Shown one piece after another: positions 1-64,000 of a stretch of DNA of 64,000 bases (the stretch's first letter is position 1; every line of letters starts with the position of its first letter). Location: contig JAJEKV010000114.1 of NCBI GenBank assembly GCA_021234155.1, positions 64,001 through 128,000 on the forward strand, given 5' to 3'. This stretch comes from Isoetes taiwanensis. Lineage: Eukaryota; Streptophyta; Lycopodiopsida; Isoetales; Isoetaceae. The notes under the pieces are model-generated. The model did no database searches. It was given only the letters and a program-made list of their open reading frames with translations, and was not told the DNA's origin. Both the position numbers and the translations under genes were made by a program.

Positions 1-297
1 AGGCAAATTTTAGGCAACATGGTTGAAATGAATCTTAGTGAACAAAATGGAAAAGGTGAGAAATTACAACACAAGGGTTGTGGGGTGGGAAGCAAAAATG
101 ATGAAAGTGCATAGTCCCAAGGGTTATGCACAGGAAAATAAGAAAATGGTCAAGGCAAAAGTATTGAAGAAGTGGATTAATGGCAAAATGGTGAACATGG
201 GATAAAAATATGGTATCGATGTAGGGATGGAAATAATGGCTATGGGATTATGGTATGTAGCAAGAGGCAAGTTCAAGAACGAATAGGGAATGAAAAT

Positions 298-1960
298 AAA
301 AGAATAAGAATAAGAATAAGAATGGTTTTTTATCGTCCACTGAGACCAATCAGCCTATGGGACCCAGAAGGAGCGCAGCAAACTTATTACTGTCCGGGTT
401 AAAAAACCCTCGCCCCGAAGGGTTTTCAAGGGAAAAACCGTGGCAGTAATAAGAATGTTGTCAAACTGTACAAGTATACATCATCATGAAATAAATGTGT
501 ATGTACATGTCAAGCGCGTGCCCGAGGACATAGCTGATCTCGCATGTCCATGACCTCCTGAAGGTATGATCCTAGCACCCATACGGATGCCGTGCTCAAT
601 GTCACATGTAGCGGCTGGCCAGGCCTGATCAACTCAGCATAGCGCATCCGGATTTGATCATATGCTGGGCAACTTTGAAGGGTATGAGATTCATCTTCAA
701 TGACTCCCATGTGGCAGCATTGACAGAGCCTGTCCTGACGTGGCTCACCAATCCATCTGCCTGTCTCAATTCGAAGATGATGTGCCCCTGTGCAAATGGA
801 GGCAATGAGTCTACGTTTTTTCATGGGCAAGTGGGTGCGCAGGTAGCATTGCGAACCGCGTTCCAATGTGGGATTTATGTGGCGCTGATAGTGTGCTGTC
901 TTGACCTGTTCAAGGGCGCTGGCATCCCAAAGCTTGCTAATGAAGCAAGCGTCAAGATATTGCCTCAAGCTATGACGATCTGCCTCTGTTTGCACATATA
1001 TGCACCTGTGCTCCTGCACATTCCATCTAGCCATCCATTGAGCTCTCTTTTCCCTCCAGCAGGCCTTGAGGCGCTGTGGCCCCATTGCCATGATATAAGC
1101 TAGTTTAGGGAGACGAGCATCGTCCATATTGACCGCCTTCTGAATAATGTGGCGATCAAGGGCCGCCCTCTGAAGAGGCAAGAATCATGTCTCCTGCAGT
1201 AGAATTTGATATGGGACTGTGGACTTCACCCCTAGTGCTCGTACCAAGAAGGCTTTCTGCACTTGCTCCAAGTCATTCCAAGTAGTGAGGGATACTACTG
1301 GGCCCCATACTTCAACCCCGTATAAAAGGACAGGCTCCACTAAGACCTTGAACAGGTGTGACTGATGGGTCCAATCATACAACTCCGCTCTATGACTATT
1401 GTTTTGCATTGCATATAGTGCCTTCCAGCCCGCCGTAACTCGTAGCCGTATGGATGTGTCCCAGTGCATAGTAGAAGGAAACTCCACTCCCAAATATTTA
1501 TATGTGGATGCTACTTCCACATTCTGCCCCCGGTAACTGAAGGAGGGGATCCTCGGCTGATGTGAAGATGATATGAAAACCACCTTAGTCTTCGCCAAGT
1601 TGACGCGCATATCAGTCGCTTGGCAAAATGTGTCCAGGGCATCAAGATGTCGTTGCATGTCTGCTGGTGTGTAAGCTAGGAGGTCCACATCATCAGCATA
1701 TATTAACTGCTTGATGATCTAGTAGAGAAGGTGAGCCCCGTCGCCCCCATTATCAGCAAGCCAGCTCTCCAATTGATCAATATAAAGCCCAAACAATGTT
1801 GGGGAGAGAGGGCATCCCTGACGAACCCCGATACTACTATCAAATGGTTGGCTTGTCGGCTGCAACCGACCTGAGCATCTTTCATATAGCATGTACACTG
1901 CATTCTGCAAATCTACAGGGACCCCCAGCTGTCGCAATCTTGCCCAGTGATGCTAAAATT
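298..1960 (-). mobile_element. 5'-truncated LINE (non-LTR retrotransposon), reverse transcriptase 3' half plus 3' UTR
   Basis: Read on the minus strand, 1937-1719 carries the RT block with GVRQGCPLSP and FGLYIDQLESWL. The frame then passes a stop near 1718 into 1720-1185, where the catalytic YADDVDLLAY motif, the KTKVVFISS block and the thumb-like region (YLGVEF, EPVLLYGVEVW) are read. A third open piece, 1181-510, holds a C-terminal cysteine/histidine knuckle (CQCCHMGVIEDESHTLQSC). The copy therefore has at least two in-frame breaks and has lost its endonuclease and the first half of RT. The 3' UTR (about 510 down to 320) ends in GACGATAAAA followed by an ATTCTT repeat tail at 298-320 instead of poly(A). 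Two more copies of the family lie in this window, at 33290-33425 and 52105-54092. Inactive relic. Confidence 0.88.
383..453 (-). other. Hairpin in the LINE 3' UTR
   Basis: A perfect 10-bp inverted repeat, CTTATTACTG at 383-392 and CAGTAATAAG at 444-453, encloses a smaller stem AACCCT/AGGGTT (405-410 and 419-424). The same two-tier fold is present in the third LINE copy at 53948-54008, where the basal stem has changed sequence but keeps pairing. It sits just upstream of the conserved LINE 3' terminus, the place where an RNA structure recognised by the element's own reverse transcriptase would be expected. That role is inferred. Confidence 0.7.
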
Positions 1961-2225
1961 TGAGATATCATGACAAGAGGCCTTCCAAACTTCAACACAG
2001 TGACTTCCAAACTTCGAATTAGTTCACTATATATGGGTCATACCGAAGAAACCATAATTAAAGCCAGCCAGAAGGTTATGCTTTTCAACCAAATAACTTA
2101 ATCAAACTTGATTCAATCACACACCATGGAAGAGATCTATAAGAGAGCTTTCCAATGCAACAAATTTTATTCAAAACAGACTTTTGAATCGATTGTTATG
2201 ATGATGATAATTAAAAAAAAAAAGG

Positions 2226-2475
2226 GGGACGTTTTTCCTGACGTTTTCTCTGACGCAGTCTAAGACATTTTTTCTGACGAAAAGTATGACGCTAAACCTG
2301 ACGCATAAATCTGACGATTTTTCTGACGATTTATCTGATGCTACTCGTGACGTTTAATTTTTGACGATTTATTTGACGTTTTTTCCTGACGATATATCAT
2401 CAGGAATTTAATCGTCAAGATATTCGTCAAGACATAGCCATCCAATTTGTCTGACGATTTTTCTGACGCCAAGCC
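2226..2475. repeat. Array of TGACG motifs
   Basis: About 250 bp holding at least thirteen TGACG pentamers on the plus strand (most as CTGACG followed by T-rich spacers of 5-15 bp) and two CGTCAAGA motifs in the opposite sense near 2418-2431. Unit length is irregular, so this is a motif cluster more than a clean satellite. TGACG is the core of the plant as-1/TGA-bZIP binding site. Clustered short motifs are also typical of DNA-transposon subterminal regions. The broken pogo-type transposase begins about 1 kb to the right, but no mirrored array is visible on its far side. Confidence 0.7.
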
Positions 2476-3488
2476 CTCATCCTCTTGTAAGGTAGGGTCC
2501 CCTTCGTTGGTGCACTTAACAGAAACTCAATCCAAAAAATCTGTACAAACAAGCAGTTGCTTGGATTTCACTTCTAAAATATGCCCTAGCATGTAACACA
2601 TCAATGACATTAAGCTTCAGGGCCAAGAACATCTTACAACTATTTTTGCAGCAGCTTGAATGAGGGGGGATCTTACCACCATAATGGTGATGCCTGTCAC
2701 CACATGGAGCACTTTACCATGCAGGAAAACCCCCCCTAATGGTGCATTGTATAACTGTAATTGGTGCGCTCTTTAGCTTCAATTGGAGACATCTAGATCT
2801 CTTCTTGGTGCATTGCAATACCTGTAATGGTGCATCTAATGACCTTAATAGTTCAGCCTGTTGAACAGCTTGGTGCACCAAATCACCATAGAAGTAATCT
2901 TTAAGTTTAAACAAATATCAAACCACTGTTACACAGATTCATTACACGATTGATAATTCAGTATTGAAGGAGTTGAACCTCCAATTAACCTTCATTTAAA
3001 GGTTAACTATCCAACAGATAGCTCTTGTTACTTTATGAAGATTGTTCTACATCAAATGATAGCTGAATAGAAAAGAACTCCACATAAATCTTGTTCACGG
3101 CTAAACTAAAAAGATGAGAGGACAAATTTTACTTTTAAACCAAAGTTATTTTTACAGTAAAATAGCCAAACATAACACAACCATATAGTGGAAAAAAAGA
3201 CTGAGTTTCATTGATTTGACAAGTCATATCATATTCAATGATTTCAGATGTCAAGTGCTTCTGCCCTGTATACGTCATCCAGACATTTGGTCCTATTCTG
3301 GGAGGTTTCAGATTCTCCTTGAGAGTCGGTGTGATCCATAGAGTAGATATCTACTACTATAGGAAGGCTCACAACTAAATCCAAGGACTGACTAGGATAA
3401 ACATTATCTTGTACAATAGCATTAGCATTATTACTAACCTCATTATGTTCATTATCATTTGAGATAACCTGCTGATTCTCTCCATCAT
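2476..3488. other. No gene recognised between the TGACG array and the transposase
   Basis: AT-rich sequence without a convincing open frame on either strand. It may hold the 3' flank of the transposon to the right, but I could not find a terminal inverted repeat. Confidence 0.5.
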
Positions 3489-5586
3489 TTATGACATTAA
3501 GACTTCCAAAACTTCGTTTGCATTTCTTTCCCCAAACAGGAAATGTTCTTTCATAAATGGACCTCGCTTACCATTTTTTTGCATCTCTCTTGACCTCCTT
3601 TTCTCTTCCCTTACTCTTTTAGCCTCTTCCTTCCTCACCCTTTCTCTCTCTTTTGCTACTTTTCTTTCTTCTTGCATCCTTTTCTTTTCTTCCATCTTTT
3701 CCTGTCTAACTCTAGCTGCATCCTCTGCTCTCTTTTGGTCTTCTAGCCTTGCACGAACTACTTCATCTGATGTAACATAAAGTTTTCATTTTAAACTAGC
3801 AGGGAGTCTCAACCTCTTTACCTTGGGTCTATTAATTCTTATTGCCCCTAAATTTGCATCTGCCCCTGCTACATCTGACCCTGCTCCTGCTGTCCCTGCT
3901 ACATCTGGCCCTGCTACATCTGACCCTGCTCCTGCTGCCCCTGCTACATCTGGCCCTGCTGCATTATCAATATTATTTGCATCTATCATCACAACATTTA
4001 ACACATCTGCTGCTGCTGCTACATTATCAACATTTTCACCTTCATTAGTGGTTGGAAAGTGTGCTGCTGCCCCTGTTACATCTACACTTGCTGCAATATC
4101 ATCATTATTATCATTATTTTCACCTTCATTTGTGGTTAAAGCTTGTCCCGCTGCCCTTTCTGCATTCTCAACATCATTATCAATATTTTCACATTCATTT
4201 GTGGTTGAAGATTGTGCCTCTGCTGCTAACCTATCAGCAACTGGATCAGGCCTTACAGCTTCTTCATTAAATGGCCAAATACCAATTTTAGAAAATCCTG
4301 CAGAGATATTGGATGGAGTGAAAGAGCAAACAATTGCATCAGAAACTAAGGTCGCCAGATCTTCTTTGGTAGGTTCTATACTATATCTAGCATGCATGAA
4401 TTGTCCTCTGAGCCTTCTGAAAGCAGATTTGAAGGGTGCAAAACATGAAACGTCTAAATGTTGTAATCTATGGGAGGTATGTGCAGGAAGCAAAAGAATA
4501 TGCAAGCCTATGTCTTTGGCCTTCAAGATGGTTTCAATGGTAGCATGGCTTCCATGGCCATCAATGATTAGAAGATGAGGTCTATCCAATGAAATTCCAT
4601 CAGGAACTATGTTTCTGAAGTGATCCAGCCAAGCAAAAAATAACTCATCTGTCATCCAAGCAGATTTGTGGTAGCTCATTATGGGCTCCGGGTTCACAAC
4701 CTGCCAGCAAGTTATTTCCTGCCATCCTCCTACCTTTGAAAATATACAAGTTAGGAAGTTTAACTCCCATGGCATTGACACAACACAAAACTGTCATCCA
4801 TTCTCTATTGTTTGGAATTGTCTCTCTGACATTCTTCATTCCCTTTCTAGTTATTACTCGCATGCCAGTTCAATTTCCTGCTTGCACCTCTGTTTCATCA
4901 GAGTTCCAAATTCTAGATGGATCAAGTTCCAATTTATCATAAGTCTATCTCAAGGTGGTATAGAAATTTCTAAGGTTTCTTGTGGTCATGGCTTTCATTC
5001 TACTTATTTCCATGCATTGAGCTGATCTAAGACTTATATCAGTATGCCTCTTCTTAAATCTACGCCACCATTTCTTACCTGGCAATCCATTCTTGAAACA
5101 TGTGATCCTATTTATGGTCATTTGTGCTACTCTCTGCCTCATTACCTCTAGAGTAACTGGTCTGCCTTCATCAGCGACATCTAAAGCCCACTTCACAAGA
5201 ACCTTCTCCGCATCTACAGTTAGACCTCTAGGAATAGCACCTTGCTTTTCTTTACTAATGCCATAAATATGGTTCCTTAAGGTGGTCTGGGGGATCCCAT
5301 AATGCCTAGCAGATCCCCTGATACTCATGAGGCCATCCTCAACTGCATCAATGGCTTGTTGCATATGTTCTTTCATCCATCCACCCCTTATTGCTTTCCT
5401 CACTACCTTTTTGCCTACTCCAGGAGGTAAATTTTTTCTGGATAAGATCTTTTTGGATGATCTAGGAGCATTGACTACTGCTGGAGGGTCATTACCAAGA
5501 GAAGTTTCAGGATTTACATTGTCTGGAGGAACAGCAACAGTCCTATTTCTCCTTAGATTCATAGTGCAATGTAGGCTGAAGGACAA
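3489..5586 (-). pseudogene. pogo/Tigger-type (Tc1/mariner superfamily) transposase, broken
   Basis: Minus-strand reading starts at 5586. Residues about 66-110 form a psq-type helix-turn-helix (GSARHYGIPQTTLRNHIYG). Residues about 119-200 form a CENP-B/Tc5-like DNA-binding domain (GLPGKKWWRRFKKRH). The DDE domain follows: first Asp in RIWNSDET (about 4890-4910), second in LIIDGHGSH, third in LQHLDVSCF, with 35 residues between the second and third, as in pogo-like DDD enzymes. A basic-acidic coiled coil (EEKKRMQEERK onward, about 3700-3560) ends the protein. In-frame stops lie at about 4942 (TAG), about 4870 (TGA) and 3788 (TGA), and there is a one-base frameshift near 4680. Some stops could in principle be spliced out, but no consensus introns surround them, so I call it a dead copy. 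Acidic Asn/Asp/Ala-rich low-complexity repeats occupy about 4230-3850. Confidence 0.85.
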
Positions 5587-7379
5587 AAATATAACTTAGC
5601 TAAGATGTAAATGGCACAATGATCAGCAAAACTATAGCTCTACTAGCATTGCCAAAGTATATTATAGCCCTGCCAAAGAATAAACAGATGTAAATTATCT
5701 AAGCTTAGAAAGGAAAGCTAACTTAATTTAACTAAAAAATACAGGTCAAATTAATTTGCTAACAATAAGAAGAATCATGACTACATACCTCTGTTCACCA
5801 GCATCCAGCATCCGTTTATCAATTAAATGAAGAAAATAATTCCACCATTGTCAACTAAATCAACATTGTAGAATAAGCAAAATAGCACAGAAGGCATAAT
5901 TATCAACCTATAAAATACTTTAAATTCTTACCTCTTTCTCTTCATAAGAAGATCATCACATTTCATGTGCAAAAGGTACAAGTAATCAGGTCATTGAGAC
6001 CTTCAATTTGAAATAGAAAGCCCTGCTTACCGGTAGTAGACTGAAAGGCAAAACGAAATTGGATCCAAAGAATAAAAGCAAGGAATAGATTCATGGAAGC
6101 GCTTACTTACAATGAGAGGCACAGGGAAATTTTAGAGCCTTTTATAGTGATGTATGTGTGCATAAAATGGGCCAATTAATGGCTTAACTTGTGAATCAAT
6201 GGCTTCAACTGCAGCCAACTCATTGATCCTGTGAAGTAAGAGCACAGATTTTTCCCCCGATAGATGTATGCCTTTTTTCTAACTACCCCTAAACCTGCAT
6301 GCAAGAGAAAAAGGGTTAGATTTTTGCCAGATCAATGATCCTGAGCAGCAATGGCTTGATGAAGCTCCTATAATCAAGCAAGGATAAAGAAATGGGAGGG
6401 AAAATTACATTCTGGAGACTATTAAGGTAGTTACCAGTAAAAGAAATGAGAAATCTTAGCTCCAATGGTTAGAAATGGCATCGCCATTCAAAGAAAGCGG
6501 GAATCCAGACAGGAAAGAGACAAGACAACTAGGGTCTGGAGTGGCGCCATCTACAGAAGAGAGCTGCGCCATGTAGGGCTTCATGTTCACAATTAGGGTG
6601 CTGACCTGTTCCGTCACAGGGGTTCATGTGGACCTGACGTGGCGCACCATATAATGTCGGGGACCCTATGTTAGTGTGATTTGCTGAAGTTTCCTCCATA
6701 AGATTGCCCTCTGCTTTCAAATTTGTCGATGTTGTTGAGTGGCTCTCGTGTTGAGACCTCAAGGATCTGCAACAAAGATTCCCCTGACCTATTTGTTGCC
6801 CTAAAATGCACAAGGCAGCTAATACTACCATAAAAATAATTATTTATGTCTACTTATTCTACAATCTCTATATTTATGTCTTTATCTACTCTAACCCCAA
6901 ATGACCCATTTGGCATTTGGCACTTTATTAGGCACTGAGAAGGCTACTTATTTTCTGTCATCGGGTGGTATAAGGAGACTTATTTTATGGGTGTACTTGG
7001 TGTGTTGGACTAAATTACTTAGGTAGAATGAATTCCTAGATAATTATCTATGATACGAAGGCATGGTGGGAGACACCTGATGGTGGTGCATCTATAACGT
7101 GTGTTGGTGTATCCTACCAATGTGTGACAACAATTTCTAAGCCCTTGGCAACTAGCTGGGTTGCTAAGAAAAAGGTTTGATTATACTACCTATGTGTAGA
7201 TAAGAAGACACTTAGCAAGATAAGAGTGACAACTAAGCTAAGGTGAATGCAGATGCTATCTCTATCTAGCTTAAGGGTCTTGGTTCTAACTAAAAGGTCT
7301 TGGCTATTAATATTATCCAATAATTAAAGCTTAAAATCAGTTAAGGACATAAATGATGCCCGCCCTCAGTGGTTGGCAC
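5587..7379. other. No gene recognised; upstream flank of the transposase
   Basis: AT-rich, with no domain seen on either strand. A 100-codon minus-strand open frame at 6529-6831 has no recognisable motif and normal base composition. I treat it as chance. A TIR for the transposon could not be identified here. Confidence 0.4.
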
Positions 7380-7425
7380 GGGGGGGGAGGGGGGGGGAGG
7401 GAGGGAGGGAGGGGGGTGAAGGGGT
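7380..7425 (+). repeat. G-rich tract with G-quadruplex potential
   Basis: Consecutive runs of eight or nine, nine, three, three, three, six and four G separated by single A residues or short spacers. Four or more G-runs of three or longer within 46 bp satisfy the usual intramolecular quadruplex pattern. No gene or promoter is recognised beside it. Confidence 0.8.
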
Positions 7426-8035
7426 CATCCACGTGGGTGGGGGTTCGATTTACATCCTTTGTGGAAATTTTTTAAGATGAGGTTCAAATGGAAATTTGAG
7501 ATCTCATTTCATCCCCAAAGAATCCTATGGAATGGAGTGCTATAAAATGCAACAAATGCATGTTTGTTGCATTAGATGCGGAATGAAAAAATCTTTCCAA
7601 TGATATATGGTTATGATGTAAAATGTCGTTAACCTTAAAAAAATATGATTTTTTCTTATTTCTTATATATTTATAAGTAAAAGATGTATGAATGGGTTTC
7701 ACTAGATAGATCTTGTGAACCCATTGCGACAAAAAGTTTTTGAATCGGAGTTCGGATCAAAAGTTATAATGAAAAAATGATACTCTGAAGTTGTTGCGTT
7801 TGCATTAATTACAGTACCGCCACCTTGGAATGAGATACTTTAGCTCTTCTCTTATTGGACAGTTTAAAAAGCTGACATGGCATTTTAAGCATCCCTTAAT
7901 GGGACAAAATGTGATCTCATTTTTCCTCTAATGAATGGATTGGAAAGCTAGAATGGAGTGCTATAAAATGCTACAATGCATGGCAGATAGTTAAAATGTG
8001 CCTGGAGAACTTTTTCTAAGCAATTTTTGCAGAAT
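7426..8035. other. No gene recognised
   Basis: A/T-rich non-coding stretch. A short sequence around 7530-7570 (GGAATGGAGTGCTATAAAATGC) recurs nearly unchanged at about 7950-7972, suggesting an old internal duplication. Confidence 0.45.
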
Positions 8036-8545
8036 TTACCCTCCAGGTCCTCGTACTTGTGTTACTCTGCACCAAACTAGTCGACGATAACTGGAGGCGG
8101 GTTACTCGCACCAAACTATAACATCTTTGAAGCCTTACACTCTAGGTCCTGCCTTACACTCCAGTAACTGCTAGCGGGTTATTCTGCACCAAACTAGTCT
8201 ACGACATAAACGCTGACGCCTTACACTCTAGGTCCTGCCACTTGGGTTACTCCGCACCAAACTAGTCTATGTCATAAAGCAGAGGCCTCTGACACGTAAC
8301 TCGAGCCAAACTATTATGCGTCATGAACACAAAACTAGTCTGCGTCATGAATGCAGAGGCCTCAGGTGTTGAAAGACGCGAGTCTACGGCATAAACGCCG
8401 ATGCCTTCCACTCCAGATCCTGGCACTTGGGTTACTCTGCGCCAAACTAGTCGTGTCATGAATGCAGAGGCCTCAGATGCGTAACCCGAGCCAAACTAGT
8501 CTGCGTCATGAACGCAAAGGCCTCAGGCATTGAATGACCCGAGTG
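8036..8545. repeat. Minisatellite with CCAAACTAGTC core
   Basis: Degenerate tandem units of roughly 70-110 bp share the blocks GGGTTACTC.GCACCAAACTAGTC, GTCATGAA.GCAGAGGCCTC and CACTCTAGGTCCTG. The CAAACTAGTC core is seen at about 8073, 8183, 8258, 8334, 8443 and 8492. Unit order is scrambled towards the right, as in a satellite edge or decayed array. No coding function. Confidence 0.8.
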
Positions 8546-8960
8546 GATTGACTTTGGCCAAGTGGGTTGACTTTCACCAAGTCTTAAACTTTTTGGGAAA
8601 TGTAAAATACTAGAATGCACGATTTGTTCTGTTCTAGGTATCTACCAACTTATTTCATGTTAATCTGACAAGTACAAGTGCAAACAAGGGTGACTCAGAT
8701 TACTTCGCATAGAAGGGCTCTGCGTTCTCGACACAGGGGAGTTTGGCGTGAAGTGACTCGAGTGGGTCAATCTTGACTATTTGGTAACATTTTTGGGAAA
8801 TTTCAAAGTGATAGGATGCAAGATTGGGTCAATTCTAATCTATCCAGCAATTTTTCCCATGATAATTTATCAATTTTTAAGTACAAACAAGCCGACTCAA
8901 GTTACTATGTGCGAAAGGGACCTACGTTCTCGACACAGGGGCCTCTGGCATAGTTTGACC
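8546..8960. repeat. Two tandem copies of a ~200 bp unit
   Basis: The segment around 8591 (TTTTGGGAAATGTAAAATAC) recurs at 8791 (TTTTGGGAAATTTCAAAGTG), and GTTCTCGACACAGGGG recurs at about 8724 and 8926. The period is 200 bp and the copies have clearly diverged. The unit begins with a TTGACTTT-rich segment that continues from the neighbouring minisatellite. Confidence 0.8.
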
Positions 8961-9053
8961 TGAGTTGACTTTGACTTTTTTTTCTTCCTTTGATTCTATC
9001 ATTAATTCTAGGAATATATATACATACCAGCTCAAAATTTTATGCAAAGATTC

Positions 9054-9178
9054 CTAAATTTTATCTTTTCTAATCCTCTGTGCCAAGTTCATGTCCTTAA
9101 GTAGAAAGGTCATCCTCTTGGTGTGAATGGCGCAGGTCTTGGCCTCCTTGAAAAGTTGAGTTTGCTCCGCTTCGGCCG
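9054..9178 (-). pseudogene. Histone H3-like C-terminal fragment (copy 1)
   Basis: The minus-strand frame reads TAEAEQTQLF, then CAIHTKRMTF, then LKDMNLAQRIRKDKI and a TAG stop at 9056-9054. This matches the end of the histone fold of H3 (end of alpha-2, loop 2, alpha-3), including the CAIHAKR signature. The tail RIRKDKI differs from the RIRGERA ending of canonical H3 and resembles the divergent ends of CENH3-type variants. The frame is cut inside alpha-2 by the end of an LTR (LTR-A, from 9179). A related but separate copy lies at 14815-15060 and a long-tailed one at 24063-25180, all on this strand. Confidence 0.82.
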
Positions 9179-9430
9179 TGTGACGCTCCCTACAAAATAT
9201 ATGCCGCCCAGCCGTACACTCCGCAGGAAATCCCCTATTCGGTCCTTCGACCGCACAGGCCCTTCGTCTATCCCGCACTCCAGGGTGTCTCTAGTGCGGG
9301 AAGGGGACACGAAGGTGTCTTGCACGCCCTTCCCCTATGGGCTTCTATCACAGCAGAAGCATAAACAACGTCAGAACTAACAATAACAATACATCGAACT
9401 ACCTTGAAGGGTAGCATAAGCTAACTAAAA
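9179..9430 (-). mobile_element. LTR-A fragment (end nearest the primer-binding site)
   Basis: Closely matches 15232-15460 in base order, including the hairpin CCCGCACT...AGTGCGGG (9272-9279 and 9293-9300) and the block GAAGGGGACACGAAGGTGTC. It begins TGTGACGCTCC on the plus strand, the counterpart of TGTCATGCTCC in the better copy. The minus-strand LTR thus ends in ...CACA directly against histone-like codons with no primer-binding site between. Similarity fades after about 9430. Confidence 0.75.
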
Positions 9431-9690
9431 AGATTAAAAAGAGGTAAGTGTGAGGGCAATGGCTAATGATTCGTGCGTAGCGCGAGTCGGAGAGGATTCC
9501 CCTCTTTTTTAAATTGTAAGAAGCATCGAATCTGGACTTCTCGCGCTTAGTGCGAGCTTAACACAGTTTAATGAATTCCATATAATTTTTGAAATGTACG
9601 TGCTATTTCTCGTGCTAAGTGCGAGAAGCTTTGGGAAAAAGCTTAAAGACTTATTATGTAGCATAACTCATCTTCAGTCTTCGCCCGCAA
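9431..9690. other. Gene-free; two copies of a CTCG...CGAG inverted repeat
   Basis: CTCGCGCTTAGTGCGAG at about 9540-9556 and CTCGTGCTAAGTGCGAG at about 9609-9625 are related palindromic units about 70 bp apart. A weaker relative (GCGTAGCGCGAGTCGG) is near 9475. Confidence 0.55.
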
Positions 9691-10200
9691 GTTTTTTTTT
9701 TTTGAAGGACGGACAAAAAGTTTATTAATCAACAAGAATAAGTACAAAATGAATATTTCTCATCTAGTTGTGTAAGCATAAGAGGGTGCCGCTGGAACAC
9801 GAGCCTGCGACCATGTGCTTACTCTATACTAGATAAGTAAAAGGAGTGCCTCAGTTATACTAGGTACACATATGATACTGGAAGAAACAGGAGCATGAGG
9901 CAATGCCAGTGGATTGAGATGCACAGAAACCTGCCCCTCCTGCCCCTCAGATCCAACCGTGACTAACGATATTAAGCTCTTAGGAGAAGAAGGGGCACCT
10001 TCACGAGCTAGTTTATGGGCATCTCGAACACTAATCTTTGAAGAATCTAAAGCATATTCCCTTCCACCATTGGATGTACCCCATTAGGATTACCAGAGGA
10101 GCATTTGGAACAAATACGAGTTGATTTTGCCATCTCCACTAAAAGGGGCCGAGATTTCAGAGCTCAACAGTCCCCTACAAAAGAGACCCTTCTGATAAAT
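9691..10200 (-). mobile_element. Possible 3' end of a retroposed sequence
   Basis: A run of T near 9696 followed by sequence reading as a 3' UTR on the minus strand, and then a short minus-strand open stretch (about 10060-9890, including SSKISVRDAHKLAREGAPS) of unknown family. The poly(T) is what an inserted poly(A)-tailed RNA copy would leave on this strand. No target-site duplication was found, so the call is weak. Confidence 0.35.
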
Positions 10201-10554
10201 TTAAACATTATTTAAAGTAGCACCCCACGAGCTTTTTAGTGAGCCCAAGCAGGCCTAAAACTACCACCAAATGTAGGAATTATGGCAAAAAGAAGAATGC
10301 AGCCAAACCCTAACACCGCCAATAAAGGGCTGGAGCTGTCAGATGATTTTTCATTGCCAAAACAGTATAATCATCATACAAATCACATAATCAACAGAAA
10401 GGGTATGCAATGAGCTTTCTAATAAGCCCAGAATCATTCAGATCTGACATGGCACACTGACCCCAAGTTTTGGTCCACTGTTGAAAACTCTAGTTTTTGT
10501 AGGTCCACATGTACTTTATTCAGAGATCACGAAAAAACCTAAATGTAGATCTGT

Positions 10555-10790
10555 GGAAGTGTGGTTTTTTTAAGGAGCTGTGGTTTCTGTTTTTAGGAGG
10601 TGTGGTTTTTTAAAGAGGCATGTTTTCTGTTAAAAGAGCTGTGATATTTGTTTTTTGCGGTGGTGTTATTTTTAAGGACATGTAGTTTTTGAAGGTGTGG
10701 TTTATAAGTAAGTGTAGTTTTTAAGAAGGCATTTTTTTAAAGGATGTATGGTTCTCTAAAGGGGTGTGATATTTTAAAGCTCTTTATAGT
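10555..10790. repeat. Degenerate TGTGGTTTTTTAAG repeats
   Basis: About eight imperfect copies of a TGTGGTTTTTTAAGG-like unit at intervals of about 20-35 bp, giving a G+T-rich plus strand. Non-coding. Confidence 0.6.
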
Positions 10791-10814
10791 CAATTTTGTA
10801 AGCACCATTATACA

Positions 10815-10930
10815 ATCATTTCACTACTCCTATCCATATGACTCATCATCTTCTTATGTTATAAAGTTTTATCATCATTTCACTACTCCTATCCATATGA
10901 CTCATCATCTTCTTATGTTATAAAGTTTTA
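10815..10930. repeat. 59 bp tandem duplication
   Basis: ATCATTTCACTACTCCTATC and the sequence following it up to AAAGTTTTA is repeated immediately with a 59 bp period and almost no differences, so the duplication is recent. Confidence 0.9.
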
Positions 10931-11037
10931 CCGTAAGTGTGTGGACCACGCCTTAATTTAGATGGCTCAGATTGCATCCGAAGGTCAAGATTTATTGCAT
11001 GACTTCCCACCATTGTCATTGGTTATCGCTTTGATCT

Positions 11038-12455
11038 CTTAAGAGGAAAAGGAAAAGGGAGGATGAAAGGGGAAAATGAAGGGTAAAAAGGCACGAGGAA
11101 AAAGGGAAGAGGGAAAAAGGAAAAAGGAATGGAAAAGGGGGCAGAGAAAAAGGGTGAGGAAAGGGGAAGATAGCATAGGAAAAAGGAAAAAAATAGGGTA
11201 AAAGAAAAGGGGAAGGGAGGAAAAGGAAGGGAAAAAGGGCAACGGAAAAGGGGCAACGGAAAAGGGAAAGGGTAAGGAAATGAGGAAAAGGGAAGGAAAA
11301 AAGGGGAAGAGAAAAATGGTTGAGAGATGAAAAAAAGGCATGGAAAAATTAGGAGGAAAGGAAAAACGAAAAAGGAGGTGGCAATGGGAAAATGGAAGGT
11401 AAGAAACGGAAGAGGAAAATGGAAAAGAGGAAGAGGGGAAGGGCACGGGAAAAATTTGAAGAGGAAAAGGGTAAGGAAAAGAAAAAAACGAAAGCGAAAA
11501 AGAGCATGGGAAAGGGGAAAGGAAAAAGAAAAAGAGGGATAGGGAAATGGGAAATGGGGAAGAGGGTGGGAAATGAGAAGGAGCACGGAAGGAGGAAACG
11601 AAAGCGAAAAAGGCACATGGAAAAGGAGAAGGGATGAAAAAAGGAAGGCAAAGGAAAAAGGAAAAAACGCGGAGGGGAGGAAGGAAGGGAAAAAGAGCAC
11701 GAGGAAAATGGGAAAGAGGAAGGGGAAAGAGGCACGGGAAAAATGAAAGATGCAAAGGGTGAGAAAAGAGAAAGAAAGCAAGGGAAAAAGAGCATGGAAA
11801 ATGGAAATAGAAAAAAGAAAAAGGGGAATAGAGAAAGAAAAAAGGGAAAAGGGGAAGAGGGTGAGGAAAGGAGGAAAAAGGGCACGTAAAAAAGGTGGGA
11901 AAAAAGAAATGGAAAAAAACATGGGAAAAGGTAAAGGGAAAGAGAAAAGAAAAAGGAAGGGGAAAGGGAAAGGGAAAAAAGACACTAGAAAAAAGGGAAA
12001 GGACGGAGAAAGGATAAAAAATGAAGGAAAAAGAAAATGGAGATGGAAAGTGGGAGAGGGAAAGGAAAAAGGGTATAAGAAAAATAGGAGAGAGAAATGG
12101 GAAGACGGAGGGTATGGGATAAAGAGGAAGAGAGTGGGGAAAGGAAGAAAAGGGGCACATGAAAAAGACGGAAAAATGGAAACAAGAAAAGGGCATGGAA
12201 AAAAGGGAAAGGAAATGAGAAAAGGAAAAAGAAAAGGAAAGGAAAAGGCAAAAAGCGCACGGAAAAATTAGGAAGAAAGGGGAAAGATTGAAAAGGGAAG
12301 GGAAAAAATCCATCAAAAAATAGGAAAGGGAAAAAGGAAAAGGAAAAAGGGAAGGAAATAGAAGGGGAGGGAGAAGAGGGGTTAAAAAAAGAAAAAAAAA
12401 GGAGAACGGAAAAAGAAGACGTGTAGGGAAAATAGGAAAAAGGGACAAGGAAAAA
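11038..12455 (+). repeat. 1.4 kb polypurine low-complexity block
   Basis: The plus strand is almost entirely A and G, built from variants of GGGAAAAAGG and GGAAAAGGGGAA, with occasional GCAC or GCATGG interruptions at irregular 60-120 bp spacing. The long open frames in it (Phe/Ser/Pro-rich on the minus strand, Lys/Arg/Glu-rich on the plus) are by-products of composition, because stop codons are rare in such sequence. Mirror-like purine tracts of this kind can form triplex (H-)DNA. A shorter relative lies at 58258-58445. Confidence 0.92.
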
Positions 12456-12754
12456 TGAAAGTGCCCTCTCCTCGGGCCATAATTTCTAGAAGCTGTTTCG
12501 AGCTACAGTAACATTTTCGATCCCATATGAACAGTGTTTTAATTATATAATGGTTCAATGGTGATAATGTTAAATGTAGCAATGATTCTTAAGTTTTGTA
12601 GAGTTATTTGAACTTGAAGTGGAAATTCAAATAGCTTCACTTTCAAATTAAACTTGTTATTGAATTTGACTCTAATTTCCAACACGCGGTACTACTTGAT
12701 TGTATCTCCACGATACAATGTATCTCCGCGATACAGATGCAGTTTTTGTCAGGC
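12456..12754. other. Gene-free spacer with CTCC.CGATAC motifs
   Basis: TGTATCTCCACGATACAATG and GTATCTCCGCGATACAG (about 12699-12735) are adjacent imperfect repeats. The CTCCACGATA word recurs in the array at 13377-13470. Confidence 0.45.
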
Positions 12755-12925
12755 CTATTGTGTTGCAGCCACAATTACCACTCTTCAAAAATATACATCT
12801 AATGCACTCTTGTTCAAGTCTATTGTGCTGCAGACATAATTACTGATCTACCAAGAGGCATCTACAATTAGTGCACCATGTTCAAGCATATTACGTTGCA
12901 ATCGTAATTACCAATCTACCATGGG
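12755..12925. repeat. ~68 bp tandem repeat, 2.5 copies
   Basis: Units marked by CTATTGTGTTGCAG.CACAATTAC, CTATTGTGCTGCAGACATAATTAC and ATATTACGTTGCAATCGTAATTAC, each followed by a TACATCTA/GCATCTA and GTTCAAG block. Diverged copies. Confidence 0.75.
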
Positions 12926-13376
12926 TACACACAAGAAATAAAATTCTTATTCTCTATTCTGCATAAAGAAAATCAACTTACGAACTTTACCCATAAGTCT
13001 GTCCCATAGAAAATAATTTGAGATTCCGCATCCAAATTTTTAGCATCCGTATCCTTGACAGCTTGTCTGTAAAGTTCCTTCCCAATGCTTATCACTAAGC
13101 AAACCTGCAAATAAGGTCAAGTGTTAATATAAATGACTTCCAAAGTCAAATATTTATATAAATGACCCTCACGGCCAATCAATCTCTCAGATCACCACGA
13201 TCTGACTCTGCAATCCCAAGCAGGATGTTTCTGCGGTTCTCCATACTCAGGCTTAAAGGTTGGAATTTACACAGGCTCAAATGAGCAAGATGAACTTCTA
13301 GAGATGGCAAGAGGTTATGGCAGATAGTTCGGTTATTATGATAAAGCAGAGCTCAATGTTTTGCAGCAGTGGTTTA

Positions 13377-13470
13377 CTTGTCTCCATGACAAGCTATTTG
13401 TCTCCATGACAATTCGTCTCCACGATAAACTATTTGTCTCTATGACAAGCTTTTCCATGACAACCCAACA
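13377..13470. repeat. Short tandem array of TTGTCTCCATGACAA units
   Basis: Five imperfect copies of (AT)TTGTCTCCATGACAAGC within 95 bp. Each unit is itself partly palindromic (TTGTC...GACAA). It lies just downstream, in element sense, of the small LTR-B open frame. Confidence 0.75.
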
Positions 13471-13534
13471 GTCACCCTTATTATTCCATAATCCCCAAAG
13501 GATCATAGAAGTTTCCCCAATAATCCGAACTCAT

Positions 13535-13774
13535 TCATAATAAGTCGGTCCATATACTTCGAGCATTCTCCACGAAAACACCGAGTTTTCTTTTCTCTAC
13601 TACTGATGCTCCAGCTTCTCTTGCAACAATAGTCGCCAAATCCACCTTAGTTCCACTAACTGCTCTAATATTGAAATCATATGATTTCCCTTCATGCACA
13701 AAAGCTTTTACTCCATTAAGATAATCCAAATCTGTTCTTGTGAACCACAAAATGATAATCTCCTTTGATGCCAT
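13535..13774 (-). CDS. 79-codon open frame downstream of the LTR-B primer-binding site, unknown
   Basis: Starts MASKEIIILWFTRTDLDYL about 190 bp inside the LTR-B end and stops at 13535. I do not recognise it: no CCHC knuckle, protease or copia gag motif is visible. Its position is where gag would start in an LTR element, so it may be a gag remnant or captured host sequence. It could also be chance. Confidence 0.3.
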   Translation of the reverse strand: MASKEIIILWFTRTDLDYLNGVKAFVHEGKSYDFNIRAVSGTKVDLATIVAREAGASVVEKRKLGVFVENARSIWTDLL

Positions 13775-13960
13775 GCTCCAACAAAATGAGAACTAATAGT
13801 AGTCCTTGCAGCACATACAAAAACACTGATCTTTACGGCCCTCTGGAAAATTCCTAGCTCCAACATTTTTGACCTCTTTAATTCCTCTCACAGATTACAG
13901 AGTCCAAATTCCACTGGTGATCCCATTGCTCATGGTTCCCAAAAGAATCGCAAACCTCCA

Positions 13961-14800
13961 CTCTGATACCACTTGATACGATTCATGTATATTTGGGAAG
14001 TTGTAACAACACAGAATCAAAGAACCCATAATGAAATAATAGAACACTGGACTAAAAAAACTTTATTCATGCACAAGTGATATGGCAGCACCATTAACTA
14101 CCCAACTGGATCCACTGGATTATGGCAAAACACAAGTGCTATGGCAAACAAAAAGCTCTGGCTTATTGGCCCTCCAAGCTAATCTCACTACTCCAAGTAG
14201 CCACAGATCAGAAAGTAATTGCAAATCTGTAAAGTCGTTGTAGCAGTAATTTGTGACCCCCTATCACGTTTTCGGTCATTACTCCCTCATACGGATGAAC
14301 TATGAGATGTGCTGCCCTAATTCAAAAACTAGACTCCGAGCTAGTTCCAATGAGGTAAAGATTGTCGCAACCGGATCTCTGGTTGCCGCGATATGTCCAA
14401 CTGAAGTTTAGGTTCTATTTATAGATCTCTCTGCAACTTTAGCCTTTTTTAGCAGGCAATTGCATTTTATATCAAAATATCTCCTTGCCTTTAATTAGAT
14501 TATATGACTTATCATATGAAACATTATCTATGATATTTTTCTCAACCAATAATCATCCCAATGATAGTGCCTCGACCCCTGCCATAAATATCAATGGTTC
14601 TTGTTATCCTATGCCCCTTTATATTATTAGGTGACCTTAGGAATAACATTTACATAGTATTTGCCATAATTCCAATAACCTATTCGTCGTGGACCACTCC
14701 CCCGTGCTTGCTCCATATCAGCCGCCGCGATAAATTTCTTGTAGATATAAAGTTACGATATACAAAGATAGCTTATATATATAAAATTTAGCTTATGTAC
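13961..14800 (-). mobile_element. LTR-B with primer-binding site
   Basis: CTCTGATACCA at 13961-13971 is the complement of TGGTATCAGAG, the plant initiator-methionine tRNA primer-binding site. Two bases later a sequence begins TGATACGATTC (13974), the expected LTR terminus of a minus-strand element. Inside, CTATAAATAG on the minus strand near 14425 is a good TATA box pointing the same way. The far LTR edge is uncertain, somewhere between 14745 and 14802, just beside histone-like copy 2. I found no second LTR in the window, so the element is incomplete here. Confidence 0.6.
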
Positions 14801-14814
14801 AAAATTGAAGCTCT

Positions 14815-15060
14815 TTAAGGCTTCTCCTTGCGGATCCTCCTCGCCAGGTGGAGGTCCTTGGGTCACCGTCACCCGCTTGGCGTGGATCGCGCATAGGTTG
14901 CCCTCCTCAAAAGGTTGAATGAGCTCCGCCTCTGCTGCCTCTTGCAGGGTTCAGACCATCAGGGGTGTGACCTGTAGTTAGTCCAAAAATCCTGCATTAT
15001 TTCTCGAACAAGCCGTTCGAAGGTCGCCTTCCTGATGAGGAGATTATCTACGTCTAACAA
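14815..15060 (-). pseudogene. Histone H3-like histone-fold fragment (copy 2)
   Basis: The minus strand reads NLLIRKATFERLVREIMQDF (about 15047-14988), then after a one-base deletion YQVTP in loop 1, then a TGA, then [17 protein letters not shown] and [10 protein letters not shown]. After another one-base shift it reads [15 protein letters not shown] and TAA (14817-14815). This is the whole fold from alpha-1 to the C-terminus with no intron. Loop 1 (YQVTP) differs from canonical H3 (LRFQSS) and is shared with copy 3; the C-terminal RIRKEKP is shared with copy 1. Two frameshifts and an internal stop make it dead. It lies about 150 bp inside the LTR-A end and its primer-binding site. CENH3-like variant is my preferred identity; a different divergent H3 cannot be excluded. 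Confidence 0.85.
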
Positions 15061-15213
15061 CTTGACTTAATTTTACGAACCCACTACCTAGGAAAAAAAA
15101 TTTCCCCCTATTTTTGAGATTCACTGGTGGAATTTTCATCCCACACCCTATTAGGCCAGTTAGACTACTTAACTAGGGATATGGTCAGTGCTAGTTCTTG
15201 GTCAACCAAGAAC

Positions 15214-15231
15214 ATGGCTCTGATACCATTG
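15214..15231 (-). other. Primer-binding site of the LTR-A element
   Basis: The plus strand GGCTCTGATACCAT is the complement of ATGGTATCAGAGCC, the initiator-Met tRNA primer-binding site used by many plant LTR retrotransposons. It directly abuts the LTR-A terminus TGTCATGCTCC at 15232, fixing the element's orientation as minus. Confidence 0.8.
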
Positions 15232-16690
15232 TCATGCTCCTTACAAAATATACGGCCCCCAGCCATACACTCTGCAGGAAATCCCCTATCCGGTCCTTCG
15301 ATCACACAGGCCCTCCGTCTATCCCGCACTCTAGGGTATCCCTAGTGCGGGAAGGGGACACGAAGGTGTCTTGCACGCCCTTCCCCTATAGGCTCCTATC
15401 ACAGCGGAAGCATAAACAACGTCAGAATTGAACTACCTCGAATGGTAGCACATCCGTACATCCATAGATACAATAGAGATAAACATATGCCATAAAATAT
15501 GGGAGCTCCTACCCAAGGCTCAGACTCATATGGTGGTAGACTGACGGCTAGGCCACAAGATAGAGCAGACCGAGTCATAACAATGGCAGGGCTGGCTCGA
15601 GACAATGGCTAGGGTTGACCACTCCATCTGCCCCTCCTGTGCATACTTTGCAGATCGGCTAGATCGGGCTCTGGTACGGCTCTAGCCTTCCGGATACGCA
15701 ATCTCATGGTATCACCCATTGAAACTGCTCCAAATTGCATCTTCCCGGTCCGTTGAGGCAGGAAGGGTTCCATCTCCCCTTCCCGGGGTCTAGAGGCGAC
15801 ACACGATTCTTCCCCGACTTAACCCCCCAAAACAAGAGCCAGGCCGTCACCTGCAGCTCTTGAGAGGCAGGGCAACACCATTGCCCCAGGAGGTGTCGGA
15901 CTCATGCCCGGCCCACTCGAAGTGACCGGCCATAAGCCTAGACCGCTATGGGGTCCCCAGTAGCCACGCTCAGCAGGGACCCTCCCTCCGTCTCGCCTCT
16001 AGCCCCGTTATGTAGTGCTGAGTCATACTATAGCTCCCATAGCCCAGTGGGTTCCTATGCAATAATAGGAACTAAAGGGTCTAATCTATGAGCATTACTA
16101 AGTAATGGCTGCTAGGTCTCTACCCCCCTTCCTAATACAAGAGGAGCAAACATGATCAACCAACATATATCCACATAATATGATAATCATGAGAATAACA
16201 TCTAAACCTAATCATATATATCTAACTTACAGTTAGAGTTCATTGATTAGGGTTCAAGATGTAGACTAAGGGTTCTAGGAAGGCTTTACTAGAGACAGAA
16301 ATGCTAACCCATCTGGAGTCCTAACTTCCAGATGATCTACAAAGAACTCTAATCCCAATACCTGCTCCCGATGAACTCCCTCCTAATCCCAGCGTCTCCA
16401 TGATCTTCGAGGTGGTCAAAGTAGTGCTCGCGCTCCAAGATCGTGCACACGCTCTGGGGGCTGCTGTGCTAGGCTATGCCACAGCAAACAACTCTCGAAA
16501 CGGAGTTTCAAGCGCGAAGAAGATTCCCAGGGTGTTGGAGCCAGAAAAGAGGCCTAGGGTTAGGGTTTAGGCTTATATAGGTTAGGGTCCACATGTGATG
16601 CCAAGTGGCTCCAATGGGATATGGCCGTGTGGCAGCTGCCCTATAGGATGAGGCCGCATAGAAATTGGCCTTATCCTAAGGGTATCCTAT
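15232..16690 (-). mobile_element. LTR-A, most complete copy
   Basis: About 1.45 kb. Its near third matches 9179-9430, its middle matches 60863-61600 (for example TACCCAAGGCTCAGACTCAT), and its far part matches 25430-26000 (for example CATTGATTAGGGTTCAA and CTAACTTCCA.ATGATCTACAAAG). Overlapping matches to three separate copies define it as one long LTR. On the minus strand a TATA box (CCTATATAAGCC, about 16567-16578) points towards the primer-binding site. A hairpin CCCGCACT.../AGTGCGGG lies at 15323-15351. The outer edge is set only by loss of similarity near 16690. No gag-pol of its own follows; histone-like copy 2 does. Confidence 0.75.
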
Positions 16691-17050
16691 ATTATAAAAC
16701 CGTGGCATCGGTCTGTCCGCCCGAACGACAGCCCAGATCGTCCCAACGTCCCTCCGGCGCTATCAACGTACTAGATTGTCCCGCTGTCTTTTTGCAACTA
16801 TCGACGCCTCAAATTGTGCCACATGGCATTATCAAACATTAAAAATTGAAGGGGCACGTGAAACAAACCCTTTCGTCAACCAGAACTTTCAAAATATGTT
16901 TTTTATTATCCCAACGTGGCGTCATTTTCAGATTTTTATTGCCTTTTTTCCACTGTCCCGAATACCTTTCTGGCCGCTACGAAAGAATTGCTCAAAATTT
17001 TCCAGGGTGACATCATCCTAGAGTTTCTCTCGGTTGCTAGAACCCCTCGG
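16691..17050. other. No gene recognised; flank of the copia insertion
   Basis: May include the outermost part of LTR-A. It ends with CTAGC at 17051-17055, the target duplicated by the copia element. Confidence 0.5.
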
Positions 17051-17055
17051 CTAGC
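17051..17055. repeat. Target-site duplication, left copy (CTAGC)
   Basis: CTAGC directly precedes the left LTR and recurs directly after the right LTR at 19969-19973, a 5 bp duplication typical of copia integration. Confidence 0.92.
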
Positions 17056-17254
17056 TGTTAGCGAAGCTGCCTATTCTTAGGCAGCGTGCCTTTATAAAAA
17101 GGCGACGAGAGCTCCTTATAGCTTTCACCTTTTTCCATAAAAATACCTTTATGGTATCTATATATTGTAACATCATTCATTCAATAAAACGTGTCTTGTA
17201 TTGTGGTGCAATTCTCTCTTTTCTGTTTTCTTAGTAAAACTTGTAAATTCAACA
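17056..17254 (+). repeat. Left LTR of the copia element
   Basis: 199 bp, TGTTAGC...TTCAACA. It contains a short inverted pair (GCTGCCTATTCTTAGGCAGC) just inside the edge, a TATA-like TTTATAAAAA at about 17091-17100, and a polyadenylation-type AATAAA near 17183. Matches 19770-19968 base for base as far as I can read. Confidence 0.95.
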
Positions 17255-18622
17255 TGGTATCAGAGCCTGCATCTGGTTCTGGTGCGGTTGTGAATTTCCG
17301 AGGACTCACAGGCACAAAAAGTTTGTATGTTTTTTCTGGAGCTGGATATCCAGCCTGGAAGATCAAGATGGAGCTTGTTCTACAAAGTGAAAAGCTCTTT
17401 GGAATCGTGACCGGAAATAATATTCCTCCGGTGCAGCCGGTTGATGTAATTACCAGTAATCTTATTCAGAACGGTGTTGAATATGATACTTGGATTAAAC
17501 AGGTAGATGAATGGAATGAAAAGGATCAAACCGCTCCTCAAAGAATCTATTTTAATGGATGCTAAGGATTTTGTTACTTCTAGTGAAGTATGAAAGTATT
17601 TGGAGAAAACTTATATGAAGAAGACTATGCATGAAGTGCTTAGTCTCCGCAAGGATCTTACATCGTTGCAGTATCGTATGAATGATTCATTTGACGAACA
17701 TGTGGATAAATTTAAAGCGCTTCTAGAAGCACTGTCTGCAGCTGGTGCTAGTATTCCGCATGATCAACATGTTGTTTATTTTTTGGAATCCATGCCGGAA
17801 GAGCTTCAGACTCTTACGATAGTTCTAGCCAGCAAAAAATCTATGACCTTAGATCGGGCTTGTGAATCTTTAAAAGATGGAGTACGAAAATTACAAAGGC
17901 AATCTATGCAAGACGATCAAGCTTTAATTGTTGCTAATAATAAACGAGGTCGAGAAGATGAAAAGGCAGCCTTTGTTACTGATACAAAGGCTACTCGTAG
18001 TCGCAGTAGAAGCTGGCGTCGTGGTGGTGATACGCAGCAATTGGCTAGACTTGAACAACCTAAGTCAGAGACTGTTTGTGCCTATTGCAAAAAGACGAAT
18101 CATGTTGAAAGCGAATGTTATTATAAACGCTTTGTTAATGAGCATAAATCTTTACTCCAGGCAATCCGAGATGGACCTCATATTTCAGATGAACATGCAA
18201 ATGTTGCATGTGATGAAGCCGGTTTCTCTACAGGAGCTGTTGTTTCCATGATCATTGATTCTGGTGCAACACAGCACATGACTTTTCATAGGCATTGGTT
18301 GAGGAATTATCGCTCGCTTCAACTTAGAAAACTTGTGTTTCTTGGTGATAACACAACTCATGAGGTCAAAGGCATTGGAGATATTCATGTTGATACTTCC
18401 AGTGGTGTGCAAGTCTTGTATGGTGTCTTACATGTGCCTGGTTTACGCCGGAACCTTATTTCTGTGTCTAGGCTTGTTGATCTTGGTTTATCCATACAAA
18501 TTGATAGACGATTATGTAGCTTCATTCAAGATGGATGTGTACTTGGAGTTGCCCAGAGACAAGGTCGATTGTACGAGCTTAAATTGACTGATAATTTTGT
18601 GAATCTTATGCAGTGGAGATGA
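17255..18622 (+). pseudogene. copia gag and protease, frameshifted
   Basis: The first open piece runs to 17565 and the second from 17600 to 18622. The true frame leaves the first near 17535 (one-base shift) and then meets TGA at 17591 where Trp would be expected. Recognisable parts: UBN2-type gag (QYRMNDSFDEHVDKFKALL), a CCHC knuckle (CAYCKKTNHVESECY, about 18080-18124), and the aspartic protease active site (IIDSGATQHMTF, about 18252-18287). The frame then shifts again near 18620 into the GAG-pre-integrase region. Gag and protease would package and process the element; this copy cannot make them. Confidence 0.88.
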
Positions 18623-19564
18623 ATCAAGTACACTGTGGCATTGTCGTTTTGCACATGTCGACTTTCAATATTTATTGAATATGGCCTCTGATAGAACTGT
18701 GGATGGTCTATCATTGAGAAGCACTGCATCAATGGGTGTATGTGAGGCATGTGCTGTTGGGAAGCAACATCGTCGTCCTTTCAATGAGAAAGGAAAATGT
18801 GCAACACAGCTTTTGGAGCTTGTGCATGCTGGTATATGTGTGCTTTGAGTGGTGCACGATATTTCATCTTGTTTGTAGATGATTTTTCCCGTAGAGTTTT
18901 TGTATATTTTATCTCTACGAAGTCTCAGGTCTTCACCAAATTTCAAGTGTTTAAGAATATGGTGGAGACTCAAATTGGCAAAGTGATCAAGAGATTACGT
19001 ACGGACAATAGTGGGGAATTCACGTCTGCTCAATTCAAGTGTTTTTGTGAAGAGCATGGCATAGTTTGTGAGCCTATCATCACTGATTCCCCTCAGCAAA
19101 ATGGTATTGTTGAGTATCAAGAATGTGCGATAATCACTGTTGTTCGATGTATGCTTCTTCATGCTGGCTTGGATAAGTCATTTTGGGCAGAAGTTGTGGC
19201 TACTGCTGTTTATGTGCAAAATCGATCAGTAACTTCTTCTCTGAAAGGCGTAACTCCTTTGCAATTATGGACAGGAGTCAAACCAAATGTTCAAAATTTG
19301 CGAGTTTTTGGTTGTCTTGCCTATGTTCATATTCCACAAGAGAAGAGAAAGAAACTTGCTTCAGTTGGTCTCAAATCCATATTTGTTGGTTATGTTGTGG
19401 AGGCACAGGGATATCGATTTTATGATATTGCTACACGAAGAATCATTATTAGTCGTGATGCAGTGTTTGATTCTAAGTTTTGCAGATTCCAATGTGAATA
19501 TAAGACGCTCTCAAGAATATTTTATGGTGATTGCGCTCAAGAGAAGGTTTTCTTCTGCATTTAG
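18618..19564 (+). pseudogene. copia GAG-pre-integrase and integrase, frameshifted, RT missing
   Basis: The GAG-pre-integrase segment (LWHCRFAHVDFQYLL, then CEACAVGKQHRRPF, about 18640-18790) is in a different frame from the protease, and another shift near 18840 leads into the integrase core at 18797-19564. Core motifs: FVDDFSRRVFVYF (first Asp), RTDNSGEFTS (second Asp) and SPQQNGIVEYQE with the catalytic Glu region. It continues through the C-terminal FVGYV block and stops at 19564. No RT motif (for example YVDD) follows in any frame before the right LTR. Confidence 0.88.
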
Positions 19565-19769
19565 TTTTATTACCAAATCGCAGGAGTAAATATTAGAAAA
19601 TTGTAGCACTCGGATTTTTTCCTTTGTGACCACCAAAGGTTTTTTTCATCCGAGTGCGAGACCAAATTTGCAGGTGGGGAGATTATCTATGAGTTGTGAG
19701 TTGCAATATTTGGTCTTCATTTTTGGACACGATATTTTATTTGGTGAAAGACTAAAGTCGCAGGTGGGG

Positions 19770-19968
19770 TGTTAGCGAAGCTGCCTATTCTTAGGCAGCG
19801 TGCCTTTATAAAAAGGCGACGAGAGCTCCTTATAGCTTTCACCTTTTTCCATAAAAATACCTTTATGGTATCTATATATTGTAACATCATTCATTCAATA
19901 AAACGTGTCTTGTATTGTGGTGCAATTCTCTCTTTTCTGTTTTCTTAGTAAAACTTGTAAATTCAACA
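19770..19968 (+). repeat. Right LTR of the copia element
   Basis: 199 bp copy of 17056-17254, followed by the right target duplication CTAGC at 19969-19973. Confidence 0.95.
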
Positions 19969-19973
19969 CTAGC

Positions 19974-20589
19974 TGCTCTTCCAGTTCAATATCTGTATTT
20001 CTAGAATTAAAGGAACTATGGGCATTTCTCTTGGAAACCATAAATTCTTAGCGTATGAGGGCATGATTTTAGCGGTGGTAGGAAAACCACAAAAGCTCAG
20101 GTTATGAGGGCACGATTCTAGCGGTGGTAGGAGATCTGTGGGCAAAATCTTGGCATTTATTATTACATTCAGTTCCAACTCACGTCGGAACATGCCTATC
20201 AACAAGAAACACCAATAGATTCGCACCTTCTTTTAGGAAAATTGGCCAATTCCAGCAATTGGTAAGGAAAATTCTTGCTCTGATAGCGGGTTTGGTGATA
20301 GTTTTCTTTGGCATATCCATCTATCTTTTGCCTTGAAAAAGCTGTATTGTAAGGGTTTGTTTTGGTTACTATTAGGATTTCTATAGGAGTTGCGGCAGTT
20401 CTGAACTTCGTTTTTCAAGCTTATTATGACATGATGCCATAGCCGGCCTTGCTCTTTAAGAAGGTTTGTTACCCTGTAAGCTTTTCAACCTTTTCCTGTA
20501 AGTTCGGGATTAAACTAGATTGGTTTTGTTTGGAAAAGCAAGCATATTTTGTTCTGTAAAGTAATTTGAAACAGGTATCTTCTTACTCG
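19974..20589. other. Gene-free; two copies of a TTAGCGGTGGTAGGA unit
   Basis: TATGAGGGCATGATTTTAGC at about 20054 recurs as TATGAGGGCACGATTCTAGC at about 20103, each followed by GGTGGTAGGA. Otherwise no feature seen. It may be a degraded upstream part of the WD40 relic. Confidence 0.4.
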
Positions 20590-21345
20590 GTTATGAGAGA
20601 GTTCAATTATTTAGGAAATGCAAGGATGTTACCATCCAGTTGTTTCCTACTGTGCGAAAATAACTCATGATGAAAATGCCATCACAAATGCAATTGAAAT
20701 ATACAACTCTTCTAGGTAAGAAGTTGCACCTATAGTTGAGGCTCTAGGTAGCCTACCTATGATGCATTATTGTTGCAGTGGTGCGATCCAATTGATGACA
20801 TCAAACAATGATTCTGTTGTTTATATGTTTGATACTGAGAAGTTTGCAGTGCTTGGACATTTCTTTTTCTCCTGGCCGGTTAATGTAAGTAGTTCCTATA
20901 TGTTGAGGAGGTTCAAAGGGTGTGGTCTATTATGATGATGAGTTTGTTGCCTTTCCACAACATACATTAGTTAGTCCAGATGGTAAAATGGTTGTCGTAG
21001 TTGGTGATAATGCCGATGGTTTCCTTTCTGACAGCCAAAATGGGAAGGTAGCTCTTTGACTTTGTGTGATGCCTTTATTGTTTAGCAACCAACAAATTAA
21101 TATGATGTGCATCACAGGTCGTAGCGTTTAAAAGAGCATGTTGATTATTCTTTTGCATGCATCCAGATGGAAGAGTGTTTGCTGCTGGTAACAAGGATAC
21201 TACTTGTAGACTCTGGGACATCAGAAATTTAAGTTGCTCTTTAAATGTTTTGAAGGGACGGATTGGGGCTATTCGATCCATCCGTTTCACGTGCACGTGT
21301 TTGATGCAAAACAAATCCCACTGCTTAAATTATAAAGCATGAATT
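20590..21345 (+). pseudogene. WD40-repeat protein relic with introns
   Basis: Plus-strand pieces match, in order, the C-terminal half of a plant WD-repeat protein family that includes Arabidopsis At1g36070 and At1g78070 (named from memory of the family). They are ITHDENAITNAIEIYNSS with a consensus donor GTAAGA at about 20718; GAIQLMTSNNDSVVYMFDTE to FSWPVN with donor GTAAGT at about 20886; HTLVSPDGKMVVVVGDN to NGK (20950-21047); and HPDGRVFAAGNKDTTCRLWD to GAIRSIRF (21159-21294). The acceptor before HTLVSPDG reads CACAA where CACAG is expected. The VDYSFA..HPDGR junction has lost bases and shifted frame. Introns are kept, so this is a decayed duplicate and not a retrocopy. A further possible exon lies at about 21600-21790 but is badly diverged. 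Confidence 0.78.
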
Positions 21346-22380
21346 CCATAGCATAGCCATTCGTTATTGAGCGGTGTTTAATATCTGTCTACGCATTGCT
21401 CCTTCAGCCTACCATTTCTTTTAGCCTGCAATGCATCAAGTGTCTTCTAATAGGATTTCCAACAGGAATTGGTGTTGCAGCTGCAACGTTTAAACTTACA
21501 ACTACATAGGTTACTTACCTTTTTTGCAGTCATATTGCGTCTTTATACTGCATAATTCCAGCATATGATCAACAAGGCTTCTTACAGGTTAACATATAAT
21601 AGTGTCCTTTCTGCGTCAGTCATGATGGTTCTAAGAATGAGGGATGCCGCTGCTTTCTTTTATCATAAAGATTACTTGATCATACCAGAATTGGAGCTTC
21701 ATAGCTATAGTTTGACCTTTTTGGGAAGAGAAGATCATGCACCTGGGTCTACCATATTTCTGCACAAGCTGTTGCCTGTTGGATTGTAGAAGTCATGATG
21801 CTTTATCTTCAGAAATTGTTCTTGATAATGCTGCGACATATGTTGCGACCGATGTTTGCAATTATTGGGAAGATGTCCACCCACCCAGATACATCTTATT
21901 TTCTTTTACATAGTATTTTCTTTGTCTTCCTTCTGATATTGATTAAAGCCTCCATGGATATATTCAGCAAATAGTTGCTTCTCATATTCTGTTCATAAGA
22001 AAGAAACAAAATGCAAAGTTCTGGTGATCTTTGCAGCAAAATGCTTTCAAAATAGCAAAATAGGTTTAAGAAATTAATTAGCAAGCTGATGAAGTAAATT
22101 AAACAAATGTGGTTCAGCTACTTCTTCCACTAATCCTTGAATCCAAAGTGCGTAATCCTCTTTCTTTTCATAACTAGGCCAAGACAGACAGAAAACTGCT
22201 TAAATGCTACATTTTGGTAAGATTTACTGAAACAACTTAGTCCCATCCATCCAAGATGACAAATGATTTTGTTCTTGGGTGTTTTGACATAGCCATTTAT
22301 TTTAGTGCAATAAGGACACAGACGTAATTGGATGCAAAATAATAATCTTTTACTGCAATAACCATATCTTTCACTGCAAT
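21346..22380. other. Possible WD40 relic tail, otherwise no gene
   Basis: The plus-strand frame 21565-21789 contains MRDAAAFFYHKDY, which could correspond to the AEAADFVH..  part of the WD40 protein, but the match is poor. No other gene recognised. Confidence 0.3.
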
Positions 22381-22421
22381 AAAGCATTATTATCGCAATA
22401 CTTCTTTCGCTGCAGAAAGGA

Positions 22422-22489
22422 ACAGTCCCACACATTCCATTAAACAACACATCCAACAGTCCCACACATTCCATTAAACAACACATCCA
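22422..22489. repeat. 34 bp perfect tandem duplication
   Basis: ACAGTCCCACACATTCCATT and the following AAACAACACATCCA occur twice back to back with no differences. Confidence 0.92.
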
Positions 22490-22587
22490 CGTACTAGACA
22501 AAGCGAGAATTTCTTTCCTTGCCTGATTGATTCTTGGTGTAGAAGATATGTACATCACATATTAGGTTGTCTTAACATCCACCGCTT

Positions 22588-22668
22588 TTATCTATCTATG
22601 TACCTATCTGCCTATTTATTTATCTACCTATCTAGCTAGCTAGCTACCTACCTACCTACCTATCTCAA
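22588..22668. repeat. Compound tetranucleotide microsatellite
   Basis: Mixed TATC, TACC, TAGC and TGCC units over about 80 bp, with pure runs CTAGCTAGCTAGCTA and CTACCTACCTACCTA. Confidence 0.92.
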
Positions 22669-23494
22669 AACCCATGTACAATATTGGCAACCACATAGTT
22701 TATTAATGCTCTAGACATATCTACTCATGTGACATTTATTTTCTAATGGATATGTAGAAAATACGCAGAATAGATGATCCAGTAAGGTCCGAAACATATG
22801 AATAAATATGTCATACCCATCATATAGGTCTTCCTAGATGCCATCTACAAGAAAGCAAATTGCTCAGTCAGTCCATATGCAAGAATTGTCAACTAGGGGG
22901 ATGACACACTCCTCAAAAATATTTGTAGGCAGAGATCCGGTAGTATCGTAGATGTGTTCAAATGTGAAGCAATGTGCACGAAGCTGAATCTACAGAATAA
23001 ACAGAGTCGTGTAACGCAGCCAAGCCATATATATATGCAGTTGCTCACATCAACTTTCACATGAGGACACTAGCTATCACTATAAATCAGGGATTGATTG
23101 AAAGCTGATTTAGTCCACAATAACTCATTATATTTTTTCGTCAAGGGCAATCATTGAGGAAGTCAATGAAAGAAAGAGTAAAGTTTATTGATGTTCCTTT
23201 GATAATGTGCAAAGGTCTTGCGTGCATAGATGTTTGCCACAATAACTTAGAATGTATAATTTCCTATATTTATTTCAACTATTTTTCATACGTATAACTT
23301 CTACATGCATTTCATTTGTATTTATTACTTTACATTTGAATACATGTTGTGCAAATAGTGAATATCCATTGCATATATTGTGCATACATAGATAGATAGT
23401 TGGTTGCATACAAGGTATGAAGTTATAATACAATGAGTGCCAACAATTATTATTGAATTTCTATCTAATAGATATAACCTCAACAATATGCATA
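22669..23494. other. No gene recognised
   Basis: AT-rich non-coding sequence; no domain or repeat stands out. Confidence 0.5.
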
Positions 23495-23537
23495 GACAAT
23501 CACATAGAAAGCCCACTGAAGGTGGGCAATTTTCTAC
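23495..23537. repeat. Hairpin-bearing direct repeat, copy 1
   Basis: ACAATCACATAGAAA, then GCCCACTGAAGGTGGGC (6-bp stem), then AATTTTCTA. The same module recurs at 23892-23932. Confidence 0.8.
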
Positions 23538-23891
23538 TTCAAATATATTTGAGACCATATCTAGATGTCTAAATTGCTAATTCTTGATAGAGGCAAATAA
23601 GTAAATGAATCGAGATTAAATTTCAAAATTTTAACCAAGTTATGAAAGAGAAACATGATCAAATATCCATTAACACCGGCAAACTGCATCAAAAACAAAA
23701 GCCTGATTTGGCAAAGAAAGCGCTTTACATTTTTACAACAAGGAGGACTTTTGCAATAACAAAACAGATGAAGACACTAATCAAACTAGGTTTCCCACAT
23801 CAAAGGACACAACCACATCTTATCGTACATTAAGAACTCAATTTAACGTCACTTACTCATAGGCAACACATTAGTCTCCCAATCTTCATAT

Positions 23892-23932
23892 ACAATCACA
23901 TAGAAAGCCCACCAACGGTGGGCAATTTTCTA
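23892..23932. repeat. Hairpin-bearing direct repeat, copy 2
   Basis: ACAATCACATAGAAA, then GCCCACCAACGGTGGGC (7-bp stem), then AATTTTCTA. Only the loop-side bases differ from copy 1, about 400 bp to the left. Confidence 0.8.
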
Positions 23933-24046
23933 GTCTAAGTTATATAAATAACTTAGACATGCACCTCATGCCAATAGTTAAGGGTATACAAGGCTACGAA
24001 AGTAGACTTGTATAGTGACGGACCCAGAAATATACGTATTTATGGC
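23933..24046 (-). mobile_element. LTR-A outer-edge fragment, left of histone-like copy 3
   Basis: TAAGTTATATAAATAACTTAG, TACAAGGCTACGAAAGTAGA and CCAGAAATATACGTATT parallel the outer part of the LTR-A piece at 25980-26086 (TAAGTTATATGAATAGCTTAG, TACAAGGCTACTAAAGTAGA, CCAGAAATATATGTATT). With the other piece at 25430-26086 it brackets the histone-like sequence. Confidence 0.6.
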
Positions 24047-24062
24047 GTATATTTCCCTGGAA

Positions 24063-25180
24063 CATCACAGGCCGCTTCCTGGCATGACCGCAATATCGTT
24101 GGTGTGACTTGATAGTCTATCTTGAACTCCTGCATAATCCCTTGATGTAGGCACTCAAAAAGAGGCTTTCTGAATCATCAAATTGATGCACTGTTGGCAA
24201 TGTTAGATCTCCCAAGAAGCTCTACTGTGCTTGGAATTTCGCCCATGGCGGACCTTCTTCGGAGAGTCGGGTCGAGGTGGTGGAGGCTTGCTTTTCGACC
24301 TTAGTCGGCTGCCTTTGACGAATCTCGGCACTCTGCTTGTAGTACTGGTAATTATATCGGATCTATCGGCAAAGATAAGTTTTGTACGTTGCCTTCTTCT
24401 TCGTGTACTCAATGTCTTGCTTCAGTTTAAATGGCTTCTTGCTCATCTTGTACTCCTTGGCCCTCCTCTTGGGTAGCTTGGGCCGCACTGGATATGGTGG
24501 CCGAGTGTGGGCTCCATCTATTCTGCGGCTTCCTCTTCCTCCTCTTCTTTAGACTCTTGCTCCTCTTCTTATCGGTGTGTTTCCTCTCTTGGACTTCGTC
24601 CTTCTACGGTTCATCGGTTGTGGTTCTCGATAACCACACTCCCTCTCCGCCTATCTTCACGCCTCTTTGTTCGTTTCTCTCTTGCCTACGTCTCTTCCTC
24701 CCTTGCGACCACTTTCTCCTTGCCATTTTCTTCCGCATTGTTTGCTCCTCTTGCTGCTCTTCCTGCTGCAGGGGTTGCTCTTGTTGTCGAGGTTGCTCCT
24801 GCTGCTTGCTCCTAAACTTCAGAAGCGGATGCTATAATCTCAATTTCTCCTGAGCCTCGCGATCATTCACCTGAAGTGCTAAGTCGCTGCTCCTCCAAGA
24901 GTGATATGATTAGATGCGAAGAAGAGCTTGGGTGGCTAGGTTCGTCATCTGGCCTAGGCCGCGGGGCCTCAAGAATTTGTTTGTCGCTGCCCGCCGCGAG
25001 TGCTTCAACGTTCAGATGCAAGTTGGAACTTCCAACCTTCCTAGCTGACTGTTTGGTCCTCCCAACAACTTGTCTTCTTTGATGTGGCCTTTTCGAGAGC
25101 TCTTTCCTCCATTGATGGTCGATTGTGTGTATTCGCGGCACCATTGGGTCGATCTCACAGACTATTCGTTTGGTGCCCAC
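24063..25180 (-). pseudogene. Long-tailed histone H3-like (CENH3-like) pseudogene (copy 3)
   Basis: On the minus strand the H3 N-terminus is visible as GRTKQSARK near 25063, with GTT-GGG where ATG-GCN would be. About 270 codons later comes KKVRHGRN...WEI (24260-24203), aligning with H3 KKPHRYRPGTVALREI. A TAA then replaces Arg and HCQQCINLMIQKASF follows in frame, aligning with RYQKSTELLIRKLPF. After a one-base shift it reads IMQEFKIDYQVTP in alpha-1/loop 1 and CQEAACD in alpha-2, where it stops at the LTR-A fragment. Between tail start and fold lies an R/K/E/Q/S-rich stretch of about 830 bp with several stops; canonical H3 has about 30 residues there, while CENH3 tails vary greatly. Either a long tail or unrecognised introns would explain the spacing. 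The YQVTP loop is shared with copy 2. Confidence 0.78.
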
Positions 25181-25429
25181 TCTATGATAGCCCGAAGATT
25201 ATCTTTTCACCTTACAAGGGCAAGGATAGGTTCGGGGGTATAATTTGAGACTTTTAAAGAGCAGGGGTGTTTCCAAAGGTTTTAATAGCTACTTTTTTTA
25301 AGAGTCAATATATTATAACTATGAGTTATTAAGGTACTTTTTCGAAATTTCCCTATTTCTTTTGGGCCAAATATTCGTCATTTCGTGCCATTTTTGTCAA
25401 ATTTCCTCTTAAGCGATTTCTCGTTCAAT
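25181..25429. other. Putative 5' flank of the histone-like pseudogene
   Basis: No gene. Between the histone-like tail and the LTR-A piece; no promoter element was identified with confidence. Confidence 0.35.
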
Positions 25430-26086
25430 TGGCTACTAGGTCTCTATCCCCCTTCCCAATACAAGAAGAGCAAATATGATCAATCAACATCATATATCCA
25501 CATAACATGATAAATAATGAGAATAACATCTAATCCTAATCACATGCATCTAACTACGGTTAGGATTCATTGATTAGGGTTCAAATCTAGGCGAGGGTTC
25601 TAGAATGGCTCTATTAGAGATACGAAATGCTAACTCATCTAGAATCCTAACTTCCAAATGATCTACAAAGGAACCCAAATACCTACTCTTGAGGAATTCC
25701 CTCCTGCTCCTGGCGTCTCCATGGCCTTCAAGGGGTTACCAATGCGCGCATGCTCAGGTCAATTGCGTTATGCTAACACGGGCCGGTTTCGAAATGGAGT
25801 TTCGTGTGAACAAGGGTTCAAGACTTTTGGAGCGAGAAAAATGGCCTAGGGTTAGGGTTTGGCCATTTATAGGTTAGGGTTCCATGTCAGCACCCACGTG
25901 GCTCCAATGGGGGTGCTTCCATGTGGCGGGTACCCAATAGGGTGAGGCCATGTATAATGACCCTATACCTAAGATTGGCTAAGTTATATGAATAGCTTAG
26001 TCAATGCTCCTTTTCCCGCATACTATGGTGTACAAGGCTACTAAAGTAGACTTGCCGCGGTGTTTATCGCCAGAAATATATGTATT
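25430..26086 (-). mobile_element. LTR-A fragment (outer part)
   Basis: Matches 16105-16690 closely: GGCTACTAGGTCTCTATCCC, CATTGATTAGGGTTCAAAT, CTTCCAAATGATCTACAAAG. On the minus strand a TATA box CCTATAAATGG lies near 25868. It continues beyond the end of the match to 26086, where it shares its last 100 bp with 23933-24046. The part next to the primer-binding site is missing. Confidence 0.72.
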
Positions 26087-26576
26087 CTCGAATAGGGCTC
26101 GCATGATAGCTAGGCTTTTCACTCACCTCAGCAGTTTTTCTACAATGGTATAGTAGGTAGCTGGGTATAAAATCACTCGTGGGGTTGAAAAAGTAGTGTC
26201 CGGACGTCTGCTTGCTTTGCTTTGCTTTTGCTTTATCGAATTGCTTTGCTCGTTCTTCTCGCCGACAATGACTGTGAATTCCCCCAAACTTCGATCACTC
26301 CTACGGATCGATGACATGGCTATCCGATTATTGGGGAATCGATTCACGGTTGGCTTTGGCCGGGGAGGAATGATGGAGTGTAATTGCGAAATTGAAGGAG
26401 GCGGGTTGGCGGGGCTGTCCTCTCTTGCCATTTCGAATTTGGTTCACGGTGGAGAATCAGCGGATTGGAGTTTCTCATATTCATAATTTGAATGGATGAA
26501 GATGAGAAGAGGCCCGATTTTAAATGAAATTGATCTTTGCCGAGAAAGAGGGAATCAAGGAAACGCATAAAGGGAA

Positions 26577-27838
26577 TTGATGGAAGCGCCTGCTAATTCC
26601 AAAGAATTAAGCCTCAGTGTGAGAAGAATTCAGGAGATTTCAAAGGATATGCATGATTATTTTGAGGATCTGACAAAACATGCCAATGCTTTAGATAAGG
26701 CTGCTATTGTGGACAGATTTGTAAGAAAGATAAAACCAAATGTACCTTTACAAGTAAAGCGTTGGACAAAAGAGACAAAGGTTATGCAAAAAGTGATTGC
26801 TAATGTGAAGGAAACTATGCGGTTTGCACAAGCGAACGAAAAGATTGACATTCAGCGGCAAAAAGGTCAACTTTACAAATGGTTACATCCACGGAAGAAT
26901 AAACTTAATCATTCTACGATGCAGTAGAGGGCTGCTTGAAGTGCCTAGAAAATCTATTTGTGCAACCCTATAGAAGAAGAGTAATGGGAGAAGGGAATCA
27001 GGTCCCGGTCTATGTTTTTGAGGAAGAAAAGGTGGGATGCATCGGTGATGAAGTGAAAAAGGTTGTGCGCGGTTTACGGACTGAAAACACAAGAGTTTCT
27101 CCATACAAAAAACATGTGAGGAAGTTTAAGATGAGAAAATGGCAATAAAGTTGACCATCAATCCATTTGCTTGAGGTCTCCCAGGTATTTATATCTGGAA
27201 TGTTTCTGGTCAGCTGTTAATTTGTAGTGTTTGATAAAACTTTTCATGTTGAAGTTGAACAATTTATGCTTCACATGTTTTATGTATGAATTTGCTATCT
27301 GCATTGTTTCAGTCCCTATTGCTTTATAAATTTGCATTCTGCAATGTCTCAGTATCTTTGATTAATTACTTATTATGATTGATTTGCTTCATTGTTTCAG
27401 TACTTTCATGATTTTGCTTTATGCATTACAAAATGAATTTTACATGTTCTGCAGCTCAGTTCTATATGGCTTTCAAGCAACAATATCCACATATCAACAT
27501 TGCACAACAAACATTTGAGAGGCTGAAGCCTTCATTTGTTAGAAGACTTCATGAGAGGGAAACTTTTCTTTGTCGATTATCACATCCATTTGGAATTTGT
27601 TCTTCAAACTTTGAGCAGAATAAGAAACGGACCTAGAGGTGTTCATGAAAATTGTTCCTGCAATTGCAGTGTGTGTGGAGAAGGAGATGAATGCAAAGCT
27701 AAATTGATGACTTACAAGTCTACTAGTGAGTTGTGGAGGGAACTTGTATGTGAAAAGCAAGATCCCTTAGAAGAATGGCACAAGCATTCCTGTCTGATGG
27801 TTGCTTGTAAATCTTGTGGTTTGAAAAGGTACATTTAA
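26577..27838 (+). pseudogene. Transposon-encoded cysteine-rich protein, fragmented
   Basis: Open pieces at 26577-26927, 26936-27148 and 27421-27838 look like parts of one protein. The last has FERLKPSFVRRLHERETF, then after a one-base shift DYHIHLEFVLQTL, then a Cys cluster CSCNCSVCGEGDEC and a downstream HSCLMVACKSCGL. Proteins with a LKP.YVR.L..R.TC.CR.H signature followed by a Cys cluster are common in transposon-derived genes of seed-free plants as I recall them; the function is not known to me. The gap 27149-27420 may be an intron. At least one frameshift, so probably non-functional. Confidence 0.55.
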
Positions 27839-29288
27839 CATTCATGTATATCTGCCAGAAAATCATGTCATCTTTACCTGTTCAGGAATGAGTTCAATGC
27901 TCTCTGATTTGGGTTTCAGTTCACAAGTGCATAGTACAAAACATTGACATTCATATTGATATTGTTACAACAGTTTACAATAGAGTGCACAATGATGTGC
28001 ATTCAAAATCTGGCAACCAGGGGAAAAAAATTTATGTATGCCAGGTATATTCACATCTAACATTACATTGCACAATGATGTGCATTCAAAATGTGGCAAC
28101 CAGGAAGAAAATTTTATGGTTGCCAGCTGTATTTTTTCACATCTTACACTTTTCTTGACATTCCTTAACATCCATTGCCTCACAACTGTCTTCGGGAACA
28201 CGCAAGAGCGGGAACTCAGTTAAGGTAAGAAGATATGGCAAGCCAAGCAAATCAAGCAAATCAAGCAAAAAATAAATTGCTTACCGGAAGTTCCATCATG
28301 GCAAGCACTTTGTTTCCACGAGGAATAGCCCATCTTGGATTCTCACGCACATGCTTGGAACACAAATCCAAAATATCAAAGTCTTCTTGTTTGACAATTT
28401 CACGGGGCAAGATGTTCTTTCACAAATTTTGTAGGCTCGGGACTTTCAGCCCAACCAAACAATACATCCTTCATCTTTTCAAACCATTACATTGCCCTCA
28501 TCAAACCGAAATGAGCTAACTATTAAAGAATGGTACAACTGGTGAAAAAAAAAGATTTATCTGAGAGAATCATCCACCAACAAGACATTCTTCATTTCAG
28601 GGATATGCTTCAATGACATAAGAAAGTGGCTTCAAATAGACCCGGCTTGTCGGATTGGTGAGGTGTGGATAAGGCAATTTCAAACATTGTGCTCCTTCCC
28701 AAATGAACTTGAACTTAATAAGATAATCTGCGGGCAACATCTGCTGCGGGCACTCAATGATGTTGTAGCGGTTCATCTTTGGACCAAATAGCAATTTCAA
28801 AATGTTCTAGGGCCCGATCCATGAAATTATGCAAACCACAGTGCGCAAACCCGGCACTTTGTTGGTTGTGTCACAGTTTCTTCAGATTTTGCGGTATTGG
28901 TGTTCTCTGTGTTTGTCATGCTTATGCCAACTCTTCATAAGCACACCATTCAAATCAAGGACCAGCAGTTTGTCTTTGTGCCTCCCTACAAACAAGAGAT
29001 ACATTTTAAAAACACTTTAGACACAAACTAAGATATGACATTGTCAACTATGAAAGATTACTGATTCACATATTCAATGAAAACATTTTATTTTAATGAA
29101 AAGTTTCTGATTCTAATATTTAGAAAAGATTTTTATTTTAATGTAAATCTTACAAATTGAAAATATGACAATGTCAAATCTGAGTGGTTTCTGAGGTTCA
29201 AAGTTTAGCCCTTCCCATTATAGGCATCTAATATTCTTTCTATTGGAGTCGTTTGTCACCTTTTGTAACTTGCACCTTCTCAAAAGAA

Positions 29289-31070
29289 CTACTTTGGGAA
29301 TAGGTTTGATTGCTTTCTTCTTTTTGCGGCCTGCCAAAGACGCTTCCTGGAATTCTTCAGTATTCTTTGTTGCATCCTCTTGAACTTCTCTTCCATCCTC
29401 CGATCGGCTTCTTTGTCTTGCTCATCCCTTTCTTTGGTAATTACATTTGTGGCATGCGCAATTGTGACCACCAATTTGTCCGACTCCTGGCGATCCACAA
29501 TACGTGGGTTATGCATTCCACGACATTCGATGTGAATATCGAGTTGGAGTTACGGGGATCAGGGGAAGAATAGTCTGGCGAGGTTCAAGGCTAGTTTCCT
29601 TGATATTGATTGTAGCTCTTCTCAACTTTTGCTCTTAATTCCCAAAAGCTCCTTCCCTCGAAGAACTTGGAATATTTTCTAAAATACCTTCATATGCGCG
29701 GTCGAGAATCACCGGCATCTTCATTCACATCAACAAATTCACCAAATTCATCTAAATCCACATAGTCATCATGTTTCCTTTTGTTGGTAACTTTTCACTT
29801 AAAATAACATGACCAAAACTTTTCAACAAAAGCAATTTTCACAAATAAAGCAAAGCAAATAAATAATACTTACTTTCTTAGATGATTCTTACGTTTCTTT
29901 GTTCTTCTTTTCTTCTCCTTCATTTGCATTGGTCTCTAAGCCAAGTTCTTCAAAAATTTCATTGGGACATCCATAGAACAATCCGGGCATTTTTATTCTC
30001 TACAAGAAGCGGTTGCAAATTAAATGATAAGCATGTTGGCATGGTAGCACTGCACTAATCTTGTAGTCATCTTGGAAAGCTAATCCACATGCAGAACATG
30101 GTATTTCATAACACAATGGCAACCTGCTTTGCAATAACTTGAACTGAATACAGGAGGCATTTACACTACTCAAGTTATAGCAATTAGCCCTGTAATTCTT
30201 CCATTTGAGCAGGTCCCTTTCTAGCACTCCATGTAATGCTTCAATTCATTCTTCTTCTCAACTTGATGATCATCCACCTTTTCAATAAGGCTCTCTAATT
30301 TCTGCAATAGAATTTCTCACTGCATCAAGTCGCATCAAGTCCTCAATTCTTTTCTTATCGAATCGGACTTTTTCTACTTTGGATTCCAAAAAATTGATCT
30401 CGGACACGCAACTTTTGCTTATGTCTTCTACGCTTGCGCCGATCGGCAATATCTCTCTCATTCACATATGCATTTAGGGGTGATCTTGCTTGCAATGTCT
30501 GCCGGATCTTTCTTGCACAATTCAAATTCACCCTCCAACCTATTCACTTCTTCATCAAGACCCTAACATTAAACATTAAGCTACCTCTGTTTAGCAAAGG
30601 GCGGCACTTGCACGAGTAAACACCTGCATTACTTGGCTTCAATGGTGTGGGATTTGGTGTGGTTCTTCTGCTGCACGGGAAATTTTGTTTAAGCCAGGGA
30701 ATGTTTTGGTTCGAGCTTAACTAGCTTCCTTGGGTTTTGTCAACTTGTTCTTTAAATGAAACCGGTTTATCTTGTGTTACGTCCGGGTTAAGAGCTGCTC
30801 GACTACAATTCTCCCAAGTAAATGCAAAGGCAAATTTCTTCTGAGCTCATTGTTCGCGGACCATGAGGATAAAGCTCTGAGATAAGAAAATCTAGCGGTT
30901 CTTTTAAATGAGGCTTCACATAAAATTTCTTAATTTTACCGTCGGTGAAGCCATGATTCTGCCCGATTCCCAATCCTCGTCGATAATTTGATCCTCCAAC
31001 CATTTAATCCATTTCTGCGGTACCATTCCTTCGTCGAAAGCTTCATCGCCATCGCCAGAGAGGTAGTTAT
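29289..31070 (-). pseudogene. Transposon-encoded RING-like zinc-binding protein, fragmented
   Basis: Minus-strand pieces in order: about 31060-30950 (EGMVPQKWIKWLEDQIIDED); 30850-30720 (FAFTWENCSRAALNPDV); coiled-coil-prone stretches; 30227-30000 with IPCSACGLAFQDDYK followed by VLPCQHAYHLICNRF, a C-x2-C...C-x-H-x2-H-x2-C zinc-finger pattern; and 29516-29289 with a Lys/Arg/Glu coiled coil. Several frame changes separate them. It converges with the plus-strand relic inside the same inverted repeats. Function unknown. Confidence 0.5.
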
Positions 31071-31498
31071 GGCGCCAAAATTCTGATTCGAGCTAACCGA
31101 AATGTGAACCGAAAAAGTTTGCTTTGCTTTGCTTTTTGCTTTGCTTTTTGGCGTTTTTGTACCGACTAGTGATTTTATACCCAGCTGCACATCGCAGGCT
31201 ACCCAAAAAATGAAAGACATAGAGAATATACAGTTATAACACTTGGACCCCAAATAAAATTGTGTACTTTCTGGATGTTAGCTGGTGTACTGTAGGAAGC
31301 TTATCGTCGGGATTAAAAAACCGATCCTTTTGGGTTTTGAGGAAAAACCCTAGCGATAAAATCTCGGCAAGGGGCTTGGACAACATAAGGCTGCTAAACG
31401 TTCCCACAAAAAAACCCACGCTCCATAGAGAATACCAAAGTCGCGCATCACCCCCGGACCCTTGCGTCACCAACAAAAAAACCAATAGAGAGAAAACC

Positions 31499-31608
31499 TC
31501 GAAAAGCGAGGGCTGGTCATGCGTGCCACGCGACAAAAACAACATTTACATCTCGAAAGAGCGAGGGGCTGGTCACGCGTGCCACGCGATAAAAAAACAA
31601 CATTTACA
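31499..31608. repeat. ~54 bp tandem duplication
   Basis: CTCGAAAAGCGAGGGCTGGTC and CTCGAAAGAGCGAGGGGCTGG begin two near-identical units that both contain GCGTGCCACGCGA and end AACATTTACA. Confidence 0.9.
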
Positions 31609-31640
31609 ATAATATATACATTAAGGGAGGGCGGGTGGGA

Positions 31641-31820
31641 GTCAAGGAGGCTGGCGAGAGAGGAGAAAATGCTGATGAGAAGTCGATGAAGAACCTGCAA
31701 GAAATAGTGATCCCCAAACGAACTAGGGCCCCAGAAAATGCATGCAATGCATGCATGCATGGGAGAATGCATGCTCGCCTCTTTGAGAATACCGATCCGA
31801 TGGCTCGGATCGATGGCATT
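31641..31820. repeat. 180 bp direct repeat, copy 1
   Basis: Matches 32026-32205 over 180 bp with few differences. Contains a GCATGC-rich palindromic run and a perfect stem GATCCGA/TCGGATC around TGGC. Ends GATGGCATT and is followed by CTCGAATAGGGCTCGCATGA, which also occurs at 26087-26106. Confidence 0.92.
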
Positions 31821-32025
31821 CTCGAATAGGGCTCGCATGAAAACAGACAAAAGCTCCCAACAAAAAGAGAACTTCCTTATCAAAACGGTATCAAGATCGA
31901 AGGTTGAAGGATGGCCAAAGAAGGAACAAGATCGGGGAAGAACATGCCACAACATGGAAAGAGATGCCAAACTGGAAAACCAAGCAGGGAGAAGCCCGTC
32001 CCCTGCCTGGTATCAAAGAAAGAGA

Positions 32026-32205
32026 GTCAAAGGAACTGCTGAGAGAGGAGAAAACGCCGATGAGAAGTCGACGCAGAACCTGCAAGAAATAGCGATCTCC
32101 AAACGAACTAGAGCCCCAGAAAATGCATGCAATGCATGCATGCATGGGAGAATGCATGCTCGCCTCTTCGAGAATGCTGATCCGATGGCTCGGATCGATG
32201 GCATT
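32026..32205. repeat. 180 bp direct repeat, copy 2
   Basis: Second copy of 31641-31820. After GATGGCATT it continues TATAGCATATATTTCAGGGG, which resembles 24042-24061, not the continuation of copy 1. The 205 bp between the copies has no recognised feature. Confidence 0.92.
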
Positions 32206-32928
32206 TATAGCATATATTTCAGGGGAACATAACAGTAACAGCCAAGGCAGATGGGGATGCCCCATGACAATTGATCGAGCCAGAAAATGTTTATACCATT
32301 GTTAGCTTTGTCAACATAACTAAGCTAAACTCAAGACCAAGAGCTAACGACAAGAATCAAACAAATCTCAAGGGATATGAGATAGGCTAAGCCTCACTCT
32401 ACTGGCATCATACATCACCAACATAGTCATACCATCATAATTTATCTTGCACCAATTCATAAACTTCATTTGAGATTAGAGAAATTGAGATCACATGAGA
32501 GAATCACATAGTCATATTCAAAATATCATGCTTCAATATAATAATATTCAGCTGATCAAAGAAACATACTCACAACTTCAAGAACTTTGCCCGAATATCA
32601 TCTTATAGAAAACTCTACTTGATCCCAGCCACTAGATCTATGCAAATAACAACCTTAGATCTAAGTTCTAACTGCCATAAGTTCACTAGAATTTGCCATC
32701 TCGACATTAATCTAGACCATCTAAGCTCCTTTGCAACTACATGCTCCTCAAGATTCATGGCACATCATCAAAATGTCAACCACGAAATAATTCCATAAGG
32801 ACTTTAATACTCCTTCTAATCCATATGTTCCACTTCAATACAATATAAATATTCCTCCTCATGCTTCTCCACAATATTCGCACATTTCTTACATTTTCTC
32901 CACATTACACCCATATACTATTTATCCA
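32206..32928. other. No gene recognised
   Basis: AT-rich, C-rich relative to G on the plus strand; no domain or repeat seen. Confidence 0.5.
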
Positions 32929-32967
32929 TACAAGAAATTTATCGCGGCGGCCTTGCGGCCGCCGCGA
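32929..32967. repeat. GC-rich perfect hairpin in a shared repeat end
   Basis: CGCGGCGGCC-TTGC-GGCCGCCGCG is a perfect 10-bp stem. The preceding TACAAGAAATTTATCGCGGCGG has its reverse complement at about 14718-14742, in the LTR-B region, so the two sites share a repeat family end. Confidence 0.75.
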
Positions 32968-33289
32968 ACATTTCTCTTTCTCTGACCTGCTGCGAAAGAA
33001 GTTTTGTGGTAAGTCGAATAGATCTCAATTCTAAACATCCTTGCAATGCGAAAGAACATGCATGAGTTGAACCTGCACTATTGCCATCTGTTTTGCATCA
33101 AGGAGGACATGGTGCCCGAAATTACCTCATGTCCTCAAGATTTTGTAGCAAAAATGTCTTGAACATAGATGGTAATCAAAATTATGTAATTATTCTTGGC
33201 TTAAACTTTTCACATCTTCCCCTTAACACCACCTTGCTCCTAATCATTCTTGGCTTAAGCTTTTTGCATTGTCTCCTTAACTCATGTGT

Positions 33290-33425
33290 GCCAAGCCTTG
33301 TGCACGGCGGGGGTTTTTTAATCCTGGTAGTAATACGCCTGCTGCTCTCTCTTTGTACTTGGGTCCCATAGGCCAGTTGGTCTCCGTGGACGATAAAATC
33401 ATATTCTATTCTATTCTATTCTATT
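33290..33425 (+). mobile_element. LINE 3' end with ATTCT tail
   Basis: GGTTTTTTAATCC, GTAGTAATACGCCTGCTGC, TTGGGTCCCATAGGC and GGACGATAAAA match the 3' UTRs of the LINE copies at 298-1960 and 52105-54092. A five-unit ATTCT tail follows at about 33397-33423. No coding part of the LINE remains, and the 5' arm of the conserved hairpin is decayed. Confidence 0.82.
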
Positions 33426-35208
33426 CTATATAGACTTTGAATGTTGAAAATATATTGCATGGTTGATTTGCAACTTTGAAGGTAAATACAAACTTTAGCG
33501 TTTTTCATTGATGAATTGAATTAAATTGAACTAAATTGAAGAGTACAATAAACAGGTTGTTTATGCTACCTAATCTTACAAATTTTAGCTTTTTTCCATT
33601 GATGAATTGAATTGAATTTGAAATGTCGTTTATGCTAGTATATCTGACCAAAATGTGGTGTCCAATTTTATCCAATAATAGCATTCTATTTTTTTATTCC
33701 AAATTAGCTAAGCGGATGCTCCTTCGTGAGCGATAAATTCTGGGGAACCTTTGCAATCTACTTGTTGAAATTAAGAATTTTCAATAGGAACTTTTTTTTT
33801 CTCAAGAAATGGAAACCATAGGATTTTTCCATTTTTTTTTTTGTGGGGGGGGTTGAGTTCTAGAGTTTTACATAATGCTTCTGCTAGTTTAAGGTAATAG
33901 AGTTTGTCACTCCTGATGGTCCTCCGTAAGGCGGTAAACTTCAAGAGTGATATCGGGGTTGATATTCCAAGAACCTAGGATTGACGAGAAAAACTCTGAT
34001 CCGTCGATTTGTTCGGGGAATCCAACTATGCTAGCCTACGAACAGAGCAGAGGCGGGCTGCCAGGCTAGTGAAAATGATATTTGTCAGGCTTAAACAAAG
34101 GCTCTATCTTTTTTCCTGCTTCAAAATCCTTCAAAATGGGCTCCTGTGGACGAAGCATCCGCCTCCCTTCCGCAAAAGAGTTTAATTTCTAGTCTAAGTA
34201 TGTCGATGTTCTAACATGACTGCGGCCCCTTCTTATAAATATGGGTTTGCCGAATCTGAGACCATTCCGTTCTGCAGCCTTCTGCAGCCCATTTCTTTGA
34301 ATGGAATGAAGGCCTTGAGCTCATGTTTTTCTTCAGAATCAGATCCTTCCAGTCCCCTTGAAGACATTTTTGAAGCATAGAAGACGTTTTTGAAGCCGTA
34401 AACCTTTGATTCTCGCCTCAGTTCTCAAAACAAAGCATATTTGGCAGCTTTTCGGATGCAAGAGGTAAATTGTTTAGGATGCTATTATTTGCGTTCCAAA
34501 CTGGGTCGCTTGTTTTCTGATCTGGCAATCAAATTATTTGAGAAATGTAATTGCCTTCTCCCCTGCAAATATTCTGAATTAACTCCTGGTTGAACTCTCC
34601 TCTTCTAAACATAGGCATCGAATTCGCCCCAAATTTGGAGCACTGGAACATGCAACAGGAACATGGCAGCTTCCTGAGCTAACCAGAAGTGAACTGTCAT
34701 ATGCAAATCGGAGGTGCAATCAGACATTGCAAATAGGAAGAAGTCGCCATCGCCTGGAAACGCCTAGAAATGGTGAGATTGCTGCTTCCAAATGCCATGC
34801 TTGTCCTTTGCTTGTCTTTGAGTATGAGAGATCCGCCGACAGACCACATAGCAACCTTGCCATATGTGTCGCGATTGAAAATTTTGTGGATATCTGTTTT
34901 TCTATTTTTTCCCCCGGACAAAATCAGGGACGTGGCAACAAACTAGCAAAGGAATCGAAGAAATATTCGAGAAGCATCTTGCCTATAGCAATTATATACT
35001 TTAGATATTTCACAAATTTAAGCACGTTATATAAAAATAGTCAAGTTAAAACACACTACATTTATTCCTCCCCAAAAGTATTCATCGTACCGATGAATTG
35101 TCTTCATCTTGGTCCTCAAAAGTGGGTCATGAAAATGGCATCACAATTTAACAAAACACAGGGGTTCAACTCTATATGGCATGTGCATTCCTTGGGTATG
35201 GAGAAACA
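33426..35208. other. No gene recognised left of the gypsy element
   Basis: A TATA-like TTATAAATATGG lies at about 34234. A short tandem GAAGACATTTTTGAAGC/ GAAGACGTTTTTGAAGC occurs near 34360-34396. A plus-strand open frame at 34727-35221 has no recognised motif. Confidence 0.45.
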
Positions 35209-37079
35209 CATTTGCCCTTGAAGTGGCAACATGAAGAAGAGAAGAAGATATGAAGAAGATTCTAAGTATTGGAGGAGCTATTAAGGAAAAGTATCAGGCT
35301 GAAAGAGAATCTAGGCCGGTAAGTACCTACGCCAAATCCCTAGCCAAAACTAGCCACCCTTGATTTTTCCCAAATTTTTTGAGCCTATCTCCTATTTTTC
35401 CTTGAATTTCCCCTATCGCTAGCCAAATATGCCCTAAAGATGCCTAAAAATCCAAAAATGCCAAAAAATCTATACCTTTGCCAAGTGGCATCCTAGTCAT
35501 CATCCTAAAGTGCCAAAGATGTCAAAAAGTCAAGTGAAAGTCAAAATAGAAAGTCAAAAGGCACACTTTCCAAAAATACCCTTGCCACGTCATCAAGAGT
35601 CAAAATGCCACCTAGGATGGCCACCTTGCTCACAAAAATGCTTTGTCATCCAACTTTGGTTATATCTTTGCCACTTGGGTCAAAATCATGCCACCTCATC
35701 AAAAATATCAAGGGGCATTTAAAATTTCGAAAATCCACTTAGGCAAAAAGCCATGTTTGACTTTGCCACATCATCCTTCATTATGCCAAGTCATCATTTC
35801 ATCATGTCCAGTCACCATTGATTCACCTTTTTTAGCCAAAAAATCAAAGTGCCATTTTCCTAAACTTGACCACATCACCATGTTGCCCCAATGAAAATAT
35901 GCCCACGGCACAAAAAATCTCAAAAAGACCTTATATAGACCCTTGAATTCCACTTCTTGGGAATCGTGCCCTTTGAAAAAATATAAAAAAATTGTCCTAT
36001 TCTACCCCAGACCTAGATTCCTTTCGGTAATCACCCCCCTCCCCGTGGCTCACCCGGGCGTGTGGGGCGGTGGAAATCACCGAATCCCGTGGGCAAGACC
36101 GTTAATTTGAAAGTTTCGTGGATCGAGCTATATATCCCTGGTGACTTTTTGATTTAGGCACGTGGGATATATCCCTTGAAGAAAATCCTGCCAAGATCCA
36201 TTAGGGTTCTATGATTCTCGGCTTCCGCGCACTTTGAGTGATGCGGAAGCGGTTCGCTGATCATAATCGACTTACGGAACCAATCGAATCATGAAGAGGA
36301 TGCGAATTAATGGAGATCATGCCAAAACGAGAATATTGCCTATTTTTGGGAAAGAAGAGTTTCGTGGCCATATATGAGACAAATTGGAGCTCTAACTACC
36401 ACGACACAGGTCTATAAAATGATCCAGAGCCGTATTCCACACAGGGAGAGAGGATTTTTGATGAGAAACCCGCCCTTGTTCTTGAAAGCCAAGATTTTTG
36501 AAGTTCGATACAAATTCTATTTGAGTGATCAAATGGATTACGGCGGTGTATTATGTTCCTAAGATAATCGAGAAAAGTTTTCTTGAGCAATTCATGGTGT
36601 TTCCCCTTTCTTCAATCGATTTACGAGTTTTTTTCAAAAATTAGGGTTTTCCCATTTTTTTATGTGCCGATCCACTTACGGCGAACTTTTATACAATTTC
36701 CCATCAATCTTGATCAACAAATGAGTTGAAATCAATTCAAGTTATCGATATTATCTAGATTTAGCTAAACAAATAGCTATTACGCGAGAATTTGCTCAAA
36801 TATTTCATTTGCATTCAAAGGAAGTTTATTTGCATCCCAAAGTTTTTTCTTCAATCATTTTCACCACTTTGTTCTGAGAAAACATCCAGTCATACACCTG
36901 CATTCACATATCACCTTATTTCCTCACATTTGCACCTCTTTTCTCATCTTTTCATCCCCTCACCACACCTTTGGCTCTCTGCACCCTAAACACGAGAATT
37001 TGGCAAGTATCTTTTAGGAAATCCCACAATTTAGAGATTTGTGCATCACGGTTTTGCAAGGATTACGTGAAAGGCAACA
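35209..37079 (+). repeat. 5' LTR of the gypsy element
   Basis: Aligns along its whole length with 43528-45396, with scattered substitutions and small indels (for example 35321-35340 against 43636-43660). Ends GTGAAAGGCAACA at 37079. Contains a TATA box CTTATATAGACCC near 35930, conserved in the right copy near 44250. A possible primer-binding site TGGAGGTCCCAGGGATTC starts at 37085; its complement has the GAATCC typical of a tRNA T-arm, but I cannot name the tRNA. Confidence 0.9.
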
Positions 37080-37138
37080 TCTTTTGGAGGTCCCAGGGAT
37101 TCTCTAAAAACTCTTGCAAAAAAAACTTGAGAGCCCTC

Positions 37139-38330
37139 ATGGTGAGGCACCCAAGGAAGGCTGGTACGGATATGGATGGTGATGGAGAGCCTAGCCATCT
37201 TTGAAGATATGCCTCTGGAGCACTGGGTTGGCGGCGGCGGCGGCGCCCGGCAGCGGCACCCCTAGGCAACTATGCGACCCTATCTTGAGGTTGGAGGCGC
37301 CTCCTTCCTTCTGACCCTTTTATGAAAAGAAACCCCTTGAGGTATTTTTAAACTCATTTGATGATTATTTTAGGAATCATGCTCCTAGAGGTATGACTAA
37401 GTTGGAATTGTTCAAGCTTTCTTTATCACGATGATCTTGCTACTAAATGGTTTAACACTCAAAGAAAGATTTATGGTGTTCACACATTTGAAGAGATGAG
37501 GAGCAGATTCATTGATAGGTTTGGCGAATCTGTGACTCTGAAACTTTGCTTGACAAGCTGCATTCTCTTTCTATTAGAAGTGATGAAAGCATAGAAGCTT
37601 ATGTTGATAGATTTGGAGAGCATGTGATAAAGTGTGAGTCAAAGGGTGTAGATAATCCTCCTTTGCATTTGATCCTTTGCTTTCTTGCATGGTTTGAAGT
37701 TGAGACCTCTGTTTACAAAAGTTAATGAAAATACATCAACAACAACGTTTTGAGACATTACCAAGGGTATTTTCCAAAGCAATTGAGATCAGTAGGCTAA
37801 GGGCTGCATTTTTCTACTTTTTGAGCACGTTGATCTTGATTATTTCAATGATTTAGAGACTAACTATGAACAGTGTAATGCAGTGAAGAAGAAAAATTCT
37901 TTTGAAGAAGATATGAGAGAAGAGATTTCTAAGTTGCAAGCTACTAACCTCAAAATTGCAAGCCCCGAACATGCGGGACTGCAGAGACACTTATGGAGGT
38001 TACCAAGCAACTCTCTCGAGCTCAAGAAGGCTCCAAACACCAGGAGATGAGGCATCCGATTTCAAGTCTTGATTCTACACAAAGTAGAAAACATTGTACC
38101 CTCTTTTGTAAGAAGCCGGGCCATTCGAGAGAAAGTAGTTTCTTTGGTCCAAGCCTTGCCCTAGATGTGATAGAAAGGGCCACAGCGGTAAGGAATGCCT
38201 GTGTGTTCATATTGTAAAAAACAGGCCATTATGAAGGCAGTGCGGGATCAAAGAGTATATGTTGAAAGATAAGGGTAAGGATGTAGATGCATCCTCTTCT
38301 CATCTTTGTTTCTCGATTCTGATAGAAGGA
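37139..38330 (+). pseudogene. gypsy gag with zinc knuckles, broken
   Basis: Starts at ATG 37139 (MVRHPRKAGTDMDGDG). The retrotransposon gag fold is recognisable in WFNTQRKIYGVHTFEEM-type sequence (37447-37500) and LDKLHSLSIRSDESIEAYVD (about 37545-37610), with several stops and shifts between them. CCHC-type knuckles follow at about 38095-38240 (CTLFCKKPGHSRE, and a second ending in CKKTGHYEG). It would form the particle coat; this copy cannot. Confidence 0.75.
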
Positions 38331-38935
38331 GGTGATGAACTTGAAGAGAAGAAGAGGTCTTGGCTGCTGGTACTCCCTATAGCCTAAGATCCGGACCTCA
38401 GCAAGCCAACATGCCTAGAAATAGCATAGCTCCCTGCCCTCTGTGGTTCTGAGCCGGTTTCACCCTCGGAATGGCCGGGGCCTGCTTTGTGTTAGGTGAA
38501 GTTGACCAGGTGTTGAAGTCTGCTAGAGTCACCCTAGATGTTTTGACCTTGTTAAGAATAGCACCTTCCTATAGAGGCGTGTCAAAACACTTATAGAGGA
38601 GAATTGAGAACCTATTGTCCACAACATTTCTAGAGTTGGGAAAGACCACGGTATATTCTCATGTGAAGCTCAAGTCGAAGGTAAAACACTCTCTAAAGTC
38701 ATCTTGGATGGAGGCTCGGGGTATAAATATCATGCCTTTACATATTATGGACTCTTTAGAGTTAAAAATCACTTACGCAGCCCCAATTATTCTAAAATCT
38801 TTTGCTAATGAGAGTGTACAACCAAAAGGAGTCGTTAATGATGTCTTGGCGGATGTAGGGGGCATCAAGATGACCACGGACTTTGTTGTAGTCTGTTTCC
38901 TTCTCAGTTGGCAGCTATGACCTTCTTTTGGGCGG
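38330..38935 (+). pseudogene. gypsy aspartic protease remnant
   Basis: The active-site word VILDGGSGVNIM (about 38700-38735) and the following hydrophobic core (ADVGGIKMTTDFVVV, 38845-38890) are characteristic of gypsy protease. Frame changes flank it. Confidence 0.7.
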
Positions 38936-39129
38936 AAATGGCTCGGGGTGGTTTTCGCAAAGCAGTTGGGGAGGAGGTAAATGCACAATAACGGATGGTA
39001 AGCAAGAAGTCACACTCTACAACCCGGGAAGGTAAACTCCAAGAAGAATTTGCCTTTTCAATTGATGATGCACTAATTTATAAAGATGTAGGTGTGTACA
39101 ACATCTATGTAGATCCACTTTTGGAAGAA

Positions 39130-39545
39130 GAAGAGCAAAAACTTGATGAGCATACTCATACATTGTTCTTTGATGGCGGTTGTAGCGAGGAAGTTGAGCC
39201 TAGCTTTGTCTTCTTTGCCATCATTAAAAGCCAGAAGGCTTTGGCGATTGGCTAAAAGCGCAAGAATTCACAAAAAATATAACCTCTAATGAGGCAGAGT
39301 ATCAAGCTTTGATTGCAGGTCTCCAAGAAGCTTACATGATGGGAATCAAAAATTTGAATATAAAGGGGACTCTCAGCTCGTGTGCAATCAAGTCCAAGAG
39401 GTATACCAAACCAAGCATTCAAGGTTAGTACAACTTAAAGAAGAGGTTTTGGGACTACATTAGACAAATTTGAGGCTGGACTATAGAGCATATCCCTAGG
39501 CATTTGAATAGTGAAGTAGGCAGGCTAGCTAAAGGTACCATATTG
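39130..39545 (+). pseudogene. Archaeal-type RNase H (aRNH) domain upstream of RT
   Basis: Four signature blocks in order: TLFFDGG (39156-39178), TSNEAEYQALIAGLQEAYMM (39284-39343), KGDSQLVCNQV (39362-39394, after one missing base) and IEHIPRHLNSEVGRLAKG (39484-39537). These are the Asp, Glu, Asp and C-terminal HIPR..N blocks of the additional RNase H known from Tat/Ogre-type plant gypsy elements. The last catalytic Asp position reads Gly here. In Tat elements this domain normally follows the ordinary RNase H; here it lies between protease and RT. Frameshifts near 39255 and 39365 make it non-functional. Confidence 0.78.
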
Positions 39546-39699
39546 GATTTTTTAGGTGAAGGAGCCTTTCGGGGAAGAAGAAGAGCCCTGAACCTCTCAC
39601 GGACTTGCCCAATTCTAACTATAGGGATAGAGGAAGCAAGCGAGAGAGCAAGTCATTTGTATCCAAAAGAATGGCCAAACGGAACCACGAAAGTTGGTC

Positions 39700-40480
39700 C
39701 AAAAGCTCACGAGCCTTGCTTCAACTCATTTCCTATCTTTGTGTCAAGAATTCTCGGATGTCTTTGCTTGGGATTACTCACGAACTAAAAGGAATTCCTC
39801 CCTCTAAAGCAAAATTTGAAATAAAAAGTAAAAAGGGCTCGATCTGTTAGTGAGAAATTAAGGAGGATAAATTACGCCTTTTGCCACTTATCTATGAAGA
39901 ATTAAAAACTATGGAGAGTTCTAAGCTGATATGTGAGACATTGGAACTGAGTGGTTGTCTTGCATTGTGCCGATCAAGAAGAGGAGTGGCCAACTTAGAA
40001 TTTGTATTGATTATAGAGATATCAATAAGGTTACAATCAAAGGCTGCTACCCCCTACCGTTTCTAGAAGAAGTTTTGCATACCATGAGTGGAAAAAAGTC
40101 TATTCTCTTATGGATGGCTTCTCGGTTTCAACCAAATAGAAGTTGATCCTTTATCACGACCAAAAACCGCCTTCATTACACCTTGGGGAACTTATATGAT
40201 GCTAAGAATGCCATTTGGCTTGAAAAATGCCCTGCAACCTTCGAGGAGGGCAATGAACAATATTTTTGAGTCATTATCTCCCCAAGATTTGGGGCTTTTA
40301 CGGATGATTTGACTCACGGCCACCTCTTTGGAAGATCATCTCAAAACAATCTCTAATATGTTTTCTTTGTGCGAGATCGATGGTGTGAACTTAAATCCAA
40401 AAAAGTGTTTGTTTTTCTTGACAAAGGTGTCTTTGTTAGGCCATCGGATATCGAGAAGAAGGAGTTGAGATTGCTGCGGA
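39700..40480 (+). pseudogene. gypsy reverse transcriptase, broken
   Basis: Recognisable blocks: FSDVFAW (about 39750), then VPIKKRSGQLRICIDYRDIN (39965-40026), YPLPFLEEVLHTMSGKK, RPKTAFITPWGTYMMLRMPF (40157-40216) with GLKNA, and the active-site word FTDDL (40298-40312) in place of the usual YVDD or FVDD. At least four stops or shifts. Confidence 0.85.
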
Positions 40481-40519
40481 CAAAGGCGACAATAGTTCTC
40501 GACCTCGATTACCTAAAAC

Positions 40520-41130
40520 ATTGAAAGCGGATCAAAGGTTTTGTTGGTACACTTCAAGGCTTGAGGATCTACATCCCCAACTTCTCTCACATTTTGAGAC
40601 CTATCACCAAGCTCACCAAAGTAGGGTATGTATCCAAAAATACAAGTCAAAAGGTTCGGTTAGTGGAATGAAGATTGCCAAAGGGCATTTGAATTGATCA
40701 AAGAAGAGCTCAACAAGAAGGTAACACTTCTTGCCCCTAAACCAAATGAAGATTTCCAAGTTTATATAACTTGGTTACATCATTTCTTTGTAGGATTAGC
40801 CTTATTTGAGAACAAAAGGGTACTAAATTATGCGGGGAAAGCGGTTGGTGGAACACAGAGAGGTGAATTACCCAGTCCTAGAGAAGTCTGCTGCTGCCCT
40901 AATATTTTTGACCACTAAATTCCCCATCTTTGATGCAAGCTCCAAAGATTCAAGTCTATATGAAGGTCAATCCTCTTCCAATGTTGTATGGTAAACAAGC
41001 CACGAAGACCAAGTTCTATAAGTGGGCTGCCATGCTTCAAGACTTTGCCATTGAAGTCCACCTTGTCAAAGCAGAGAAAAGGATCCGAGTAGTTTCATAC
41101 CCTATGCCTTCTACAAATATGATTTGACCT
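40520..41130 (+). pseudogene. gypsy classical RNase H, broken
   Basis: LLAPKPNEDFQVYITW (40727-40775), GLALFENKRVLNYAGKA, a scrambled ALIFTTKFP segment near 40895, and KTKFYKWAAMLQDFAIEVH with KAEKRI (41005-41085) are the connecting and RNase H blocks that follow RT in gypsy elements. It therefore coexists with the aRNH domain at 39130-39545. Confidence 0.75.
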
Positions 41131-41229
41131 CTAAAGAGGATCAAGCGAAGAAGAAGAGGTATGTCATTTAGTTGGAGAAGCCGGTCTTGGATGCAACCCA
41201 TTGTCAATTATCTAAAACATCAAGAGGTC

Positions 41230-42444
41230 CCTGCCACATTTTCACCATCGAGAAAGTTAAGTTTAGGAAAAGATGTCTAACATATGTCTTTGGTTGAGGA
41301 CATTTTATGTAGGAAGATGCCTTCCACAGATTTTGTTGAGGTGCTTGGTGAAGAAGAGCAGTACAAGCTCTAAGACATGCCCATGACCTCTGACTTTTTG
41401 TGGTGGACATTATTCTAGGGATGCCACAGCCAAGAAAAATTCTAAGTTCGGATACTATTGGCCTACACTTCACCATGATGTCAAAAGATGCGTCTTGAGT
41501 TGTTACATTTGTCAAAAGCATGCCCGACAAAGCGCTGAAGGTACCTCCCCTTTCACCTATTGTGGCCCTGGCCCATTTCTTGTTTGGGGATTAGATTATG
41601 TTGGTCCTATACACCCATCTTCCTCTGCCGGACATGAATACATCCTAGTTACTCTGAGACTTCTTCACTAAATGGGCTGAAGCAACTCCATTGACAAGTG
41701 CCAATCACGGATACCACAACAAGTTTCCCTCTTGTCTAATATATGTGCTAGGTTTGGAGTACCATTGAAGATTGTTTTACGGAGGAGGCGCCTTTTGTGA
41801 ATGAAGTAATAGACAAGCTTACCCAATTGCTTGAGATAAGACATACAAAAAGTTACGCTTACTACCCTCGGGGAAATGGCGGCGAGAATCCACCAATAAA
41901 ACTCGATATCCATTATGAAGAAGGCGGTAGATAGGTTTCCAAGAAGGCGGCATACAAAGTTGATCTATGCCCTTTGGTCCTCTGAGAACCACTTATAAAG
42001 TGGCTATAAAAACACTCCTGCCTCTATTGTTATGGTACTAGTGTCATTCTACCCTTTGAGTTGCGGTACTTTTCGCCAAGGGCGATGCAAATACAAGTCA
42101 AAAGTGAAGAGGATGCTATGCAGTGCGGGGCTGCGGTGAGATGCTAGCCCTTGAGGAACTTCGAGAGATAAGACTCTCTGGTGATAGCGGAACACAAGAT
42201 GAAAATCAAGAAGAAATTTGACAAACAAGCGTTAGAAGTCAACTATCGGGTTGGTGATTTGGTGCTTAAGTTAGCTAGAAACAAAGATCCCACTCTAGGT
42301 AAGTTTTTACGCAAATTGGGAAGGTCCATTTGTCATTTCTTCACATCTTTGGAGTAAACTCATATTACTTACGGGGAGTTAGAGTCAGAGAGAATTTTGC
42401 CAAATCCTCTCAATGCACAACACTTGAAAGCTTATTGGATCTAA
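41230..42444 (+). pseudogene. gypsy integrase and C-terminus, broken
   Basis: The zinc-binding part ends CYICQKHARQSAEG (41498-41540). The core has GLDYVGPIHPSSSAGHEYIL (41587-41646), FFTKWAEA, and YYPRGNG (41860-41881), the region preceding the catalytic Glu. The C-terminus ends NAQHLKAYWI and TAA at 42442-42444, a common gypsy pol ending. No chromodomain seen. Several stops interrupt it. Confidence 0.78.
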
Positions 42445-43527
42445 ACTAGCTAATGCTAGTAGGTATAGTTAAGGTAGTCTAAAAAAGGTTGAAGTAGTTG
42501 AAATTGTTCTAGATATAATTTGCTAACACTATGGGGAGAAAACAATAAAAAGAAGAAAAAGCTGAAAAGAAAAAATATATCGTTTTGATCTTTAACATTG
42601 TCATTTGCGGGTTCATTAGTTGTTACGTTTAAAAGCCAGCCCGGAAAAACCATTGCTTCCTAAAGTTTGTGCTCATATCACGGGAACTCAAAATCATCAT
42701 GAGCAGTTTCTTTGAACATCTTGTGATGAATGCGGGATTGAAGTACTAATCGAGTCATCATGTCATTTTGCGGGACCATCCTAGTCTTCCATACCATTCA
42801 TTTTTCATTTATTGGCCTCCCATTCATATAAGCCTTACTCCTACTTTTATTCATCACCTACTGTTTGCTATTCACCCCTGTGCATCATAAAAGCGATCTC
42901 CTAACTCTCTATTTCATGTCATTTGCGGGATCATCCTTTACCCATTAGCTTGACTTTATACCCTTTGCCATTTTTTTTCTTTTGGGCAAATTTGCGGGAC
43001 CATTACATCTTCTAGAATGTGTGCGCACCCTTCCATAACATTCTAGCTTCATCCAAGACTCCTACAAGAATGGGTATTTGAAATCCCAAAAAGTATCAAG
43101 TTTTATTCACAAGATCATTGAAGCAGATTTTGGGCGTTCCCCAAGTTCCAACATTTATGGGAAGTCAAAAGAACATGGTAGCGAGACCCTACAAGTCACA
43201 AATGTTCAAAAGTCTTTCTTTGTGTTCAAAGTTGCTTGAAATTCATCACCAAAAATGTGAAGTACACATAGTTCTATCCAGTTTCCTATTCTGGCACCAT
43301 TTTCTATTCATGAAGACCTCAAGAAAACCTTATATTATCTCAGGAACAGGAGATGCATTGATTTGGCATTCACACTCATATATTTGCACTTTTCAGATGC
43401 TTTTATGCTGCACTCTAAGAAGCTCTGATATTTTAGAACAGGAGAATTCAGATCCGGATGTCGGGGAGAAGTTTTTTACAGGGTTTCAAATTTTGGGGGA
43501 CCAGCCATTTTTTCTTTTGGGCAAAGA
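42445..43527 (+). other. Gypsy 3' internal non-coding region with repeated TTTGCGGG motifs
   Basis: About 1.08 kb between pol and the right LTR. The word (CA)TTTGCGGG(AC)CAT occurs at about 42602, 42767, 42917 and 42990. A polypurine tract TTTTGGGGGA (43492-43501) lies about 26 bp before the right LTR; it may be the primer for plus-strand synthesis. Confidence 0.6.
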
Positions 43528-45396
43528 TGTTGCCCCTTGAAGTGGCAACATGAAGAAGAGAAGAAGATATGAAGAAGATTCTAAGTATTGGAGGAGCTAT
43601 TAAGGAAAAGTATCAGGCTGAAAGAGAATCTAGGCCAGGTAAGTACCCCTGCCAAATCCCCTAGCCAAAACTAGCCACCCTTGATTTTTCCCAAATTTTT
43701 TGAGCCTATCTCCTATTTTTCCTTGAATTTCCCCTATCGCTAGCCAAATATGCCCTAAAGATGCCTAAAAATCCAAAAATGCCAAAAAATCTATACCTTT
43801 GCCAAGTGGCATCCTAGTCATCATCCTAAAGTGCCAAAGATGTCAAAAAGTCAAGTGAAAGTCAAAATAGAAAGTCAAAAGGCACACTTTCCAAAAAAAT
43901 ACCCTTGCCACGTCATCAAGAGTCAAAATGCCACCTAGGATGGCCACCTTGCTCACAAAAATGCTTTGTCATCCAACTTTGGTTATATCTTTGCCACTTG
44001 GGTCAAAATCATGCCACCTCATCAAAAATATCAAGGGGCATTTAAAATTTCGAAAAATCCACTTAGGCAAAAGCCATGTTTGACTTTGCCACATCATCCT
44101 TCATTAGGCCAAGTCATCATTTCATCATGTCCAGTCACCATTGATTCACCTTTTTAGCCAAAAATCAAAGTGCCATTTTCCAAAACTTGACCACATCACC
44201 ATGTTGCCCCAATAAAAATATGCCCACGGCACAAAAATCTCAAAAAGACCTTATATAGACCCTTGAATTCCACTTCTTGGGAATCGTGCCCTTTGAAAAA
44301 ATATAAAAAAATTGTCCTATTCTACCCCAGACCTAGATTCCTTTCCGGTAATCACCCCCCTCCCGTGGCTCCCGGGTGTGTGGGGGCGGTGGAAATACCG
44401 AATCCCGTGGGCAAGACGCGTTAATTTGAAAGTTTCGTGGATCGAGCTATATATCCCCCGGGTGACTTTTTGATTTAGGCACGTGGGATATATCCAGCGA
44501 AAAAATCTGCCAAGATCCATTAGGGTTCTATGATCTACCGGCTTCGGCGCACTTTGAGTGATGCGAAGCGATTCGCTGATCATAATCGACTTACGGAACC
44601 AATCGAATCATGAAGAGGATGCGAATTAATGGAGATCATGCCAAGAACAGAATATTGCCTATTTTTGGAAAAGAAGAGTTCGTGGCCATATCTTGGAGAC
44701 AAATTGGAGCTCTAACTACCACGACCACGGGTCTATAAAGATGATCCGAGCCGTATTCCACACGGAGAGGAGATTTTTGATGAAACCCGCCCTTGTTCTT
44801 GAAAGCCAAGATTTTTGAAGTTCGATACAAATTCTATTTGAGTGATCAAATGGATTACGGCGAGGTGTATTATGTTCCTAAGATAATCGAGAAAAGTTTT
44901 CTTGAGCAATCCATGGTGTTTCCCCTTTCTTCAATCGATTTACGAGTTTTTTTCAAAAATTAGGGTTTTCCCATTTTTTATGTGCCGATCCACTTACGGC
45001 GAACTTTGCCACAATTTCCCATCAATCTTGATCAACAAATGAGTTGAAATCAATTCAAGTTATCGATATTATCTAGATTTAGCTAAACAAATAGCTATTA
45101 CGCGAATTTGCTCAAATATTTCATTTGCATTCAAAGGAAGTTTGATTTGCATCCCAAAGTTTTTCTTCAATCATTTTCACCACTTTGTTCTGAGAAAACA
45201 TCGTCACATACACTGCATTCACATATCACCTTATTTCCTCACATTTGCACCTCTTTTCTCATCTTTTCACATCCCCTCACCACACCTTTGGCTCTCTGCA
45301 CCCTAAACACAGAATTTGGCAAGTATCTTTTAGGAAATCCCACAATTTAGAGATTTGTGCATCACAGTTTTTGCAAGGATTCTGTGAAAGGCAACA
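43528..45396 (+). repeat. 3' LTR of the gypsy element
   Basis: 1,869 bp, TGTTGCC...GGCAACA, the better preserved copy at its outer left edge. Differences from the 5' LTR are mostly one- or two-base indels, so the insertion is clearly older than the copia element at 17 kb. Confidence 0.92.
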
Positions 45397-45451
45397 AAAC
45401 CCCTTTGTATACAGCCACTATAGAAACCCCTTTGTATACAGTCTTCTGCTC
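45397..45451. repeat. Duplicated AAACCCCTTTGTATACAG next to the gypsy element
   Basis: AAACCCCTTTGTATACAG occurs at 45397-45414 and again at about 45425-45442, separated by CCACTATAGA. The first copy touches the end of the right LTR. Confidence 0.85.
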
Positions 45452-46025
45452 TCAAAGCTGGAATACCCTATTCCTTACTTTTACATTCAGTTCGATCCCA
45501 ATTTATCCTACCCTCAACCATAGTCGTTGAGTACGTCGTTCATGTAACCTACCCTCTACCTTACATTTATCTCCAAGCTTTGTGTATACTTTGTTAACAT
45601 GACAAAATCGGTTGGCGCACCATTCTGATGTGAGCTTGACTTCTCTTGTTCTTTTACTTTCTTCGTGTAAATTCAGAAGTAATTATAAGGTCCACCACAC
45701 CCGTGTGGAGCATGTGACTAATATTTTTGCTTAAACAGTGAGCAAAATATTATAATTAGTGGGAAAAAGATGCAGCCACATATAGATATAACACTTTCAT
45801 GTTTAAATATGGTATTCAGTACCACAACGGCCTTACAACTTTTGTCAAGAACCATGATATTTGTTTGATTGTGAACTATACGATTCTCTGTGCCAGAGCT
45901 CTCAAATCATATGCATTATTCTTCCATTATGCAAGCGCGATTTGGAAGCAAAGGCAAGATACCATATTCTTGGTTGACATATGTTCTGTTTGACAGAGTA
46001 ATTTACACATTTCTTCTTACATATT
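45452..46025. other. 3' flank of the subtilase gene
   Basis: AT-rich; should hold the gene's 3' UTR on the minus strand. No separate gene seen. Confidence 0.5.
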
Positions 46026-49000
46026 TCAGTATCCTGATGTTCTCGTCAGGTTTGATCCGGCTTTCTTGACAACTATTAAAGGAATCCTGGCTTTATGTCC
46101 TTGGCTTCCCAGCAGTACCAGATCACCAAAACTAGGGCTTGTTCCAGTGGATTTGGCGTTCAAGGTTATTGTAATTTTGGCTGATTCTCCAGCTTCAACT
46201 GAAAATGTTTTTGGATTTACTGATACTGCCACACCATCTGGCTCCTGTGTTGTGATGCTGTAGCTTTCTGTGTTGGTTGCCACATTTGTCACAGTTCTCA
46301 CCACCGTTCTTGATCCATTTAAATTTGCTATGGTTATGTATGGAGTGTTGAGATCTGAGGGTAACCCTATAGTTGATCCACACCCTTCTCCGATTGCCTT
46401 GAAAATGGTGGAGTTTGAGAGGCCTGGAATTGAACACAAGAAGCTCACGTAGTCTTCATACCCTGCAAAGTTCATGACTCATATGTTAGAAAAGTCCTCT
46501 GCACCAAAAGAATAACAAACAAGTACATGAATCTTTCACTTGCTTTGCAAATTTTTAAACTGTTTAATCATTTTTTAAGTTAAAAACTGGCGCTTCCCAA
46601 TGAATAGTATAAGATTTAAAAAAATTGTCTATCTTTCTAGTATGGGAAAAGGAAACATAGGAATTTTTTTCTTGTGTCCCAACGGATAGCTTTAGTTGAG
46701 GTTTATTTCTAAATAATGCGTTATGCATAAGTTGGAATGACCCCAACGATGTACTTAGCCAATTCATATTACTTGAACTTTAGACTTCTGATATGATGAT
46801 AATGATGAGGATGCATGTTATGCTCACCTGCATCGAATATGAGTCCAGGATCCAATGCGGCAGCGGGGTTGATAAAACCAGAACCCATGTCAAAAGCTGT
46901 GGCCTGTCCAACATCCACATTCACATTGCTTGAAGGGTGTTGAGCAAGGATGGGATTCCCACTTGAATCAACTGGCGATGCCGTAGTTGCAAGTGCAGAA
47001 GCAATGCCTGCATGCGTAAGTTTTCTGAATTTTTGCTTCACCAGGGCTCCTATACCAGCCACATGAGGGGTTGCCATACTTGTTCCTGATATCATTGCAA
47101 ATTTATCTCCTGCAATTTCATTCACACCATTGCTACAAAGTTAGACATCTATGACTGTTAACCAGGTTGAAGAAATTAAGAGACTTTACCATCAAAGTTG
47201 TGCTCGTCGGTTCCGATTGAACTCCAAGCTGCCCAAATCTGAGAGCCAGGAGCCAATATATTGGGTTTAAGAACATCTGCAATATCCAGATTGTTATTGT
47301 TAACATCTGGGCCTCTGGAAGAGTATGTGGCCACCTGTGGAGGTTTGGAAGTATATGTAGCCTGTTGGCCACCAGAGATGCTTCCCATAGCTCCAAAGAT
47401 AATCTGTTTTCCATCGTCATTTCTTGCTGTGGTGGTGTTGTAATACTGCATCAATGCCTGCAAGGCATTATCGAGAGGTTTAAGTAATAAACTAGATATT
47501 ACATCTTATTTTGAATTAGGGCTAGCAAATCAGATTTGAACCTGTCTAAAACCTACCAAAGAATCCTTCAAAGTTGGAATGATAATGGCTGGAATGTCAA
47601 GTAGAGTGGGCTGATATGTATGTCCATCAACATCCTGGCCTGTTAGCAACACAATTCCTGCCGCATTCAAGGTTTTGGCTGTAGCAACTACCCTTTTGAT
47701 GGAGGAAGCCCCAAATAAGAATCTCAATGTGTAAGTACAAACAAGGATGTTTCCTTCCACATAATCTGCATGATAGTGGCTAGCATCCTGACACTCTTCT
47801 GGATTAAAACTATTGTTGGTAAGGCGGATATCCTTTGCCCAAACCATCTTATAGAGGCTAGTGCCATTTGTCCCAGCTAAAATTCAACACAATTAAATCA
47901 CTTTTAGTAAAGAAGAACAATCTGCAGAAGAAGAGGAGAAGGAAAAGTAATTTACGTGCAAGACCAATTCCAGCGATTGTCTTGTTGATTCCGAGCACCA
48001 AAGTATTAACATAAGTTCGATCATGGGTGGAAGCAGCAACAGAGAAAATCCAGGGACTGAAGGACAAGGTGGTTCTTGCATATGGCCCTGCATTTCCTGC
48101 TGCTTGGACAACAAACACGCCAGCTTTTGCTGCAGAGAGCAGGGCAAGGTCAAAAGTGCTCAGAAATGTGGCATTTCCTCGTGGGAGCCCGTTTGGCCCA
48201 ACGGATAAACTGAGGACATCTACCCCATCTTTGGCAGCCTAGAAAGAAGACTAAATTATCAGTCGATGTAGGTAAACCATAGATCTGAAAAGTGAAGAAA
48301 ATGTGTTTCCCAATACCTGCTCTATTGCAGCGACGACATCTGAGAAAAATCCTCCTATGTAACGATAGAGCGCTTTGTACGCTGCAATTCTGATGCAGAA
48401 TAAACATTTGGGCACCCTTGTTTTAGTACCAAATTCATTGGGTATGGTATAAATTCAGGATAAGAAGTGGATTAAACTTACTGGGCTCGGGGGGCCATTC
48501 CGCTTGCAGAACCATAGTTGAAACCGTTTACAATTACTGGAACGCCGGAGTTACCAGCTGCAGTTGCAGCTGTATGCCTGTAAGTCAGAAAAAGTTTAGC
48601 CTGAAGACATCATTTTAGGCAATCTTTTATATCTGCCAGACTTACGTTCCATGTCCATCCCCATCCAAAGGCGAAGCAAAATGCAATGAGGCATTGAACT
48701 CTCCGGATGCCACCGCTGCAGCTGCAAAATGTTGGGCTCCAACCAGCTTGTTGGTGCATGATCCTTCGGGGAACTCTGTAGCAACTTCGCATTTTCCTGT
48801 GTAGCTTTCGGATTTTTTAAATGGCTTCGATGGCTCGTCTGTGAAGCTGGAATGGGTTGGATCTATTCCTGTATCTACAATTCCAATCACCACGCCTTCC
48901 CCTGCGTTTTCTGCACCTCCTTCCTGTACCCATGCTCCCTTTGGAAGCCCCAAGTAATCTGGTGTGTGTGTTGTCAAAGTTCTCACCTTTGTATCTTCTT

Positions 49001-49762
49001 CCACATGCAAAACCTCTGGCCTCCTTTGTAGTAAATCTGCCTTTAATCATTAACAACACAGGATTAAGGTTGGAATACCTGTTTTTTTTCTACAGTTTTT
49101 ATTCATCTCATATAGCTGTTGTATCATATATATAGCCCGATTTCTCTGTACGAATTTCTACATATTATCTGAAGTATATAAGCTTCAAGTTCAAAGGCAT
49201 ATGTTTTTTTTTTAGATCTTTCTTTTATTATGAGTTCTCATATATCTTGTCTTACAACACATACAGGAGCTTGTATGAGAGTCGTTTTGATACAAAATCA
49301 TATATATTCACGAGAGAGTGTAGGAAACAAACCTGTCGAGGGGTGATGAGTACAGAGAATCCATTAATGAGATGGTGATAACTATAGAGCTTCTTGTATT
49401 TGCCTTGTTTGAATGTGTCTGCCAATAATGCATCATGGCTCCTTACGAGGTAAGATGTATACTCCTCAACATGCGGGCTAAGCATTAATGACAACAATGT
49501 CAGCCTATTCAATGATCAGGCTTAAATGAGAAGTAAATGCAGAACTAAGACAATACCTGAGAGCATTTATTTTCTTCCAAGGTGATTCAGATTTAGTTGC
49601 TGGATAGCCTTCAATGGATCCTTTGTAATGGACTACTGGGGATCCACTAACAAGGACCATGTATATACGTGCTGCCTCTTCTTTGCAAATGGCTGATACA
49701 AACAGGGAAGCCAGAATGCTAATAATCAGCAAGATCTTTCTTTTGCTTTCAGATCGAGCCAT
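46026..49762 (-). CDS. Subtilisin-like serine protease, SBT2-type, ten exons, intact
   Basis: Exons from the ATG: 49762-49557, 49477-49333, 49040-48646, 48577-48482, 48389-48317, 48238-47956, 47876-47557, 47457-47190, 47109-46828, 46462-46026. All introns are GT-AG and phases match at every join, giving 2,505 nt, 834 residues and a TGA. Residues 1-26 look like a signal peptide (KILLIISILASLFVSAICK). An I9-type propeptide spans about 30-117 (YKKLYSYHHLINGFS). The peptidase S8 core has catalytic Asp173 (VIGIVDTGIDP), His247 (GDGHGTHTAA), oxyanion Asn354 (VQAAGNAGP) and Ser606 (SGTSMATPHVAG). A PA-type insert lies between Asn354 and Ser606, and an Fn3-like end follows about 700. Such enzymes are secreted and cleave extracellular or secretory-pathway proteins; the substrate cannot be told. 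The wording of the propeptide, HTPDYLGLPKG and PWIFSVAA blocks fits the SBT2 branch. The seventh exon has a second in-frame donor 15 nt downstream (ending at 47542). Confidence 0.95.
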
Positions 49763-50080
49763 ATTAATGACTGGAGGAAAGAACTCTTTGATGTTTGTTT
49801 TATGAAGAGTTCTTCACCTCCAAGAGTGGATTAGAGAAGGGAAATGCTGCAAAGACAGCTCTATATCTGAACTCCAGTATGATGGATGGTCCCTTTTTTT
49901 CTCTCATCAATGTTGCAGGCAGACCTGTGAGCTACGTTTGTCCTCACTTGTCCTTTCACATCTGAGCCTGGGGCGCTTTAAATATGAAACAGAGGACTTC
50001 ATCATGTGATGATAACATAGGTCTCAAATCTAGCAGCTTCTTCTGTGATTTAAGTTGTCTATGAAGCATATTTTGCTTAA
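49763..50080 (-). promoter_or_regulatory. Subtilase upstream region
   Basis: Position implies 5' UTR and promoter on the minus strand. A weak TATA-like ATATTTAAAG (about 49975-49984) and GATATAGAG (about 49859-49867) are present; neither is strong enough to place a start site. Confidence 0.35.
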
Positions 50081-52104
50081 AAGATGTCTGCTAGTGAAGT
50101 TGAGAGATGGGCATGGAGGCATGTCTGCTGTAGATTTATGTGGTGCTATACACTGATAGAGATTCAAAGCTTGTGTGAAGTCACACCAATGCAAGTGATG
50201 ATTAAAATATCCTTGTTTGCACGCATATTTAGCTGCACGCTTTTATTCTCTACGATTACTGTGTCCATGATAGCATCCATAACCTAGGAAGACGTAATTA
50301 AGATAGTGGTGAATCACATTCATAAAGACATTGGTGTGGATACATTTCTTTTTGTTCTTGGTGCTTAAACCTTGTCACTAAGCACAGCTCCTTAAAGCAT
50401 AAAGGAAGGCTTTTGTCAGTGATTCAGTGGCAACATATGTTTGTTATTTTCACAAAGCCTAGTTTTCTGGACAGCATGCCACCACATTGCTTATCTAAAA
50501 CTTCATTTTTTGGTCTAACGTTTCCATTGTCTAGTGGGAAGTAAAAGACATTTTGAGCAAGGATAAATTCTTGATCATGGGGTATCTATCAGCCTTGGGA
50601 AGCACCCCATAAAAAGGCTTCTTTAAAGATACGAATCATGTATGAAAGAGGCAGAAACAATTCTGCAATGAAATGAAGTGTACTGGAACAAATAAAGCAG
50701 GGTAATGGGCAGGAAGATTGGCTTTGGGGAGCAAGGTGGATGGAGACGGAAGTTCAAGGTACCCTTCACGTGTTTACACTTCTTGTCTTTTTTTTACTTT
50801 ATCATGTTTTGGCCTTTGTTTGTCTGTTTAGTGAGAGATGTCTTCTACTGTAGTAAAATTTGTTTGTTTATGAGAGATATCTTCTACTGTAGTAAAATTT
50901 GTCTAGGCTTTTTTTTTTTTTTTTTTTTTTCCAGAACTCATCCAATGGCCAAAGTTGAGCCACATCATCTCTCTCAGATCATTACCATTCAATGTTGCAT
51001 ATTGTAGAATGTATTTACCTTGGCAATGGCACATTTCCCATTGATGACAGAAAGATGGCTTGTCTTTAAGTATGAGTGATTGGCTTTTTTTTTGGGGTGC
51101 CTTATATATTCCTACTCTCTTGGGCTTTCCCACAAAGGTCTGCACTTGATTTGACATATATATTATCCTCAAAGAATATTTTGTGCTCTACCTTACCATC
51201 CTTCTTTGTCATGTTTTGATTCAGGAAACGCTTACACATAGCTGACTTTATACCGTCATTCTTGAAAGAAAGTTGTCTTCATGTGGATGTTTATACTTTA
51301 ATAATTTCATCCAGCAATTTTACTTTATTTCTGCCCGGTAGATGAGTACGAATGCTTCCTTTTTTCCTTGTTTCGTCAAGGTTAATGACAGCCCGTATTT
51401 GGTGCTGCCACAAGGTTGGGTTCATATGCGCCATCGCAGCCATCACCATCGTCTAAAATGCCTCACCTTTTCGCCTACCATCACCGGCCATCCTTAACTT
51501 GCAAGGGGTATAACATGGCCCCTCTCGCATGTGAACAGGCTCTAAAGAAGTATTTGGTGCTGCAACAAACAACACTCACAAGATTGAAGTGAGTACTTGT
51601 TCTATTTGGCCCACATTCATTTAGCTCGAGCACCTTATTTATCAACCACTGGAATTTTGGAAAAAAAAAAAAAAAAAAAAAAAAAATACACGGCTTTCTT
51701 TTGGACTTCGCGGATGTTATTTGTCTTGACATGTTAAAGCCATATAACACAAAAAAAAACTAGCAGAACTGCAAGGTTGGGAAGAAGGCTAGGCAGATGG
51801 TTCCTGTTGGTATCTTAATCGTAGTAATTTGAATTTCGACGGCAACCTTCTTAAGGGTTTTTTTTTTCCTTATATTAGAGCGTACCAGTATGCCTGCAAA
51901 GGCTTGTATTCCATTGAAAAATAATATGGACATTAAAGAGTTGCACGTTAACTTGCCATTACTGGTTTGATATGATGCCAAATGAAATTATGGGAACGGG
52001 AATTATACACATAAGGAAAAGGAATGCCAATGAAGATACAGATCTCAATGAATGGCTAAGAAGGAAAAGAATGATTATTAGAGGTAGTAATACACATAAA
52101 AGAT
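50081..52104. other. No gene recognised; poly(T), poly(A) and a tandem duplication
   Basis: A 40 bp unit (GAGAGATGTCTTCTACTGTA and following) is duplicated at 50826-50906. It is followed directly by 24 T at 50909-50932. A run of 26 A sits at 51661-51686. The poly(T) and poly(A) could mark retroposed ends, but no flanking duplication was found. Confidence 0.6.
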
Positions 52105-54092
52105 GTAAATCAAAAAAGTATTTGCGCTAGAGAGGCTGCACTGTTCAACAGGGCGCTGCAAGAGGGTTTTCCCCGGTCATGGACCACAAGCAAGGTTGTT
52201 CCGATCTACAAGGTAGGGGACCCACATCGCCCAAAGAAATTACCAACCATCATGGTCACCAAGTGTTTGCCAAGTCGACGGCGCGGCATTCTCATGGAAC
52301 AATTCTAAAGGTAAAAGGTGGGGATGGGTGACGTGTGCGAAGTGGCGCCACCAGGCAAAGCCAGGCCTCGACATTCGACCATTGATTCACACTCGTGGCC
52401 CCTGCTCGAGGACAAGAGAACCGCCTGGGAGGACTCAGATTGCTTTGCTTTGTGGACTTTGCAAAAGCTTTCGACACGCTGCCGAAAGGGAAAAGTTAGG
52501 CCGATTGCACCATCCGGGCTCCCCTATGGATCTGCAGAACGCAAAGGTGCATCGACGAGCCGCATGTGCCGCATGCAGGGAAGGACAGCCATTTGCCGCC
52601 GAAGATTGAGTTAGGCAAGGTTGTCCCTCTCACCCACACTCTTTGGACTTTACATTGACCGCTTGGAAGCTTGGCTTGTTTGTCCCAATGGGGGACGATA
52701 TACGACTCTTGCACCTGTGTCATCCCAGCTCATCTATGGGATGATGTGGACCTCTTGGCCCATACACCGAGGGCATGCAGGCACACCTAGATGCCCCGGA
52801 CACATTCTCGCCAGCGACGGACATGCGGTCAACCCCGCCAAGACTAAGGTGGTCCTCATATCCTCCTCACGCCATCCCGCACCTCCCGGCCACTTATCGG
52901 GCAGATGGTGAGGGTCACACCCAGCCTACAAGTACCGGGCGTGGAATTTCCGGCCCTCAATGTATTGGGATGCATCCATTCGCCGGGTGACCGCAGTTTG
53001 AAGGCCAGACGCAATGCAAAACAATAGTCATGCGGTGGCTACCAACCACATTTGTTCGCAACCGGTGGAGCCGCCTTCTCCAGATGGGGGGGGTCGAGGT
53101 GTGGGGCCCAAAGTGGCATCTTTGGCTTAATTTGGAACGACTTAGAGCAGTCCGTAAGGCATTTTTGACGCCGCACTTGGGGTCAAGCCCTCGCCCATAT
53201 CGATCTTTGTTGCAGGATGGGGATTCATGCCCCGCAAAGATGCAGCCCCTCGATAGACACATTGTTTATTTCCCGAAGGTGGCCAAAGATGGCATACACC
53301 GGCCCCCGTGACTTGGCTTACGGGTGGCGATGAGCCCGCGAACACTCGTGGTTTGTTGGAAGGACAAAGAGAGCCCGGTCGGGCGGGCGTCTTTGGAACG
53401 TAGACGCACATAGGTACGCCCAGTGCAATACGACGCACGGATAGGCCGAGGGGGTACTTGGACTCTTGTTTTCTGGGAAGCTCGGGACCACCATGCTCCC
53501 GAACGGTAAAGATGGCACACTACAAACAAAGACATAAACCCCACCCCGTTCGAGGCCCACAACTCTACCGCGTTCTCGGTTGCCCATGAAGAAGCTGCCA
53601 GGATCATCGCGCCCATTCGAGCAGGGGCCCACCATCTTCGGCTTGAGACGGGTCGGGTGGGTTGGAGAGCCGCTGTGATGGGCTTTGTCGTTACACACCG
53701 GGGGTTGTTGAGGATGAAAGCCATGCCTTCGTGAGCGTCCGGCCTATAGTCGATTCGGGCTCGCTACATTCTCTTGGTGCGAATTCAATCCTCGCGACGA
53801 AGCTACTCAAGACGCGCCATCGGGCCTGATCCCTTGGCTCCTACCTCCAGTAGGTTTTGGATCTGCGGACTCACCTCTGCCCCCGGGCGCCTAACTGAGG
53901 TGCCGAGAATTCATGTGTATATGTATATTTGTACAGCTGCTAGCAGGCTTGTTGCTGCGACGGTTTTTCCCTCCTAAGGGGGGGTTTTTTAATCCGGGTA
54001 GCAACGGGCTTGCTGCACCCGTGTAATTTGGGTCCCATAGGCGGATTGGCCTCCGCAGACGATAAAAGAACCTTCCTTCCTTCCTTCCTTCC
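52105..54092 (+). mobile_element. 5'-truncated LINE, plus strand, with TTCC tail
   Basis: Same family as 298-1960. It starts in RT (ALFNRALQEGFPRSWTTSKV, about 52136-52195; VVPIYK), continues through a decayed CPLSPTLFGLYIDRLEAWL (about 52622-52676; the initial GVRQG is mutated) and PAKTKVVLISSS (52838-52875), to VEVWGPKW (53093-53117) and a degraded C-terminal domain. The 3' UTR from about 53920 carries the conserved hairpin and TTTGGGTCCCATAGGC..GACGATAAAA, then a TTCC tail at 54071-54092. G+C is visibly higher than the surroundings. Many frameshifts; dead. Confidence 0.85.
53948..54008 (+). other. Covarying hairpin in the LINE 3' UTR
   Basis: CTTGTTGCT (53948-53956) pairs with AGCAACGGG (54000-54008). 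Relative to copy 383-453, two A-U pairs have become G-C by changes on both sides and two further pairs have become U-G wobbles. An apical CCCTCC/GGGGGG-type stem is kept inside. Compensatory change at matching positions supports a real RNA structure. Confidence 0.75.
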
Positions 54093-54522
54093 TATACAAA
54101 ATGGAGAAGAATATCAAGTATATCCCAGGTGTTGTCCATCCCAAGTATACAAGAATGGCATTTTAAGGCCAAAGCTTTATAGTCAAATCACGTAAACTCC
54201 ACAAACCCCACAACACAATCATGTCAATAAAAACGGCATGCTAATTTAATATGTGTTAATATATGAATCTTACATTGTGCATGCCTTATTGGGTCCCTGA
54301 TAAAAAGTATCCGCGTTGTAGCGGCGTCTTGGAAATGTATGGTTCCCCCTCGTACGACGAAGTGGGGATTACCACAGGTTTTGAAGCAGCTACATTGGCA
54401 GCGTTTTGTTCGGCTGGAAGTCTGCCTTCGTGGATAAAGGAGAATAGCAATTTCAAAAATCACATTGAATGAAATCCTTTTGGAACTGATAAGCTGTACA
54501 CCCTATAAAATGGTACTTAAAA
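54093..54522. other. No gene recognised left of the BTB fragment
   Basis: A 69-codon plus-strand frame at 54263-54472 has no motif I know. No MATH domain is visible where one would be expected for the fragment to the right. Confidence 0.4.
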
Positions 54523-54790
54523 ATGAAGCTTGGACACAAGGTTCAAAGATGGATCTATTCTATTCCAACACTAGAACCAGAATTACGAAAGGACTTTGGT
54601 GCCCTTCTTGAGAGTGCAAAAGATACAGGGATCACACTTGAAGTACATGGAGAGGAATTCGAAGCTCATAAGCTTATTTTGGCTGCTAGGTCCTCTGTTT
54701 TCAAAGCACAGTTACTTGGTTCTATGGGTGATCGCAATACCAATACCCTTTGCGTTAAGGACATCCAGGCAAGAATATTCAAGATATACA
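54523..54790 (+). pseudogene. MATH-BTB (BPM-type) protein fragment: BTB domain start
   Basis: IPTLEPELRKDFGALLESAK, ITLEVHGEEFEAHKLILAAR and SSVFKAQLLGSM with VKDIQARIFK match the linker and first half of the BTB/POZ domain of plant BPM-type CUL3 adaptors. After IFK (about 54783) similarity stops and stop-rich sequence follows. No MATH domain lies upstream. Normally such proteins bind CUL3 through BTB and substrates through MATH; this piece has neither complete. It could be a lone exon, but nothing nearby completes it. Confidence 0.7.
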
Positions 54791-56051
54791 ATGTTTCATT
54801 TTGCCATCTGCATTTGTTTTATATTTTGTTTTGGTCTTTTAGCCCTTTGAAGGTATTATATGACAAGGTTTGTTTATTCATAACTGTGTCTGCAGATGCA
54901 TTACGTGTTTTTGTAGATGCAAATTTAAAGTTTTTTTCATTCATAGAATGGCTTTTGCATGGGTTTTATAAGATGTCATAGTTCTTGTTCTGCATTTAAT
55001 GAAGGACACGAAAGCTGTCAGCATATAGAGCAGTTCGTATAACAAAGGTTGTATGCATGCTGCTATCAATCTTAGTACATATTATAGTTATGCATAATGG
55101 TTTTGCAATGAACATCTGGTAAGGAGTAATATGACTACTTTACGTTTTTAGAAATAATATCTTGATGCCCTAGAACAATACGCTTTAAAAAATCTCAAAA
55201 AGGATTTGTTGTTGTGTCAATCTGTGAGGTGGGAAGTCCAGAAGCTATGTAGCTGACTTTGCGTATATAAAGACTTGATGTTCATAAAAGGAGCACGAAC
55301 TTATGGGCAACTAGTGACGATGCCCAACATTGCTGGCCTAACGTCAGGAACCTATAAATGATTAAGCCACAATATAACTTGTATTACATTTGGTGTTTTC
55401 TAATATAAGCATTGTGTGATAGCTCCCAAAGATATTTGTTTGTCATATTTGGATATGAAGCTCCACTTCATTTCATCTTTGCAATGCAATACATAGAGCT
55501 AATTGGACCACCTATAAAGTTGCTTCGGTTATAGATGCAATTATAATGGTGTTTTAAAAAAAAAAAATTGGTATAAAGCTTTTTCGCAATGTCTTTCCAT
55601 TTCTTTGTTGTGGTGTTTTTTGCGCTTATGATGTTAAAACGAATGATGCCACTCTTGCAAGATTGATTGTAAAAGATTTTGGTTCGAGTTCAAATAGGTA
55701 CGCTTTGAATATACGTCCATTATATTATTGCATGCACTCCATTTGGATCAATATTTGAACAATTTGTACTCTTTTCCCTTGCTAACATATAGAAAAGGGA
55801 TGAAAATCAAATAACTCTCATGTATTATGGGCCTTTTGAATTTCAGAATAGTCTAGCAAATATTGCAAAATCAGCAGGCCAGATTGCCAGATAAATGTTC
55901 ATTGACTGTTTATTTTTTGCCCGACTCGCCCTATTCTCTAAGTTTGGAGGTGAATGATATTTCACCATAATCGATATCCTAAAACAATTTGAGTTTCTCT
56001 TCTACGTCGGACCTTGAACTTTTTTTTGCCCATGTAGGCAAGGGCAATCTG
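54791..56051. other. No gene recognised
   Basis: AT-rich; no motif, domain or repeat stands out. Confidence 0.5.
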
Positions 56052-56206
56052 AAGCAAGAATATGAGCAATTTGGTTTAGAGATTGTACCTATCTACATGG
56101 TTTGCTATCATCTATCAGTTCAAGCAAGAATATGAGCAATTTGGTTTAGAGGTTGTACGTATCCACATGGTATCCACATGGTTTTTATCATCTATCAATT
56201 TTGCCA
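56052..56206. repeat. 70 bp tandem duplication
   Basis: AAGCAAGAATATGAGCAATT at 56052 recurs at 56122; both units continue to ATCATCTATCA. The second unit has an extra internal repeat TATCCACATGG. Confidence 0.88.
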
Positions 56207-57049
56207 AGTTCAAGATTTTATGGAACTGTGTCTCCCACAATCAGTAAAGTACATGCATACATGAAAAGCACATGCATGAAATAGTGACCCGTAAAATGTC
56301 AGTATATGTAATAGATCTTGTGTGTCTTGTGTGTTTGAAGGTGCCCATGTGAGATTCTGACTAGTTGGTTCTTAGCACATTATGCCCTTATATGCTGCTC
56401 TTTATTCTATAGAGGTCGTCATTCATTGCTATGCCACATCCATTTGTAGGTTCACTGCCAATTGCTGTATTCCCCTACCAATCTAGGTAGAGATGAGGGA
56501 CAACCATGTCCGCTATCTCATTACATCGTTGCAAATGAATTTTGCAACTTAAAACTCTGGTTGTAAATGCCTATGCCGTGATTGACATCTCTTTGTAACA
56601 AAACATCAAAGTGTATTTTAAGAGATTAAAAGCAAAAAATGATCTACACTTAGTGTCTTACCTGGTGTCAGCAATCTGCAGCTATATGGCATCTTATCTG
56701 GTTCCCAATATAGAGATCGCAACATTGATGCAAATGATGCAGATGCCCCGTGCTTGCTGTAGTCCAAATTGCCAAAGATCTAGCAAAGATGTGGGAAAAG
56801 AAATATGAAATGTATGAGGCAAGGATTTCAATTTGGGACCAACAAAGGTAAATTGTGGTAAAACGGTCGACCTCCTTGGCACTCGCATATCCAAATATCA
56901 GGTACAAAGAATAAATAGCTTCCGCAACCTTCCTACAGATCTGTCATAAAGGACGAAAAGGGACTATAATAGAATGAAAATAAGATGGAAGAGCAACAAA
57001 AATGTATCTAACCTTCCATTCCTGTCACACCTTGCCATATTCAATTACC
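56207..57049. other. No gene recognised
   Basis: Non-coding by inspection on both strands. Confidence 0.45.
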
Positions 57050-57319
57050 CATTTATGCTAAGCATTTGGAAAATGTTCACCTAGCATCATTTGTAGACCT
57101 TCCAATGATCTTTCCAATACATGTTCTTGAACAGAGAATAGAGTTTGTTTCAGGAGTTATGCCCATATTTCTATCTGACTGTTTCAACCCATTTATTGCT
57201 AGGAATTTAAAAAATGGATGCCTAGCATCAATTATGGACCTTCCAATGATCTTTCCAATAAACGTTCTTGCACGAAAAACAGAGTTTAATTCTGAGAGTT
57301 ATGGCTATGTTTCTACTTG
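57050..57319. repeat. 140 bp tandem duplication
   Basis: The unit starting CATTTATGCTA at 57050 recurs at 57190 (CATTTATTGCTA). The block CCTTCCAATGATCTTTCCAA is identical in both, the rest moderately diverged. Confidence 0.88.
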
Positions 57320-58257
57320 AATGTAACTGTGGCAGCAAACATGGAAACTTATCACATTAAAGAGCTCCAAGACAAAAGCTTTAATTCAGGCTCAAATCTT
57401 CGGCAGAATCAATATATGCACATAGATAATTGGTCAATAACTTCTTCACCCAACTCAAGTCTAGATGAAATAGATGAAAATGGCTTACCTTATAGTCGCA
57501 TAAACCTGGGCTGCATCCAGATTTCATCCATTCACACTGATTCAGTATCAAGCACAATTGCTTATCAATGCCACACAAACCCTGAGCTTTTCTTGGGCCA
57601 TATTTTTTTTTTAAATTTGTGCTCACTTATGGTTCCAAACTAGATGGCCATGGCATGCACAGTAAATGGGCTTCGGGCAAAAAGGGATTCCAATACAAAT
57701 AGCTTTCAAAATCTCCACAGAACCTTAATACTAGAGCAACATTTCTCATTTCAAATGCTTCCAAACTTAGCACCATGTATAGGCATGCATAAGGATTTGC
57801 TCCAGAAAGAGTCTAATACATATGTGTACATCACAGGCAAACAGACTTAAGCCAAGTGGCTGGCATCATTTCCACAGTGGAACTGCGCCTCCTCCGTTGA
57901 TGTTAAAGAATATCGAAGGCAATTGTAAAACTGACATTGTCCTTTCTTACCTCCAATTGAAGCCTGGCCATCCAAAGCACTCACAGCTCGGGTTCAAGGG
58001 TAGTATATTAAGAAGATTTCTACCAACTCACATTGATGATGCCAATACTTCTTACAACATTATAAGAATATCTGAAATAGGTCCACCTCAACTATAATGG
58101 GGAAATCCCTTACCTCGCAATCAAGATTGCAAGCAGTGCTATTCTCGGGAATAGCAGGACAGACTACGGTATGAGGGTAGACAATTAGTGGCTCCCATGG
58201 CAGTGCACGTACTGGTGATTGGGTTTCATTCCTCTTTGCCATAGACAATCGATGGGA
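57320..58257. other. No gene recognised
   Basis: Open frames of up to about 108 codons are present without recognisable motifs; treated as chance. Confidence 0.4.
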
Positions 58258-58445
58258 GAATAGGGAATGTGAAATTAAAAAAGACAAATGGGGAAGGGGA
58301 AAACAAATAAAGGGAAAAGGGAGATGGGAGAAATGGAATATGGAAAAAGAAAAAAGTTAAGTGGGAAAATGGAAAACATGAAATGGGAAAATAAAAAAAG
58401 GAAAAGGCGAATGGAAAAGGTAAAAAGGACTGGAAAAAAAAAATG
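58258..58445 (+). repeat. Short polypurine block
   Basis: GGGAAAAGGGAGATGGGAGA-like sequence, nearly all purine on the plus strand, similar in style to 11038-12455 but only about 190 bp long. Confidence 0.85.
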
Positions 58446-59546
58446 GTTGAATGCTCTTAATTGTGTGATTTTAAGAATGTGAATTCATTTAATAATTTTC
58501 TCCTGTGTATCCTTGTGTATCATTTATAGTTCCTATCTATGTCCAGAAACGCTGGTCTCCATTTCTAGTAGGACTAGGAAGCTGTCCAAATTAAGAGGTA
58601 ACTAGAAACGTGTGCTCGACGATGCCGGACATTAGTCGTGAACGTGTCCCCGCGATGCTAGACATTAGTCGTGGACGTGTCGAATGCAATTATGGGTGTT
58701 AGTCGTGGTCGTGTCGAATGGGTAGATGTAATAGATTTGATAGGTAAAATGTGTGTGTATATGGAATGGAGTGCTATATTGGGAATTGAGATGCAAGTTC
58801 TTGCAATAGTGTTGATAGTCAGAAAACATATGCACAAGTTTCTTCGTTTTGTTAATTATCAATTGGGGTAGTGTGTATATTATCTACTACAACAAAATCT
58901 AGTCTCAAATCCAAAATTTGTAATGTTAGGCATTTGTCACGTGCTTGTCGATGTGTAGATGTAATAGAGAATAGTAAGTTGTAAATTTAATTCTACCATA
59001 AATGTAATTTTGAGTGCCAAAACGCAAAGGCTTTAGGGAGGGCGGATATTAGCCGTGGACACGTGGAATTGATAGAATCAGGCGAGGGCATGTGTGGGAT
59101 GATGATTGATAATGCATTGCCAAAAGGAAAATAAAAAATAAAAAATTCCTAAGAGATTCCTGGCTGGTTCTTGAAGTTTGGAGATAAAATCAAATGCCGA
59201 TAGATGTTCAAATGTCGATAGATGTATCCAATAGTCTTGCTTCAAAATGAAATGATAAATAAAGATATGAAGTGCATTCTTTGTGTGTGCGCATATTCAT
59301 GAATAGAAATATAGAGGGAACAATATAGGGGATGGATATACACACGAAAGGAGGGGGAGAGATGAATGGAAGTGCATTAATCATCTCTGTAAGATCATTG
59401 GGTCCACAAAGGAATGGGGAGGGGGGAACAAATTTGGTAGCACACATTCACACAAGCCCTCCAATTTTTTTATGGACTGCTTGCACTTATACGTGTTTGC
59501 AATTTAAATGAAGGAAATATATCTTTAAAGATAGTGCTAATTATGC
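58446..59546. other. No gene; GTCGTGGACGTGTCGA repeats
   Basis: Variants of ACATTAGTCGTGGACGTGTCGA occur about four times at 58610-58720. A CCGATAGATGTTCAAATGTC motif is duplicated near 59200. Otherwise featureless. Confidence 0.55.
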
Positions 59547-59564
59547 ACATCAAAGTAGAGGCAT
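59547..59564. repeat. Target-site duplication, left copy
   Basis: ACATCAAAGTAGAGGCAT at 59547-59564 recurs as ACATCAAAGTAGAGACAT at 60393-60410, 17 of 18 bases alike, flanking the L1-type insertion. Confidence 0.88.
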
Positions 59565-60392
59565 TTTTTTTTTTGATGAACGTGGACCTTTATTACTCAA
59601 AAGAATACAAAGAGTACATGGGGGACTTAAAACCCAGTGGAGAGGATATCCACTAGAGCAACACTACCCACCACATACATAACATAGAAAAGCAGAGAAC
59701 ACAGATCACCATGAGCACAACTGTTTGCTATGAGTAGGTGTGAATCTGAAAATATTCCTCCCAAATGACACTTTTGATGTCATCCTTTAAGGAAGAACAC
59801 TTGTACGCCTTCACAATGCGACTACGGGCATCGCTAAGCACTTGCGTATCTGAAAAGAGCTGTCCCTTGAAGATGAGGAGATTTCGTCTCTTCCAGATGG
59901 ACCAGATGATCCAAGCAGATGCTAAGTGGAAAAACCTCTTTGCCAACTTGTCCCAAGAACTAGGATAGACTGACAATAGGACCTGCTGACTATCCAAGTC
60001 ACAATGGAAAAGACTCAGAAGCCACTGCCAAGCAAGTCGAACATGGTGACACAAGAAAAGCAAAGGCTCAATTGTCTCATCCCTCTCAAGGCAAAGAGGG
60101 CGATCACGTAGACTTCGGACAAAATCGATGAACAACAAGTGTTTACCCAAGACGCATCTATGAGTGGTCTGCCACCATAAAATGGATAGCTTAGGATGAA
60201 GCAATTTATCCCATACCCATCGCCAGACTGCTTTACGATGAGGCTCGGGGATAACTAAAGGCCACTTTGGCGATGGAGGCAACACCTCAGGATCAAGCAG
60301 GACCACATACATCAAGTGCACCAGGTGCTCCTCCTTAACACTGCCATGAACCACCCAGAGCTGGGGAGCCACATCTTGTGGGTGTGGAGGAA
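59565..60392 (-). mobile_element. 5'-truncated L1-type LINE insertion with zf-RVT domain
   Basis: 828 bp between two 18-bp target duplications, starting on the plus strand with poly(T), the poly(A) tail of a minus-strand element. The frame 60399-59728 encodes the zinc-binding domain found at the end of plant L1 polyproteins: WRWVWDKLLHPKLSILWWQ, HRCVLGKHLLF, then RPLCLERDETIEPLLFLCHH. It ends with ASAWIIWSIWKRRNLLIF. The first Met codon lies within the target duplication, so the frame has no natural start and the protein part is a truncated tail. The frame itself is unbroken. Distinct from the tandem-tailed LINE family elsewhere in the window. Confidence 0.9.
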
Positions 60393-60410
60393 ACATCAAA
60401 GTAGAGACAT

Positions 60411-60862
60411 GCAGTGAATCCCAATTATAGATTCAAAGGGAAAGAAATTTGTTCATTATTTCTCATTATTATGGATTGCACTATAAGCATAAAATTTTGA
60501 ACAATGGACTATGACATTTTTCCAAACTTTCAAGAATGCTTTTTGAAGTTCGCAACAGTAGCCAAAAGCAAAATACAAATGCAGAGGCAGGAATAATAAA
60601 TCCCATTGTAAACTTCTAATAAATGAAACATCGGCTCAAAAAAAGACTTCAAGCACTTCAGACAGAATTTGAATAAATAAAACATAAAAGATCAAAAAAT
60701 TTACAATTCTATCATAATGCTCAGTTCAATACAACATTTTGGCTCCAACATTCCTCTGGAACCATAACAACTGAGATATACTCGAAAACATAATAAATAA
60801 TATTGTCATTATCGAAAGAGAAAATATAAGGTAGATTTGACAGGAATTGGCAATGAACTAAA
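60411..60862. other. No gene recognised
   Basis: AT-rich spacer between the L1 insertion and the LTR-A piece. Confidence 0.5.
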
Positions 60863-61600
60863 TGTGACGTCCCCTACTTCCTCTACGATGCTCCCATCCT
60901 ATCAGAAGGCGGAGTTCATCCCCCTGACAGCCAACTGGCAGGGGCCATCCACCTGACGCCAATCCCAAGAACTGGGCTAGTGAGGAAGAGTGAATAAGTC
61001 ATTTGCCCCGTCTTCTTTCGGGATCGACCTAGCTGCGGAAGCGTGAATAAACATGAGCACATGACATCAATATATCAACAAATCACCTCGAGGGGTGATC
61101 ACATCATAACATAACGTGTACAACAACATCAATAACATCAAAATAGGGGGATCCTACCCAAGGCTCAGACTCATGGGGGAGTGACTGACGGCTTGGGTCT
61201 CCAGAAGTCAATGCAGACCGAATTCATGGCAATTGGATTGGGCTGGCATAAGAACATGGCTGTTGGGTAGTCCACTCCATCCACCCCTCCCGTGCACACT
61301 TTGCAGAGTAGGTTGAAAAGTATTGGGACCGGACCGTAACCTGCCAGGTGCATAGCCAAGAGGGCTACTACTGGGTTGCATCTCTCTAGTCCCGATGAGG
61401 CAGGAGGAGAGTCACCTCCCCTCCAGAGGCATACATGCCCATCACAGGCGGCTAGAGGGCCACTGCCCTTATTCGACTTGAACCTCATTGAAGGTGACGC
61501 ATCACCCAAGGGGTGTCGAGCTCATGCCTTGCCCACATGCAGTGGCAAACCATTAAGCCTAGCCCATTAAGATCCCCGGTAGGCTTTACACACCAGAGGG
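60863..61600 (-). mobile_element. LTR-A fragment, diverged copy
   Basis: Begins TGTGACGTCCCC and later shares CTACCCAAGGCTCAGACTCA, TCCACTCCATC..CCCCTCC and the GGTGTCG..CTCATGCC block with 15500-15920. No histone-like sequence or primer-binding site is found on its inner side. Confidence 0.68.
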
Positions 61601-62550
61601 ATCAATCTGTGATGGGACAAGTCCCCCTTCCGTAAAAAATAGTGTCACAACTGCTATAAGGCATTCTTTGTCTTGCAAGAATATGCCAAAGAAAGTGTCA
61701 TAGTTTACCTTATGTTGGCAGCTCTTAGCTGGAATGCCAGCTAGACCTTGTATTCTGTTAGCAAACTGTCTCTGTTGCTACAGTCCCCAAATATATCGGA
61801 GAGCTAAGACCTTAGACCAAAAACAAATATAAATGTTAAAATGCTGCAAATATTTTCTCCACAAAGAAAACAACATGGCTACAACATTCTAGCAATTTCA
61901 ACTTTGAATATAATAGATGCAAATTTGAAGTTGTCTGGACAATTCATCATGCAAAGCTACGCAAAACCACAACTACAATATCTCCTGCCTTAATAACTAT
62001 ATCAAGTGAGCACCTCATTGTTATGTCAGTGAACTCAACTCTTCATTCTTGTTCAATGAGTTCTAGAGCTATCAGTGTACATACCAACTCCAATAATGTC
62101 TTCGCTTGAGTGCCTTTAAAAATGCAAAGAAATGAACAAACCAAGCCAGCTGATGCTTCATCCCAAGCTGCCTCCTCGTGGACATGCAAAGCATCTCTAC
62201 AAAGGAGAGAAGACACATGCTTACAGAATTGCAGATCACGACTCTTATTTCTATGCCTATTTCTATGTATCTCTTTCTATGATCTATAGATATACAGGTG
62301 ATTCAATATGTTACAAAAGTACAAGATTAAAATATTCCTGCAATTGGCTCTTAACTACTTCTTGCATGCCACCAAACTTGTAATCTTATTCACATACAAC
62401 ACTACTTGAAAAGCTTAATCATACTATGTCAGTTTGTCATTAATTTTGTCCACTACCACAAAACAAAAGTACTTGAATGAGCTCTTAAACCTATAATCAT
62501 AATCATATATCAATCCAAGAGTAGAATATGTTCGAAAAATGTTTAACCTC
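61601..62550. other. No gene recognised
   Basis: AT-rich non-coding sequence without notable repeats. Confidence 0.45.
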
Positions 62551-62708
62551 AATGGCTTGCACTCGAATGTCCCAACGATTACAATTTGCATATCCTTGCT
62601 CATGGATGCTTGCAACCTGTAGCATTTTTAATGGCTTGCACTCGAATGTCCCAGTAATTACAATCTGTATATCTCTGCTCATGGGTGCGTGCAAGCTGTA
62701 GCATTTTT
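62551..62708. repeat. 79 bp tandem duplication
   Basis: AATGGCTTGCACTCGAATGT at 62551 recurs at 62630; both units end CTGTAGCATTTTT. About nine differences between copies. Confidence 0.92.
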
Positions 62709-62810
62709 AATGCATAAATGAAATCGAAGAAAATGATTATACTTCATTCAACAAAACACAAAATTTGGTGTAAAGTCCATGTAGTGGTTACCATGGCAAG
62801 TCTGCAGTCC

Positions 62811-63008
62811 CTATTGCCGATCACATTTATCCTCCGGACTTAGGCCCTATACCCTGGCTCTTCAAGTAGGAGAAAAACCACAATGGATCAAAATAAGACT
62901 CAAAGATAATCCCAATCTACCATTATAAATTCAGCTACCTCAAAATGCCACATCTTTGTAATTACATTTGTGCACACCAGGAGGATTCACCATAGGCAGA
63001 ATAAAAAA
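62811..63008. repeat. ~200 bp direct repeat, copy 1
   Basis: Matches 63428-63628: ATTGCCGATCACATTTA, AAAACCACAATGGATCA, AATAAGACTCAAAGAT and CCACATCTTTG recur in the same order with diverged spacing, about 618 bp downstream. Confidence 0.85.
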
Positions 63009-63427
63009 GTGCAAAACATAATGGCTAGCATGAGCAAGTCTGCAGACCAGAACAGATTAGGGATGCTCAAAGTGGCATTTAAAAGATCACTAAACACTTT
63101 ACAGATGATACTTAAAAAACAAAGCCTAGAAGTTTTCACATGAACATGATTACCCCTGTTTTTGAACATTTTAATGCCTTGTGAAGAAGATGGAAAGTGT
63201 ACCTGCATAGTACCTCTTGGAAAGTGCGCACTAACTTCCCCGTGGGCCATCCATTGTAGAGAAAATCCACAAAGGTCAATTTATGATTCATCATTACAAC
63301 CAAGGCAGGCCTGACGTAGCAAAAAAAAGTGCCCTAGTTTCTCATCCAAGGGCACAGAAAAAAATAGATATGCTGCCTTCATTACCATGTTTGGGACACA
63401 TGAAAGAGTCTATGACCTTTGACACCA

Positions 63428-63628
63428 CATTGCCGATCACGTTTAATTCTCAGAACTTAAGCCCTATACTTCAGCTCTTCAAACTGGAGGAAAACCACAC
63501 TGGATCATAATAAGACTCAAAGATCATCCTAATCTGCCACTATAAGTTCCCCTTTTTCAAAACCCCACATCTTTGAAATCCCAATTGTACATGCCAGGAG
63601 GTTAACCATAGACAGAATAGAAAAATGA
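63428..63628. repeat. ~200 bp direct repeat, copy 2
   Basis: Partner of 62811-63008. The two copies have clearly diverged. The 420 bp between them and the sequence from 63629 to the window end hold no recognised gene. Confidence 0.85.
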
Positions 63629-64000
63629 TGATACCCATGAGGATGATCATAATCAATGGACTTATCTTTTAGTAAAATAAGAGAAAGTGGAAAATCGAGG
63701 GTTTAAAATCTAAATGAGTCAACACATGTAACCATTCCAGCGACACTTACTCAGAAGGAAACCATATGAGAAAAAGGACTTTATGAAAGATCAAATGAGA
63801 AAAAGAAAATGCCAATGTTCACCGTGGATACGGATATACTTGTTTTTGCAAACTGTTGTTTCTCGCCATAGCTTGACATCCCATTGGAGAGTGGATCCAT
63901 CAGATAAAAAGAAAATAATGAAAATGAAGCATTGGGCATCAAAAGGAGGGCAGGATTTGCCCTCTTGCAGAGTATAGCAAAATATCGTCTTGTAACAAAA

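Follow-up and report, generated by a model that had tools for sequence, protein, structure and literature searches.

How did pieces of histone H3 come to lie beside the same long terminal repeat (LTR) at several places in one region of the Isoetes taiwanensis genome? The window, a stretch of 64,000 nucleotides, was originally predicted to hold three fragments of a divergent, CENH3-like H3 next to one repeat family, LTR-A, brought there either by an LTR element that had taken up such a gene or by LTR-A having inserted several times at, or been duplicated with, a single decayed locus. The best explanation as a whole, to which we give a probability of about 0.87, is that the fragments are deleted remnants of a chromovirus that captured H3, whose first reading frame (ORF1) would encode an H3 surrogate.

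Decayed H3 copies in the window

A tblastn search of the window confirmed the three H3-like pieces, all on the minus strand, with LTR-A sequence adjoining every one of them. None is an intact H3 gene (0/3), as copies 2 and 3 contain stops or frame changes and copy 1 is a C-terminal piece only. The features are listed below with their matches to the LTR-A copies E7 and EA.

8642-8800, minus strand: copy 1, piece of the ORF1-ORF2 spacer (E7 3652-3810, 72.5%)
9060-9176, minus strand: copy 1, C-terminal half of the ORF1 H3 fold (AEAEQTQLF...CAIHTKR...RIRKDK; tblastn)
9179-9416, minus strand: copy 1, 3' end of the LTR-A repeat, adjoining H3 (E7 1566-1329, 90% identity)
12355-17367, minus strand: stretch around copy 2, common to C1037:16655500-16660499 (87.5% over 5170 columns with L009)
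14795-15046, minus strand: copy 2, decayed ORF1 H3 fold (NLLIRK...RIRKEKP) in two frames with stops (tblastn and alignment)
15048-15216, minus strand: copy 2, leader from the primer-binding site to the deletion junction (leader matches)
15217-15228, minus strand: copy 2, primer-binding site (PBS) TGGTATCAGAGC (sequence motif)
15230-16699, minus strand: copy 2, LTR of LTR-A, reaching at least to 16699 with a loose outer end; inner end set by the PBS
23934-24069, minus strand: copy 3, LTR-A piece adjoining the broken H3 fold (EA 14450-14584, E7 1-65)
24070-24244, minus strand: copy 3, decayed first half of the H3 fold (tblastn, 3.3e-11)
24245-24940, minus strand: copy 3, decayed ORF1 linker (matches E7 ORF1 up to 24331, remainder placed by position)
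24941-25066, minus strand: copy 3, decayed ORF1 N-terminus with the H3 tail VGRTKQSARK (tblastn to the LTR-A ORF1 N-terminus, 2.9e-4)
25430-26044, minus strand: copy 3, LTR-A piece, outer part of the repeat (E7 646-1, 75%; EA 15153-14509)

In copy 1 the H3-like sequence joins the LTR end directly, as had been noticed, and matches H3 with an E value of 2.8e-8 and the LTR-A H3 with 3.6e-11; the PBS, the leader and the N-terminal part of ORF1 are absent. Copy 2 retains the order LTR, PBS (15228), leader and H3, with the junction at 15046/15048. Its H3 (14818-15045, in two frames) gave E values of 6e-10 and 1.6e-15, its PBS, TGGTATCAGAGC, is of what we take to be the iMet type, and the stretch 15053-16699 aligns to E7 1743-52 at 87%. 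By reference to E7, EA and L010, this copy is short of about 1.3 kb of the ORF1 N-terminus, and among the best 40 of 2894 genome-wide candidates the leader block runs straight into the H3 block only here and in C1037:16657613 (L009). The stretch shared with C1037 would be either a deletion-derivative copy or a duplication. Copy 3 is flanked by LTR-A pieces on both sides, matches E7 ORF1 over 24158-24331 (E 4e-7) and lacks ORF2 and gag-pol.

Two shared peculiarities had been proposed to unite the copies. The C-terminus RIRK(D/E)K is indeed common to copies 1 and 2 and lies near the usual RIR(K/R)E(R/K)P of the LTR-A ORF1 family. The loop 1 sequence YQVTP of copy 2 does not exist as one frame (YRSHP or LQVTP) and is obtained only across a frame change. 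The three window pieces are scraps of internally deleted copies of the first reading frame of the LTR-A element.

Linkage of H3 to LTR-A elsewhere in the genome

A query joining LTR end, PBS, leader and H3 yielded the 2894 candidates, and 24 leader matches among the 40 scored belong neither to the window nor to its near-duplicate at C1037. An H3 fold lies 1-2 kb downstream of the leader in 15 of these 24 copies. In the other nine it was not found within the stretch tested: three soon reach a match to the ORF2 side (in one case inverted), four hold linker without fold and two gave nothing useful. The association is thus not confined to this window, and the same internal position of H3 on many contigs supports capture of an H3 gene by the LTR element. 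That LTR-A inserted again and again at, or was duplicated with, a single decayed host H3 locus has a negligible probability. Deleted copies do get duplicated, as the 5 kb of copy 2 common to C1037 indicate, but H3 occupies a constant internal place after the PBS on many contigs and precedes gag-pol in the elements that were read through, and we reject this part of the original prediction.

Organization of the H3-bearing elements

Elsewhere in the genome the elements show the order 5' LTR, PBS, ORF1, ORF2, gag-pol with chromodomain and 3' LTR. ORF1 lies between the PBS and gag, and in related copies genome-wide the H3 fold forms its end. Gag (with a zinc knuckle, a weak match), protease, RT, RNase H and integrase are present in gypsy order, and the integrase carries a C-terminal chromodomain (PF00385, E 3.1e-10 in an LTR-A element and 8.2e-10 in E1 of a second set, group I) that was not reported in the E2 fragment, whose frame is broken. 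The H3-bearing elements belong to a Ty3/gypsy chromovirus lineage. LTR pairs are 96.5, 93.9 and 93.7% alike in the group I elements E1, E2 and E3, respectively, and E2, E3 and E6 have the group I PBS motif at an LTR end, the exact motif not being found in E1. In EA, in E7 and in the window, the LTR-A PBS borders an LTR end; no LTR pair was found in the EA stretch fetched. ORF2 had no match in Pfam, and its hhalign probability to histones, from sequence only, was under 1%. By eye its C-terminus (..VNRDLAIAV..) recalls the ..VPRHIQLAV.. of H2A, a candidate identity that we dropped as Pfam, PDB and hhalign searches returned nothing of weight.

ORF1 contains a complete H3 histone fold (PF00125, 131-144 bits in three ORF1s), and the LTR-A protein matched nucleosomal H3 in the PDB (4e-32). 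Yet it is not a contiguous 135-residue H3 with a 38-residue tail, for the tail is split off or replaced. In LTR-A, the family of the window, ORF1 consists of MARTKQT(A/Y)RK, an acidic/basic linker and the H3 fold, with a basic stretch directly before the fold and a total of 365-385 aa from the first M in copies with tail and fold in one frame; tail and fold are 257-277 residues apart, as against 28 in ordinary H3. Thirteen of 15 LTR-A loci not picked by their tail begin with MA(R/H)TK (8 MARTKQT, 4 MARTKC and 1 MAHTKY), with synonymous differences of 0.65 among the 13. Group I ORF1s, in open frames of up to 494 aa, instead join an unrelated N-terminal domain and a linker to a nearly canonical H3 fold, and MARTKQ was found in none of 36 group I frames. 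The group I fold is identical to host H3 at 78-86 of 97 positions (36 sequences), with 11-19 changed, and the LTR-A fold is altered at more positions than that.

Amplification of the captured H3

The fold motif NLCAIHAKR is coded at 2164 sites and the tail MARTKQT at 2727, host genes included in both counts, and the reversed controls gave 0 for each; at 90 of the first 100 MARTKQT sites the exact fold motif is absent nearby. A PF00125 profile search returned 8705 candidates. Among the best 150, which were scored, 15 matches begin at profile position 2, and the ten of these that were fetched are all ordinary H3, while 36 others cut out from the list have a fold with element-type changes in open frames of up to 494 aa. 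Searches for H2A, H4 and H2B gave 107, 69 and 31 candidates, respectively, with no amplification comparable to that of H3. The captured H3 has been amplified to thousands of copies and accounts for an apparent H3 explosion in this genome, which would distort counts of H3 or CENH3 genes. About ten of the H2A control matches are fragment repeats (query about 14-65) with one stop each.

Selection on the H3 fold

Median dN/dS of the fold was 0.037 in 31 group I ORFs, a set drawn from top histone scores and long frames that biases the ratio downwards, and 0.059 in 11 LTR-A ORFs; the remaining parts of ORF1 gave higher medians (0.087-0.233), pairs whose dS was infinite or below 0.05 being excluded from every median. 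In 20 loci chosen by ORF2 and not by H3, the fold was present in 20/20, with a dN/dS of 0.099 against 0.141 for the N-domain (34 H3 and 67 N-domain pairs were skipped for dS limits or short overlap), and eight of the 20 carry a stop inside H3. Across these samples (median dN/dS 0.037-0.099) the ORF1 fold evolves under purifying selection. Most of the residues for contact with H3, chaperones and DNA are nearly invariant: R49, R63, R69, R72, R83, K115, R116 and T118, which we take to be DNA-contact residues, have each changed in no more than two of 47 folds. LTR-A shows changes at K56, K79 and the core of loop 1 (L82Y, F84V), from which its nucleosome geometry may differ from the canonical one.

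When LTR elements capture genes, the outcome is often neutral, and the copies in the window are dead; both would suit an H3 part that has no role and simply rides along. We consider this very improbable, since dN/dS lies far below 1 over divergent subfamilies and the fold evolves more slowly than the neighboring parts of ORF1. Capture by a chromovirus is supported because H3 is amplified without other core histones, its fold is under selection and its contact residues are kept; that H3 was captured by the element and kept under selection is almost certain.

Relation to CENH3

The CENH3 identity proposed for the fragments is unsupported because loop 1 has the canonical length, without the CENH3 insertion, and the family tail is the canonical MARTKQTARK in several copies. 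Descent of the LTR-A H3 from a CENH3-type gene instead of canonical H3 is likewise improbable. It would agree with the resemblance of LTR-A RHFQ..TNLLI to Arabidopsis HTR12, and an AU test leaves a clade of LTR-A H3 and CENH3 acceptable (p 0.42, long branches). However, the best tree joins the elements to each other and not to CENH3 (61/26, weak), the group I loop 1 is of canonical length with a two-residue gap relative to HTR12, and LTR-A folds equal host H3 in length. The best 150 of 7051 matches to the HTR12 fold (54-60% identity) yielded no host CENH3 distinguishable from the ordinary H3 and the element-like frames, and the pattern AEALxALQEA had no site. The pattern CAIHARRVT had seven; the six fetched are all element copies and the seventh, C1049:12536148, sits just ahead of an ORF2 match.

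Known systems

Host-gene capture by LTR elements is already known. According to the parts of PMC9289625 used here, orchid Ty3/Gypsy elements bear an ORF for an AlkB-type m6A demethylase; like the H3 elements, they have an extra ORF with a host-type domain kept across several subfamilies, but what they took up is an RNA demethylase domain. Those parts name AlkB, CHROMO, PMD, AIR1, G-patch, KOW, ArgoL2 and B3 as extra domains, a histone not being among them, and in the portions of the open-access literature available to us we found no retrotransposon with a histone. The chromoviruses of plants and fungi, among them the Tcn1-like elements of non-seed plants, share the gag, protease, RT, RNase H and integrase with C-terminal chromodomain, as far as the available part of PMC2864245 describes them, whereas the H3-fusion ORF1 and ORF2 upstream of gag set the present elements apart. 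Giant viruses such as Medusavirus and Melbournevirus are likewise mobile genomes with their own core histones, but in the available parts of PMC11500106 and PMC12297534 they are DNA viruses with several or all core histones; here only H3 is recognized, in a retroelement that joins it to new sequence. Compared with host H3 and CENH3, the H3 fold, the canonical loop 1 length and, in many LTR-A copies, the canonical first residues are alike, whereas the element tail is either replaced or separated from the fold by a long insertion.

Possible roles of the ORF1 protein

Of the mechanisms weighed, deposition of the ORF1 protein as an H3 surrogate appears the most likely, a preference that we hold tentatively from sequence evidence. 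Through its intact fold the protein would pair with host H4, be handled by H3 chaperones and be laid onto DNA, and the deposited surrogate would link the element's insertion sites or its complex to chromatin. For LTR-A, a connection could be formed by the K4/K9 tail together with the chromodomain of the integrase; it cannot be general, as MARTKQ is missing from all 36 group I frames. It is a rather doubtful extension that the lineage encodes both reader and mark (the chromodomain and an H3 whose K4/K9 tail is intact), element-specific nucleosomes guiding or shielding its own insertions, which would make this the first retrotransposon-encoded nucleosomal histone. If this self-addressing reading is true, the LTR-A chromodomain would be expected to bind MARTKQTARKYHE.

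The protein might instead be a histone-mimic decoy, whose H3 tail and fold keep the element expressed by soaking up or misdirecting the factors with which the host silences it (K9 methyltransferases, DDM1-type remodellers, H3 chaperones). The 2727 coded MARTKQT tails and the persistence of MA(R/H)TK in 13 of 15 LTR-A loci at a synonymous difference of 0.65 fit such a role, but constraint on the fold exceeds that on the tail-and-linker part and group I ORF1s have other N-termini; the low tail pN carries no weight here, being conditioned by the search expression. We regard the decoy as rather unlikely. A still smaller chance attaches to packaging, in which the ORF1 protein and host H4 would condense the element's cDNA or RNA inside its particle or its pre-integration complex, in the manner of giant-virus histones: the eight presumed DNA contacts are nearly invariant and a basic stretch directly precedes the fold, but no second histone is recognized in the element, ORF2 has no histone signal and Gag has its own zinc knuckle (weak). 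A constrained H3 fusion in thousands of copies beside a chromodomain integrase makes it directly testable whether a transposon can write its own chromatin, and the capture of H3 may represent a mobile element interfering with host DNA packaging.

H3-like sequences within the window

The original prediction placed three H3-like pieces on one strand. All three were found, the strand being the minus one, and each is linked to sequence of LTR-A, the LTR retrotransposon family of the window:

Copy 1, minus strand: LTR end joined directly to the H3 C-terminus; part of a spacer follows at some distance
Copy 2, minus strand: LTR, primer-binding site (PBS) and leader, then a junction to the H3 fold
Copy 3, minus strand: LTR piece, tail, linker and half fold, joined to a second LTR piece

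Each of the three is incomplete, and copies 2 and 3 are also interrupted by stops or shifts of frame; all three are therefore dead copies of the element with internal deletions. Copy 2 with its surroundings (12355-17367) recurs at C1037:16655500-16660499 with 87.5% identity, and the leader-to-H3 junction is identical in place there. Within the part common to C1037, a second PBS-like motif lies on the minus strand at window position 13971, some 0.9 kb past copy 2, and perhaps marks another nested element.

A count of LTR-A copies with H3 at one internal position, proposed as a check on capture, was positive elsewhere in the genome: outside the window and C1037, an H3 fold lay 1-2 kb downstream in 15 of 24 LTR-A leader matches (11 from the first scored matches and 4 of 13 fetched later). 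The other nine had no H3 fold in the stretch examined.

Amplification of H3 in the genome

A search of the genome (1,658,258,908 bases, 1110 contigs) with the Pfam histone profile gave 8705 first-look candidates, of which the best 150 were scored, all above the cut-off. Fifteen of these 150 begin at profile position 2, and the ten fetched were ordinary H3 genes. Another 36 sequences cut out among the 150 showed an H3 fold with element-type changes, mostly C-terminal within a longer reading frame of up to 494 aa. Among core histones the amplification is confined to H3, since protein searches gave 107, 69 and 31 candidates for H2A, H4 and H2B, respectively, whereas a query with the CENH3 fold gave 7051. 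Some ten repeated H2A fragments, each with one stop and covering approximately residues 14-65, were also observed.

As candidate counts are rough, codon patterns were counted as well. Codons for NLCAIHAKR occur at 2164 sites and those for MARTKQT at 2727, both counts taking in host genes, and the reversed patterns had zero matches in the genome. Only 10 of the first 100 of the 2727 MARTKQT sites had an exact NLCAIHAKR no more than 2.5 kb away and in the same orientation, spaced by 324 bp in two cases, as in ordinary H3 genes, and by 980-1037 bp in eight, as in ORF1, the first frame of the elements, an H3 fusion. The other 90 sites may belong to families that carry the tail and whose fold has diverged further.

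Element anatomy and two kinds of ORF1

Two elements, E2 of a second group (group I) and EA of LTR-A, are organized as follows:

E2 (C908), 1528-3164: 5' LTR
E2, 3162: PBS
E2, 3746-5200: ORF1-H3 frame, 485 aa
E2, 5386-6795: ORF2 frame, 470 aa
E2, 7743-11897: gag-pol, 1385 aa, then more integrase
E2, 13127-14762: 3' LTR
EA (C1067), 1835: PBS
EA, 2400-3530: ORF1, 377 aa frame, MARTKQTARK
EA, 9542-13651: gag-pol frame with RT, RNase H, integrase and chromodomain

The LTR pairs of the group I elements E2, E1 and E3 are 96.5%, 93.9% and 93.7% identical; no LTR pair of EA was found within the fetched stretch. The chromodomain is also present in E1. In the elements read, ORF2 is a frame of 400-500 aa between ORF1 and gag-pol (e.g. 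L067:1-1422, L007:4135-5352). E2 and EA are 67% identical in gag-pol and about 60% in the H3 fold, outside which their ORF1 did not align; ORF2 is only 20-23% alike between E2 and EA or E7, another LTR-A element.

Group I ORF1 consists of a varied N-terminus (MPRFKL, MET.KQV, MANTKS, once MARTKGTK), a domain for which Pfam gave no match of weight, a linker that appears charged or glutamine-rich, and the H3 fold. In the 36 sequences, 78-86 of 97 fold residues are identical to host H3 (96-97 in ten host H3 copies), and MARTKQ is absent from all 36 frames. LTR-A ORF1 comprises an MA(R/H)TK tail, a long linker and an H3 fold more divergent than that of group I. The tail motif was present in 13 of 15 LTR-A loci not selected for it. 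In a sample selected for long frames, tail and fold shared a single open frame in 7 of 12 LTR-A loci, with 257-277 residues separating tail residue 10 from fold residue 39; the fold was cut short in one of the seven.

A second, different kind of element adjoins E7 at L007:7502-9433 (C1025), with a PBS at 7502, MARTKQNARK at about 8196, an H3-like fold at 9216-9433 and an ORF2-like frame at 10119 (L007+L008 positions). LTR-like sequence of this kind lies at window 60863-61607 on the minus strand (matching E7 7500-6772), and a protein search of the window gave no H3 match next to it.

Selection and residue conservation

In 31 group I ORFs the fold had a median pairwise dN/dS (Nei-Gojobori, own script) of 0.037, compared with 0.139 in the N-domain and 0.208 in the linker; the fold value is biased downwards, as the sample was drawn from top histone scores. 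In 11 LTR-A ORFs the medians were 0.059 (fold), 0.087 (segment immediately preceding the fold) and 0.233 (tail and linker). Because of the group I bias, 20 loci were sampled by ORF2: H3 lay upstream in all 20, stop-free in 12, and dN/dS was 0.099 for tail and fold versus 0.141 for the N-domain. Constraint is retained in this sample, though less extreme.

Among 36 folds of group I and 11 of LTR-A, C110, H113, K122, D123, L126, R129 and I130, which we take to be H3-H3 and chaperone contacts, are unchanged wherever present. R63, R69, R72, R83, K115, R116 and T118 are each changed in at most one row and R49 in two; K56, K79 and the loop 1 core are altered in LTR-A folds. This pattern fits a protein that may still pair with H4 and touch DNA.

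Origin and possible role of the element H3

The pieces had been predicted to be CENH3-like, a reading that is not supported. Aligned with Arabidopsis CENH3, the element copies show a two-residue gap in loop 1, which gives the canonical loop length; LTR-A folds have the same length as host H3, and the tail is canonical. In the tree, LTR-A stands alone on a long branch (100/100) with CENH3 elsewhere, deeper forks being weakly supported, and a tree holding LTR-A and CENH3 together was not rejected (p 0.42). We looked for a host CENH3 in the genome with the CENH3 fold query (best 150 of 7051 candidates scored) and residue patterns and found none. We read the LTR-A H3 as probably of canonical H3 origin.

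The position, spread, open frames, constraint and residue conservation of ORF1, and the chromodomain, are observed. As the first long frame, ORF1 would be translated from the genomic RNA; its protein would pair with H4, undergo deposition and give the element a link to chromatin. Such histone-like action is favoured over pure tail mimicry because the fold is constrained in both kinds of ORF1, and the fact that group I has no such tail speaks against a tail-chromodomain loop as a general feature of the elements. By eye, the element chromodomain keeps one aromatic residue of what we take to be the HP1-type cage and appears to lack the others, so that its binding to K9me is uncertain.

Titles and starts of abstracts in the literature searched, with subscription papers mostly outside it, mentioned no retrotransposon carrying a histone, and the word 'histone' is absent from the main text of the I. 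taiwanensis genome paper (PMC8566536). Among the systems found, orchid Gypsy elements with AlkB (PMC9289625) and giant-virus histones (PMC11500106, PMC12297534) come nearest.

Other features of the window

52001-54000: GC up to 0.54 versus about 0.37-0.38 in adjoining intervals; no match in an Rfam search of this region
11023-12500: purine-rich (AAGGG/GAAA) 1.5 kb that includes short tandem units
3786-5595, minus strand: Pogo/Tigger-like transposase pieces and a long alanine-rich repeat (by eye)
17255-19564, plus strand: Copia-like element with PBS, gag and integrase frames (by eye)
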